Shown in pieces: positions 1 to 64,000 of a stretch of 64,000 bases of DNA (position 1 is its first letter; each line of letters starts with the position of its first letter). The translations under genes were made by a program, and so were the position numbers. Origin of the DNA: Ceratodon purpureus. Taxonomy: Eukaryota > Streptophyta > Bryopsida > Pseudoditrichales > Ditrichaceae. Location: positions 4,328,752-4,392,751 of the forward strand of contig CM026425.1 in NCBI GenBank assembly GCA_014871385.1, read 5' to 3'. The notes beneath the pieces were generated by a model. That model had not been told where the DNA came from. It searched no databases and saw only the letters and a program-made list of their open reading frames with translations.

Positions 1-330
1 CGATTTGTTTGTTCGTTTCACCTATGTAAGTAAACTGCAGCAGTACCTTGCTCTTTCTCATGAGATGCACATATATTTCACACGTATACGTTAGAATAAG
101 AAATTGTAGGACAGTACTGCACAACACAAAGAGAATCAAAACTCTAGGATTTCAGTTTTCCATCACAAGCATAAGCTTTCGTGATGACATACACAGATTG
201 GCAACCACTGTGCACTTTGAAACAACTCCACTCTCATATAATAAAATATGATTAAACCTGTGCCTTCAATTCACTTCATGCTAATATTCTCGCATTTTAA
301 GCTAACAGATTTGTGTTGTAAAACTTGCAG

Positions 331-1412
331 CCCCACTTTCATCAAAATCTTCAAGAAGAAGTCAGTGGGTGATTACTCCGGCATTCCCTACGTGGCTACT
401 CTCCTCAACTGCCTGCTGTGGACTACCTATGGCCTTCCATGGGTGAAGATGCAAGCGTTGGTGGTCTCTGTCAATGCAGCCGGCACAGTACTTGCGTTAA
501 TATATATTGCGCTGTACTTGACGTATGCCCAGAAGAGCATCAGGGTATGTTATACAACCAGCACCATTTCTTATGGATCTGAAGTACATCCCCTTTGTTT
601 TGCAAGACTTGAAGTTTTACCACCACATATATGTCGATGCTGACTTGCTTGTGTTCATTTATTTATTTTTCCTACAGATGAAGGTCATGACGCTTTCTCT
701 GGCAGTTGTGGTGGGTTTCATTGGCGTGTTGGTGCTCGTGTTGGAAGTTGTTCCTGATAAGGAGAAGCGCAAGCTTATCATTGGGACTCTCGCGGTTGTA
801 TTCTCTATATTGATGTATGCATCGCCTCTTACAATCATGGTAAGCAAAAAAATTCATCAGATCTAAATATCCTCTTCTCTGGAATTTTGATTTTTTTTTT
901 TTTTTATGTCCTCTTATGCTTACCGATCAGACTTTGATATGATTAATTGTGCAGAGAACGGTAATCAAGACCCGAAGTGTGAAGTACATGCCATTCTTGC
1001 TTTCTCTGTTCAACTTCCTCAATGGCGTCGTGTGGACTGGCTACGCATTCATCGGTGGAATCGACATCTTCATTGTTGTAAGCTTCCAACTCATCACTTC
1101 TCCCTGCAAGAGTTACTGAATTATCCTCTCCATCACGTTACCCTGATGACGTACTAATCCATTTATGCTAACTATGTGGCACTAATTTCCATGCTCCAGA
1201 TTCCTAATGGCCTTGGAGCTCTTTCTGGCGTTCTCCAATTGGCATTGTACGCATTCTACCGAAACTCCACACCGAGAGATCAAGCGATCCAAGACGACAC
1301 CACAGTTGAGAAAAGCCTACCTATGAAGACAATTCCAAGCTCCGCATACGACCAGATGGAGAAAGGCGACCTTGCACTGAACAAACAATCTGATCCTCTC
1401 CCCAAGCCATGA
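331..1412 (+). CDS. SWEET (MtN3/saliva) sugar transporter, 3' part
   Basis: Bidirectional sugar uniporter family of seven-helix membrane proteins. Visible exons are 331-544, 678-839, 955-1077 and 1200-1412, all with GT-AG borders and matching phases. The first visible exon opens in the PTF motif that follows SWEET helix 1, then [20 protein letters not shown]. The second MtN3 repeat runs through [20 protein letters not shown], the [10 protein letters not shown] helix and [11 protein letters not shown] polar tail of about 45 residues follows and ends at a TGA. The start codon and first helix are not in the window or not recognisable in bases 1-330, so the gene is partial. Substrate and membrane cannot be told from the sequence. 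Confidence 0.9.
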
Positions 1413-3185
1413 GAAGATAACTTGTTCAACATCCTCGTGGACCTCAACGAGACCAACAATATTGAGTGGACGCCTGCGGATATGAAGAGAGTGGGGCAGA
1501 GTAAACCTGCTTGACGACACTGTTTCCCCTTTACTTGAAAGAATCCTAAACTAAAAATTAGTACTTCGTGTTTTTTTCATTTCATATTATGCAATTGTAA
1601 TACAACAAACAGGATACTGTAAATCCTGTTAGAAATGTTTTCAAAAAGTTAAATGAAATGAACAAGTTAGACTGAAGTTGCAAGGTAGTTCTAAGGAAGA
1701 TATTAAGATTAGGAAGTACCAATTATGATAAATTATAGAGCTCGAACATCAGATTACACTAAGCTTGTGAGTATTGTAGGCAAAGGCATACGTCTGCATA
1801 TTGTGTATAGTATGTTGTAATTTAAATGCAAAGCCCCACCGGAAGAGATTCTCTCACTCATTTATCCCTGCAGTTTCATATGAAATGTGCTCTTAATGAA
1901 GATCTTGTGGTGATTGCCTAGCTTTATAGTGAACCAATTAGCATGAGAATTGGACAAAAGCTTGTTTGTTGGGTTTCACTAGTTATACTTGTTTGTATAG
2001 CTGTAGTTCCCCTTGATCAGCAGGGCAGATTAGGTAATAATTTTCTAGAAGTTTCTGTCAATTAGGTGATGCTTTGATAGAAGTTTCTTCTAATTAGGTG
2101 TTACTTCCACTGGTCTGTAGTTTCAGGAAGTTGACTGAACCTCCGAGTCACTGCCAAGTCTGTGTTCGACTCAAGCGCTTCAAAAGCAGGTGAAGTTTGC
2201 TGATGACAAAAGGATTGGAGCCGCCAGGAATTGAACCCGGAACCTGGGGGGTTTGCAAGAAAAGCCGAAGCTTCGGTGGCAATAGCGTAGGTTTATCGCA
2301 ACAGCTCCTGCATAAAAGCGGCAAAATAACTCATTATACTATCAACGAACTCCGTCTCGCTAAACAGTTTTATCATACGGGATATAACTTCATGAATAAG
2401 AGTCAATGACACCATATGAGTTGTGCATAACAGTCACTGTAACAGTGTCTAATTGTCGGACATTTGCTCTAAGTGCAGAATCAAATGTTTTACAAGAATT
2501 GTCGAAGCAACAAGACTCCAATCGAGATATCGATTGGACGATGGATTGGTAGGAGTTTGAAGATCTATCTGTGGCATCCGCCAATAGAAGTGTGTTGCAA
2601 TGGACATGAAACCCTTCCCTTGTAATACTAGTACTCATCATTCGATCTGTTTCGGACACCTTGATGATCACGGCAGCTTTCCGGGATTAAATTACTAATA
2701 CATTCCGCTTACGTTCTTCACTTTTCCCGACAATCTAATTAGTTAGGATCTGAAAAGGCGAATCAGCAACTGAAATAAAATCAGACTTTCAATGACGATC
2801 AACGCACTGTAGTTACAATTCCATCTGTAAAACTGATCGTATTCAAAGACAAAAGAGGCAATTAGAGACAGGAACCTTGGACTCCAAGAAAAGATCCCAA
2901 AAATTGATCAATGCAGTAGAGGTAGCAGAATTAATGTTTGGTATTATATGTAAACTGCGCAATGCCTGCGCGCTAAAAGGCACTGGAGAACGAAAGCGAT
3001 TACACTTTCCTCTGCTCAACCAGAGGTGGAAGCTGGAAAAAAACGGATCAATTTTCCCCCAAAATTGTAAAGAATGGTACAGTGCATGATCTCTAGTCAC
3101 GGTTAGCTAGCACTCGTTCTTCGCAGAAGAGAAATTACCGAGCAATCAACTAGACGTAAGACCAATAGAAGGCTAAAAGAACTCT
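1413..3185. other. Intergenic spacer between SWEET and PDX1 3' ends
   Basis: The two flanking genes converge here. I see no supportable coding sequence. Between about 2046 and 2105 a motif of roughly 32 bp (TAGAAGTTTCT...AATTAGGTG) occurs twice in tandem. A tRNA-like stretch near 2214-2290 is listed separately. Confidence 0.6.
2214..2290 (-). repeat. tRNA-derived (SINE-like or tRNA-relic) sequence
   Basis: On the minus strand the sequence contains a T-arm (CCGGG-TTCAATT-CCTGG, with one G-T pair) followed by a 7-nt acceptor-like strand CGGCTCC and an A. The T-arm includes a good RNA polymerase III box B, GGTTCAATTCC. No matching 5' acceptor strand and no proper anticodon stem are visible upstream, so it is not a functional tRNA. 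It could be a SINE head, a tRNA relic, or (read on the plus strand) a long primer-binding-site-like match beginning TGG. Confidence 0.35.
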
Positions 3186-4394
3186 TTACTCCGACCTTGC
3201 TGCAAAGCGTTCCACCTTCTTGTCGCTCAGGTTGATGCCCACCATGGCCTCACCCAGGTTCTCGCTCACATCGGCGAGCACATGAGCGTCGTTGTAGTGT
3301 GTCACAGCTTCCACAATGGCGCGGGCACGCTTGGCGGGGTCACCACTCTTGAAGATACCTGAACCGACGAACACTCCGTCGCATCCCAATTGCATCATGA
3401 GGGCCGCGTCGGCGGGGGTGGCCACTCCTCCAGCGGCGAAGTTCACGACCGGCAGTCTACCGAGCTGCTTGGTCTGCCTAACGAGCTCATAGGGCGCTTG
3501 GATCTCCTTGGCGAAGGTGAACACCTCGCTGTCGTCCAAGCTCTGTAACCTTCTAATCTCGCCCAAAACCGATCGCGTGTGCCTCACAGCCTCCACCACG
3601 TTACCAGTACCGGCCTCACCCTTGGTTCTGATCATGGCCGCCCCCTCGGCAATACGCCTCAGAGCCTCACCTAGGTTACGGCACCCGCACACGAACGGGA
3701 TTCTGTAGTTGTGCTTGTTAATGTGGTTAACATCATCCGCCGGCGTCAACACCTCACTCTCGTCGATGTAATCCACGCCAATAGCCTCAAGGATCTGAGC
3801 TTCCACAAAGTGTCCTACTCATCCACCAAAACCACCTCACACAATAAGAACCACTCCTAACATCAAGAAACCTATCGCCGCTACAATCACCTCACCAGAA
3901 ACCCCGAAATCACCTCAATCCTACAAAGCCACAACCCCTCCCTCCCTCCAAATGCAAAATGCACCAAACGCCGCCAATCAACCGCTCTAAAACCCTGACA
4001 AACCTGACACACGCATCCAAAAATCGCAAAACCGGCAAAAGAAGCATCAGAACCCCGGCAAGACAGGCGTACCAATTCTAGCCTTCGCCATGACAGGGAT
4101 AGTCACAGCCTTCTTAATCTCCTTGATCATGCTCGGGTCGCTCATCCGCGCAACGCCGCCCTCCGCCCGGATATCGGCCGGCACACGCTCCAGAGCCATA
4201 ACAGCCACCGCCCCGGCCTCCTCCGCGATCCTGGCCTGCGCGGCGTCAACAACGTCCATAATCACTCCACCGCGCAGCATTTGCGCGAGGCCAACCTTCA
4301 CGGCGTACGACACCGTCTTCTTGCTCGTGTTGCTGTTCTCGGACAGCCCGCTGCCATTGTTGCCATAGACCGCGACCACGCCATTGCCCTCCAT
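3186..4394 (-). CDS. PDX1: Pyridoxal 5'-phosphate synthase subunit PDX1
   Basis: Builds pyridoxal 5'-phosphate (vitamin B6) from ribose 5-phosphate, glyceraldehyde 3-phosphate and ammonia supplied by the PDX2 glutaminase. Exon 1 is 4394-4073 and exon 2 is 3814-3186, with a 258-bp GT-AG intron; the junction restores the family motif ARIGHFVEAQ. The 316-residue product has the normal PDX1 length. Key residues by analogy with bacterial PdxS are D47 (VIMDV), the Schiff-base lysine K104 in VMAKARIG and the second lysine K172 in [11 protein letters not shown]. The phosphate-binding [14 protein letters not shown] and [11 protein letters not shown] loops are present. Nothing looks broken. The 5' UTR carries a GA repeat (CT run at 4408-4424 on the plus strand). 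The enzyme is cytosolic in plants (family knowledge). Confidence 0.97.
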
Positions 4395-4756
4395 CTCTGT
4401 AGTAGCGCTGTCTCTCTCTCTCTCTTGCTCCTCAATGCAAGTCTGCGAGGCCTTGGTAGTAAATTTGGGGTAAGAGTGTGTTGCTCACTGATGAGTCGGA
4501 GCGAGGAGTGCAATGGGTGAGAGAGCCCGGCGTTGCGCCTCTTAATGAAGGCCAAAAGGCGAGCGGGCACCTGGTCCCAAATGAGCCCCGTTCGCAACCC
4601 AATCCGCCTCCGCCGGGGCTGCGTTCGCACCGTCCCTGGGCAGACGTGGTTGCGCACACGGCTTATGTTTTTTCGTGTCCACGGTCGTGGAGTTGCCTTA
4701 GGGCTAAGTTGGGAACCCTGCGGATGGAAGTTGGCCGTGACCGCCGGCGGCCGGTG

Positions 4757-4809
4757 GAGGGAACGGGAAAGGGAAAGGGAAAGCGGGATGGGGAAGGGGA
4801 AGGGGAAAG
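4757..4809 (+). promoter_or_regulatory. Purine G-tract array, G-quadruplex-capable, upstream of PDX1
   Basis: Consecutive GGGAAA and GGGGAA units supply at least seven runs of three or more G separated by short loops. It lies about 365-415 bp upstream of the PDX1 start codon, so it appears as a CT-rich tract in the PDX1 sense strand. This could be a pyrimidine-patch promoter feature or simply a microsatellite. No TATA box was found for PDX1. Confidence 0.4.
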
Positions 4810-4909
4810 CAGCGGAGGACGTGCCGCAGTGTGCCGCAGGGCTTTAGGAATCGTTTGCCGGCCGCGGGGCTTTCGGGGGACGGGGAGGGTGAGGGCGGGC
4901 GTGTAGCGG

Positions 4910-7298
4910 CAGATTCGCTTGGGATCGGACTCGTTTGGGATTGTCTCGTATTGGTTGCTAATTGCAGCTCTTCAGCTGTGGTGGTGATTTGGCATTCTCA
5001 TCATCTTTAACCGCTTGATGCCCAAGGGTGTCTTTAAAAATGAATATTTTTTTAAATCATTCTAGAATCTTGCTTTGATGAGAATTTTAAACAATTGATG
5101 GTTGTAACTTTTTATTTTATATTTTTCTTGTGGATTTAGATTAAATTGTGCTATTAGCAACATTTTATTATAATATTTTTACTTTGTTATAAAAAAATTC
5201 TTCTAAATTAAATACACCAAAAATTTAATTATTTTAGTCTATTTGTTGTATCTAATTTTTTTTCCAATATGCGTCATTTTTATTTTTTGTTTTTTTTGAA
5301 ACAAACATCTATGTTGTTATATTAAAAGGAAAATTTAACTAATAAGTTTTTTCTTGTTTAGTGATAATGGTGATTGCTGTGGGTGAGGATGAGGAAGGAA
5401 TAAGGAAGTTAGTTTTCAAGAACACTGTAATTAATTGTTGGATATAAAGGTGTTGGTAGATAGATTTGTATAGGTATTCCAAATTTAAATAATTGGCTAA
5501 TTAATGATAATAACCGTAGTTTTAAAAATGCACTATAATGATTAGAGAGACTATTTCTCTTGGTTATCAATAATCGTGAAATCTTAAAGATTGAGAAAAT
5601 CAAGAGGACTAAGCGGTCTTTATATTTGATATTGTAAGTGTTTATTTGTTTATTGATAATGTAATGTATACAATATGTGTAGATAGTGGATGATTATTTT
5701 CTTTGAATTATTTAGAATTTTAATGGTATTTAGATTCATTGTAAATTATGAAGTTGGAAAGAAAATTTATTGTAATAGGATATTGAAAAGACGGGAAAGA
5801 TGTTGTAAACGTACATTTACAAAGCCACTGTTTTCAAATTATTTTGCATCAAAGATGATGATATAGGCTGCTAATGAATCTAAAATACAAGTTGAGAGTA
5901 TGTAGTGTGTAAACTGAGAGAATTATTCATCTGGATGCAAGGTTTGGTCACCTTGAATTACCACATGCCTTCTATTTTAGTTCACCCATGCATGAAATCA
6001 AGGATGATTGTTGGGTCTCGATCCTTGTGATGCTTAGGTCTCAAGCAACAAATGGAAGGGAATATAGTATCAAGAAGGTATTTGCATCCTGAGATACTGA
6101 GTACTGCACAACTTCAGATAATGTTGAAAACTTTGGGCGGGCATACATGGTACTAGTGGAAGATTTCCCTCAGACACTGCTTCGGAATTCGTAAAAGTAC
6201 TAGCTTCAATTTGGGTGGACATGATAGTACAGTATGCTGTGTGTGTATCGTCCACACAGAAAACTAGAGCTTACATAACATATGGTTTCATGGCGCTACC
6301 GTTAGTGCGTGAACCTATCCATTTTCAACTTTACCCAACCAGGTACCAAAGTGTACGTTGCAATGCAATTTTGACTTTTCTTGCAAATGATTAACGGTTG
6401 AATGGAAATTCATCCCACCTAAAATGGATTCGGGAGTCTGGTAGGTGTAAAGTCTTAAAATTACAATCAAACTGAATCGATAGCTATCATGGAATTTGGA
6501 ATTGCATCATTGTGTGGATGACAGTGAACCAACCCATCAGCCTGCTAGTATGTTGATCACTACACAAAAGTTTCCCTTTGATTTCACAAAAGTTATTGTT
6601 GTATGTGAACGCAATTTGGTAATTCGTAATTTGTAACCAAAATTGAGATTATCATGCCAGAGTACTAATAACTTACAGATTCAATTATTCCTTTCTCCAG
6701 TGCATAAGTGACAAGACACATATCAGTTCAATAGCTTGTGGGGTTGTGATGCCTGGAATCCAGTGATGAGCTTCCAAAAGATTCCATACCATCACATTTT
6801 TGGCTTACTTGGTTATGAAAGTACCTGGTAACGGGTTGAGAGCGATTGAAAGGATGTGAGGAGGAGATCGTGCTACATTCTCAGGGATAAACATTAACTA
6901 AACAACTTATTTTTGTGGCCTTCACAAATTCCACAGAGATACCTCCTCCATCATTCATGCTGATCTTTCTTTGTATGTAGGACCAAGTGCCATGTCCATA
7001 AAGCTCAAATGCAGCGAACATGGCTGCAACGCACCATTGCACATGTGGATGACATCATGTCTTTGACTGATCATTAGATTCCAATTTGAAAACTTAATAT
7101 TCTCCTATTCCCTGTCAAGTTTGCGTTCATACAGTGTGTAGGGATGCCTGGAAATACGGTCACAAGAGTCCATGACCTAAAGGCTTGTTTCGAAAGAAAA
7201 TGGGTGGATGGGAGCCAAGAAAATGGAGAATTCCCATTCATGAATTGACTTGGTTCCTAGGTTTGGATATACCAAGGAGATGCTGGATTGGAGCCCAT

Positions 7299-7338
<40 letters not shown>

Positions 7339-7736
7339 GGTATACATTTAAAGTAATTCACCTTATTTTTAAAATTCAAAGAACTTTTTAAACATGAAGA
7401 ATTTATTGCAATTAAAAAATAGAATCTATTACCATGGAGTAGAATTTTTATTAACTTCATTGAACCAATAACTTTTTCCCACCACTATGTCTTCATTTTA
7501 AAATTGGGAACATGGAATTTTTTAAGACATATTTTGTATTTAATATGATTTTTAAATCAAATGCTTCAAAATATTATGAGAGGTTTTAAATTTTCATGGA
7601 AATTTAGAGTATTTTCATGATAAGCAACAGACACACACTTTCATCTATAAAAACATAACAATAAATTTTTGACTAATTGGAAGTGAATTGAATTAAGCAT
7701 GAATGCAAAGATTGAATCTATGATCATAGGTCATGG
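4910..7736. other. AT-rich spacer without recognisable genes
   Basis: No ORF here shows family similarity or a plausible exon structure. A pure T run of about 38 nt at 7300-7337 is the only strong feature. It may be the poly(A) tail of an old minus-strand retroposon, but no target duplication was seen. The spacer ends abruptly at the TTAA at 7737-7740, where GC content rises. Confidence 0.6.
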
Positions 7737-7740
7737 TTAA

Positions 7741-7755
7741 CCCTTTTAAGATGTT
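7741..7755 (+). repeat. piggyBac left terminal inverted repeat, TTAA outside
   Basis: CCCTTTTAAGATGTT directly follows TTAA at 7737-7740. It matches the complement of 18713-18727 at 15 of 15 bases. The adjacent inner base differs between ends (T versus G), so the perfect repeat stops there. Confidence 0.88.
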
Positions 7756-8678
7756 TGGTGTCGGAGCTACTCTATGTGGAGATGGGTATTTCTGGGGGTA
7801 CTTATGGTGCGCGAGCATTTGTGCAACGTTACGGTGGAAGATTTGTTAGAGGAAAATTACTGCTGGAGCCTACTGAGGTGATGAAGAGAGCGGTGAAATC
7901 AGAAGTGAAATCGGAGTTATAGCGAATTAGGAAGAAATTTGGGAGTACGAGTGGGTGCGGGGAAGTAGTCGAGCTTGAATTTGTAGTGTGCATGTGGACA
8001 GGAACAGTAGCTTCTGACAGCGTAGCCTTATCGATGGGGACGTATCGATTCTCACGCGAGAGGGGCACCGGGTGGGAAGGTCAACCGATGGTGTCCTCGG
8101 GTTCCGAAAGTGACATGCACGCCCGGTAGCCAATCGGGACGCGTCGACGTGGGTAACGGTTGGGGTTGTCAGAATGTCCCGCGGCTGTGGCATGGGGTGC
8201 ATGTCCCGCCCCCGTGAAGTCACACAGAAACAGTTAGGCGTAGAGAAACGTATATCACATTATTTCAAGTTTGCCCATGAAATGAGCACACACACGGGAG
8301 CTCATATTAGACGAGAAAGTGTCCCTGAACCTACGTATTCAAAACCCATCATGTGAGTCCCCACGAGTACTAAAGTCTGTAAGTAACAAACATCTGTGTC
8401 CAGAAATGGAATGCAGACGGAGTTCCAAAAATTCCCCCCGCAAATTCGAACATACTGGTAGGCAAGTATTCCTGATATCTACTTGGAATAGTACTACTTC
8501 TAAAGCCGGTAAAGCTGTATCACTCATCACCATAAAAGTCCATGCAATATGGTGGTGCACGAGGAACTCCATTGCAGCTTCTGAAGAGCATGTCGCCCGT
8601 GGTCACTGTCACAGATGGAGCCGCAACGGCGATTCCCTGCAACGAACCCCGTCATTCCTTCTTCACCTTCCACTGCAA

Positions 8679-9715
8679 CTACTTCACTTTCGTGAAGACA
8701 ATTGTGTCCCCGACCTTGAGGTTGTTGAGTTCTACAAATGCAGACCAGCCACTGCTGAAGAAACAGAATGTCTGCTTCTTAGTGACACAGACAGAGCTCC
8801 TGACGACGGCCTCACGATATGGACTAGCAAGGGTGTGTAGGGTTCCGTCGAACTTTTCAGGTCCGAGAGAGCGCCAGAGTGATGTAGGGAAGTCCTGCAC
8901 GGGGCCGCAATGAAAACAAAACTCGAGCTTAGTCATGGTTTACGGTATCCGTGCTAAACAATAGCTGGCACTGAAGAACAACCATTGGCGAAAATGCAAA
9001 ATCAGAGTGGACTCCATATGCAACGTGGTTGGGAGCAATAGAAACTTACGAGCCGTGCTGACTTCCGGGTATGTGAGACACAAAGTTTCTTCTTGAAGGT
9101 AATGGTGTCTTCGTTGATCACCTCAGGGGCAGCGAGTACGCAGTCTGCCTCATCCGTCCGCTTGCAATAGGCAATGGTTGCGACGAGGCACCTGGAATCC
9201 ACCACCTCGAAGACGATCAGGTCACCAGCGTCCACATCTTGGTCGCCTACAAACTTCAACCAACCAGCGCTGTCCGACACGGAAGATCCAAAGAGAAGTG
9301 CTGCACGACAGTGGGGTCATATGCACAGGCCACTCAGTCGGCTTCTTCTGTGATGTGACGAGGCAACACTTCGCTCCCGAAGGCCATGCCGTCTTCGCTA
9401 CGAAATCAGCGGGGACCTCCTGGTAGGGGACAACATGAAGATAAACGGTTTTAGGAAAACGACAAGCAGAGGCGCTTCCCACGAAGTGGGCGTCTGCAGA
9501 ATGTGATGAAACGGACGACAAAGCGTAGCGTACAAGACCGAATATGCAAACATTCTAACCAACTACAATCCATTAGCAACATTTGTGCACTTCAAATGCG
9601 GAAGGAGAGATACCAGGCGGGTAGGCTCTGTCTTCGAGATCATGCGGACCGTGAAATACTCAACGCTCGCCTCGTCCATATCGTCCAGAATCATCTTCTC
9701 GATACCAGAGGCCAT
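8679..9715 (-). pseudogene. Two-domain B3 DNA-binding protein with one frameshift
   Basis: B3 is the plant-specific DNA-binding fold of ARF, ABI3 and REM proteins. Exon 1 is 9715-9614 (MASGIEKMIL... to PTRL), exon 2 is 9419-9050 and exon 3 is 8894-8679. Exons 1-2 make domain one: FTVRMISKTEPTRL joined to EVPADFVAKT, then GWLKFVGDQDVDAGDLIVFE. Exons 2-3 make domain two: KSARL joined to DFPTSLW, then GWSAFVELNNLKVGDTIVF. The two introns fall at the same place in each domain (RL|EVP and RL|DFP), so the domains are an internal duplication. Exon 2 is one base too long: the frame must shift near 9285-9300, between PLSCSTSLW and SVSDSAGWL. This is either a real inactivating indel or a sequence error. 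Expected product is about 228 residues. A TATA element sits at 9862-9857. Confidence 0.75.
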
Positions 9716-9856
9716 TATTACAAGAAATCTGTAAGCACGTAAGAACTGAAGTAAGCAACAGAGCACGGAATTCGTCTGACGAGGAGGAAGCAAGGAAGCA
9801 AGGAGACAATGAGCGAGAGAAAGAGAAGTGGAGAGTAGTGCTAGAGGAGGTGTTTA

Positions 9857-9862
9857 CTTATA
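9857..9862 (-). promoter_or_regulatory. TATA box of the B3 gene
   Basis: The minus strand reads CACTATAAGTAAACA. The TATA core lies about 140 bp upstream of the B3 ATG at 9715, which implies a 5' UTR of roughly 110-115 nt. It fits plant TATA spacing, but transcription was not tested. Confidence 0.5.
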
Positions 9863-9999
9863 GTGCACACCCTCTGTAGGGGACGACTTCCGGTTTGAGA
9901 AGTAATTGCCGAAGCCTGCATTCGGCGAGCAATCTGGCCTAATGCATCCCATCCGAAGTTATTGCGTCGTCTGCAAATTAATGCGCCGACTTTTTCAAC

Positions 10000-10077
10000 A
10001 ATCTGCAGTCCCCAATCTGCAGCCCACAGTATGAAGTCCCTAATCTGCAGCCCACAGTATGCAGTCTACAATACGCA
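10000..10077 (+). repeat. Short iterated motif upstream of the B3 gene
   Basis: AATCTGCAG occurs at 10000-10008, 10014-10022 and 10042-10050. The last two head a 28-bp unit (AATCTGCAGCCCACAGTATG plus 8) repeated with small changes. The array lies about 140-210 bp upstream of the B3 TATA box on the minus strand, so it could be a cis-regulatory cluster or a small tandem repeat. Confidence 0.5.
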
Positions 10078-10462
10078 AAGTGAGAGAAAAGACATCACAG
10101 GAACACAAAATGCCCGTATTACAAAAGGGAGTTCAAATACAAGACCATGTTCAAGCATGGGAAATGTTCGCATAATGAAGGACGATGACATCGCCAACAA
10201 GCTCTACCAAATGCTGCCTAAACAGAGGACTTCCAAGCACTTGAGAGCAATTTTGGAGGTAGCACAACCTCGGACCTCAAAAGGTAAACTCCCAACGTCC
10301 ACCGTGGAGTGGGCACTCTAAATCATAGCACTCAGAGTCGCTACTGTGACCACTTCCGCCCGTGGAGGTTGTGTCGGACTCTGACTTATGCACCGTCGAA
10401 GGCGGGCGTCCCCGTATAACACCTCGAAGATGCATGTCCTCTTCCCCGCAATTCCCGAAGGC

Positions 10463-10484
10463 GGGGGGGGGGGGGGGGGGGGGG
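10463..10484 (+). repeat. Homopolymer run of about 22 G
   Basis: A pure G run, hence C on the coding strand of the surrounding element. It is prone to slippage and assembly error, so reading frames across it should not be trusted. Confidence 0.8.
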
Positions 10485-10501
10485 CATGACCCCTGCATCT
10501 G

Positions 10502-10932
10502 TCACCGCATTCGCCATGGGGTGGAGTTGGCCAACACTGCACTCGGCGATGACCATGGCGGGTGTCTGCGCCACATCAACGGGGCTGCAGGCTCCACCGG
10601 TGTGTGGTGAACCACCCCTGTGAGTGCCACAACTGCATCGTATTGACGACTACAGAGGAGGGTCCATTCGAATACAAAGTCATCGTCAAGGAGGTGGGAG
10701 ATGGCGGAGTAGCATGGAAGCTCTAACTCCCAGTTTATTTCTTCAAAGAGCTGCACGCGGCGAAGCCATGATCAAACATCCTGCACAGTCGCCGGGCGGG
10801 AGGAAGAGATCGCACCAAATCCGCGTTTCATCCTGCACACAATAGATCACTGTCAGTGGTGTAGCAGATCCAGCACTCATAAATGCAACAGCGAAGAAAT
10901 GAGTTGAGAGGAAATGACAGAGCCTTTTCATG
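10502..10932 (-). pseudogene. Possible second B3-like locus
   Basis: A short first exon-like stretch from the ATG at 10932-10930 (HFFAVAFMSAGSATPLT) parallels the B3 strand FTVRMISKTEPTRL of the neighbour. Downstream, LPCYSAISHLLDDDFVFEW and VVAL align by eye with the B3 end GWSAFVELNNLKVGDTIVF. A TATA-like ATATAAG lies at 10950-10944, very close to this ATG, so the true start may be further in. Splice sites do not join into a full domain. It could be a decayed paralogue or chance similarity. Confidence 0.35.
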
Positions 10933-11426
10933 GTAGTCGCTCTCTTATATGTGTCACGACGGGGCACTGAAAGGACCCCCCCTACATACAGACATAGGGG
11001 TCACACAAAATGCACTGTACCGCTTTGCTTTACCGAGCGAATCACCCAAACCTTGGAAGATCTGTGCCGCCATGCATTGGGAATTCAGAAATCAGTGCAG
11101 GTAAGTCAATGACATCTACAACCAACATTGCGAGAGAAGACTTATTGTCCGTTGAGAGTTCAGTAGAAGCACGTTATGGTACGTTGATGTTGAAGTTGCA
11201 CACCGTCTCTACGTATGTCTCTATCCGAGAGTCTACATCTTGTCCTCCAGGTCGGAGTCATTCAGTCTGAGTACTATGAGATGTAATTAATATGAGTCGG
11301 GGAAAATTAATATGAGATGTAACGTGAATGGCCAGTACAGCTGATTAAAGTGGGAATTGCAGGAGGGGACTACCTTTGATTCAGCACTGAGATTCGGATA
11401 CGTAGCTCGTAACTCTGAATCCGATT

Positions 11427-11680
11427 CAAAGGATACCCTTCACCCTCCAGCAGTCCATAGACATAAAAGTTACCTGAAGTGAATGAAGTCGGCTCAAACG
11501 GGAAACATACCTGAGTTCGGGCTTCTCACAGACCGTCTGCAATCTCCCACCAATGTCTCCCTCTTGGTTCTGCACAGTAATTGACCCATACAACGCAGTA
11601 ACCTTACTGACACATGTCGGATCAATGAGCCGGGCTATGGGAATGGAAGAAACGACCAAAAACACGTGTGTCCTGAACAA
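11427..11680 (-). pseudogene. Possible third B3-like fragment
   Basis: An 84-codon open frame contains FLVVSSIPIARLIDPTCVSK and GSITVQNQEGD, which resemble the first strands and the basic loop of a B3 domain. A donor-like CAG|GTATGT follows PELR. No C-terminal half was found in a joinable frame. The call rests on pattern resemblance and on the neighbouring B3 gene. It may be a relic. Confidence 0.3.
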
Positions 11681-12369
11681 CGAAGTGTTCGGAAGATGGT
11701 ATCGTCACAGAGCCAAAGTCCACGAACCTAATGAAGGAGTTAGACTCTGAGTACATGTGTGTGAAGGGAGCAAGTCGTCCATCCTGTGCTGGGGCTTGTC
11801 ATGTCTGTGGCACTTACAAAAATGGACATGAATTCTCATATTACTGAACTTAGAAATCACCCATACCTTCACAGAGCACTCCAGTAATGTTTAACCCAGA
11901 AGTCGACTGAAACAAGAAAGCACTTATCTCCGTCATTGAAATCTCTGTCCAACATTGCACAACAATGAGAAGGAACAAAGTGAAGAACACAATGTAAAAA
12001 CATATGAACAAGACATTTCCCACTCAGAACCTCGAAAAGTGACGCACAACGGGGGAAAAAAAACCAAACACTACCCTACACGTCCCAACAAGTCGACACT
12101 ACAGCATTTACAGACACACTGTTCAAAGTCTCAGTTGTTCTTAAAAACTGTAAAGTCTCTGCATTCGTCCGCAATGTACATAGCGGGGAGTTAGGGGCGA
12201 CATGGCATGGCAGCCGAGGACCACAGATCTGTCGTTGGGAACATCGAAGCAGCCGGTGCTTCCAAATTAAAGAATTGACCAAGCATGTTGCACCAAAGCT
12301 ACCGCCAGAGACTTGTGGAGGACCCCCTCAGAGTGAACGCCGTCGGCTTTTGGTGGTCGTACTCGGTGT

Positions 12370-12409
12370 GCCTGCGTCGCGTTCAATTTGCCTGCGTCGC
12401 GTTCAATTT
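12370..12409 (+). repeat. 20-bp perfect tandem duplication
   Basis: The unit GCCTGCGTCGCGTTCAATTT occurs twice without interruption, downstream (transposase sense) of the transposase gene. No function is evident. Confidence 0.7.
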
Positions 12410-12506
12410 GCATATTCCACTCCCAATTGTTGGCAGTCCACGCCCGAAGAGCAGTCAACCCCTGCAAGTACCGCCACAACAAGAGTGGACCGAATTAGTC
12501 TTCAAT

Positions 12507-12643
12507 TTATGCTTGATTTAGATGGACATGGTGCTCGTAGTAGCAACGCTCGCGGCACATCCATTTGTGTCCGCAAGGGGCACAGTACCAACGCTGGATA
12601 TGTTCGCAAACTACGCATTTCCGCTTCAACGGGACCGGAAATG
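12507..12643 (-). pseudogene. Cysteine-rich zinc-binding C-terminal domain of the transposase, out of frame
   Basis: The minus strand, shifted by one base relative to the transposase frame, encodes KRKCVVCEH... with spacing C-X2-C-X7-C-X2-C-X5-C-X3-C-X3-H-H-X-H, ending at TAA 12509-12507. This is the arrangement expected of the C-terminal cysteine-rich domain of piggyBac transposases, which binds the transposon ends. The main frame stops at 12628-12626, inside the overlap. The domain is therefore separated from its catalytic part by a single small indel. No intron of plausible length could join them. A sequencing error or an inactivating mutation are the main explanations. Confidence 0.75.
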
Positions 12644-15079
12644 AGCGTGTGTTGGCGCGGGTCGACGACGTCTAGGTGCTGGTCGCTGCATTGCGCGGCG
12701 GCGTCCCTGTAGCGCTTGCTCAATCAGGTGCTTCTCCACCGCTATTTTAAATTTCAAGTGCGGTCCGACCCGGAGACCAGCGTCCTGCATCCTTTTCACC
12801 CATGTCACATATGCATTTACCATTGTCTGGTCCACAATGAAGTGGAAGAGCTTGATCCACCATTTGTGGCACCGAAGCTGGGATGAGTAGTTTCTCCTTA
12901 ATTGATCTGTAATGTCAACGCCGCGCATGTATTCTTCATACTGCACGTGCATGGGCGACGAGGGGATTATCAACTGCCCACGCATTCCGGGAATGCGCCG
13001 CAGGACCTGGACACCGGGCTCCCACGGCGCTGCAGCTGTGCTTAGGAGAGTTACTAATTTAGAGTCCTGCCAGGAGACGACCCCCATCTGCCGATGGACG
13101 TGGGTTCGTATCAACATCGACCCCCTCACATCGCCATCGTTTGTCCTGTACAGCCCCGCTGGAAGATTCTTGGAGGTCCGTTTGACTGTCCCCGTAGCCC
13201 ATATCCCCTGGACCATGAGCTGGTGGAATAGATTTACGCTGGCGAACAAGTTATCGACTACAAGGCAATGCCCACGGTGGTGTAAGCCAGCGGTCATCCT
13301 TTCCACGACGTGGTATCCTAGTCCATGCTCTCCGAGACCCGTACCCTCACCAAAGTAGACTTTGATTCTCCATACAAATCTACTCTTGGAGCTCGCCAGC
13401 ATCCAACATTTAATTCCAAACCGGATGGGCATATCGGGCATGAACTGCCGAATGAAGCAGTAGCGTCCCTTGTACGGGATGACGCACTCGTCAACCGTGA
13501 TCTCTCTGTCCAGGTTGTAGATAGCTTCTGATACCGTCATGAACATGTCCAGAAGCCAGCGGGTCTTGGCGATCTTGTCATACAGAGGGTGCTTGACGTC
13601 CCTAACAACGGTGTCATTGTCCACTAAATGGAGACACCTCAAGATCTGCTCCCATCTCGCTAAGGACATCACCTGAGAGATCAGGTTGCAGTAGATAAAG
13701 GGTTCGCCACGCATCCAGTAGTGCCTCTTACTGGGCAACTTCTTGCACCCCATGAGGATGCAGATTCCTATCCACCCGCGGATCTCTGCTCGGTCGACAT
13801 CCTTCCACCGCGGACCCCCCTTCGTGCTCTCACAGACACCACCGGGCTGGAGAAGGGGAACTCTGGCATACCTGTTTGTCTCTGTAACGATTTTGTCTAT
13901 AGTGTCGTCACTCCAGTAGAGGTTGAAGACATCTTGGGGCTGTGGTTCCCCTGCCATTGTAGGAATCTTCAACCCAGGGGTGGGGCCCGTGAAATTATCC
14001 CAACTTCTCACGTAGTCCACGGACGCGGAGCTCCAGGAAGACTTCCTGTAGTACCTCGCTAACTCGGCCATGCCCAAGTAACCTCGGGTGAAGGCCTCTG
14101 GCCTCATGCACCAGTCTGCAAGACCGTCGTCGGGTAAACCTGTATCATCCAAGTCGTCTGGTTCGAAGTCTGACTCTTCGCTTTCCACAGTGTCCTCAAA
14201 TTCCAGGATCCACTCCCTCTCACTGGAATCACCTCCAGCGACCTCGGGGACTGGGTTATCGTCACTGGAGTCTGCCTCTGAATCCTCGCTCCCCGGCTCT
14301 GTGACTACAACATTCCGTTCCAAGACCGTGTATTCTGGAAGGGAGGAGCTTACCTTCGGAAACGTCATGCGGGCCGTCGAATCTTGGGTCCCGTCTACTC
14401 CTTCCACATCCGAAGGAACACTGTAGTCTCTGATTGGATCACCTTCAGGGTACTTCACTTGGCGCTCTGGCTGGACGTTGTCGGCTATGTGCTCGGTTCG
14501 CCCAGCACCTTCCTCTGCTCTCACGGGACCACTATCCCCTAGACCCGAAGACCCTCCCCCACCCGAGATACCTCCGAACCCCGAAACTCCTCCTACTCCT
14601 GAAGTCTGTCCCACAGCCTGACCTCCCCCATGTCCCGCTGCGGGTACAACACTTCCTGGCTCAGAATCCATTACAACTCGTGCAGCTGGGCTGAAGCAAT
14701 GTCGTCGCGTGCTCCACCCATATCCGTGGCCGCCCTCGCTTCCAGTTGCCCGAATATTCGGTCCCAGGGCGACTCGGACGTCTTTCTCCTCCATGTGCCT
14801 CTCGCAGTCAAATCCTCCAATATCAACAACGACCATCTTCTTCCCAGTGACGAAGCTAATTCCCTCTCCGATGACATCCCCTTGGGTCCACAAAGGTGTG
14901 TAACCCGTGTGGAAGGAGGATTCGGAGAGGAAGCGGTTAGGCACAAGCACCGCCCACCCTGACCGTGCTCCACTCCATTCACTGTACAGAGTCCGGAAAT
15001 GATTGGGCATGTCTTCGCAAGGAATTGAAGGTGGTGCAACAATTGTCCCCCCTGGATGCGTTTCCTCAAAACCGGTCAC
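12626..15079 (-). CDS. piggyBac transposase (DDE_Tnp_1_7 type), intact DDD core
   Basis: Cuts and joins the element at TTAA by a hairpin pathway (family knowledge). The 817-codon frame has a novel N-terminal part (residues 1-200, glycine-rich around 150-185), an acidic stretch (about 220-325) and the catalytic core from about 365. The core carries the three aspartates: D530 in VDECVIPYKGR, D609 in VVDNLFAS and D722 in GVDITDQ (with D725). The insertion-domain region and the FKIAVEKHLIEQ helix follow. A second start, MDSEPGS, is at residue 137; the upstream part may instead be spliced from the neighbour 52 bp away, whose frame stops at 15131. The C-terminal zinc domain is displaced by a frameshift. 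piggyBac genes are rarely reported in land plants as far as I know. Confidence 0.93.
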   Translation of the reverse strand: MTGFEETHPGGTIVAPPSIPCEDMPNHFRTLYSEWSGARSGWAVLVPNRFLSESSFHTGYTPLWTQGDVIGEGISFVTGKKMVVVDIGGFDCERHMEEKDVRVALGPNIRATGSEGGHGYGWSTRRHCFSPAARVVMDSEPGSVVPAAGHGGGQAVGQTSGVGGVSGFGGISGGGGSSGLGDSGPVRAEEGAGRTEHIADNVQPERQVKYPEGDPIRDYSVPSDVEGVDGTQDSTARMTFPKVSSSLPEYTVLERNVVVTEPGSEDSEADSSDDNPVPEVAGGDSSEREWILEFEDTVESEESDFEPDDLDDTGLPDDGLADWCMRPEAFTRGYLGMAELARYYRKSSWSSASVDYVRSWDNFTGPTPGLKIPTMAGEPQPQDVFNLYWSDDTIDKIVTETNRYARVPLLQPGGVCESTKGGPRWKDVDRAEIRGWIGICILMGCKKLPSKRHYWMRGEPFIYCNLISQVMSLARWEQILRCLHLVDNDTVVRDVKHPLYDKIAKTRWLLDMFMTVSEAIYNLDREITVDECVIPYKGRYCFIRQFMPDMPIRFGIKCWMLASSKSRFVWRIKVYFGEGTGLGEHGLGYHVVERMTAGLHHRGHCLVVDNLFASVNLFHQLMVQGIWATGTVKRTSKNLPAGLYRTNDGDVRGSMLIRTHVHRQMGVVSWQDSKLVTLLSTAAAPWEPGVQVLRRIPGMRGQLIIPSSPMHVQYEEYMRGVDITDQLRRNYSSQLRCHKWWIKLFHFIVDQTMVNAYVTWVKRMQDAGLRVGPHLKFKIAVEKHLIEQALQGRRRAMQRPAPRRRRPAPTHAHFRSR

Positions 15080-15130
15080 CTTCCGAATTGGCAGTTGTGT
15101 CCGCCAAGCATCTCCTCTGAAAACAGAGTC

Positions 15131-17775
15131 CTATAGATTCACGTTCATGGTGTCCATACTGCCCGGCGTATGCTGCGACTCAGGGGCGACCACATCTTCC
15201 GCATCGTCCTCGACAGCGTCCTTCAACTGGGCAAGAACATCCCTGATGACTGCATCGTCCTGCAGCTTCTGCGTGTACGCCAAGTCCAGACTTCTCTTCG
15301 CCCTCGTTACGACCCCTCCTGTTTCGTTTGCTGTAATTGGCGGAGGTGCCCACCGCTTAGGTTTCCGCCCCTTCACCTTCTGGTTCTTACCCTTCTGCGC
15401 CCTTGAAAACCTTCCCCCTCTTCCACGACGTGATGTTGCACCACAGTATGCCCACATCGGACGTATTAGTAGTGGTACAGTAGAGTGGCCCACATTCAAT
15501 CTGTTCTTCCCACAATTGTGGCCTTCAAAGTTCGGAGTATGCAAGTTTCTCGCAACAATGTAACCAGAAACTGATGGTATGCTCACTGCTCAGAAATTGA
15601 CGACATGAAGCGGACCATCGAACGAAATAGAAGGCACACCTTCATGACACAACATTGGATTTTATGTCCATACCTCCTGTCACAGTCCCCGAATCCGGAG
15701 GAGGTGGTCCAATTCCGCTTCGGGAGACGCTGTTTGGCATGGGCGTCTGCGTCTCCTGCATCGGAGGTGCTTGCATCGCCACCTTCCTCGGCTGCCGCTT
15801 CCTTTGCACCATTGTTTTCCCCTTCGGAGACAAGGTGTTGAATGCAACCACCGTCTCCGTGGTTGCTGTTTTGTTGTCCACAGGGAGCCGGAACGTGGAA
15901 GACGGGGTAATGACACCCGGCGTCGACACTGGACCATGGACCTCCTGCGTCGTTCACCCATGGCACATGGTCAGGGACTGTATGTTTCTTTGCAGAAAAT
16001 CTATGTTCATAGTGGCAATCGATGGTGGCACAATAACACCTTACCTTCTCTTTCCCCGTTGGCCTCCGCTGACGTTTCGCCTTCGGAGTCGGGGACATCG
16101 TCTGGAACGGCGGCAGGAGATCTCGAATTGCAGTGATGTCCTCCACATGTCCGGCGACCAGGAAAGGTGCGACCAGGAGAGGCTGAGGACACACCGAAGC
16201 CTGCTCCTACAGCATTGACATGATCGGCACATGGTGAGTGTCCACAACGTTAAAACCAGCATTCTTGGAGGTTGATGCTACACAAAAAGGAACATTGACG
16301 GAAGCATTACCGGTTTCTTTGCCCTGGGACGGTAAGCGCGCTTCGGCTTGACGGGGACATCCGCCTTTTCGGTCTCTATCACCTGGCTCAAATTGACGAC
16401 CATGTCCTGCATTCCACTCTTCGCACCAGAGTTACGGAACAGCCTAGAAGATAACACCAACTAACTGCTCTATTCCCATCCAATTCGTGCACATCCGCTC
16501 TCTATCCGAATATCATAGACCGCCTTCACATTTGTACAGAGTAGAGCATCAGTAAATGGCAGCCACAAATCATCAGAGCTTCATGGTTCAGTATAGTAAC
16601 ATTGGTGGTCCCTTACCGCTTTCTTTGCTCTCGGACGGTAGACGCGCTTCGGCTTCACTGGAAGTTCTTGGTTTTCCGTCTCTATCACCTGGCTCCCCGC
16701 AACGACCATCTCCTGCATTCCACTCCCATCACCAGGATTACGGAACAGCGTAGGGATTCAATGAACCATATGCGAGTAAGTGGATACTCTAATCCACTTC
16801 GTCCACATCCTCTTTCTGTCAGAAGTATCCTAAACCTAGGGACGCTTGTACAGAGTACCACAGAAATGAAGCATATCCATGAAAACCCGTAAACCAGAAT
16901 CTCAGAAGATGGTACTACACAGAAAGGTCCAATTCATGGAAGTTTACCGATTTCTTTGCCCGGGGACGGTAAACGCGCTTCGGCTTCACCAGGGGGTCGA
17001 TCTTCCCTGCCTCCATTACGTGCCTCCCCGCATCGACTAAGTCCTGCATTCCACTCGCAGCACTGGAATTACTGAACAGCCCAGAAGATGACAGTACGCA
17101 TATGCAAGTATATGGATCAAACTGCCGAATTCGTCTACGTCCTCTTTACTTTTGGAGTATCATAAGCCGATGAATGCTTCTATGCTTTTGAACAGAAACA
17201 AATGACACGCATAATTTAGTTCAAGGCAGATTCGAACGCATTACGTCCTTCCTTTCCCGCGTAGTTCGCACATTGTCGTCATTCTCATCATATCACAATT
17301 GGAAAACCACCCCACATAGAAACCCTAAACCCTTACCGGTGGAGGTAGGACGTGAGCGTCCAATGTCGAAATCGCGGTGGGCACGGATTGCTCCGACGGG
17401 AGCTTCTAATGTCTCGCACGAGCAAGCTTTTTCATCTCCGCTCAGTATACTCGGGAAGACGTGTTGCCGTAGAATCTCCTTAACGGCCTCCGGGAATTCC
17501 CTTCGCTCGTTCCACCCCAGAATGCGAGCAGCGTGTCGATACCAGAGGTACCGGCAGTGTTCTCTGATCCCAAAATTCCCTCGACGATTCCAACAAGCAG
17601 GGCGGAGCTCAGCTTGGATGTAGTCGATGTCACACAAGAGAATCGCGTGCCTGGCACCTCCCGCCGAGACTCCTTGCTGAAGAAACCACGCATACAACTC
17701 CCTGGGACAAGCCAGAATTCCCCCCGCTGTGTCCGATGTCTCGCCTGCAATGCTTGGAATAGTTTCTATGAACAA
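15131..17775 (-). CDS. Multi-exon gene for a basic, repeat-containing protein inside the element
   Basis: Function unknown. Visible parts on the minus strand are: an upstream exon-like frame (17775-17334) with CRYLWYRHAARILGWNERRE; three repeated 96-bp exons (17043-16948, 16712-16617, 16406-16311) each ending in KPKRxYRPRAKK; a 57-bp exon (16101-16045) with KAKRQRRPTGKEK; an exon 15944-15674 with KGKTMVQRKRQPRK; and a last frame ending at 15131 with RRGRGGRFSRAQKGKNQKVK and an acidic tail. All borders named have GT-AG sites. The basic clusters suggest nuclear DNA or RNA binding. The start codon and the phase of the first junction are unresolved (the 17334 donor is phase 1 while the repeats read best in phase 0), as is the last exon's acceptor. 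It ends 52 bp before the transposase frame, so the two may form one transcript. Confidence 0.5.
16311..17043 (-). repeat. Tandem triplication of a 96-bp exon with its introns
   Basis: Three units spaced 331 and 306 bp apart share the acceptor TGCAG|GA, a 96-bp exon and a GTAAxx or GTAATG donor. In phase 0 the encoded end VKPKRxYRPRAKK is conserved, while codons vary synonymously (CGG, AGA and AGG for the same arginine; GTT and GTC for valine). This argues for selection at protein level after duplication. The introns and flanks are less alike. Confidence 0.75.
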
Positions 17776-18389
17776 CTCCTGAATCGCATTCTCCTCTGCA
17801 CACAGAAGCGATCCTCCTTTTCTACCGAAATCGCTTCCACCTTCCCCCCCTCCCCTTGTACAGCTCCGTTGAATTTACATTTCCCCCGCATTTGCCCACG
17901 AAAACCAGTCCCTCCCTACACAAACGTCACAATCGCAAGAGGCTGCGGTAGTGCACGAAAACGGCAATGATCGATCACCACTCCAACGCGAAGAAACAAT
18001 TAAAAACTCCTCCACCCCCGGCACTCAAGCATTGCAAGCCGTGAAGGAAGGATCCAAAGCATTCTCGCGTCTCGCTGGGTGACACCCAACCCTAACTGCC
18101 ACGTACCGGCCGGACCGGTCACCCTACGGTCGATTGGGACCGTCGCTGACATGTCAGACCTACGGGTACTTTCCTACAGATAATTTCCGCCACTGCTACG
18201 AATACGTAGAATGCACACTTCGGAGTGAAATAGATTCTAAACCCTTGGTGTGCCATTTTTGCAAAAAATATGATAATTGCCTACTCACCTCTGCCCTCAA
18301 CATTGTAGTTCACTGCATTTGCTAATTCCCCATTCTTCACATCGATATGGCAATTTTAGAGTCCATCGAGGCCACTCCTGGCCTCAACA

Positions 18390-18708
18390 CATGGTTACCA
18401 AGTACGAGATACAAAAGTACAATACGTACTTAAAATACGTACATGTACAACGTTCATGTACAATGCTAAGTACAGCGATACAAAAACAATGTTATGCTTA
18501 GAATAAAAAAATAATAAACCAGAATGCAGAAGACCAGTGCTTCTCGGTGACTTCAATGCTTTGGCGGCTCGCGCACTCGCAACGTAAATTTTGGATGAAA
18601 GTCTTTTTTCTATTCAGTTGCTGTATTTCGTTCTCGAACACTGTATCAGTACAGTCAGTGTACAAGTACGTACTTGTACATACTTGTACAGCGTACTTGG
18701 TAACCATG
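18390..18708. mobile_element. hAT-like MITE, 319 bp, nested in the piggyBac right end
   Basis: Perfect 17-bp terminal inverted repeats, CATGGTTACCAAGTACG at 18390-18406 and its complement at 18692-18708, are flanked by the 8-bp direct repeat CCTCAACA (18382-18389 and 18709-18716). An 8-bp target duplication is typical of hAT elements. The interior is AT-rich, with several GTACTTGTAC-type subterminal palindromes and no coding capacity. The right target copy overlaps the first four bases of the piggyBac TIR, so this MITE landed in an existing piggyBac element. Confidence 0.9.
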
Positions 18709-18712
18709 CCTC

Positions 18713-18727
18713 AACATCTTAAAAGGG
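18713..18727 (-). repeat. piggyBac right terminal inverted repeat, TTAA outside
   Basis: AACATCTTAAAAGGG followed by TTAA at 18728-18731. It is the exact complement of the left end. The first four bases are also part of the MITE target duplication. Confidence 0.88.
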
Positions 18728-19543
18728 TTAATCCCTCAGTGGACTCATTGACCAGATTGGTCCACACAGACTTGCCATACTTTGCCATACATTCACCTCT
18801 GTAAGCCGGAGAACTCCTTAGTAAATCTTGAAAGTTCTTGGATACCCTCAAAGTCGAACACCACAACCAGTATAAATTTTCAGATTTTTGCATCATATCC
18901 ACCCGCCCAAACAATCACAACTTTGCTATGTACATACTCTGCATTCTATAATGCAATCCCACTTATTGGTAGAGTAGATTGGATCAAACAAAGGGCAAGT
19001 GTCACTTCATTCAACTCAACAAGTATCTCTTGCAGCATCCACCTATCAGAATGCTTCGAACTGAGACCCTTGATCCACGCTGGCGTGACTAGACATCCGG
19101 AAACCTAGCCTGACAGTTTAGTATGTGAAGCATTCTCGGTTGATACCCCTGCGATCAACACGAAAGGTACAGGTCCAATACCCGTAAAGCACATTTGTGA
19201 TACTCCGGCGATCATATCTACATATACCCGTGAATACCTATACGATACTATGGCAGTCATATTGTGATTGATACCCGAGAAATAACTGCTGTGATACTGC
19301 GGTGGAAACCTGTGAAGGCTGCTTGTGGAGACAATTTGTTGGCGATGCAATGCGAGGCTTCGCCATCGCCAGAGGCATGAATTGCACGGGGTTTAGTTTG
19401 CGGCGAGGCTGCATTTCTGCTTCTCACCAGGCGATGGCGATAGCCTCCATCGTCAGCTGATGAGGACAATGGCGGGTGCGGCCATGGCGTGAGCGAACAA
19501 GGATCAGACGAGGAAGAGCCGGGAGCAAGAGGCGGATTGCGTC

Positions 19544-22500
19544 ATGATGATGCGGCGAAGGGAAGCCATGGCGGCGTTGCTTCGCGTGCAGCGGCGGTCT
19601 CGTCTTCTAGGTAAGCATTCTCTCCTGCGATTGGTGCTACTTCGCCATGGATTTGTCGTAGCGGATCTGCTAGGGTTTCTGTGAAGTTTAATTTTGGTAT
19701 GAATGTCTTGTGTATGGTTGCTAGAATTTAGCTCTTGAATGTTGATTGGAATTATGTCAGTTAGACTACTGGTGCGACAGCAGCAGCTTAGCGGGAGATA
19801 TTGTATTGATCAGATTACTGGTTGCACGTACGCATAATGGAAATTAGCGTAGTTTCCATGATCACAGTAATGCAGTCTGTGTAGTTTCCGTGATTCATGC
19901 CTTAGTACATTTACTAGGGTTTCTGCAAAACATAGAAGGACAAGTGAAGTCGGAGGTCTTTCTTTGCATTCCGTTACTTCGTTCGAGGAATTGTCGATGT
20001 ATTGAATGATTAGGCGGAGGTTTATAATTGTGTAAGATTACGTTAGACTGGAAAACTGCCTTTTACGTCTGCGAAGACTACATGATATCGAGATCGAACA
20101 AGGGATAAGAATGCGAATATCTGCTACCGGTTTATCCTTCAAATTCATTCTAACCTTGTTTGATTTCTCTTTTCGGTAGGCTTTCAAGCCTCGAATGTAG
20201 TTTTCTAGTCTAGCTTAGTCTTGTAGTGCGCGGTTGGATTTTCGATGGTATTCGACCTTGCTACGAGAATTGAATTAATCTGTTATCCATCGTTAGTCAT
20301 CTTGAGAAAGCTGTTGGAAAGCTTCGAATACTTGCATGATCTCTAAAATGATTTACTTATATGAAATGCGTATTCTTATAGTTTCAATTTATGTTCGGTG
20401 TGAATGTCGAGTGGATGGTTTAGGAATTTATCTCTTGATAATGATTGGAATTGTGTGGGTCGGAAACGTGCAATTGCTACCTCTGTCAATAGCAGCAGCT
20501 TAGTAGGATATATTTGATTATTCAGACCACTGGTTACATATACGTCTGGTGGAAATTAGAGTAGTTTTCATGATCGCAGTCATCCAGTCTGTATCGAATG
20601 TTGAATTTGGGTTCATGAGAAAATGCGCAATACTTTTTAGAGATGAGTGTTGGACCGTACAAATTTTTGTCCCTGGTGGCCAGGTTTTTGATTTTCGAGT
20701 GAACGATAACTTAATTGCTTCTGCAAGGACTGTAACCTTGTTCCCCTGACATCGTGTTTTCAAAGTAGTCATTTCTCTTTTGAGTGAATCTATACTTCAG
20801 CTTTTAATGCCTTGGCGCTGAATACCCGTAGGCTATGGTCCGTTTCACTCTTTGGCCTGGGATATCGGAACTGGCGATCACCAAGTTGATGTTGAGGTAC
20901 TACTCACACAACAATTCTTATTTGAGCATATTCCTAGATTTCTTTGCATGATGTCCTGTATTACATTTTACGAAAACAGTAAGTGGCATCTTGGAGCAAC
21001 GCTATCCTTCATAGAACTCATGCTCTAATCAATTCTACAATCTGTGAGCTTTGGCTTCAAGGAAAGCCAGGGCAAATGTAGGGTTTAAGGTCTTTTGTAG
21101 GCAATCGTTTGAAAATAGCGCGCAAAAGTGGACTGAGCAGTGTGTGAGATCTAAATTAGCACAATTTGTAGTTGGCAGATCCTTATGAGAAGGTAATTGC
21201 AACAGACGCGCTATGTGGAAATAATTCATCCTTGCCCGCCTTACAAGGTCTTACACGATCTGTGCGTGGAGAGAACGTGTCTAAAATAATGCAACCCTCA
21301 GGTGACACTCTTATCACCTTTTACAGTCCTTTATGAATTTCTTGTTCTTTCTAGAGATTGAGCTTCATACTTGTCCATTAGTCTAAGATTTTTGTAATGA
21401 TCAACTTTGGATATGCATTATAGAGTGTTTGTTGGCAGATCTTGTCAATTAGTAAGATCTGGAACCTTAGATGTTCTCATCGGGCAAAGCAAAATGTGTG
21501 ACCACGGTAATTGCATGTCATGGATTTCTGGACGTTTAGATTTTTTTACAATTCGCTCGATCTTATTCTTATTTTGTGCGTTTATGTCTCGACCCTGCTA
21601 GACTTTCGAAAAACTTCGTTGTTGGAGGCGTTGGTTCCGAGGAATGCACATGTGCATTATTCGTCGTGGACTTCGAGCACTCCAAGAGAAGAGGTAGTGA
21701 TTGCAATGGGCAGCAATGTTGGGGACAGAATTGCTAACTTCAATCGTGCCTTGGAGCTGATGCGAGCCTCTGGCATTCAAGTCATCAGACATGCATCCTT
21801 GTATGAAAGTGCCCCGGCCTATGTTACCGATCAGCCGTTCTTTCTGAATTCAGCAGTGTCAGCCCTTACTAATCTCGATCCTCATTCACTCTTGAAGACT
21901 TTGAAAGACATTGAGAGCGAGCTTGGTCGCACATTTGGCGGTATCAGGTAGTGTACATTTTGTGTCTAATTCAATTTCTATTGTATTATTATCGTAGTGT
22001 ACTTTCTGCTCGTCAAGCTATGGGCTCCAATCGCATCTGAAAATTAGTCGGCTATTCTGAAAACATTTTCAATTTGCTGCATTTTTTCGATTTTAATGAT
22101 AGTTTTCCAGGTGTATATTATTTTAAAACGTACTTCCGTCCAAGTGTGTCTCTGTTTCTTTTTGGTTGCTTGTATGAGAGGATGCCATGTTATGATCGTC
22201 ATCTGCATTATATTTTTGATCGTCTGTTGTTCAGGTATGGACCAAGACCACTTGACTTGGATATTATTTTCTATGGTGATCGGACTGTGGCTACTGAGAA
22301 TCTGGAAATTCCACATGCCAGATTCCTAGAACGGCCTTTTGTTTTAGCACCGTTAGCAGATCTTCTTAATGACTCAAACTCAGGGTCAACATCTCATTGG
22401 TCTAATCACAAATGCTGTGATGGAGGAGTTGCATTAGCCTGGGAGAAGATGGGAGGGGAGGCCTGCATTGGAAAGGAGGACTTGCGAAGAGTGATACCAG

Positions 22501-23888
22501 TGGGCAGTGAACTTTTGGACTGGTCATCTAAGACGCATGTGATGGGCATATTGAATGTCACACCAGACAGCTTCAGTGATGGCGGACGGTATGCCCGAGC
22601 ACCTGCAATTTCCTTATCTTCGTGATCCACTGCTTTATCTTTGATGCATCGGTGGGATAACAGGTTTTAAATGGCAAGGATAGGAATGTTTGTGTATAGG
22701 CCATGAAAAGCTTCCCATGACATTTCGTTTTATCAAGAACTAAATTTAAATACATCAACTTCCGAGCCTCTGTAAATATGGCAAGGCTTCTTCCGGGTTT
22801 TGTACGCGGGATTTCTCTGAATCAGCTTCAACATTCTGGCATTCATGTGTGCATACTCTTTCGGCATGCATGTAATACACAAGCCTTGAACAATGGAGTA
22901 ACTCTTGAATAGGTTCTTGACTGTGGAGAACGCTGTGGCACATGCTCGTTCTATGGCTGATGAGGGAGCAGACTTCATCGACATTGGTGCGCAATCAACG
23001 CGTCCGGGAGCGACAAGACTATCAACCGAAGAGGAGCTTTCTCGTCTTGTACCAGTTTTAAAGGCCTTAATTGCAGATCCTGCACTGAAAGGTGTAAAGT
23101 TGTCGGTTGATACGTTTGATGCAAGGTTTGTATTCGAATGGAACCTATGTTGAAGCTTCAAAACAACTCACACTCTTTATAACCAAGTTTTTCCCTGTTT
23201 GGCCATGTAAGCTGGTACGTTGAGGTTTTTCTATGGACTTGTTGACCATCGAGACTTGTTATGCTTAGTTGCTTAATGCCAACTTTCTTGCAGGGTGGGT
23301 CGTGAGGCTGTAAACATGGGAGTACATGTTATCAATGATGTGTCAGGAGGTTATCTAGATCCTGAGATGCTGTCAACAGTGGCGGACCTTGGGGTTCCTT
23401 ACATCATGATGCACATGCGAGGGGACCCTACTACTATGCAGAGCAAGGAGAATACAACTTACAACAACGTATGTGAGGAAGTCGGAAAGGAGCTTAATGC
23501 TCAAATTAAAAATGCTGAAGCACTCGGTATTCCTGCATGGCGTATTATTACAGATCCTGGAATTGGGTTTGCCAAGACGAAACAGCAAAATTTGGATTTA
23601 TTGAGAGATCTTCCTATTGTGAGGAGAGTACTTTCAGAGAGTAGTTTTACTGTTAGTCGGGGTCCTATGCTTGTTGGGCCTTCTAGAAAAGGATTTCTTG
23701 GGAAGATAACAGGGCGGCAAAAGGGTGGGGAAAGAGACGCTGCAACTGTTGCTGCTGCCGTCGTATCCGTTTTAGGTGGTGCTAACATAATTAGAGCACA
23801 TAATGTGCAGGCTGTTCGAGATGCTATGAAAGTGGTAGATGCAATCTACAAGGAGACCTCATCTAGGGCTTCTCCTATTCTGGCATAG
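19544..23888 (+). CDS. Bifunctional HPPK-dihydropteroate synthase, mitochondrial
   Basis: Performs two steps of folate synthesis: pyrophosphorylation of hydroxymethyldihydropterin, then condensation with p-aminobenzoate. In plants it sits in mitochondria. Exons are 19544-19610, 21602-21947, 22235-22588, 22913-23125 and 23294-23888 (1575 bp, 524 residues). The N-terminus [18 protein letters not shown] is arginine-rich and alanine/leucine-containing, as a mitochondrial presequence should be. The HPPK part has [28 protein letters not shown] and [12 protein letters not shown]. The DHPS part has [45 protein letters not shown] and [10 protein letters not shown]. Intron 1 is 1991 bp and contains an internal repeat. 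All key motifs are intact. The alternative in-frame ATGs at the start do not change the targeting prediction. Confidence 0.96.
19680..20600 (+). repeat. Diverged direct repeat within HPPK-DHPS intron 1
   Basis: About 200 bp around 19680-19880 recurs, diverged, at 20385-20600. Shared anchors are GATTGGAATT, AGCAGCAGCTTAG, ACTGGTT and GGAAATTAG followed by TCATGATC. Spacing is about 710 bp. It looks like an ancient intronic duplication. Confidence 0.5.
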
Positions 23889-24270
23889 AGTACTGTATCT
23901 CATTTGTTACCTACAATTCTAGTCAGGCACCTATTTGATGCAGGACATCGTTCGTCAATCACTTCTTACTTTACCGGGTCGATGCTTTGTTTTTTCTTTC
24001 TTCCCTTGTGACACTGCTCACTGTTGCTACAGTATAGTATTGTCGAAAGGGCATTGTCGCCAGCAGGTGCGCTTCTCGATACCGTATACTGATGTGTATT
24101 ACAAGTATACATGGCACCTAGGATTTGGCGGTTTAGTAACGGGACCGATGATGGTGCAGATTAGATTTCTTTAAACTTTGGAGACCGACGACGTTTGAAA
24201 TCCTTACTAGACAGGTTCAGTTTCGTACTCTTAGACTAGTGTCTAGTAGGTTTAGGGTATAAACTGCACA

Positions 24271-24921
24271 TTATGACACAATCATGCTCATGGTATCATG
24301 AAGCATTGTCGATTTCTGAGGTACAGAAAAAACTTGAATGCATTTCACTCGCAATTCAGTTGTGTAGAGTTCAGTGTCGAGGCGTATTGAGCTGTGCAAT
24401 GAAACCTCTTGCACAGATTCTGGTTGGTCTTGCAGGTATTTGAGATTGGTCATCGATCTGACTGAAAGATCATTTGAGGCTGTTGGTGGAACTTGAACAG
24501 CGAGGAGAGCCATCATTGCGAGTTTCTCTCTAAAAGTGGCCTGGACACCTGGAGTGTTTGCAGATTCCAGAAGGTGGTCGAGCCCTTTGACTAAATTCTC
24601 TGCGGCTCTGTATTGCCAGAACTTAAAGAATGGTTTTAAATGATTTGCTACTCAAACACTGAAAACCTTCAACAGAGTAAGTTAGTGTGCACTGTGTGTA
24701 ATATGTATCATAAATCCTGGGACAGTGGTTGAGATCTTTGACTCAGTCAAGGAGATTTCAGCGAGTCTTCGATTGATGCAACATTGCAGCATTGGCAAGT
24801 GTGAGAGTTCAACAGTAATATTATTGGTCCCTTCAAAAGAGTACTTTAGGATTGGGTGCGGCCTGGCTGGGTTATTTTGAAGCATAAAGAGGCAGATGAT
24901 TTTTTGAGCAAACGTTGACAT
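24271..24921 (-). CDS. Possible unknown gene fragment, two open stretches
   Basis: The stretch 24640-24271 is open on the minus strand and reads FWQYRAAENLVKGLDHLLES then FREKLAMMALLAVQVPP, which is amphipathic and leucine-rich like a helical (armadillo-type) repeat. A second open stretch, 24921-24682, starts with ATG and contains LSHLPMLQCCINRRLAEISL. TACAG|AGCC near 24605 could be an acceptor, but no convincing donor was seen. No family was recognised. It may be a decayed or partial gene converging on HPPK-DHPS. Confidence 0.3.
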
Positions 24922-25049
24922 CTTGATCTGACCCTGCTAAAGCTGATTGCATTTGGGTTGTGAGCTTCCTTCTTGAAGTAAGTCAAAGAGATTCCATCTT
25001 GACATGGTCTTTTCAAACTCTATCTTGTTGGTCCGAAATGACCTTAAAT

Positions 25050-25231
25050 TAGCATGTGAGTCGTGACGGTAGGTAAGAGGAGGGGCCTAAAGCTCCCAAA
25101 AGGAAACTATGAGGTCTTAGGTTCGACTTGCTGCAAATACTTGATGTTGCATGTGCCTCACCAGCTGATGCAATGCCATGGGCCAAAAATCACCCCTCCC
25201 CCTCCAAAAAGAAAAAGAAAAGAAAAGAAAC
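25050..25231 (+). mobile_element. Possible tRNA-derived SINE
   Basis: A box-B-like GAGGTCTTAGGTTCGACTTGC lies about 50 bp after a weak box-A-like GACGGTAGGTAAGAGG, and an A-rich tail (AAAAAGAAAAAG...) runs to 25231. No clear target duplication was identified. The A box is poor. Confidence 0.35.
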
Positions 25232-25244
25232 TAACTTTGTCTCT

Positions 25245-25362
25245 GTTGGTATATTCACAACATCTATTAAGCTCATTATGTAGATGTAGCACTCATGCAT
25301 TCGGTTGGTATATTCACAACATCTATTAAGCTCATTATGTAGATGTAGCACTCATGCATTCG
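25245..25362 (+). repeat. Perfect 59-bp tandem duplication
   Basis: The unit starting GTTGGTATATTCACAAC at 25245 is repeated exactly at 25304, giving a period of 59. It directly follows the A-rich tail of the putative SINE. Confidence 0.85.
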
Positions 25363-25675
25363 GTGAAAGGTGCTGAATGCATCTGCCTTAAGCATGGTTG
25401 CCAAATATTAAGATAAATGGCTCATAGATTTTTAATTACCTCTTGTGTTTTTTTACTAATATCAAGAAATACATCATCCATTAAAACCTTACTTGACCAA
25501 GTATTCTATTTACATCTCAAAAAATTTAATCAAAATGAATTTATATTGCAAAGCATCTTATTTTTCTTAGCGCCTACATGCGTACGCAAGGCCTTTTGCT
25601 ATGCTTACCCTACATGGGCCCTTAATACATGTTGTTTGCATGTTAATACATTAGACCTCCTATAGTTAAAACTAA

Positions 25676-25866
25676 AATTTTTTTTTTGTCACGCACGATG
25701 GCCTGTTGGTTGGCACAACTCATTTCTTGCCTACAATCGCTCACTTAGCACTACCAACCTACTTCATCACCCACATCTGCTCAAACGAATCCATTGGGGT
25801 TTGAACCCCAACCAGTTATATGAGACAAACGCTCACCACCAACCAACAATGAGCTCGTGGCTTGGT
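25676..25866 (-). mobile_element. tRNA-derived SINE, initiator/elongator Met-like head
   Basis: On the minus strand, a box-A-like GAGCTCATTGTTGGTTGG (25856-25839) is followed by a CTCATA anticodon-loop-like segment, the T-arm TTGGGGTTCAAACCCCAA with box B (25807-25799), a tRNA-unrelated body and a poly(A) tail (T run at 25676-25687). The order and spacing match plant SINEs. A target duplication was not established. Confidence 0.55.
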
Positions 25867-25869
25867 GCC

Positions 25870-28800
25870 CAAACTCATAATCAAATGAATCTGTAATAGC
25901 TAAACCATTATTGTCTCTGGTTATTGGTTACCTGTGACTAAAGTGTCTACTCTCAAAAGGGGGGAGTAGATCTTTACTTCTATACCTTTATCATGTGGCC
26001 ATTGGATTGGAGGTAGATCAAAGAAACACTTAATTTAGGATGATCTTTTCCGGAGAATGAAATTTTTCTCTCTCTCCTTTATTCATTAGATTTGGAATAT
26101 AATTTTTATGAATCAATTATAAATGAATTAAGTGTGGTAGCCTATGGATCAATAAAAGTAGAGCTTTAGCAAAATCATTGAACAACATCCTTCTCCTAGA
26201 GTCTCAATCATTATTCATGATCTTCCAGCATAGAATGACATAAATGAACAAGTTCAAAATCACCTTTCTAATATTACTGTCATCTCTTCTTAGTTTCTAT
26301 AGCATATCTAATTCTTTTAAAGGACATATGGTATTCAAAAAAATAATCCTCAAAATATGGAAGTTTATATATAGTGGTCTGAATCAATCAATCCTTAAAT
26401 TATATTTTAAATTTTGGATTGGTAATCCAAAATACCTTCACAAGAATATAGATTATATATTTGGATTGGATGAGGATGTACGATCACAGCTTTTGTGAAA
26501 CAAATCTATACAAAATTCATTAGCAACTTAGACAAAATAAAAATAATCCTCAAAATCTTTGTATGCACATTACAAATAGACACAACAAAATTGGATGTTA
26601 AAAATGAATGCCTTAGATGACTTGTATTGGATTGCATTGATAGACCTTTGTATGAGCTACTACAAGTAAGTGACACTCATATTGTAAAAGAAATTCTCTG
26701 AGAACCCAACTTGAGGGGTTGGGGGTTGTCATTGAGAGATGAAACCCTATGAATATTTGTAAAATAACATGTGATTTTTGAAACAAGAATATGAATTAGA
26801 AAGAAAGCTTGAAGAAAGTGTAGTTGAAATATGTATAAGGGAAGACTTTCAATAATGTAAATTTCTAGAAAATGTTATTTATGAAAAAACCAAAAGTTAG
26901 TAAATAATATTTAGAAATTGTTGATTGGTGCTTTCATTCATCCCATAGAATTATGTTACTAATCAATCAAAAGTCCTTCAATCCATGTGCTTACCATAGG
27001 TTCTATACTACAGCAATTGAATTTTTTCTAATTATTTAAAAAAATTATAGCCTATTTATATCATGTTGGGACAATCATTTTTTAAGTTATTGGAACCATC
27101 TCTCAGAAATTAATACAACAAGCCAATTAATTTTAATTTTTTTTTTTTTTAAAATTAAAATTTTTCAATAAAATAAAATTTACATTAACATTTGAAAGTC
27201 ATATTTAAACTTATTTCACATATAGAGACTTCTACATCACAGACTTAAGTGTAAGGTGTGTTATCTCCATACAAATAGTAGAGAGATATACAATAGATTA
27301 CCAATACAGTTTTCTACGAGATAAGGCTTGAATTTAGTTGCAGAGAGGTATGATACCATGATGCAATTGCATGCAAAAATATGGTGGCTATGTCCATTGA
27401 ATGTTTGTGTTTGTAACAAAGGCCTTCTGTGTCATGATCATTAGTAACTTATTGACAAAGAGTGGTTGAAGGGGAAAAAGTACCGAAAGGGAATTCCTTC
27501 AGTGGTCTTGGTTTCGCACGTACTTACAAAGCTGGCAATCTCAGTGCTACTATATGAGATGATGATACCTTACGTACAAATTGTTGTCTTCCCTTATTGT
27601 ACACCTAAGAAGCAAGTGAGAAAGGCATGTTATTGGGAAGCCTTGTCTGGAGTTTTGTACATTTTGTAATGAACCCGAATTAGTTTCTTTTCCCCGAAAA
27701 CAAAGGAACAAGATTTTTTAATGTTCTTCTCAAATGGAGACCTATTGAACGATATGAAGTCACTGTAACTGAAACTGATACCAATTGATGTTCTGCTTTC
27801 TTCATTGGCAATGGAATCAAATATTAGAAATTCGAAAATGAAATTTACAAATTTAAAAAACTAAAAAGCAACACTGAGCATCTCCAAACAATTCTAGTCA
27901 AAGCATCATTCATGTAAAACAACTGGAACCCTAGCCTTTTCTCCTTTAAAAAATTTAACACTCCTTTCCAGTACTTTTTTACATTTTATTGACTCATATT
28001 CAACATCTCAAAATCAACACACAGTCGTGGACAAGCTCGTTGCATGATGATAAGGGACCAATCTATCTTACAAAACAGATTGTCCTACATGCACCCACAT
28101 GCTTCAACTGTACCATACAAACTCCACCTTTTGTACCAAACTGTTTCACGTCCAGTAAAAACTACAATAACCACAAATATCCAACACCCAGCTTATTGAA
28201 ATAAAAAACACACATACCAAACTCACCGTTTGTTCCAAAAAACGAACTCCTCACCGAAATATCACAATCAACATGCACCACTTTCCCAGAACTAACTTAC
28301 TCAAAGATTCATTCCATGATCCATCCATCACTCCCACATAAATCAACTTAATTGTAAGAAAAGAACACTCGCGTACAAAAAAGGATTTACAACAGTGGTT
28401 TTTTTAGTGCAAATATTTAGTGCCCAGGGGCCTGGCCAGGCTACTAGATTTGCTGCTCCCAGGTAGATCCCACCAAGGTAGGCTTGTCACGCTGGAAGCA
28501 GAGCACCTCCTGCTAAAGAAAATCTTACGTGGTTCCTAGATCTCTCTCCGAAAATCTACACCATGGGTACACAAACGCCACCGAAAAGCCCCCAAGGCTG
28601 GGTTTTGGGCATGTGATGCCATGCTTGGCGAGGGAGCGGGGGCGATGGCGATGGCACGAGCGACGAGCCTCCTTGTCAGGCAAACTTCCGCCCCAACTTA
28701 GACTTTTCTCCATCTGGGTGGGTGCCTGCTCTACTTCTGCCGAGGCTCCAATCCTCTCCACAACGTTGTATTGCCACTCCATGGTCGGTAAAGTCATGAG

Positions 28801-29653
28801 CTTGGGAGTAGGGGTCGGAGTTTTGGAGCTTTGAGGAGGTATGGTGAGGAGAGGAGATGGTGGAGAAGTGGTTTGGGAAGTAGGTGGGATGGAAGTAGGT
28901 TTGTGGTTTTTTGATGTGGAGGTCATGGTGGTTTTTTTGGAATTGGTGGTGGAGTTCATGAGGGTGCGGGTCAATTGGGCAGGTGATTGTTTGTGTTCGG
29001 AAGAAATAGAGTGGTGTGATCGTTGTGTGCTTTTTTGTTTGTGTTCTTTTCTCGATTAGGAATATTGTCTTGGCGTTTTGGATTTTGTGGAGAAGTGTAG
29101 AGGAGGTTTATCTTAGTGACAGTTTTTTTTTCCTCTTTAGCCTACATGAGAATTTTGAGTGATGTAGAGTCGAAGTGGCAAAGTGTTAAGTAAATAGTTG
29201 TGTTTTTTTTTAATAAATTTTTATTACAATTTTTGTGTCTTATTCGTTGTGTGATGTGGTTTTATAGAAAGAGTCTCCTTGTGGAAGTGGCTCGGTTGAT
29301 GTCATTAACTCGAATGCAGGCCTCTTTGACAACCTATGTTGTTAATCGGAGTAGATATCAATTCATTGTTTGAATGTGGTCTACTGTTTCCGGAAAAGAA
29401 GTCGATTGGATTTTTTTTTTGATGAGTAGTCAGGATTCCAATTGAATAGAAGGTCGTTCATGAGTTATGCAGGGAATTTTAATTTATGGGATCTTTGTCT
29501 GTTCTTGTGTTGGACGAACGAACTTACTGTTTTTCTGGTCTATTTGACCTATTGTTGAGGTTTTGTCTTTTTTGATATTGCAGCAAGCTGCTAAATTGAT
29601 GGACTAGCAATTTTCCGGGTCGGCAGCGCTCTGTGAGCTCAGGCAGAGCAGTC
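25870..29653. other. AT-rich spacer without supportable genes
   Basis: No frame carries a family motif. A low-complexity proline/threonine/serine frame at 28974-28525 (-) was considered and not accepted. The last part (about 29000-29653) probably holds the GT14 5' UTR, with a possible UTR intron acceptor TTGCAG at 29578-29583. Confidence 0.5.
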
Positions 29654-32626
29654 ATGAAGAGGAGGGTGTATGGTTACTCGCGGTGGAGATGGAGATTGGG
29701 AGGGTACATGTTTTTAGGTTTAGCTTTCGTTATTGTTGCGTTGGTGAAGCTGCAAGACTCGGTGACACAGGACGATGTCCATCCCCCGGATGTTAGGAAC
29801 CCTCTGAAACCAAAGCTGGCATTCCTGTTCCTGGCCCGTCATGTCATGCCTCTGGACATTCTCTGGGATCATTTCTTTGAGGTATAGCTCGTTCAAGAAA
29901 AAACATCTAAACTGTACTGATCAGTTACCATTTGTCAGTGTTTTTGTGAGAGTTGGTTGAAAATTTGGTTGAAAATTTGTAGTCGCTTAGAAGGTTGTGT
30001 ACACATATTTATATCTCGAAGGTTACGGATTGGGGATGGCTTCTTGTCATGAAGCCAAAGCACGAGGTGGAGATAGCATGTCTGTTGAGCATAATACGGG
30101 AACACTTGTCGGTTCGAATTTGCAGGGTTCTCGAGAACATGAATTTAATATATACCTTCATGCAAGACCTGGGTACTCTTACACTGAGGAGAACACGAAG
30201 TGCCGGTTTTTTGTCAATCGTCAGCTCAAAAACTCTATCCAGGTACAACTCATGAAAACACTCTTTGAAAATCAACATGGTTTGGTATACACCTGTTAAA
30301 GCTATTAGAATTAGGTTTGCACGTTGAGCTAGGCAATTATTACAACTTTGCTTAAATCAGTGTTCTTAATTTTCTATTAGTGTTTGTTTAATTCAGATTC
30401 CTATTAGCCTGGCAGAATTTCTTGAGCTTATGTGAGAGACGGGGTTTCCAGGTAGAATGGGGAGAGGCGAGCATGATTCAGGCAGAGCGGCTCTTATTAC
30501 TGGAAGCTTTGAAGGACCCTTTGAATGAGCGCTTCTTCCTGCTCTCTGACAGGTGGGTTGTACTCACCTTCGCATTTTACATTAATGTAAGGTTTAAGCA
30601 AAGTGTTGGCAAAGAAAATATTAAATTTTGTTCAAAAGTCTAACCGGCAAGTGTTCACTCGTTTGGCGCAGCTGTATACCTCTTTACAATTTTGACTACG
30701 TCTACAATTATGTAATGAGCTCTCAAAAGAGCTTCGTGGACAGGTAATCCGGTGATTTACCGAAACCTGGCCCTTACGTCTATGCAGATTTTGATGAGAA
30801 TTCTTCATTTTTAGTTAAAGATTATAAGCTGATGTTCACTGGGTTGGGAAGCAGTTTCGTTGATTACTCCGATGAGCAATATAACATCAACATGGAATCT
30901 GTTATCCCGCATGATTATTGGCGCAAAGGATCTCAGGTAATATGATCTGCCTTTAGGAGTTCAACATTACCCTCATTATTTGTTTATCATGTTTCCATTA
31001 TCACGGATGGATCACATTAAATTCTTGATAAGTTTTATCTAGACATCTCATGGACTGAAGACAACATGTTTTGAGCAATCTGGGAATTTGATGACGTTTC
31101 CTGAATGCTTACATGCTTACGACAGTCTAGATCTAACATAAAACCACAGCACCGAAGAAGTCACATCGTAGACATCTTGTCATGATTACGTTTCAACTTC
31201 GAGCTTAAAGTTTGTCTCTCTCACGAAAGATGTAAATTGTGCTACATGCAGTGGTTTGTATTGATGCGAAAGCACGCAGAAGCTGTTGTAGCAGACACTA
31301 CAGTGTTCCCTGTTTTTGTTAAAGATTGCAAGGTTCGCTTCTTCCATCGTTCTTGTGTTCCTACTTACCAACTTGACTACGATTCCGTCCACATTTTACT
31401 AAGCCTGAACAATTTATAGATTCATTTGATACTTTAGTCGTGATCACTTCGACATACGCGAGTATATGTTGATAGACTCCGCATATGTGATCACTTCGAG
31501 AGACAGTGGGTTGTCAGTTTCGGCCAAGCTATTGATATGAACTTCTAAGAGTAGTTTTTTAGAGCCCAAATCTTATGTTTGTCTATCAGTGAGTAGTGTT
31601 ATTTTTCTAGGCGACGCTACAGGATTAAGAGTGGATAAACGGGTGGCTGAATGCAGAAGGTGATTTTACCAGACAATTGGGACGATGATCCTAAGGTTAG
31701 GACCTGTACCCAGTCCTCTACTCATTCTTGAGCGGAGGAATCTGTGGCTTGCGATGAAATTGGTGCTTTACTCTAGCGTAAAAACTATCGTTTTTCCTTG
31801 CAATTCTTACATAATTTCTGTAAGGTTCTTGATCATTTTCTATGTTACAGAACAACGGGACAAAGAAGCCTCACAACTGCATACCAGACGAGCACTACAT
31901 TCAAACACTATTTGCGGTAAGTATGTTGAGGCTTCGTACAAACCTCATTTGCCCCATCTGTGTCCTTGTCAAGTTTCTCCAAGTCTGTCAGCTACAGGCA
32001 CCTTACCAGCAACTTCGAGTTTCCAGGAGTTCTCCCGGAAGCTTGACATTGAAAATTCCACCTACTCTGTAACAGAAACAGTGCAACATTGACAAATACA
32101 CGTTCTAGAAGTAAAATCAATGTCATCTCTTAACTATTAGAGGTGGAACTGTGAGCTTAGATGGAGGATTTGGAAGATCAAACAGAACGACGGACATTGA
32201 CATACAGCCGGTGGGAGAATCAAGCAAAAGGCAAAGGTCGCGAAGGATGGCACCCCGTTACTTATGCGTTTGCAGATGCTACTCTCGAGGCAATAAGGAA
32301 TATTCAGGTTTGTAGCCCATTTCCAGAACACAAGATTTCTTCCTCTTCTCCATAAAATCCCATTTTGTTCTTTTTGTCGTCAAGCATCATGGACTTAGAG
32401 AGTGATAGTTAAAATGGAGATTGTGGTATCATGACGTGTAACGAATCGGCCTTTTAAAATGCAGGATTTACGCAGCATCCGGTACGAAACTGAGTCACGA
32501 ACCGAGTGGTGCAAAGCTGCTGGAGAGGACAAGCCTTGCTTCCTGTTTGCTAGAAAATTCACTCGGGCTGCTGGGTTTCGTCTCTTGGACCAAGTTTCCA
32601 AGTATGAGAAGCCGGCATCATTTTGA
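29654..32626 (+). CDS. GT14 family glycosyltransferase (core-2/I-branching-like)
   Basis: Golgi type II membrane protein of glycosyltransferase family 14. Plant members include beta-glucuronosyltransferases acting on arabinogalactan proteins, but the substrate of this one is unknown. Nine exons: 29654-29881, 30126-30242, 30452-30552, 30672-30743, 30855-30936, 31252-31332, 31851-31916, 32161-32307, 32465-32626; total 351 residues, all phases consistent. There is a short cytosolic basic tail, an anchor (YMFLGLAFVIVALV), LAFLFLARHVMPLDILWDHF, FNIYLHARPGYSY, VEWGEASMIQAERLLLLEAL, NERFFLLSDSCIPLYNFDYVY, HDYWRKGSQWFVLMRKHA, NCIPDEHYIQTLF, GWHPVTYA and CFLFARKFTRAAG. The ATG at 29654 is chosen because the upstream codons lack an ATG. 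Its intron 5 onward is the left edge of the duplicated block. Confidence 0.95.
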
Positions 32627-35600
32627 CCATGCAAGCTCTGGACTAGTGCGTCCAGCTTGTGTTGATTCTTCAACGCCATGTCCGGATTAAAGGTTCAGGG
32701 CTCCACCGTGCGTATCCAGCCTTCAGCAGCGAAACCACATCACTAATCTGTCAGGCATCTCTGACATGCTTCAAGGATACTTGCATGGCAAGCGAGTTAG
32801 TACATTCTCTAATGTGAATGATGATTCATCTTACACTGTTAGGCTTCAACAGCTTGTTTGCTCTGCATAGTTGCAGTATTCAAGGCTGCTTGAGTTCTTA
32901 ACGATTTTGAAGAGGATGTGGGCTTACTTGTCAGTCGACACACAATGCACTAGAAAAGATAAGACTACTAGGACGATTAGGTGAAAATTTTATATATCCT
33001 ATTGTTATGGAAAGCAGATTTAAATGACTATTGGAACTCACTTTCGGTGCGAAGCTCAATCATTTCTTATGTTTCGCTTACATTTTTTGGAGACTCGCGT
33101 CTCATCAAACGAGCGGTCATTTTTCTACCTTTTCGAAGTTGAATATCTTGTCACTTGTGCTGACAGTATAGTCCAAAGAATATCTGCACAAGCAGTACTG
33201 TATCAAATGCATGAAAGGCATGGAATTTCTTATACTTGGTTCAGAAAGAGAGCAATGACGAGTCCCGCACTTCTGCTTCATCAGCATGGAGATTGTTGAC
33301 CCTCACAACGACGATGCGCCATGAGCCTGAGAAGGTCTTACGAATCGTCATGCATACGTTGCTTCTTTACAGATATTAGAGTTACGCATCACCATCACAT
33401 GCTGGGCTGAAAGCACCGTTCCCAAAAGTGCGCGCTGCGTTGCCTTGCATGAAAATCTCCAGTAGAGCCCAAGTCCATGGCGACACCCGTACTGTCGGGA
33501 AACAAGGTAGTCTGTCAGAAGCAACGACAAGAGTCAGTATTGAAATTAAACGGTTGAAAATCAGAAATAACCAACCAACGCAGCACCTAGTGGGATGATC
33601 CACCGGGAATCAGATGGACTTCTGGTGAGATGTGCCTGAATCCAGACTACTGTAGCCTAAACCCTAACCCCAATGCTCTTGTTTATGGAATTGCATTATT
33701 GTGGGCTAAAGATCAACTATCTCATTGTGGCAGAAGGGAAGATTGGAATAATGGAGTAGTTAAAAATAGTGGAGTAGTTAAAACTCTCACTATTCTTTGT
33801 GGATGAGGAACATCCTTTACTTTTTGTGTTGTGCATCATTGGATGCTTAAATTGCTCTACATAACTAGTCAAGTGCAACAATCTACTCATCATTGATCTT
33901 CAGAGTCTATGGCTTAGGAACTCTTTCAATTTTTCCTAGTTACCGGTGACTGGAGAGGATTGCTCGACGTAAAAACTGATTTTTCAAGCGCCGTACAGCT
34001 TACCAGATCAGGTTCGCTTTCCCGATGACTACCTGCGATCATGTCCTGGGCTCTTTCCGGTATCAGTAGCTCTGCTTTAGAATTTCAGCAGCCTTGCACT
34101 GAGATTTGCGATTTCCTGACTACTTCACGTTGTTGCGCGCGGTGCCACTAGGAGAATCCGCACAGCGATCATGGAGCAATCTAATGGATCGACAGCAACT
34201 CAAGCCATACCGACATGGTCATCTCCGGGAGGGGAGGGAGAAGGGAGCTACAGTAGCCTATCCAAGTTGTGGAGTCGGGTGGGCAGCATGCTTGAACCCT
34301 CGCTCAAGCACGCCATTCTCCACCGATTCTCAGCGCCACAGTCCGGCACTGAGCCCATTCACTACGCCGATTTCGGATGTGCTGTGGGTGCCAATACCCT
34401 CGGCTTCGCCAAGTTTGTCGTCGATACCCTAAAGATGAGGCCAGATGTTATTGACAGAGACATTGTCTGCCATTTCGCCGATCTACCGTCGAACGATTTC
34501 AACACGTTGTTCAAGCAACTGCCACCGTTCACAGGTCAAGGCGATGGTAGCGTGGAAGAGAGGACTTGGTTCGCGGATGGTGTTCCTGGCACACACTACG
34601 GTCGCATGTTCCCGCGATCGAGTTTGCACGTCGCCATCACCACACTCACTCTCCATTACTTGTTCGAGGTACAGTTTCTGAACATTTCACATGTGCATTT
34701 TCTCATCATTCAACATCTAGCTCAGGAACACATAGTATCATGTCACACAAAGGAAGCTACTAATTCTGCTGCATGTGGAACAGCTTCCGAAATCCATCCT
34801 AGACAAGTCCTCGCCTGCGTACAATAAGGGCAAAGTCGGCTGCCACGGCTCCAGCCCTGCGACAGCCGAGGCGTACGCAAAAGTCTCAAGACAAGGCTTG
34901 CGCAAGTTCTTCGAATGTAGAGCGGAAGAAATCGCATCTGGTGGAGTGCTCGGCTTCTACTGCCTCGGGCGGCGAGATCGAGCACATCCGGAAAACCAGT
35001 TGTTCGACGAAGGCAGCTATTATGTACTCGACATTGAGAAAACATGGAAGGAGTTAGTGAACGAGGTAATTTCTTCAACGTCACTTCTACATGTCAAAAT
35101 ACCATCTCGATCCCCGTAACAGCAAACATCTCCACAACCTGCTCTGCTCATCTGCACTCATGAAGTATCATAACCCCAGCAATCCTTGTCAACTGCAGGG
35201 AGTCCTCACGGACGAGAGCCTCGACGACTTCAACTTACCGCTCTGCCACCCGAGCATAGACGAGCTGCAAGAGGCAATCGAGCATCCGCCGTCCGCGTTC
35301 CGTATCGAGAAACTGGACTTCATCGAGAAACGCCCGCTCGCGGATAAACCGATGGAATTCGACGACGCAGAAGCATACGGAAAATTCATGGCGGTCATGT
35401 TTGGAAACATGAGACCGATGCTTGCGAGTCACGGCCTTTCACCCGAGCTCACAGACAAATTCGAGGAGCGGTATCGCCAGAACTGCGAGAAGAGCTACGC
35501 TGTCAAGAAGGCTGCCGGATTTCCAATGAACATGAGCATGTGCGTCGCGGTTTTGGTCAGAAAATGAGAATCGCCGTGAAACCCTGGCGCGATCGCCATC

Positions 35601-36470
35601 GCCATCGCCGTGACACTCCATCGCCAGTGCTCTCGCTCTCTCAAGGAGTTCCGAGGCAATTTTCGGTTGATATCTATGTGATATTGCTATAATGCTAGTG
35701 TAATACTCGTCTAATACCCCGTTAAATACCGTGTAGTGTCTTGTTTTCTGACGTGGGTAAAGAGCACCATGTTTTCCTTCAACTGATATCATTCTGGAGA
35801 AACTAGTTTTTGGGTGATTTTTTTCATAGAACTATTTGTTGATGTTGCTGATAATATGATATATTGAGAATTATTGATATTATTTATAATATTTAAGTAT
35901 GAGTGTAATCATATTCTAATTTATGAAGTGTATGTTTAACTTGGTAAGAATAGACCCTCATATTAGAAGATTATTGTATGTAAGAATTCTATAATGCACA
36001 CTCAAAAATGAGATTTTTTGGGGTGTCTGGGTGTGTAACTTCCAAGTTAAAGTTTAGATTGAATTTTCAATATAATGAACTAAGTTAACACTTTTCAATT
36101 GCAATCTTCTATAGGAAGAAGAGATTCATACATAGGTGTTGCAAAATTCATATATTATATTGACATACAATTTAGGACAAAAGTTTTTCCATTGAAAAGT
36201 GAAAAAGCTGGAACATTGATTAAGATGGGAGAACATAAATTTATGGAGCATGCATAAAATAAAGGAATTAATAGAAATATAGAGATAAAAAACTTCTAAA
36301 TACAAGAAATACCTCATAATGGATGTGTTGTATTTATAAGTATTTTTGCATTTTATTCATAGGCACTTTAATAACTGCACATCTTCAAATTGGAATTTTC
36401 TCTTTTAGAAAATATAGTATATAATGTTTTAATTCTCCTATTCTGGACATCAAAGTTCAAAATCCAATTC
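30969..36470 (+). repeat. Segmental duplication, copy 1 (source-like)
   Basis: From GT14 intron 5 (CCTCATTATT at 30971) through SABATH 1 to its 3' flank, this block matches 48459-54440 in direct orientation. Alignable segments are 30969-31112, 33163-33960 and 34080-36470. Exon sequences of the SABATH genes are the most alike. Copy 1 contains a complete GT14 gene, which copy 2 lacks, so copy 1 is the likely source. Confidence 0.85.
34171..35567 (+). CDS. SABATH family carboxyl/N-methyltransferase, copy 1
   Basis: Transfers a methyl group from S-adenosylmethionine to a carboxylate or ring nitrogen of a small molecule such as salicylate, jasmonate or IAA in characterised plant members. The substrate here is unknown. 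Exons are 34171-34668, 34784-35065 and 35199-35567; 382 residues, a normal family length. The SAM-binding motif ADFGCAVGANTLGF (D67, G69, G73, N75) is intact. Other family blocks are VCHFADLPSNDFNTLFKQLP, VPGTHYGRMFPRSSLHVAIT, NKGKVGCHG, the long helix after SRQGLRKFFECRAEEI, GVLTDESLDDFNLPLCHPS and the C-terminal FEERYRQNCE. The ATG at 34171 is preceded by GCGATC. A telo-box (AAACCCTAA at 33659) lies about 500 bp upstream. Confidence 0.95.
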
Positions 36471-36479
36471 TTAACAGAT

Positions 36480-38480
36480 TTTATTTTAGTTCCATTTTTT
36501 CACACTAGTAACGAGCATGTGGTCACCTAGGCATTAAAGAGTTACCCAAGAAATCAACTATGGAGAGGGGGGATTTGATTCTAGAAAGCTGTGCCATAAT
36601 GAGGGTGGATCAAGGTTGTTGGAGATGAAAAATAGGATGGAAAAGGTGGCGTAAGGATGTTGAGAGTATGCACTTAAGGTTAATAAAACTAATTTGCAGA
36701 AACTAGCTCAGGAATTATTGTGTGTAACAGATCTACAAGGGGGCAACTAGTCATATACCATCTAATGAGAAAAACTACATACATTACAAAAACAATCCAA
36801 CCTGGTAAAATCACCCCATCTTAAATAAAACACGCTCTCACCAAAATATACAAATCCCCTACCTACTACAAACATCTAACTTAAAGATTGGATTAATGTA
36901 ATAGCCGCTATTGCAATACTGCCAATAAAAAATCTAAGAAAATAACCACAAAATATATTAAAGACTATATTTTAAAAGATGTATCAAAATACCTTCAACT
37001 TTATGAAAAAGTTCCAAAAAATTAAACAAGAAAGTCTTCAAAAACTCCAAAAACTCACATCTTGATCCATCAATGAAAAACAAAATAACATCCTAATCAG
37101 CTCCAAAGACATTGCACAAGAAATATACATACAACAATCGATCAATAACCGTCTGACACTCAACACACCTCTTACATTGCACATCAAGTGTAAGACAATA
37201 TTCATGACATGACCTAGATGGATTCACAATTGATCAACAAGGAGAACTTTAAACTCTACTTCACACATATTTTGATCAAGAAACATATGATATTTGCCTC
37301 AGAAACCTAACAAATAACAAAGCCTAAAGTCTAGACAAAATTCCTAATTCAATTCTAAAAAATATGCCACCACCTTTTCAGAAAGTATTTTTTCTATTTT
37401 TCAAACACTTCTATAAACAAAAACAAATTCTTGCATCGTGGAAAACAAGTCTAACAATTTTATTATATAAGAAAGGCAATTCATCACAACTTATAAACCA
37501 TAGACTTATTGTACTAGGTAACACCATATATAAGCTATATACAAGACATTAACTTCCATCATGTCTACATATGGGAAAAAACACCAAATACCGCACAATT
37601 GTCAAGAAGGATTTAGAGCAGAAAGAGGCACGTCCACACAAGTCCAAGTAGTCATTGCAGCATTAGAAGATGCGCAGTTCACAAACTAAGATATATACCT
37701 CCTTTACATTAACTTCAAAAATGCATTCGGCTTCATTAACCAGGCAAGACTCTTAGCTATAATGAAAGATTTTGGATACTCAAATGACGCCATTAACTTT
37801 GTTGGTAACATATACTCACAATCTTCTACCATATCCTTCGGATAACACTTCGGTAAAACCCAACCTACCTCCATCCAATGAGGAATAATACAAAGAGATA
37901 TCCTTAGTCCATACTTATTTATCACATTTCTTAGAGCCCGTTCTCATATCGTCACAACAAGGCGACAATAGATACACATTTGGAACATTTAAAGTCAAAA
38001 TATCATTAGCAGCATATATAGATGATTTGGCATCAATTGCCAATAAATTAAAATCACTACAAATACAAGTAAACAAATTTAACAAATTTTGAAAATGGGT
38101 TGGTATTGACCATAGACTATCCAAATGCACAATCACTAGATGCCCAAATAAATCTAAAATGAGTCCCACATCATTCAAAGCCCAAATTCAAGCCACTAAA
38201 ATAACCTACACGAACGAACCATTGCGAGTCTTAAATCAACACGTACCATACACATACCTTGGAATAAACCTCGCCTCAACATTAAAATGGAAAACACAAA
38301 TACACACCACAACGGCTAAAGTTATAAAATAATGCAATGATTTAGCAAATTGCCCAGCCACCATGAAACAAAATATCAATATGGCCAACACAATAATACG
38401 TGCTCGAATAGTATATAGCTTCAATGCACTATCATACTACCTACCGACTATCAAAAAACTTGAAAAAATTTATAATCGTT
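36480..38480 (+). pseudogene. LINE (non-LTR) reverse transcriptase relic
   Basis: Frames broken by many stops still carry RT motifs in order: LLYKKGNSSQLINHRLIVLG (about 37460-37530), EGFRAERGTSTQVQVV (37605-37655), DIYLLYINFKNAFGFINQAR (37690-37750), GIIQRDILSPYLF (37880-37920), the active-site block AAYIDDLASIANK (38009-38047), GIDHRLSKC and YLGINLASTLKWKTQIH (38260-38310). This order is typical of plant LINE ORF2. Upstream of 37300 the endonuclease part is not recognisable. No tail or target duplication was found. Inactive. Confidence 0.8.
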
Positions 38481-41400
38481 CATAGAACAGAATGTGGACT
38501 TCCAAAATGTACATCTAGTGTAGCCACACAACTCCACACGCCTATTTGGAATTGAAGCTTTTTCACTAAAAAACACCTATTTTAGATGTGTTGATGAACA
38601 ACTACAAAACGCCTTAACAATAAGGAAGACTTGGAAAAATTTATTACGGCCTAATACAATTTATATTAGCAAAAATTTGTGGCTCTAAAGAAATACCTCT
38701 TATCAAATATCATCACTATGTTAGATCATCAATTACTAGAACATTATTTCTACTCAAGCACTAAGCTAGAGTCCACTTTAAAAGTACAATAGCAAATTCC
38801 TATGAAATCCCTCTCTTCTTGAAACCACATGGAAGAAAGAAGCCCAAAATCTACAAGGGCTAAATTCCAAAACATCGCTTAAATTAATACAAAAACTACT
38901 ACTACCCAACATAAATGAATTTGATCAAACCGCTTTACTCAACGGCCTCAATATAATGAGCCCACAAAATAACAAAACTTATCACTATAACCCTACCAAA
39001 CTCATTAAAAGCACATTAAACATTGCTTAACAATTATTCTATCACCCATCTTGCTATCCGAGATGCCAACAACCATACCTTCAACATCACCCTCCACGAT
39101 CGTTGAAAATGACTAAATAATAATAAATCACAACATTTTGGCCCAACAACTAGCCTTGAGGGTTGCACTCCATACAATTGTCCCTCATACGTGCGATCAA
39201 AGTTTGCTACCCCTATATTATATGTCATGTATATTTTTTGATATTAATATATTATATATATATATAATCATTGATAATATCTTTTCTATACTTTTTTTGG
39301 ATTTTTTAGTGATCTTCATTTGTTGTGATAATTGCTTTAGTTCAATCCTGTGTCATTCTAGTTAAAAACGGTATGGTTTGGAAAAAAGAAAAAGGAAATT
39401 AAAAATTTATAAATTTATAAGATTTGGCTACCAATTTTCATTATGTAATCGATACTATATACATCTACTCATAAAAGAAAATGATTAAATTTTGACCTAT
39501 TTTGGTGATGCAACTTAGAAAATGTAGATTTTTTTAATGGCACGTGATCTTGAGCTTGACAATGGAGTGCATCCCCTTGGCAGCTAGCTATCCCAATATA
39601 CCCTCCAAATAAGCTTCACATCTATCAATCTCTCTCCACCTTCCTTTCTTCCAACTAAAAATATGCTTAATAACCCTAGAGAATTTTCCATACACACAAT
39701 ACTTGATCACAAAACAAAAGCAATTTATAGACTCCAACGTAATAAGAGAAAAAAGACACTTTATACCTATGACAATGAACAAAGTAAAACAATGTCACAT
39801 ATAACAAATGGTGTACCCAAAGAGATTTGTTCCCTTTGAATAACACCATTACTTTCCACCACAATACCAAGTTATTGACCCAATATCACACCAAAAGACA
39901 ACATAAACACTTCCTCAACTTAATAAATGCTTACTTCTATATAGAACAAGAAAGAGGCACAAGATATGTTATCCCCACCACTGTCATTCCACTGGCACAC
40001 ATCTTTATTAACAAATGCAATCCCGAAAGTGACATTGAAACAAATACTAATACCATCAAAACACAATTTGAAGTTGCGCGCATTTATGAAGACAATGGCC
40101 GACATCTCATTACCATTCCCAAAACCAAATTACATTGGCTATAGAAACAATATCAACATGCAAAAAACACCCCACATCGATTAGAACCATCCACACAATC
40201 ATTCAAAACATAAATTGTCTGGCTATACTAAAGATACAAACATGTTGTATCCCAAATAATGACCCGCTAAAACGCGTCTAATACACAATACCAACGCCAA
40301 TAGTGAAATTCCTTATAACTACATTTAAGATCAACTACCCATAATTTCCATCCCTAGTCACATGCTCTACACAACTAAAGCAATACTAGTCACCATTCTC
40401 ACGCGATGAAATATTTGGATTCCTAAAGAAAACATTTGACCATAAATGGAAGGGAATTGATTACGCCCACCTCCATAATGCAACAAGCTTATAACAATCA
40501 ATACATTGGAATGGCCTTACGGCCAAAAACAATCCAAATACAATCACTGATTCACTACACAGCGACGCTATCTTGTGAGCGATGAGCAGTGACCGGTGAC
40601 CAGTGAGCGGTGAGCGGTGAGCACAAAATTTCAGTTTTTTTCAAAAAAAAGTTTGAATTTCTTTTACAAAAATGAAATCTTTTCACCCAATTCTATCAAA
40701 AACCATAACTTTAAAAATATTTCTTCAAAGACATGATTAAATAATAAATGACGCCTATTACCGTGGAAAATTAATAAATTTGACTATTTTTAAAAAAAAC
40801 CAAAAAACGAAAAAACAAATTGTAAGAATTTTAAAAAATCCCAAAAAAAGAAAAATGAAAAAAATGCTAAATTTATTTCAAAAGAAGAAATGGGATAAAA
40901 ACCAAAACTAGGTGGGAAAAAAACTCTTACGCAAGGCCTTTTTGGATTCACAAAGAGAGTATTCTTTTATATCCACTTTTGAAAATAAAATTCCACAAAG
41001 ATATACCATTGAAAGGTGGGTCCGACAGTCGATTACATGTGGTATTAAATTTACAATTTTTGTTTTTAATATACCTTTTTATGATTTACTATAGAATATT
41101 ATATGATTGAAGAGGCTTAGTAGATATGATCTTTGTTTATAGAAGGTAAGTTCAAATACATACTAAGCATAAATTTAAATTAAATCCGTGAGGAGAAAAT
41201 CTGAGTCACAAAGTAAAAACTTCTATAGCAATTGCAATTAGTTCCAAAGAAACTTCCAAAGGAATCTATCAAGTGTAGTAAGTTCTAAAAACACATAACC
41301 TTGTTGAAACCAAGTCGATAAAAGTATCGACTTTCTAATCCATCTTTTAGAGATATCAAAAAATCTTGTAAACGTGTTTGCAATACTTTAATTATCCTAT

Positions 41401-42463
41401 CTTTCCAATGATCTATGATATCATCTTCATGAAATTTAAGAATGTACATTGCAGTTAATTGATGATAGTAATGGAGTACACCTTCCCCTTTCCACCATCT
41501 ATAGAAATAACATATCTATAACTACAACATGGTATATATTTAAGATTTATCATACAACAACTGTTTAAACCCCTGCAGAAAGATTTCTAAAAACATGTGA
41601 CAAGTATTATTTCCCAAAACAAATGATCTTGTAATTTTTCATAAAAACTATCAAATAATACTCAAAACTAAACCACTTCATGGAACTCTCGAATCTCAAA
41701 GACCCATAAAAGGATGTGTCTTTCCAATGAAAAATACATTCAAAGCATACAAAATGACGTAGGAATTCAAAAGAGGTTTAACAATCACATGTTTATTGAA
41801 TTTTGAGTTAAGTAAAATTAGGCATCCAACTTGAAAGGGATTAAAATACATAAAAGTTCTTGAAAGTTAGAAAAGATAAATGTGGCCTTCACACCTCAAA
41901 GTGATCCATAATGTATTAGCTTTTTCAAATTATTCAACAAAAAAGGTATCTTGATTCTTAACTATGCTGATATTCTGACAATGTTGATTTGAATTCTTCA
42001 AATTGGCCCTACACATGAAGATTTTCTCCCAATCTTTGATGTAATACATCGTTGGAAAGCCCTCGACAAGAGCTTTCCAAAAACATACAACAAGCCATAT
42101 TTCCAAGAAAAAAAAATCTCATCATTTTCCATGCAAATTGTCAAAAAAAGTGAATGCAAGAGGCACCCCCAATCCATCCCTCGGATCCGAGGCGTGCCCC
42201 CAAGCTCTAACTTTCACTCGCTTTTTTGCTCCATGTGAGCTCCAGCTCAATGTTGGATGCTCAGATTTCTCTGCATTTTCAGTTTGAAGTGAAGGCAGGT
42301 GGCACCCCCAAACCATCTCTTGGATCCGAGGGGTGCCTCGGCCAAGTATTTTCTTTTGCTTTTTTGAGTGCATGGTTACAATTCTCACTCACGGTTTGAA
42401 GTTCAAAAACAAAATACATGTGAGATTCTTCTCTCGGATCCGAGAGGAGAATATATAAATTCT
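38481..42463. other. AT-rich repeat-like spacer
   Basis: Probably decayed LINE 3' sequence at first, then unassigned. A 105-codon frame at 39827-40144 (+) has no recognised family. Around 40560-40622 the GAGCGGTGAGC-type motif is repeated in short tandem. At 42172-42450 three palindromes with a GGATCC core sit in near-repeated contexts. No supportable gene. Confidence 0.5.
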
Positions 42464-43415
42464 AATTATTCTATGATGTGTTTCTCCCATACCACTATAC
42501 TTTGAAAAGTATAAGCTTCCCAGCTTTGCGAAAGTTCACCTCCACTATGTCTTGTAAAACTCCAATATGATCCACAATGTGCTCTCCTTCAAAAAATCTA
42601 CACGCAATTCAAGAATCCCATGTTCGTCGATGCTTGTCAATTGAATGTCTTCTAAAGTGTCGACCATACGAAAACATATGTGAATGAGTTTTATACTCGT
42701 GATCACAACAGAATGAAATATCCTTCACAGCTTCGTCTTCAAGATTGATTGAATCAATATTTAATTGGTTCTCTTCTTCATGTTGTATAGTCATACGTAT
42801 CCAATCATCAATATCTGCAATTGGTTGTAAACGAATACGACGTTCTTAAGGATCAGCATGTCGAAATGCTCTCAATTCTTCACGATATTTCTCTACCACA
42901 TTGTTGTATCGATCGACATATGATTTCATTTTGTGGAAAGTTTAGGATCATACATATATTGATTTGTTGATAGTTTATGTCGTCATAATTGGAAAATCTC
43001 TTCATTTTGCTCTTACCCTATAGCTTTTGACCTACAAATCAAATCACATCGATGATTAATTTCAAAGATAATGACCGTTCCGAATAAAATGGTTCCAAAA
43101 TATAAAAGTATTATCCTACAAAATTCAAATAGACAATATATATATTAAAATATATATTCTAAGGAGAATTTTATAAACATAATAAATTGAAAAAACAAAT
43201 CAAAATCATCCCGTTAATAAACACTTGTTTTACAATTAATACCTGTGATTTTGATGTCTTCGATTTCTTTCCAAAATTGAGGAGTATATTCATCTAGTTC
43301 TCCAATCAAGCTTTGATGAATACCTATTGTCTCTTGTAAACAATAGCCTTCACCAATGCTTCCTTCCAATCTAGCTTGCTGTCTTAGAAAGCTCTTCAGG
43401 TTTTTGATGTATCGC
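42464..43415 (-). repeat. Inverted repeat, left arm (952 bp)
   Basis: Pairs without gaps with 44644-45595 (coordinate sum 88059). Comparing the arms by eye I found one internal difference (42933 versus 45126) and one near the outer edge (42467 versus 45592). It encodes, on the minus strand, the end of the DUF4218-like region and the DUF4216-like region of a CACTA transposase. Confidence 0.95.
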
Positions 43416-44354
43416 TTTACAAAAAACATCCATTGCATGTGCACTAGATCAGCGAATCGAACCTCTTCGGGTAGATGAATTAATAAATGCTCTTGCAAAT
43501 CAGAAAATGATGTTAGAAATTGCATTCACAAAATTAAATAGATATTGGGGCTTTTTTTTTTAGAAGTTCTAATTTATCCTTTTGCACAACTTTCATACAT
43601 ATATATCTTGCATATCGAGATAATCAATATACAGTTTCCTTGACACCATCGGATAAAGAATCATTCCCGATAATAGCAACCAGCAAATGATACCGCAATA
43701 TATTCAAGAAGTTGTGCTATTTCAAATCGGAAAACTTGTTGTCCTTTTTGTCGAACGCATTGTATAATATGGCTCCAAAACCTGTTGGGGTTCTTATGTG
43801 CTTCAAAGTTTCAAAAAATTCTTTTCTATCATATAAATTCATAGTATAAGGTGCCTTAATGAACTCCATCCTTCCTCTTGCATTCGGTTGTTTGTCCCAT
43901 AATACCTTCTTCGTACTAGTGATCTTCAAATCGGCTCTATAGCTCTCCGTGTCCTTTTCACCAATCAGATGATCAATCAACGACTTGCACATATTTTGAA
44001 AAACATGCATAGGGTCCAAAAGATGATGAATTTTGAGCTTTTCCCAATATTCCAATTCATGAAATATTGAATATCTCTTCATATCGTCAGGAAATTCTGG
44101 TCTTCTTTGAGCTTGGCTAGTGCTTGCTTTCATTGCATTATTTTGTTGAGTAGAATTCTATAAATAATTCCAATCTTCACCTTCATGTTTTTGAGGTTTG
44201 GGAGAAAATTCAGGCGATCCATTGAAGTAATGTTTAAGATTGTCTCGGAAATCATGGTCTTCATCCAAAAACATTCTAAATTCGAGATAATTACATTTGT
44301 GAAGAGCAATTGACCATCTTGCTTGAAGTTGGTCCATGTATGAGTAACATGCAT
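42609..44354 (-). pseudogene. CACTA TNP2-type transposase, broken
   Basis: Order along the minus strand matches plant En/Spm transposases. 44354-44130 holds a region before the catalytic block. 44133-43717 has LDPMHVFQNMCKSLIDHLIG, the counterpart of the LDVMHVEKNV motif. 43525-43214 has LQEHLLIHLPEEVRFADLVH, RYIKNLKSFLRQQARLEGSI and EGYCLQE (DUF4218). 42840-42609 has SYGRHFRRHSIDKHRRTWDS (DUF4216-like NGVRF block). Frames are separated by stops or introns and the C-terminal remainder is missing at the left breakpoint. Introns were not resolved. Non-functional as it stands. Confidence 0.8.
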
Positions 44355-44643
44355 TGTACCCTAAGGTTGATAAACCTTAACATCCAACACCCAATATACA
44401 ATTAATAAAATGTGTTTAAAACAAATACTATAAATAAGTTTTTAAATAAATAATAATTCTTTAATTGACATGTTCTCTTAGTTTCAAATTTAATCAAATT
44501 TTCTCTTTAATGTTAGTGTATTCACTCAAACATGCTGAAACCTGAAGAGCTTGCATACCTGAAGACCCCATTCCTCCTCCCCATCATTCTAGTATTGGAG
44601 AGAACATCTTTGGAGGCATGCATAGCATCAAAAACCAGAAGAG

Positions 44644-45595
44644 GCGATACATCAAAAACCTGAAGAGCTTTCTAAGACAGCAAGCTAGATTGGAAGGAAG
44701 CATTGGTGAAGGCTATTGTTTACAAGAGACAATAGGTATTCATCAAAGCTTGATTGGAGAACTAGATGAATATACTCCTCAATTTTGGAAAGAAATCGAA
44801 GACATCAAAATCACAGGTATTAATTGTAAAACAAGTGTTTATTAACGGGATGATTTTGATTTGTTTTTTCAATTTATTATGTTTATAAAATTCTCCTTAG
44901 AATATATATTTTAATATATATATTGTCTATTTGAATTTTGTAGGATAATACTTTTATATTTTGGAACCATTTTATTCGGAACGGTCATTATCTTTGAAAT
45001 TAATCATCGATGTGATTTGATTTGTAGGTCAAAAGCTATAGGGTAAGAGCAAAATGAAGAGATTTTCCAATTATGACGACATAAACTATCAACAAATCAA
45101 TATATGTATGATCCTAAACTTTCCAGAAAATGAAATCATATGTCGATCGATACAACAATGTGGTAGAGAAATATCGTGAAGAATTGAGAGCATTTCGACA
45201 TGCTGATCCTTAAGAACGTCGTATTCGTTTACAACCAATTGCAGATATTGATGATTGGATACGTATGACTATACAACATGAAGAAGAGAACCAATTAAAT
45301 ATTGATTCAATCAATCTTGAAGACGAAGCTGTGAAGGATATTTCATTCTGTTGTGATCACGAGTATAAAACTCATTCACATATGTTTTCGTATGGTCGAC
45401 ACTTTAGAAGACATTCAATTGACAAGCATCGACGAACATGGGATTCTTGAATTGCGTGTAGATTTTTTGAAGGAGAGCACATTGTGGATCATATTGGAGT
45501 TTTACAAGACATAGTGGAGGTGAACTTTCGCAAAGCTGGGAAGCTTATACTTTTCAAAGTATAGTGGTATGGGAGAAACACATCATAGAATGATT
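44644..45595 (+). repeat. Inverted repeat, right arm (952 bp)
   Basis: Near-identical inverted copy of 42464-43415, separated from it by a unique 1228-bp spacer (43416-44643) that holds the N-terminal transposase part. High identity implies either a recent origin or ongoing conversion. Confidence 0.95.
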
Positions 45596-45880
45596 GCCTG
45601 TTGTTTTCGAAGGACCAAACGACAAACTTGCGGAGCAACCACATTGAAGATATTGTATTTGTTCATCCTCATTGTGTCAAACAAGTGTTTTTCATTCAGG
45701 ATCCTTCAAAATACAATAACCTGTTTGTATTTGCTTCAAGACAATGCTCTGAACTATGTTGTTTTTTATTCTATTGAACGAGCATCAGCTTGGAATGACG
45801 GAAGTCACATAATTGGGCTAGAAGCAGGTGTTTTAGAAATGGAAGACACAAATGAGGTACGTAGACAAATGTAATTCAAA
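44644..45880 (+). pseudogene. CACTA transposase C-terminal part, inverted copy
   Basis: Repeats the DUF4218 end (44644-44845) and the DUF4216-like block (45265-45450) in plus orientation. It then continues past the arm into sequence not present on the left (ALNYVVFYSIERASAWNDG near 45735-45810, ending at 45874), which resembles the following region of these transposases. No start or N-terminal part lies on this strand. Confidence 0.6.
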
Positions 45881-47344
45881 GAGCGAATAGAGTTGGGCAC
45901 AAATGATAATACTCATGAAAACTATGAATCAGATGACGAACATGAGATGAAAGGCGTTGAAAGGGATGAACTTGTTTTAGACTCGCATGAAGACTACGAT
46001 TACGGTACCAGAAGAACAAGGTACGAGCAAAACCTAGTTGAGATGACGTGGCTATTATTCAATGTAACGACTTTGCTTTGATAAAATGAGAGTCTAAGTT
46101 ATGATTGATAATTGAAGAAAATCACTAACAAGGAAATACATGTTGGAATCATGCATGAATATGGACTACTTATATAGAGAACTTGGATTCTAAATTTTAA
46201 ATCATTATAATATCAAATTTGAGTTACAGTCATGGTCCTAGAATTTTTTCATACATTATTTTTTTTATTTATTTTTATTTTTTATGTTGGTTGTAGCTTT
46301 ATAAGAAGGAATCTCTGGACATAGGATCTCTCAATCAGTGACATTTGATGGTAATGATTATGATTTGGAGTGAGTTTATGTGATCAATTGCTAATTATTG
46401 AATGGGATGTTTAAAATGGATAAATGAGTAATTATTGTATGGTGTGTAGACAACGGAGCATGGCTATTAGTTTGCACATATTATTGAAAAAATATGTAAA
46501 AAAAATTGTATGATAAAATATATGAATAAACAAGAATTTGTGTGTGTGGTGATAGAATAAATAAATAGAGAATGGGATTCTTGAGAGTGAGTGTAATGTG
46601 TAGAATTCATTAGCCCAAAAAAAATTTCACGTTTTGATGGTGACAAATCTAGAGTATATTTGACTTAGTCACTTGATTTTGATATCTATTGTAAATCTTC
46701 CAAAATTAAAATTGAATATATAAAAAGAACATTTAATTTGTTGAATTCCACATTTTATCTTTTTTGACGTTGCCCTTATGTATCTTTCTTGTTTCCAATT
46801 GGTTCCCTTACTATTGTCGTGAGGTACAACTGATAATTGCTACTATGTAGATAGTAGGTGATGCAGAGTACAAAAGCCACTTTCTCCATCTCGTCAATCC
46901 CATCTCCGTCAAACTATGTTGAATATATATATATTTTTTAAATTGCACTTCCAATTTACATCCACATTTACATTCTATTCTTTTCAAATTTTGTTGCAAA
47001 TGTTTCTATTTTGAATATTTTTTTTCTGTTTCAGCTAAAAATTTATTATTCATTCCATGCTTACATTTCATTTTTTCATTCTTCTTTGAAATTGTTCTAT
47101 CAATAGGTGGATTTTTTTTCTTCAGGTTTTAGGTGGACATTTCTTTTTTATTTCTAAGTTATATTTTCCTCAATTGTTTGTTGCAATTGGTTGGTTTTTG
47201 AAATGTATTCAAAATTGTTTTCACTTTTTATTATCCAAATGTACAAATATTTTTTTTTCTACTGAACAAAATATGTACTAATTTTTTTTTGTAAACACTA
47301 AATTTTTACAAGTAAAAATAAATATGTTGCAATCTTTCCAAGAA

Positions 47345-47470
47345 TTTACATTTAGTGTAATATTTGGTTGTAGTGTACGATTTTGTTACTACACTAAATG
47401 TCTAGTTTGCGATTAGTGTAAGGATTTGTGTTTAGTGTATATTACACTAAACATCATATTTAGAGTAGTG
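47345..47470 (+). repeat. CACTA terminal and subterminal region (right end)
   Basis: The complement begins CACTACTCTAAAT at 47470. Within 47350-47460 the motif TAGTGTA, or its complement TACACTA, occurs six times in both orientations, as expected of subterminal TNPA-type binding sites. Confidence 0.7.
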
Positions 47471-48458
47471 GTAACTTGAGCTGTATAGGTGTGTCTTTGA
47501 GTTTGTATGGAATTATGGGCAATTTGATAATGATATCCAATGTTTTGTAGAAGTAAACATTCTTGCAAAAACTAAGAAAATTTGTTCAAAATTCAATTAT
47601 TTCCAAAGGAAAGCAAAGATAAACAAGATTCTTAATCCATTTTACTTATTTAAAATAAATAAAGTCAATTCTAAATAAATTAAAATATTTATAATAAAAT
47701 TAAAGAGCAATAAGATAGTTGAGATTTATAGTACAATATCACCTCTTCTTCTTCTTCTTTACCAATGTCTAAGGAAACTGCATGTTCTATTATATGCATT
47801 TCACTTATGATGTGCTATAGGCATGCAAAATAGGGATTGTAGAGGAGCTTGAAGTTAAATTATAGTCCATTCTGTACATGGGTTAAATTTTATAAGTAGA
47901 GTCTGTAGCCTGATAAGCTTTGTACAAATTTACCCGACATTCTTGAAAGAGATATAGGTAGCCTAGTTACTCTACAAATGTAGATAGTGTATTATTTTTT
48001 CCCATATCTCAATGTAAGATAGTTATTCCATAGAATTTATAACTTATAAAAATGAAAAATTCGATTTCACGTAGTGAACCATTTCATTTTATTTCTTGTT
48101 TCAAATGACAAGAATGCATTCAATGCCACCATCGGAATCAATGTGCAATGGTCTCCTTACTTCCTCAATCTTAGATTCAGAGGTCCTACGATTTTGTAGA
48201 TTCTAGGTTCCGAGTACAATCTCTCCAGTCTTGAAGAAATTGCCGATTCAAGAATGACATAGATCTGTCGTACTGCGCTTGTACATTTCACGTTCATATA
48301 GATTTCGGAATACATTTGAGAACTGTTACAAATGCGTGACAAACCTGTAATCTTTTTGGGACAAATGAGCGACACAAAATGTTTCTGGAAATGTGTCACA
48401 AACATGTCAGAATATAAGCGTCACAAAATTGTAACTATTCCAACAGCCTCTTGTAGTG
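47471..48458. other. Spacer between the CACTA end and duplicated segment
   Basis: AT-rich, then a more mixed composition from about 48110. I see no gene or recognisable repeat here. Confidence 0.5.
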
Positions 48459-48526
48459 ACCCTCATTATTGTTTATCATATTCCCATTGTTCACGGATGG
48501 ATCACATTAAATTCCTGATAAGTTTT

Positions 48527-48980
48527 TTATTTTTTATTTTTTATTTATTTTTTAAGCATAATTCATTGCAGATAATTAAAATACAAGCCCTCATCGGGGA
48601 AACCCAGGGCCGGGAAAGTCACCAAAAGATCACAAGGCGGTTAGTGGGAATAGTTTTCCAAACTACAGAAAAACCATTTCTCACACACAGAAATTCATTC
48701 TGAGTCCAAGCAGCATCAACAGCGTCTAAAGCTGCCTGAGCCTTCTCCGGGGTTTTAGCCCGAGAGACTTTGAGTCTAGTCTTGTTCCAATCTACCCGGC
48801 CATATTCTAACAGCGAGTCCCAGATGTAGTCTTGGATTCGACTGCTTGACCAGTTGGTGCCGTCGAAGACGGCTTCATTGCGCAGGATCCAAGAACCCCA
48901 CAGAATTATTCCCCGAAGAAGATCCCAAATCCGAATAGCTCCCATCCTTCTCAGTCTAACTTTCTTCCCGAAGATGCATT
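48527..48980 (-). mobile_element. 5'-truncated LINE insertion with target duplication
   Basis: A 454-bp insert is flanked by a 16-bp direct repeat ATTCCTGATAAGTTTT (48511-48526 and 48981-48996). Copy 1 has the site unoccupied at about 31021-31037. On the minus strand it ends in an A-rich tail next to the left repeat. It encodes the end of a LINE ORF2, with LLRGIILWGSWILRNEAVFDG and IQDYIWDSLLEYGRVDW (48945-48619), resembling the region after the RT zinc-binding domain. Confidence 0.92.
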
Positions 48981-51144
48981 ATTCCTGATAAGTTTTATCT
49001 AGACATCTCATGGACTGAAGACAACATGTTTTGAGCAGTCTGGGAATTTGGTGACGTTTCCTGAATGCTTACATGCTTTAAACAGTATAGTCCAAAGAAT
49101 ATCTGCACAAGCAGTACTGTATCAAATGCATGAAAGGCATGGAATTTCTTATACTCAGTAATGTTGGTCCAGAAAGAGAGCAACGACGAGTCCCGCACTT
49201 CTGCTTCTCTGCTTCATCAGCATGGAGATTGTTGACCCTCACAACGACGATGCGCCATGAGCCTGAGAAGGTCTTACGAATCGTCATGCATACGTTGCTT
49301 CTTTACAGATATTAGAGTTACGCATCACCATCACGTCATGCTGGGCTGAAAGCACCGTTCCTAACAGTGCGCGCTGCGTTGCCTTGCATGAAAATCTCCA
49401 GTAGAGCCCAAGTCCATGGCGACACCCGTACTGTCGGGAAACAAGGTAGTCTGTCAGAAGCAACGACAAGAGTCAGTATTGAAATTAAACGGTTGAAAAT
49501 CAGAAATAACCAACCAACGCAGCACCTAGTGGGACGATCCACCGGGAATCAGATGGACTTCTGGTAAGATGTGCCTGAATCGAGACTACTGTAGCCTAAA
49601 CCCTAACCCCAATGCTCTTGTTTATGGAATTGCATTATTGTGGGCCAAAGATCAACCTTCTCACTGTGGCAGAAGAGAAGATTGGATTAATGTAGTTTAA
49701 AATAGTGGGTACTCTCTTTCCTTGTGTTTTTCCAGTTGCCCTGCTCGTAAGATAAACCTCTCACTATTCTTTGTGAATGAGGAACATCCTTTACTTTTTG
49801 TGTTGTGCATCTTTGGATGCTTAAATTGCTCTGTCAAGTGTAACAATCTTCACAGTCCCTGTTTTTCTCTTGCTTAGGAACTCTTTTAGTTTTCCCTGGT
49901 TACCGGTGAGTGCAGAGGATTGCTCGTTGGGTAAACTGGTTGTGATGGACGTAGCAGTACATAGCAGTGTTGGAGCTCAGTTAATTAGTATGAGTGTGCT
50001 TATCGATATGAATCTTTTGACCTACTTAACCACTTCTGAGCTCGATTGTGTTTGTGCACTGTCATGCCCATTGGCCTCGCATCACTTCATATAGTTAGTG
50101 TACATGAAATATATCTATTAGGACTTGCATAGAGCTTGAAATGATGTATCTGGCATTGGTAACAATGGTTTTCGGTTTTTTAAGAGGGACTCGAGATGAA
50201 AACTGTACCTATATGAAACTCGATTCATCAACATGTCCTCATTTTAGCAGCATCTTTTCATTTGAATACCCTATTGCTTCATATGGATGACTGAAACTCT
50301 CCCCTCAGGAAGAGTGTAGTGTAAAATGTATGCCTTTCTATCTGAGCTTGTTGGTAGTAAAACACTGCGCGCAGGTTCTGAATGTTCCTGCAGAGCTTTA
50401 GATTATCGCTCCTAAGCACCTGTGTGTCAGATTAATATAGAGCAATAGATTGTGCAATCAGGAATAGTGCAAGTACATACTAGAGTCTAACATAGCATTC
50501 TGGTAGATGCACCTAAAATCACGACAATCTCCAAAACCACCACACCCGAGTATGACCTTATTAACCTCCAGAATCTCTAAAAGCAAATTGTCAGTCCTCA
50601 TTTGGAGGACTAATTTGCTTATTGGTCACCTTGTTAGTGGGTGAACTCTCACAATCATAAAATATGGTTTTGGATTAAATGGTGAGCAAAATTGAGGACC
50701 ACTATTATTGCTCATAGGAAACTCTGAGTTAGAAATGGGTCACAGAGTACTTTGCACTTTTTGAAATTTTCTATAAAATTGAGAATTGCAAATTTTATGA
50801 TGCAAAATTTTGCACTCCTCAGTGAAATCCTATTTTGAAGATTAGAATAATTTTAAACGAATTTTTGAATTGCTAAATATAGGTCAAATTGCTTAAATTG
50901 ATGGTTTTAAATGCATCTACCATACCACTTTTAGTATGATAAATGCTACGATTCTCCTTCTGCAGTCTAAGCTTCGACATAACCATGTGCTGTCTTCTTG
51001 CACTCTTTCAGTCGTGATGACCATCTACTTGATGCTGTTGTGCTTCTTCACTTTACCCACTAGGATCGATGGACGCCCAGATTTGTGATTCCCTGACTTC
51101 GAAACGTTGTTGCGCGTGGTGCCACCAGGAGAATTCGCACAGCG

Positions 51145-52544
51145 ATGGAGCAATCGAATGGATCGACAGCAACCCAAGCCATACCGACATGGTCATCTCC
51201 GGGAGGGGAGGGAGAAGGGAGCTACAGTGGCTTATATTCCAAGATGTGGAATCAGATGGGCAGCATCATTCAGCCCTCGCTCAAGCACGCCATTCTACAC
51301 CAATTCTCACCGCCAAAGTCCGGCACTGAGCCCATTCACTACGCCGATTTCGGATATGCTGTGCGCGCCAATACCCTCGGCTTCGCCAAGTTTGTCGTCG
51401 ATGCCCTAAAGATGAGGCCAGATGTTATTGACAGAGACATTGTCTGCCATTTCGCCGATCTGCCATCGTTCGATTTCAACAAGTTGTTCAAGCAACTGCC
51501 ACCGTTCACAGGTCAAGGCGATGGTAGCGTGGAAGAGAGGACTTGGTTCGCCGATGGTGTTCCGGGCACACACTACGGTCGCATGTTCCCGCGATCGAGT
51601 TTGCACGTCGCCATCACCACGCTCACTCTCCATTACTTGTCCGAGGTACAGTTTCTGAACATTTCACATGTTCATTTTCTCATCATTCAACATCTAGCTC
51701 AGGAACACATAGTATCATGTCACACAAAGGAAGCTACTAATTCTGCTGCATGTGGAACAGCTTCCGAAATCCATCCTAGACAAGTCCTCGCCTGCGTACA
51801 ATAAGGGCAAAGTCGGCTGCCACGGCTCCAGCCCTGCGACAGCCGAGGCGTACGCAAAAGTCTCAAGACAAGGCTTGCGCAAGTTCTTCGAATGTAGAGC
51901 GGAAGAAATCGCATCTGGTGGAGTGCTCGGCTTCTACTGCCTCGGGCGGCGAGATCGAGCACATCCGGAAAACCAGTTGGTCGACGAAGGCAGCAATTAT
52001 TTACTCGACATTGAGAAAACATGGAAGGAGTTAGTGAACGAGGTAATTTCTTCAACATCACTTCTACATGTCAAAATACCATCTCGATCCCCGTAACAGC
52101 AAACATCTCCAAAACGCGCTCTGCTCATCTGCTCTCATGAAGTATCATAACCCCAGCAATCCTTGTCAACTGCAGGGAGTCCTCACGGACGAGAGCCTCG
52201 ACGACTTCAACTTACCGCTTTGCTACCCGAGCATAGACGAGCTGCAAGAGGCAATCGAGCATCCGCCGTCCGCGTTCCGTATCGAGAAACTGGACTTCAT
52301 CGAGAAACGCCCGCTCGCGGATAAACCGATGGAATTCGACGACGCAGAAGCATACGGAAAATTCATGGCGGTCATGTTTGGAAACATGAGACCGAGGCTT
52401 GCGAGATACGGCCTTGCACCCGAGCTCACAGACGAATTCGAGGAGCGGTATCGCCAGAACTGCGAGAAGAGCTACGCTGCCAAGAAGGCTGCCGGATTTC
52501 CAATGAACATGAGCATGTGCGTCGCGGTTTTGGTCAGAAAATGA
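51145..52544 (+). CDS. SABATH methyltransferase, copy 2, altered SAM motif
   Basis: Paralogue of the gene at 34171, with the same three-exon structure: 51145-51645, 51761-52042 and 52176-52544; 383 residues, open throughout. Exons 2 and 3 are almost identical to copy 1. Exon 1 is more changed (for example LYSKMWNQMGSIIQPS for LSKLWSRVGSMLEPS). The SAM-binding motif reads ADFGYAVRANTLGF: the cysteine at 71 is tyrosine and the glycine at 74 is arginine, relative to the intact copy. The glycine belongs to the nucleotide-binding loop, so methyl-donor binding may be weakened or lost (inference). No stop or frameshift was seen. Confidence 0.9.
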
Positions 52545-54309
52545 GAACTGGCGTGAAACCCTGGCGCGATCGCCATCGCCATTAGTCTCTCTCTCGCTCA
52601 AGGAGTTCCAAGGAAATATTCGGTTGATATCTATGTGATACTGCCGTAATACTAGTGTGATACTGCTCGAATATCGTCATCTAATACCCTAGAGTTTCAT
52701 GTTGGGAAGTTAGGCTAACTGAGAAGTTCTCGAGGAACCAGTTTTTGGGTGATTTTTTTCGTAAAAATTTCTGTGTTGGAATTTGTGATATTATTTATAA
52801 TATCTAATTGGATGAATGTGAGCATATTTTAATGTATAAAGTGTCTACTAAACCTTGGTAAGAATGGACCCTCATATTGGAAGATTATAGTATGTATGAA
52901 TTGTATAATGCATATTCAAAAATGAGGTTTTTTAGGGTGCCTAGGTGTGAAACTTCCCAAGGTGAGATTTAGACTAATTTCTCAAAAATTAAGGTGACAA
53001 GAATCAACAATGAATTGAGCTGACACCTCTCCATAGCACATTTCATATCAAGACTACATCAGCACATAGTTGTTGTAAATTTTATTAATTATATTGACAT
53101 ACAATTTAGAACAACAATGTTCATACCTTACAAAGTAATAAAAGTTGGTATATTAATTAAGATTGGAAAACATAAAATTATTTGCAAAAATACCTAATTT
53201 ATTCAAATAACAAACTTCTAAGAGAAAATATACCACATGATACATTCGTTGTTTTTGAAAAAACAAATTCACAAGTATTTTGTAGAGAGTAAATTTAATT
53301 TTGAAAAACCAATTGGCTAAGTTTTGTGACTTGTAGGATGAGTTAGGTTGTTAGAATGGTTAGAATAGTGTAAAGGGAACTATTTGCAGCCCGGGTTAGA
53401 TTCCAATAGGTTTTAAAAAGAGGATATGAATGGTTAATATGACAATTGGTTGTAACTAATTGCCTTGATTTTTGCTACAAAGGCACAAACTTTTGAGTCT
53501 ATTGGTAGTACTTGTGAAGGAGGCTCCTTCTTGGCTGTGGAAGTTGTAGGTGCGTTCACCTATTGGAGTTTAGCAGTCTAGATCAATACTAAATATATAG
53601 TGAAAAAGAGTTGCAGACTATGAAGATTGAATGTACTTTGGAAGACTAAGAATTTCTATAATATAATATTAAGTATTAATGTGGTGACAATTTGGAGTTG
53701 AGTGTAATGTTGATGTATGGATGAGTGTGATAAATGTTACAAATTAATTAAATTATGAATTGCCTAATTTTTTAATTGTAATCAGAGGGTAAAAGAGTGG
53801 AAGGAATTGTCAGAAATTGGACAATGATGTATGATCTGTGAGTGAAATAAAGCCAATTGGAAATTAAACCAATAATGGAGAAGGAATTCAAATTATGGTG
53901 AATTGAAGTTAATGTAAAAGAGGATTTAATTCAAATTATGTATTGTCTTAGAGAAGGATGTCATTGTAGTAAAAAGGATAATACAGATAATTTACTATCA
54001 ATTGGTGGAGCAGCATTTAATTAGTACGTGGAGAAGCAATTGATACACGAATGGTGATGGAACAAAGGAGCGTTTGACAAATCAAAGATGTAAATTGGAA
54101 GCTGGATTATAAGAGATGAGTTTCTCAACCATATATAATAAGTTTAGAGTCATAAATAGGTGTATGTAGGAAGTACAAGGATCCTTCACCATTTTCTCAT
54201 TGGATTACCAATTAATAATATTGACAATCTACTAATGAACTTACCAATAGCCTCCCTAGTGAACAAACTTAAATCTATTTCAATTATTTCAATTGGATAA
54301 ATATACTAA

Positions 54310-55620
54310 TTCTACATATTTGCAATATTTCAGTGTTTTATTCATATACACTTTAATAGTTGCTCAACTCCAAAATAAAATTTTACAAATTTAGAAGATG
54401 TATGTTATAATTCTTCAACTCAAAACATCAAATTTCAAAATCCAGTTCTTTGCAAACATTAAGAGAAATTTGGAGTCTCCAAAAGGCCTTTGGGTTTCCT
54501 ACGTGGCTGAAAATTTGGGCCAGCCCATGCACTTTATCCTGCTGGCACCAATGGGTTATCAGCGGTGAGGGCTTTATGAATTCCTTCAAAACTGGCGCAA
54601 TTTGGCCACCTACTGGAATGAATTTGCTATTCCACCTTCGAGACGCAACGTGCGCAAGGTATTGAGGTTGAAATGCTTCCAACGGTCATTTGAAGATGGT
54701 CATGTTGTGGGAGACTTATCGCGGTTGCGTTGTCGTCCAGGATGGAGCGCTGGAGGCCTTTGAAGGGATCATTGGGTTGATTGAGTTAGGGTTTACGGTC
54801 GTCACGCATTGTGCAATAGACATTTATGGTTCAGCTGTAGTGGTCTCCTGGTCACTGCCAGCGGGCTTGCATCCGCCTAGCGGTTGGAGAAATCGAGCCG
54901 GCTCACAATTGCAATTTAGGGATGACGCTACGGGTAGCTTATATCCTACCTTCAACGCCGTGGAAGTTGGAATAGCAGTTCGTGATCGTAGAGGGTGAAT
55001 TGACAATATGTAGTTGTCACGGTTGCTCCCAACCGCGACAACATTTATAAGTTTCCGAATTCATTATCAAGTGTTTCTTACATTGCAGTGACATGGCTAG
55101 ACGGCCGAACTCCATCGTACATAGGGTCATCCTACATAACAATCAAGACGTAGAGGGCAACTGGGTCCCTATGAGGTTGGACCGTGATTCATAGGTTATG
55201 TTGTAACCAGGGTAACAGCGGGGAGGCTCCGTGGCCGGCGCTTAGACTGGTGATGTGACCGTCTCGGCATACGGTGCTGATGCTCTAAGCATTTGTTTGT
55301 TCACTTCACCAAATTTCTCAACTTCAATCAGGCATCCGAGTTTCCTGGAAAGTCGCCATCTCAATGACCTTCTATTTCACCCAAAAAATGAATCATTTTG
55401 GATGATCAGTTTAACGCTTTAATGCCCACATGACCACAAAGTGATCGTAAGAGTGTCAGCAATGCAAATAACGGAAAATCCGTAAAGAATTGGATTTTGG
55501 ATTTTGATGTTTAGAGTTGGAGAATTATGACAAAAACATTTCTTGAAAAACAAGATTTCTATTTGAAGTTGTGGAACTTTCAAAATACTTGTGTACAAAA
55601 CACAAAGTTATTGCAAACAA
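54310..55620. mobile_element. Possible gene-capturing TIR element
   Basis: About 135 bp at 54310-54443 recurs in inverted, diverged form at 55483-55620 (anchors: ATAATTCTTCAACTC against GAGTTGGAGAATTAT, AAAATCCAGTTCTTT against AAAGAATTGGATTTT). Between them lies roughly 1 kb of clearly GC-richer DNA with open frames at 54428-54682 (-) and 54690-54998 (+) that I do not recognise. This resembles a MULE-type element carrying host sequence. No target duplication was identified. Confidence 0.4.
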
Positions 55621-56220
55621 ATTGAAACAATGTAAAAGTGCAATGTGAAAGTTGCATGTTGAACTTGGATAACCTCACCAAATCCACATGTTTTTGTCCT
55701 ATTACTGATTGTAAGTAGTTGCTCAACATCTAAAGTTCCTTTAAATTCAATTTGGATTTTGGAATTAAGGGCACTTAGATGAAGTAGTAGAAAGTAATAT
55801 TTTGGCGTGATTTTTTTGGAGAAAGATTTTGTTGCAAACTAATTGGATAAGCGTATGTTTCTTCAATAATTTCTAATTGATGAACTTGTTTTCTCTTCAA
55901 ATTTGGGCAATGAATTTTTTTTAATTTTAAAGCTAATTTTTGGATTTTTTATTGTAATTTGTTTTAAACTAAATTCCTACTCAAACTACAAACTTTCCCA
56001 AGTTGGAGTATACATGAGTTTTACAAGGGCATGCTTCAGAGTTCAACCAAACAAGTTCTATAGTTGCTCATAAAAAAATTCAGCCTACTTTGATCTTTAT
56101 GATCTCACAAATAAAAAAAATTGACGGTACAATTTTGGTATATGAGTAGTATATCGAGTTATTTTGAGATCCTATGGTTAAATTTACTAAAAATTATTTA
56201 TATTGAGATTTATTAGGTTG

Positions 56221-56962
56221 GAAGGGGATGAACACAATAAGTGGACCAAAAAAGTGCTTAACTATTTATCAGTTTCTGCCCTTTTGCAAAAATTGCACAA
56301 AAGTTATAGAAAGATATAATTTAATTTAGTTTTTTTGGCTAATATAGATTCTCAACTTGGTTTTCTACAACTTGGAAAAGTTTTGTGCAAAGTAGACACT
56401 TTAAAGTTATTGTATGAAGGCTTTAAATCCAAGCAAAGTGAATGCAGTCATTTGAAAAAGTGGCTAGAAAATAATCAAAAATTATCTAAAAATCACTTTT
56501 CATGAAGTCGTGCCCTCTATATGTTTAAGAGGTATTCTAGAACAGTCAATTCATAAGCTTATTAATTGGTTTACGGTTCTAAAAGTACAACAAGGATGTT
56601 TTTTAATAGGGTTACTTCTGCGGTACTTTTAGTGAGTTAAATTTCACCGAACGTTATTTTTTAATTGAAAAAAACATCCTCTAAAGACAATAGAGGGCAC
56701 CAAATGAAGAAATCAAGACTTTGGAAAAGTTCATTTTCATGATTTAGAACTAATGGTCAAATTAAGTTTCAATTGAAGATGTTCTTTTAACATAGATGCG
56801 TGGGAGATACCTCATGACACCCTAGAAAGTGACTAAAATGCTCAAGAACTACACCAAAATGCTCAAAATCAGTTTGAGCTTTGAAAAACAGCACACTTTA
56901 TATTCACTCCCTAGTGATCACATGTTGCACTTTGTGGTCCACTTTATTGTGCTCTTCCTCAG
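56221..56962 (-). mobile_element. TIR element family 'GCACAATAAAGT', inverted copy B
   Basis: Diverged inverted match of 58580-59320. The ends carry the family motif (GGGGATGAACACAATAAGTGGACC at the left, in degenerate form; CACTTTGTGGTCCACTTTATT at 56929 on). Internal anchors shared in reverse with copy A include the segment around AAACATCCTCTAAAGACAATAG. Non-coding. Confidence 0.6.
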
Positions 56963-57110
56963 AAGTAGAAAGGAATCGATATGACAATTTTTGTTCCAAA
57001 AACACCAAAGAACTTTAGAGGACAAGAATAATGAGATACAAAATGAATTGGAGATTTGTGGTTTTAGATTTGTAGCTGTGACCAACAGATTTTTCGGATT
57101 GTTAGTATAA

Positions 57111-57626
57111 AGCATCGCCACCCTTGCACTGTAAAGCCTCCCTCTAAACCAAATCTATCTTTTGACTGACCTAAAATTAGAAATTGAAATTACCATCATT
57201 AGAAGCGCATTAAAATAAAAGTGAGACATTTCTCAAGAAAAAAAAATTACAAAAATTTGACAAAGGTGAAATGTCCCATTGAAAACACCATGTATTCAAA
57301 TTTTAGAGGGAGTATACCAAATCTTGCTTAAAAATGGAAAGATCCACCCACACTCCCTCTATATTTTCTGAAATTTAGAGGGAGTGTGGAAGAATCTTTC
57401 CATTTTTAAGCAAGATTTGGTGTACTCCCTCTAAAATTTGAATACATGGTGTTTTCAATGGGACATTTCACCTTTGTAAAATTTTTGTAATTTTTTTTTC
57501 TTGAGAAATGTCCCACATTTATTTTAATACGCTTCTAACGATGGTAATTTCAATGTCTAATTTTAGGTCAGTCAAAAGATAGATTTGGTTTAGAGGGAGG
57601 CTTTATAGTGCAAGGGTGGTGATGCT
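57111..57626. mobile_element. Foldback element or MITE, 516-bp palindrome
   Basis: Arms 57111-57360 and 57377-57626 pair with a constant coordinate sum (114737) and a 16-nt centre. Mismatches are scattered and few. The outer ends read AGCATC...GATGCT and contain CACCCTTGCAC. No coding capacity. A transcript would form a long imperfect hairpin. Confidence 0.85.
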
Positions 57627-58574
57627 CTAAGTCTCTTTGGATCAAAACATTATTTACTTAAGTGTTTGGAAGGTAGCGTTTTGTGTTGACATGCAGACAA
57701 TCTCCATGGATTGGGCTTTGAATGAAACAGAGGAGTACTTGAGTATTTAACCCAAGGTTGTTACTGTATTTCTAAGAACTCCGTAACTTTCAAAATGCCT
57801 GAATGGCCAGGCCGGCAAATTTGTCCATCATTGGGCCATGATACTCTGAATTTGTTCAAAGTCAAAATCCAAAACTACATAATTCAATGCTTTTCATTAT
57901 TATCAACTGGTGCAAGATCTTGAAGTCTCATCATGCTTGACCTTTTCCAAAAACTTTGCACAATTTAATAATATTTGTGCTCTTACAGCCAATGGTCTTC
58001 TGAAAGATTGAATAAAGAGAGCATTATTCTTCAAAATAATACAAAATATTAGAGTTGTTTGTAAAGGTAACTAGTCTTTTGCCCTCCATTTCTCATGGAA
58101 ATGAAAATCTAACTTTCATTTGAGTTTCTCCACAAAGTAATTCTATAAAATAAAATTTAGGATTTGAGTGGAGATTTTAATTACAAAAAATGGTATAATT
58201 TTTTCCAAAAATAATTTTAATAGTGTTGGATGCCATGCACCAATTCTATGCACGGTCATTCCTCTCATTTATGAAGTTGCCCAATGACCCTACAAATATG
58301 GTCTACAAGTCTTTTCCTTGCGCTCCATATTTATAAACTATCTAAAAGTCAAGTTCAAATTAAGGTTTTGAAAATTTTGAACTTAAACACTGCTATATCA
58401 TATATTCTATTCAAGGTCAACAGTGAGAGCCCGTCATTGGAGTCAACAACTAGAGGTTTATTAATTTTATAAGTTTAAAACTAAAAATTTGAAATAATTT
58501 GTGGATGATTATATTATTTAACTTCCACAAGGATAATACTAGCCTATAATTGTGTTTTTCAAGATTTGAGGCAA

Positions 58575-59504
58575 GTATATGGGGGAGAGCACAATAAAGT
58601 AGACCACAAAGTGCAAAATGTGACCACCAACAAGTGAATATGAAGTGTGCTGTTTTTTAAGGCTCAAAGCTGATTTTGAGCATTTTGGTGTAGTTTTTGA
58701 GCATTTTAGTCACTTTCTAGGGTGTCATAAGGTATCTTATATACATCTTCATAAAAAGAACATCTTCAATTGAAACTTAATTTGACCACTAGTTCTAATT
58801 CATGAAAATGAACTTTTCCAAAGTCTTAATTTCTTCATTTGGAGCCATCTATTGTCTTTAGAGGATGTTTTTTTCAATTTGAAAAACAATGTTCGGTGAA
58901 AAAAAATGCACAAAAAGTACCGTGGAAGTGACCCTCTTAAAAAGTATCCTTGCGGTACTTTTGGAACCCTAAACCAATCAATGAGTATATTAATTGACTA
59001 TTTTAGAATACTTCTTAAACATATAGAGTGCACCGCGAAATTAAAAATGATTTTGGACAAAACCCTAAACCGTTATGTTCACTTTTCTAAATGACGACCA
59101 TTCACTTTGCCTGACTTTGACGTCTCCGTTTTCCATTGTAAACTCAATATCTTTTCTCGCAACTTTGGGAAGTTGAAGAAGATCAAGTCTACTTTCCGTA
59201 TCCCAAACTTAATTTTGCATCAACATAACGTAAATCCCACTTTGTCTAGTCTTTACAGAAGGGGCTGAAATTGGGAAAAAGATAAGCACTTTTGTGGTTC
59301 ACTTTATTGTGCTTCCCCCCCTCAACATCTTCTTCCACAAATTTGGGAAGTTGAAGAAGATCAAGTCTACTTTCCGTATCCTAAACTTAATTTTGCATCA
59401 ACATTACGTAAATCCCACTTTCTCTAGTCTTTATAGAAGGGGCTGAAATTGGAAAAAAGATAAGCACTTTTGTGGTTCACTTTATTGTGCTTCCCCCCAT
59501 ATAC
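58575..59504 (+). mobile_element. TIR element family 'GCACAATAAAGT', copy A
   Basis: Ends GTATATGGGGG at 58575 and CCCCCATATAC ending at 59504 enclose inverted copies of GCACAATAAAGT(A/G)(G/A)ACCACAAA. A 178-bp tandem duplication (59162-59319 and 59340-59497) repeats the right terminal region. Non-coding, AT-rich. Superfamily not determined. Confidence 0.65.
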
Positions 59505-62500
59505 GATGTCAATTTTGTATATTTGTTTTTTATTTTGATTTTGTAGATCCCAAAAAAAAAAAAATCTTTATACACATTAAGGGAAAACACAAGTTCACAT
59601 TTTCATTTTAAAATTATCTATTTGTTCCTAACTATTGAAGTTTACACTACATTAAATGATTTTCAATTACAAATTCTACTAGAAAAACGTAGAATGAAGA
59701 TATTAAACTTCTTCCATGGCCATTTGAATGTAAGATCATTGAACAATTGCCAATCAATCTAGATGGCAGTAGTGAATCACAATCACAATAAAAGTCAAGG
59801 TTTAAACCATCGATGTTGAATACAACATTAAACTCAATTTCCGAAACTCCAACATCGACCCACACTATTGGCCCATAAATAATAGATTCAATCCCCATGC
59901 ATTCAATTTTTCACCAACAATGGAGGTCAAACTGTGATGCGTGAGACTCACTGATCAAATCACTCAAACGAAATCGAAGCCGTTAAACACGATCCATGCA
60001 TTTAAGCGATTCCTTAACTGTCTGGAGATCGACAGTTGGTTTGCCAAGTGGAAACACTCCTGTGAACCGGGAAGATAGCACTGATGAATTCGCAATAAGC
60101 TGTTGCATGGCTTCCAGCACCGCAGATCGATGCGTTCCAATCCCTAGAGAAGTCGTGCTTCTAGATAACTCAATCCTCGTCCTCTTCCTGCTGGTCGCTG
60201 AAGATCACGTAGCGTGTCTCCTGTTTCAGATTGATCATCATCACCAGTACCCGGTATTCTGCCCTCAATCTTCTTCGTGATGTGTGTCTAATACGACGAT
60301 CCCTTCAAGCGCAAATCAGTCCAGCCGTCCCACCTGAGCTCGAACCATCTTTTGCAGTCGATCGCCCCAATCGTCGACCACGCTCGGAGATCCGACAACG
60401 ACCCAGCGGAATCCATTCATATTTCGGAATATGCTATTTTTTTTATGACAACGACGACCTTGTGATCAGTCCGTTCGAGTATGGGAATATCCTGAAACTT
60501 TTGGAGCTGGAGCATATCCGATTCATCTGTGTAGAAAGCCACTGCATGTTGTATTTGCTGGCTCATGTAAATCACTTAGCAAAAACCCGAAACTCCAAAG
60601 GCCACCACAGCAAACATGACCCATGTGCAGTTACTGTTCGTGCACAGGGCCGGCAAGTAAGTCACGTTCGGCCTCCCCTATCGAGCCCAGGCTCCTGAGT
60701 CCCTCTCGTATGACCAATCCTCATCAATTTCCCACCTGGCAAGTCCACTGCTGATAGAAGTTTATTGCTTTACGTGATTTTAAAGCATTGAAGAAACTAT
60801 TTTTATTTAAACAAAAGTACCTAGATCGTCGGATATTGAACCCAGTTCACACAACAAGCAGGCAAGTCGGGACAAGTTTAGTCGCAAGTGTAGGCCCTCC
60901 CGATATAGTACGGAGTAACCTTTTCTACCATTAGATTGCCTATAATATCCCCACCTTATCAGCAAATGGAATTCCAACTCACGAAAACACGCACTCGTCC
61001 ATTACACAATTAAGTTCTGAATAAAAATACGAAGTTACGCACGTTGCAAACTTACATGAACTAATCTCCAGAACCAAAAGATATCTAAAAATACATCCTC
61101 AGCATCTATGCGAAGTGCAGATTCGGAGTAGGCAGACGGCAAGTTACACTCCGCCTGGTTTTGGACTATAACGGATTTCGTAGGCCTTACCTGAGCAGCC
61201 AGAACTGCCCAAGCTGACTTTGGAACTCCCGGAGCCCTGGGGCCCAACGAGCACAGTTCAAATCACAATTTTAGCGTGAGTGTCTACTGTGCCAACACGA
61301 TTATCCCGGCTGTCCCCGCAAACCCATTCCCGCCACGTCGCCCATGGACCCCGGAGCGCCTCCCAGAAGTAGAGTCCGCACACTCTGATGCATGAGTTGG
61401 GCCCAACCCCCAAAGCTGGCACGGATCCCACAACCGTTTAGATATAGGAAAAGCGCAGATATCGACGTCGATAATCTATGATCTGTGAAGAGACGTCGTG
61501 GTTTTCAGGAACAGTGACGGTTTTTGGATATTCGGGACGTTTTATTCGGGAATCGTCCCGCACGGGAATTGTACACAAATGGCCCCGCAGTGGCAAGTTT
61601 AGCCCATTGCTCTAGGCTGGCAGATGAAGTCTGGAGGCGTCTCGTCATCTCTGTGGCAAGAATAGAGCGAGAATAGGCAGCATCGTCACTGAAAGGCTGC
61701 GCACGCTGGTAAGAGATGCCACCATTAGATTTCGAACTCGCGTCTAGGTTCCGTGGCCTCCGTTCACGGTGCGGCGTTGCTGAAAGGAGGAGGAATCGCA
61801 TTGAGAGATAGAGAAGAGCGACAGTGGGCGCAAGCTGATCCGCTATTGACGCTGCAATTTTAGCAGTGTGGTCACTTTGCGAAGCGTTTTCGTGCTTTCC
61901 ACTGGTGTAGGGTTTTGCATTGATCTCCAGTAAAGGGGTGTCATGATGGACTCGCTCTTTCTTCGGCGGTTCGTGGTCGTGCATTTGTCATTGATGAGCG
62001 AGGTGTTGAGTCCACTCGAGGAAATAGTGGCTCAGAGTAGACTCACTGGATTGTTGTAACTAACTTAAGTTCTTCGTTATCGATGAGTGTCGAGTGAGGA
62101 CTTGAACGTAAGGAAGGAGTCTAGAACGTGATATTAATCTCAAAGTACTCATCATCGATAAGTTGGGTAGTATTGTCCAGGAGAACTATCTGCTAGATCG
62201 TTGCTGACAGTGGTACTATCTACTAGATTGTTGCTGTGGATGGTAGTATCTAGATTGTTGTTGAGAGTGTTACCAGATTGACTTATAGTATGAGGTTAAC
62301 CGTTTTTCGAGGTATTCGTTGTGGATGGATTGGTGGTATGATGAGTGGGAGAGGTTGAAGGAGAGGAAGCTGGAAGCTAGGAGTGGGCACGGCGGATTGT
62401 TGTAGAGTATGAGATGACGTTGAAGGTAAGACTTGCCGCTGTGCGTGATAGTGGAATTGGAATTCTGGGGCGATTCGGAGTAGTGATGAAGGCGGGACTA

Positions 62501-62631
62501 TTGGGGCGTGACTGAGTTGAAGTAGGAGGTGGAGTGATGTGTGAGAGTTTTGCGTTGGACAGTTGGGGAGGTTGTGCGGAGGGGCAGCTGATGTTCTGGT
62601 TGCATTTGATTTCATTGCAGGTTGAATCTAG
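59505..62631. other. Spacer before the P450 gene
   Basis: From about 59940 the base composition becomes more balanced, and open frames at 60231-60698 (+) and 61984-61505 (-) are long enough to be noticed, but neither has a recognisable motif, clear start context or splice pattern. They could be lineage-specific genes or chance. The segment 62280-62630 probably includes the P450 promoter and 5' UTR; no TATA was assigned. Confidence 0.45.
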
Positions 62632-64000
62632 ATGGTTTTAGAGTGGTCGCCGTTTGAACAAATGACTGCATTCACAGCGTCTTCGTTTAAGGTTGTCGAA
62701 GAGATAATGGGAGCTTTGACAGTGCCATTGCTGAAGCCTCTCGAAGGTTTCAAGGTTTCGCCCTCTCCCTTCACTTTTGTTGCATTTCTTAAGCTGCAAT
62801 GGAAACAATGTGTAGTAGCGTATTAGTCGAAGAGTCCAGTGGCGCAGTGAGCTTAGAAACTGAGATGAGTCATTAGTTTAGATTTGAATGGAGGTTGTGA
62901 AATTTTTACACCAACATGGGTGGATTAATTGTGCTTCACTGATTTTTGATTCGAAGGGACTCGCCACGAATCATTTGTACTTCGCGATAGTTTTCTTTTT
63001 TTCTGAACAAGTCTTATCCGGCGGCTGCGCAGGTCTACTACGTCGCGACGGCGGTGGTAGTCATTCTGCTAGTAAGAAAATTGTTTTCATGGCGCGTGAA
63101 CCTTCCCCCGGGACCGCCAGGCTTACCACTCATCGGCCACATGCATCTACTTGGGGCAAATCCTCACGTATCGTTGGCAAACATGGCACAGAAATATGGT
63201 CCGTTGATGTCGATTCGCCTTGGCGCCAAACCGTGTATTGTGTGTACATCCCCTGAGACCGCAAAAGAATTTCTCAAGAACCAGGATGCCAATTTCGGGT
63301 CTCGTCCCTACACGTCCCAGGGCTACCATTTGATGTATGCCCGGCAAGGTGCGTTCAGATTCAATCTTAACTTCCAATTCCTCGCCCGTGTGGAAAATAT
63401 TTCATGCTTCTCATGAAATCTACTCACGACGCATTCAATCCCGTTGTGCTTTTCAGATGTAGCTTTTCAGTCTTCTAATGCGAGTTGGCGGAACCTGAAG
63501 AAGATCTTCACGATGGAGCTGACGAGTATGAAGCGTCTAGACGCGTCCCGGCACATCCGAGAAGACGAAGTGGCCGGGTTGGTGCGCACCATTTATGAGC
63601 AACGCTCGGTAGACCTGAAAGCTCAGCTGGCAACTTTGATTTCCAACATCATTTCTCGAATGATCCTCAACAAACGGCATGCAGGCGTTGCAGACCCAAA
63701 CTCGACACTAATAGAGAAGGATTTTCCGGAAATGATCCAAACTCATTTCCGATTGGCGGGCCTTTTTGTTCCTGGTGATTTTATCCCTGCCTTGAAGTGG
63801 CTCGACCTCGGTGGGTTAGAAGCCCAGATGAAGGAGCATGGGAAGCGCATGGACGCTTTCGTTTCGGATATCTTATCGCAGCATCGGGAGAGGAGGGCCA
63901 AAGGACCTGTGTCTACGAACGAGCACGATATGGTCGATGTGCTTCTCGACCAGATGGAAATGAAAGATGCTCCATTCCAGCTCTCCGAAGACAATGTAAA
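62632..64000 (+). CDS. Cytochrome P450, 5' part (microsomal)
   Basis: Haem mono-oxygenase anchored in the endoplasmic reticulum; substrate unknown. Exon 1 is 62632-62754 (MVLEWSPFEQ...), exon 2 is 63033-63348 and exon 3 starts at 63457 and runs off the window. Junction phases agree. Exon 2 begins with a membrane anchor (VYYVATAVVVILLV), then the hinge NLPPGPPGLPLIGH and the beta-1 region (YGPLMSIRLGAKPCIVCTSP). Exon 3 has the helix-C motif WRNLKKIFTMEL and FRLAGLFVPGDFIPALKWLD. The I-helix, ExxR and haem-cysteine blocks lie beyond 64000. It resembles plant A-type P450s; the CYP family is not assigned. Exon 1 is the least certain part. Confidence 0.9.

Follow-up and report, generated by a model that had tools for sequence, protein, structure and literature searches.

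A stretch of 64,000 nucleotides from the moss Ceratodon purpureus, the window of this analysis, carries two recognisable genes between a pair of perfect 15-bp inverted repeats that each adjoin a TTAA (Table 1). One of them encodes a transposase of the piggyBac type and the other a small plant-type protein with two B3 domains. An earlier note on this DNA, made from the letters alone, had described the locus as a giant piggyBac transposon with cargo genes all on one strand, and the two recognisable genes do lie on the same, minus, strand. The other genes recognised in the window were plant-like and comprised a SOR/SNZ (PDX1-type) protein, HPPK/DHPS, a P450 and two copies of a SAM-dependent carboxyl methyltransferase. 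The two carboxyl methyltransferase (SABATH-type) gene regions, at 33163-36244 and 49082-53181, are 88-94% alike, lie about 16-17 kb apart and are a tandem or segmental duplication. A 178-bp unit is present twice in tandem at 59143-59498 (94% alike), and a search of the window against Rfam gave no match.

Table 1. Features of the piggyBac-type element, in positions of the window
Feature	Position	Strand	Remarks
Whole piggyBac-type element with both TTAA target copies	7737..18731		10,987 bp between the TTAAs
Left TTAA and 15-bp terminal inverted repeat	7737..7755	+	exact match
B3 gene, two B3 domains, about three exons (9715-9614, 9419-9050, 8894-8655)	8652..9715	-	Pfam; tblastn with three Ceratodon proteins
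Transposase: DDE_Tnp_1_7 core, N-terminal extension, Cys-rich C-terminus	12516..15409	-	broken: in-frame stop 15131-15133, frame change near 12629-12641
Putative 5' exons of the transposase gene: three repeated 141-bp units and open stretch 17338-17850	15410..17850	-	probable
Nested 319-bp MITE, hAT-like	18390..18708		25-bp inverted arms (88%)
Right 15-bp terminal inverted repeat and TTAA	18713..18731	-	exact match

The terminal inverted repeat reads CCCTTTTAAGATGTT, and together with the adjoining TTAA the left and right ends were complementary at 19 of 19 bases. A first-order Markov model was used to simulate 200 sequences of 64 kb. Among their inverted pairs abutting TTAA and more than 500 bp apart, the longest measured 12 bp, and a 15-bp pair was never reached (0/200). 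Under a looser control, in which two mismatches were allowed and TTAA was not required, two matches to the 15-mer were also found in 3 of 100 shuffles. Ten TTAA-abutting inverted pairs of at least 8 bp are present in the window, of which seven are longer than the end pair of the element, and all seven fall within one or other of two extended inverted repeats (42464-45595 and 56510-59033). The first of these repeats has 952-bp arms (42464-43415 and 44644-45595) that are 99.8% identical, spans 3.1 kb overall and is either a foldback element or a recent palindrome. The second, with arms of 454 bp (56510-56961 and 58580-59033; 87%) around about 1.6 kb, happens, through its position, to include a TTAA-abutting pair of 23 bp. 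The ends of piggyBac elements are given in an excerpt of the Teratorn review (PMC10175614) as 12-19 bp long, starting with CCYT and next to TTAA. Those described here are 15 bp long and start with CCCT, and the TTAA target duplication of the superfamily is seen at both of them. The inverted ends are real transposon ends, in line with what the earlier note had proposed from their perfect pairing and their TTAA. No copy of the 19-base end was found among viral contigs.

The same note had placed the ends exactly where AT-rich sequence gives way to GC-richer sequence. This is so at the left boundary, where G+C rises sharply from 0.251 to 0.529 (over 500 bp); at the right one the step was small (0.498 to 0.439, with the nested MITE left out). 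No site with six or fewer mismatches to the 19-base end was identified between the two ends, and so there is no sign that the transposase and the B3 gene belong to two separate elements. The sequences just inside the two ends were not significantly alike, since resampling gave a score at least equal to theirs in 115 of 300 pairs. Inner ends and a longer terminal similarity were both looked for and rejected, since neither was found in the element. As to size, the word giant proved too strong: 327 bp of the distance between the TTAAs are taken up by the MITE and its duplicated target, and the element measures about 10.7 kb once these are discounted. The MITE has short inverted ends and is flanked by 8-bp target copies, CCTCAACA, at 18382-18389 and 18709-18716; hAT elements make target duplications of this length. 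The second target copy overlaps the right piggyBac terminal repeat by four bases, which means that the MITE inserted after the piggyBac element, and its insertion displaced the right subterminal sequence 327 bp inward. Runs of 38 T to the left of the element (7300-7337) and of 22 G inside it (10463-10484) mark two places where the assembly may be unsure.

The minus-strand frame at 12626-15130 holds the Pfam domain DDE_Tnp_1_7 (E 2.4e-71), so the piggyBac transposase that had been noticed inside the ends is indeed there. Its best PDB matches were the solved piggyBat and piggyBac transposases, at E 1.5e-28 and 1.2e-20 with the frame alone; with a family profile the same two structures were reached at E 7.8e-40 and 1.9e-33. 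Aspartates 547, 626 and 739 of the frame fall on conserved positions of the family-profile alignment, which in piggyBac transposases are the catalytic ones. A DDE_Tnp_1_7 transposase with three such aspartates is a feature of the piggyBac superfamily, and a catalytic triad is stated for PiggyMac in PMC8086355. A further feature of the superfamily, the Cys-rich C-terminal domain, was located just beyond the end of the frame, in another frame, where 17 of the 64 relatives aligned with it at E values of 1e-3 or lower. On the other side, nine of the 12 aligned relatives can be followed residue by residue out of the upstream frame 15131-15409 and into the transposase frame, over the in-frame stop of the moss copy; these relatives are predicted open frames, free of stops by definition, and it is the continuous similarity that counts. 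Judged from these alignments, the transposase gene is broken twice, by one stop and one frame change. The separate multi-exon gene for a basic protein that the earlier note had seen in this region did not hold: at least its last exon is the transposase's own N-terminal part, cut off by the stop. A basic-protein cargo gene was therefore rejected, since in the relatives this exon continues into the transposase, and the gene so described is wholly or partly the N-terminal part of the transposase.

Further upstream, 141-bp tandem units were identified at 16307-16447, 16613-16753 and 16944-17084, the second 79% and the third 74% like the first. Each unit carries a basic motif, KPKR followed by YRPRAKK. 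The open stretch 17338-17850 contained no Pfam domain, and E 0.56 was the best value that it reached against the PDB. Two more distant relatives, P0024 and P0028, likewise have basic motifs ahead of their conserved part, and for this reason we take the units and the open stretch as 5' exons of the transposase gene. When the repeated units were read by eye, a canonical acceptor was missing at the matching place in two of the three. The region 15410-17850 thus probably holds 5' exons of a gene that would run from about 12.5 kb to at least 15.4 kb, and probably to 17.9 kb, and the three units are probably repeated exons with a basic motif.

A protein search scored on residues 340-830 gave 64 matches to the transposase with E values up to 1e-5, of which 29 showed 63-73% identity. 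An organism is named for five of the 64, in each case an animal (27-29% identity), and none bears a plant name. The tree, a quick one with SH-aLRT support only, was built from the window and 63 of the 64 relatives (P0064, below the 480-residue limit, was left out). It grouped the transposase of the element with 27 metagenomic rows (support 99), apart from four named animal rows. Within this group, 24 of the 27 rows form a short-branched subgroup, which we read as the trace that a fairly recent burst would leave. The metagenomic piggyBac clade (P0001-P0032) shows the same N-terminal and C-terminal architecture as the moss transposase, in a comparison of the proteins alone. Pattern matches to the transposase numbered 70 in the viral and 23 in the prokaryote genome collection, but none could be confirmed as a relative. 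The earlier idea of a lineage can be kept for the transposase, which has its relatives in metagenomes, and is not supported for the cargo arrangement, which is read from one copy only.

Concerning the second gene, its second B3 domain scored 33.2 bits, above the curated Pfam cut-off of 30.1. The first reached 22.2 bits and stays below the cut-off because a frame change splits it. The alignment with Ceratodon proteins places this frame change between 9297 and 9289 and reveals, close to the end of the gene, a stop codon in frame (8679-8681). A query of full length had 178 candidates, of which three proteins reached an E value of 10 or below. They all come from Ceratodon purpureus (P0065-P0067: M758_4G025000, KC19_N041000 and KC19_6G042500), with E values from 1.2e-71 to 3.0e-68, 51-54% identity and 93-100% of the query covered. 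This search needs shared exact words, so that the lack of matches from other plants is weak evidence. The three proteins have two B3 domains, like the gene of the element, with B3 above the cut-off in each, and are 60-64% identical to one another; their gene names, as we read them, suggest locations on chromosome 4, on chromosome 6 and on a scaffold that is not placed. Unlike them, the gene of the element is broken and is located between transposon ends. The middle exon alone (125 aa), used as a protein query, gave five candidates, none at E 0.01 or less, the Ceratodon proteins being too long to count as candidates in that query. Among metagenome proteins no B3 relative was found, which is likewise weak evidence given the short exon fragments and the word-based search. 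Compared with the PDB, the B3 alignment profile retrieved one chain, weakly (TEM1, E 0.013), and the model predicted for P0065 was of poor quality, with a mean pLDDT of 45.3. The earlier note had spoken of several B3 genes. When the three Ceratodon proteins were compared with the window by tblastn, one gene with two domains emerged; all other matches in the window were at E 0.076 or worse, and a plurality of B3 genes was rejected. What is left of the proposed cargo is thus one plant-looking B3 gene between the ends.

Between the two genes lie about 2.5 kb (9.9-12.4 kb) in which no domain was recognised, with 8 of the 25 frames of at least 60 aa scanned. Neither these 8 of 25 frames, at 9.75-12.48 kb, nor two frames in the left 1.1 kb passed a curated Pfam cut-off, the best match below it being RPN13_C (E 0.0031, 18.1 bits vs a cut-off of 39.3), and further cargo genes were rejected on this basis. 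Within those frames of the element that the Pfam scan covered, no viral family, such as a fusion of the Teratorn kind would contain, passed its curated threshold either.

Every piggyBac feature that could be compared at this locus is present in the element. With Trichoplusia piggyBac and Myotis piggyBat it has in common the TTAA target, 15-bp ends starting with CCYT, the DDE_Tnp_1_7 core with its conserved aspartates and the Cys-rich C-terminus. It differs from both in its length of about 10.7 kb, the intron-bearing gene, the long basic N-terminus, the B3 gene between the ends and the broken state of the copy. The elements of this superfamily are best known from animals, as small single-gene units. 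An excerpt of the Teratorn review places most cut-and-paste transposons below 10 kb (PMC10175614). Teratorn of fish (PMC10175614, PMC6431247) is likewise a piggyBac element enlarged by foreign genes, through fusion with a herpesvirus. Yet Teratorn measures 41-182 kb, carries viral genes and is active, whereas the moss element is dead, has a single gene of plant type and showed no viral domain in those frames that were scanned. According to excerpts of three further papers, PiggyBac is among the superfamilies present in all taxonomic groups studied (PMC4438587), piggyBac-like elements occur in plants (PMC8086355) and the fern Ceratopteris has 1230 PiggyBac entries amounting to 122,417 bp (PMC6890710); piggyBac in plants as such is therefore not new. 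The word piggyBac is absent from a paper on Physcomitrium transposons (PMC7466625), and in an excerpt of PMC10619864 the word occurs only as 'piggybacking'. Among the matches listed from open-licence PubMed Central, no work dealt with a B3-bearing piggyBac or with a moss piggyBac.

The ends with their TTAA, the transposase domain with its conserved aspartates, the B3 domains, the lesions and the MITE are all present at this locus, and they most probably go back to a single event in which a DNA transposon of the piggyBac superfamily, about 10.7 kb long, inserted into a plant nuclear genome. PiggyBac transposases cut at the terminal repeats and insert into TTAA, and the intact element would have been moved in this way by its own DDD transposase. 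On the same strand it holds a transposase gene of several exons and a small plant-type gene with two B3 domains (8.65-9.72 kb), which entered the element at some time; the B3 protein perhaps bound DNA and so helped or regulated the element. The two genes presumably moved jointly, an arrangement known from a single copy. One stop and one frame change in each gene, together with the hAT-like MITE at the inner edge of the right repeat, mark it as a dead copy of a piggyBac lineage with metagenomic relatives. The equal lesions fit a common decay of the two genes since insertion, within the limits of small numbers and of the parts that are comparable. As a whole, we consider this account, one decayed piggyBac insertion enclosing a transposase and a plant-type B3 gene, to be probably correct. 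Speaking against it are the one copy, the small G+C change at the right, the unlike subterminal sequences, the lack of a B3 among metagenome proteins and the two repeated 5' units without a canonical acceptor.

How the B3 gene came to lie there can be read in more than one way. It is quite possible, if somewhat short of probable, that the capture was a single event, in which a common single-gene piggyBac of the host was mobilised from an end farther away, or two adjacent copies jumped together. The B3 gene would then be a passenger, of this copy or of a small subfamily, and would play no part in transposition. Such an event is compatible with the decayed insertion favoured here. B3 genes are ordinary plant genes, and among copies of the element B3 was met only here, with none in the metagenomes despite 29 close transposase relatives of 64. 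However, no remnant of an inner end was found between the B3 gene and the transposase, and the Ceratodon B3 genes, with their mutual identity of 60-64% and their names from different chromosomes or scaffolds, resemble mobile or duplicated genes, which is not proof of mobility. A single capture is opposed to the idea of a long, intron-bearing moss piggyBac lineage with the two-domain B3 as a standing second gene, a DNA-binding partner or regulator, whose remnants or domesticated descendants would be the divergent Ceratodon B3 genes; this we regard as rather unlikely. Still less credit is given to two things lying side by side, a shorter piggyBac that lost its left end and a separate host or mobile B3 stretch, with the far left end coming from another, deleted copy of the family. 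The stretch of about 2.5 kb without a recognised domain between the genes would suit this arrangement, but both ends are perfect and rightly oriented, each with its TTAA, and there is no end-like site inside. That the inverted pair is a mere coincidence in an ordinary genome with a piggyBac fossil inside is very improbable, for although the copy is single, longer TTAA-abutting pairs are present in the window for other reasons and the right G+C step is weak, a 15-bp pair was reached in none of the simulations, and this one starts with CCYT, has piggyBac length and brackets a piggyBac transposase.

If the B3 gene is the passenger of one dead copy, the locus amounts to a local curiosity. The element in any case marks a piggyBac clade otherwise seen here only in metagenomes, where the long frames of its relatives are open. 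A piggyBac of 11 kb enclosing a plant B3 gene is a real variant of the superfamily, in which such an enclosure would be unusual. Should the account given here be true, regulatory genes of a plant host can be captured by piggyBac elements, and small B3 families may have spread through moss genomes partly in this way.
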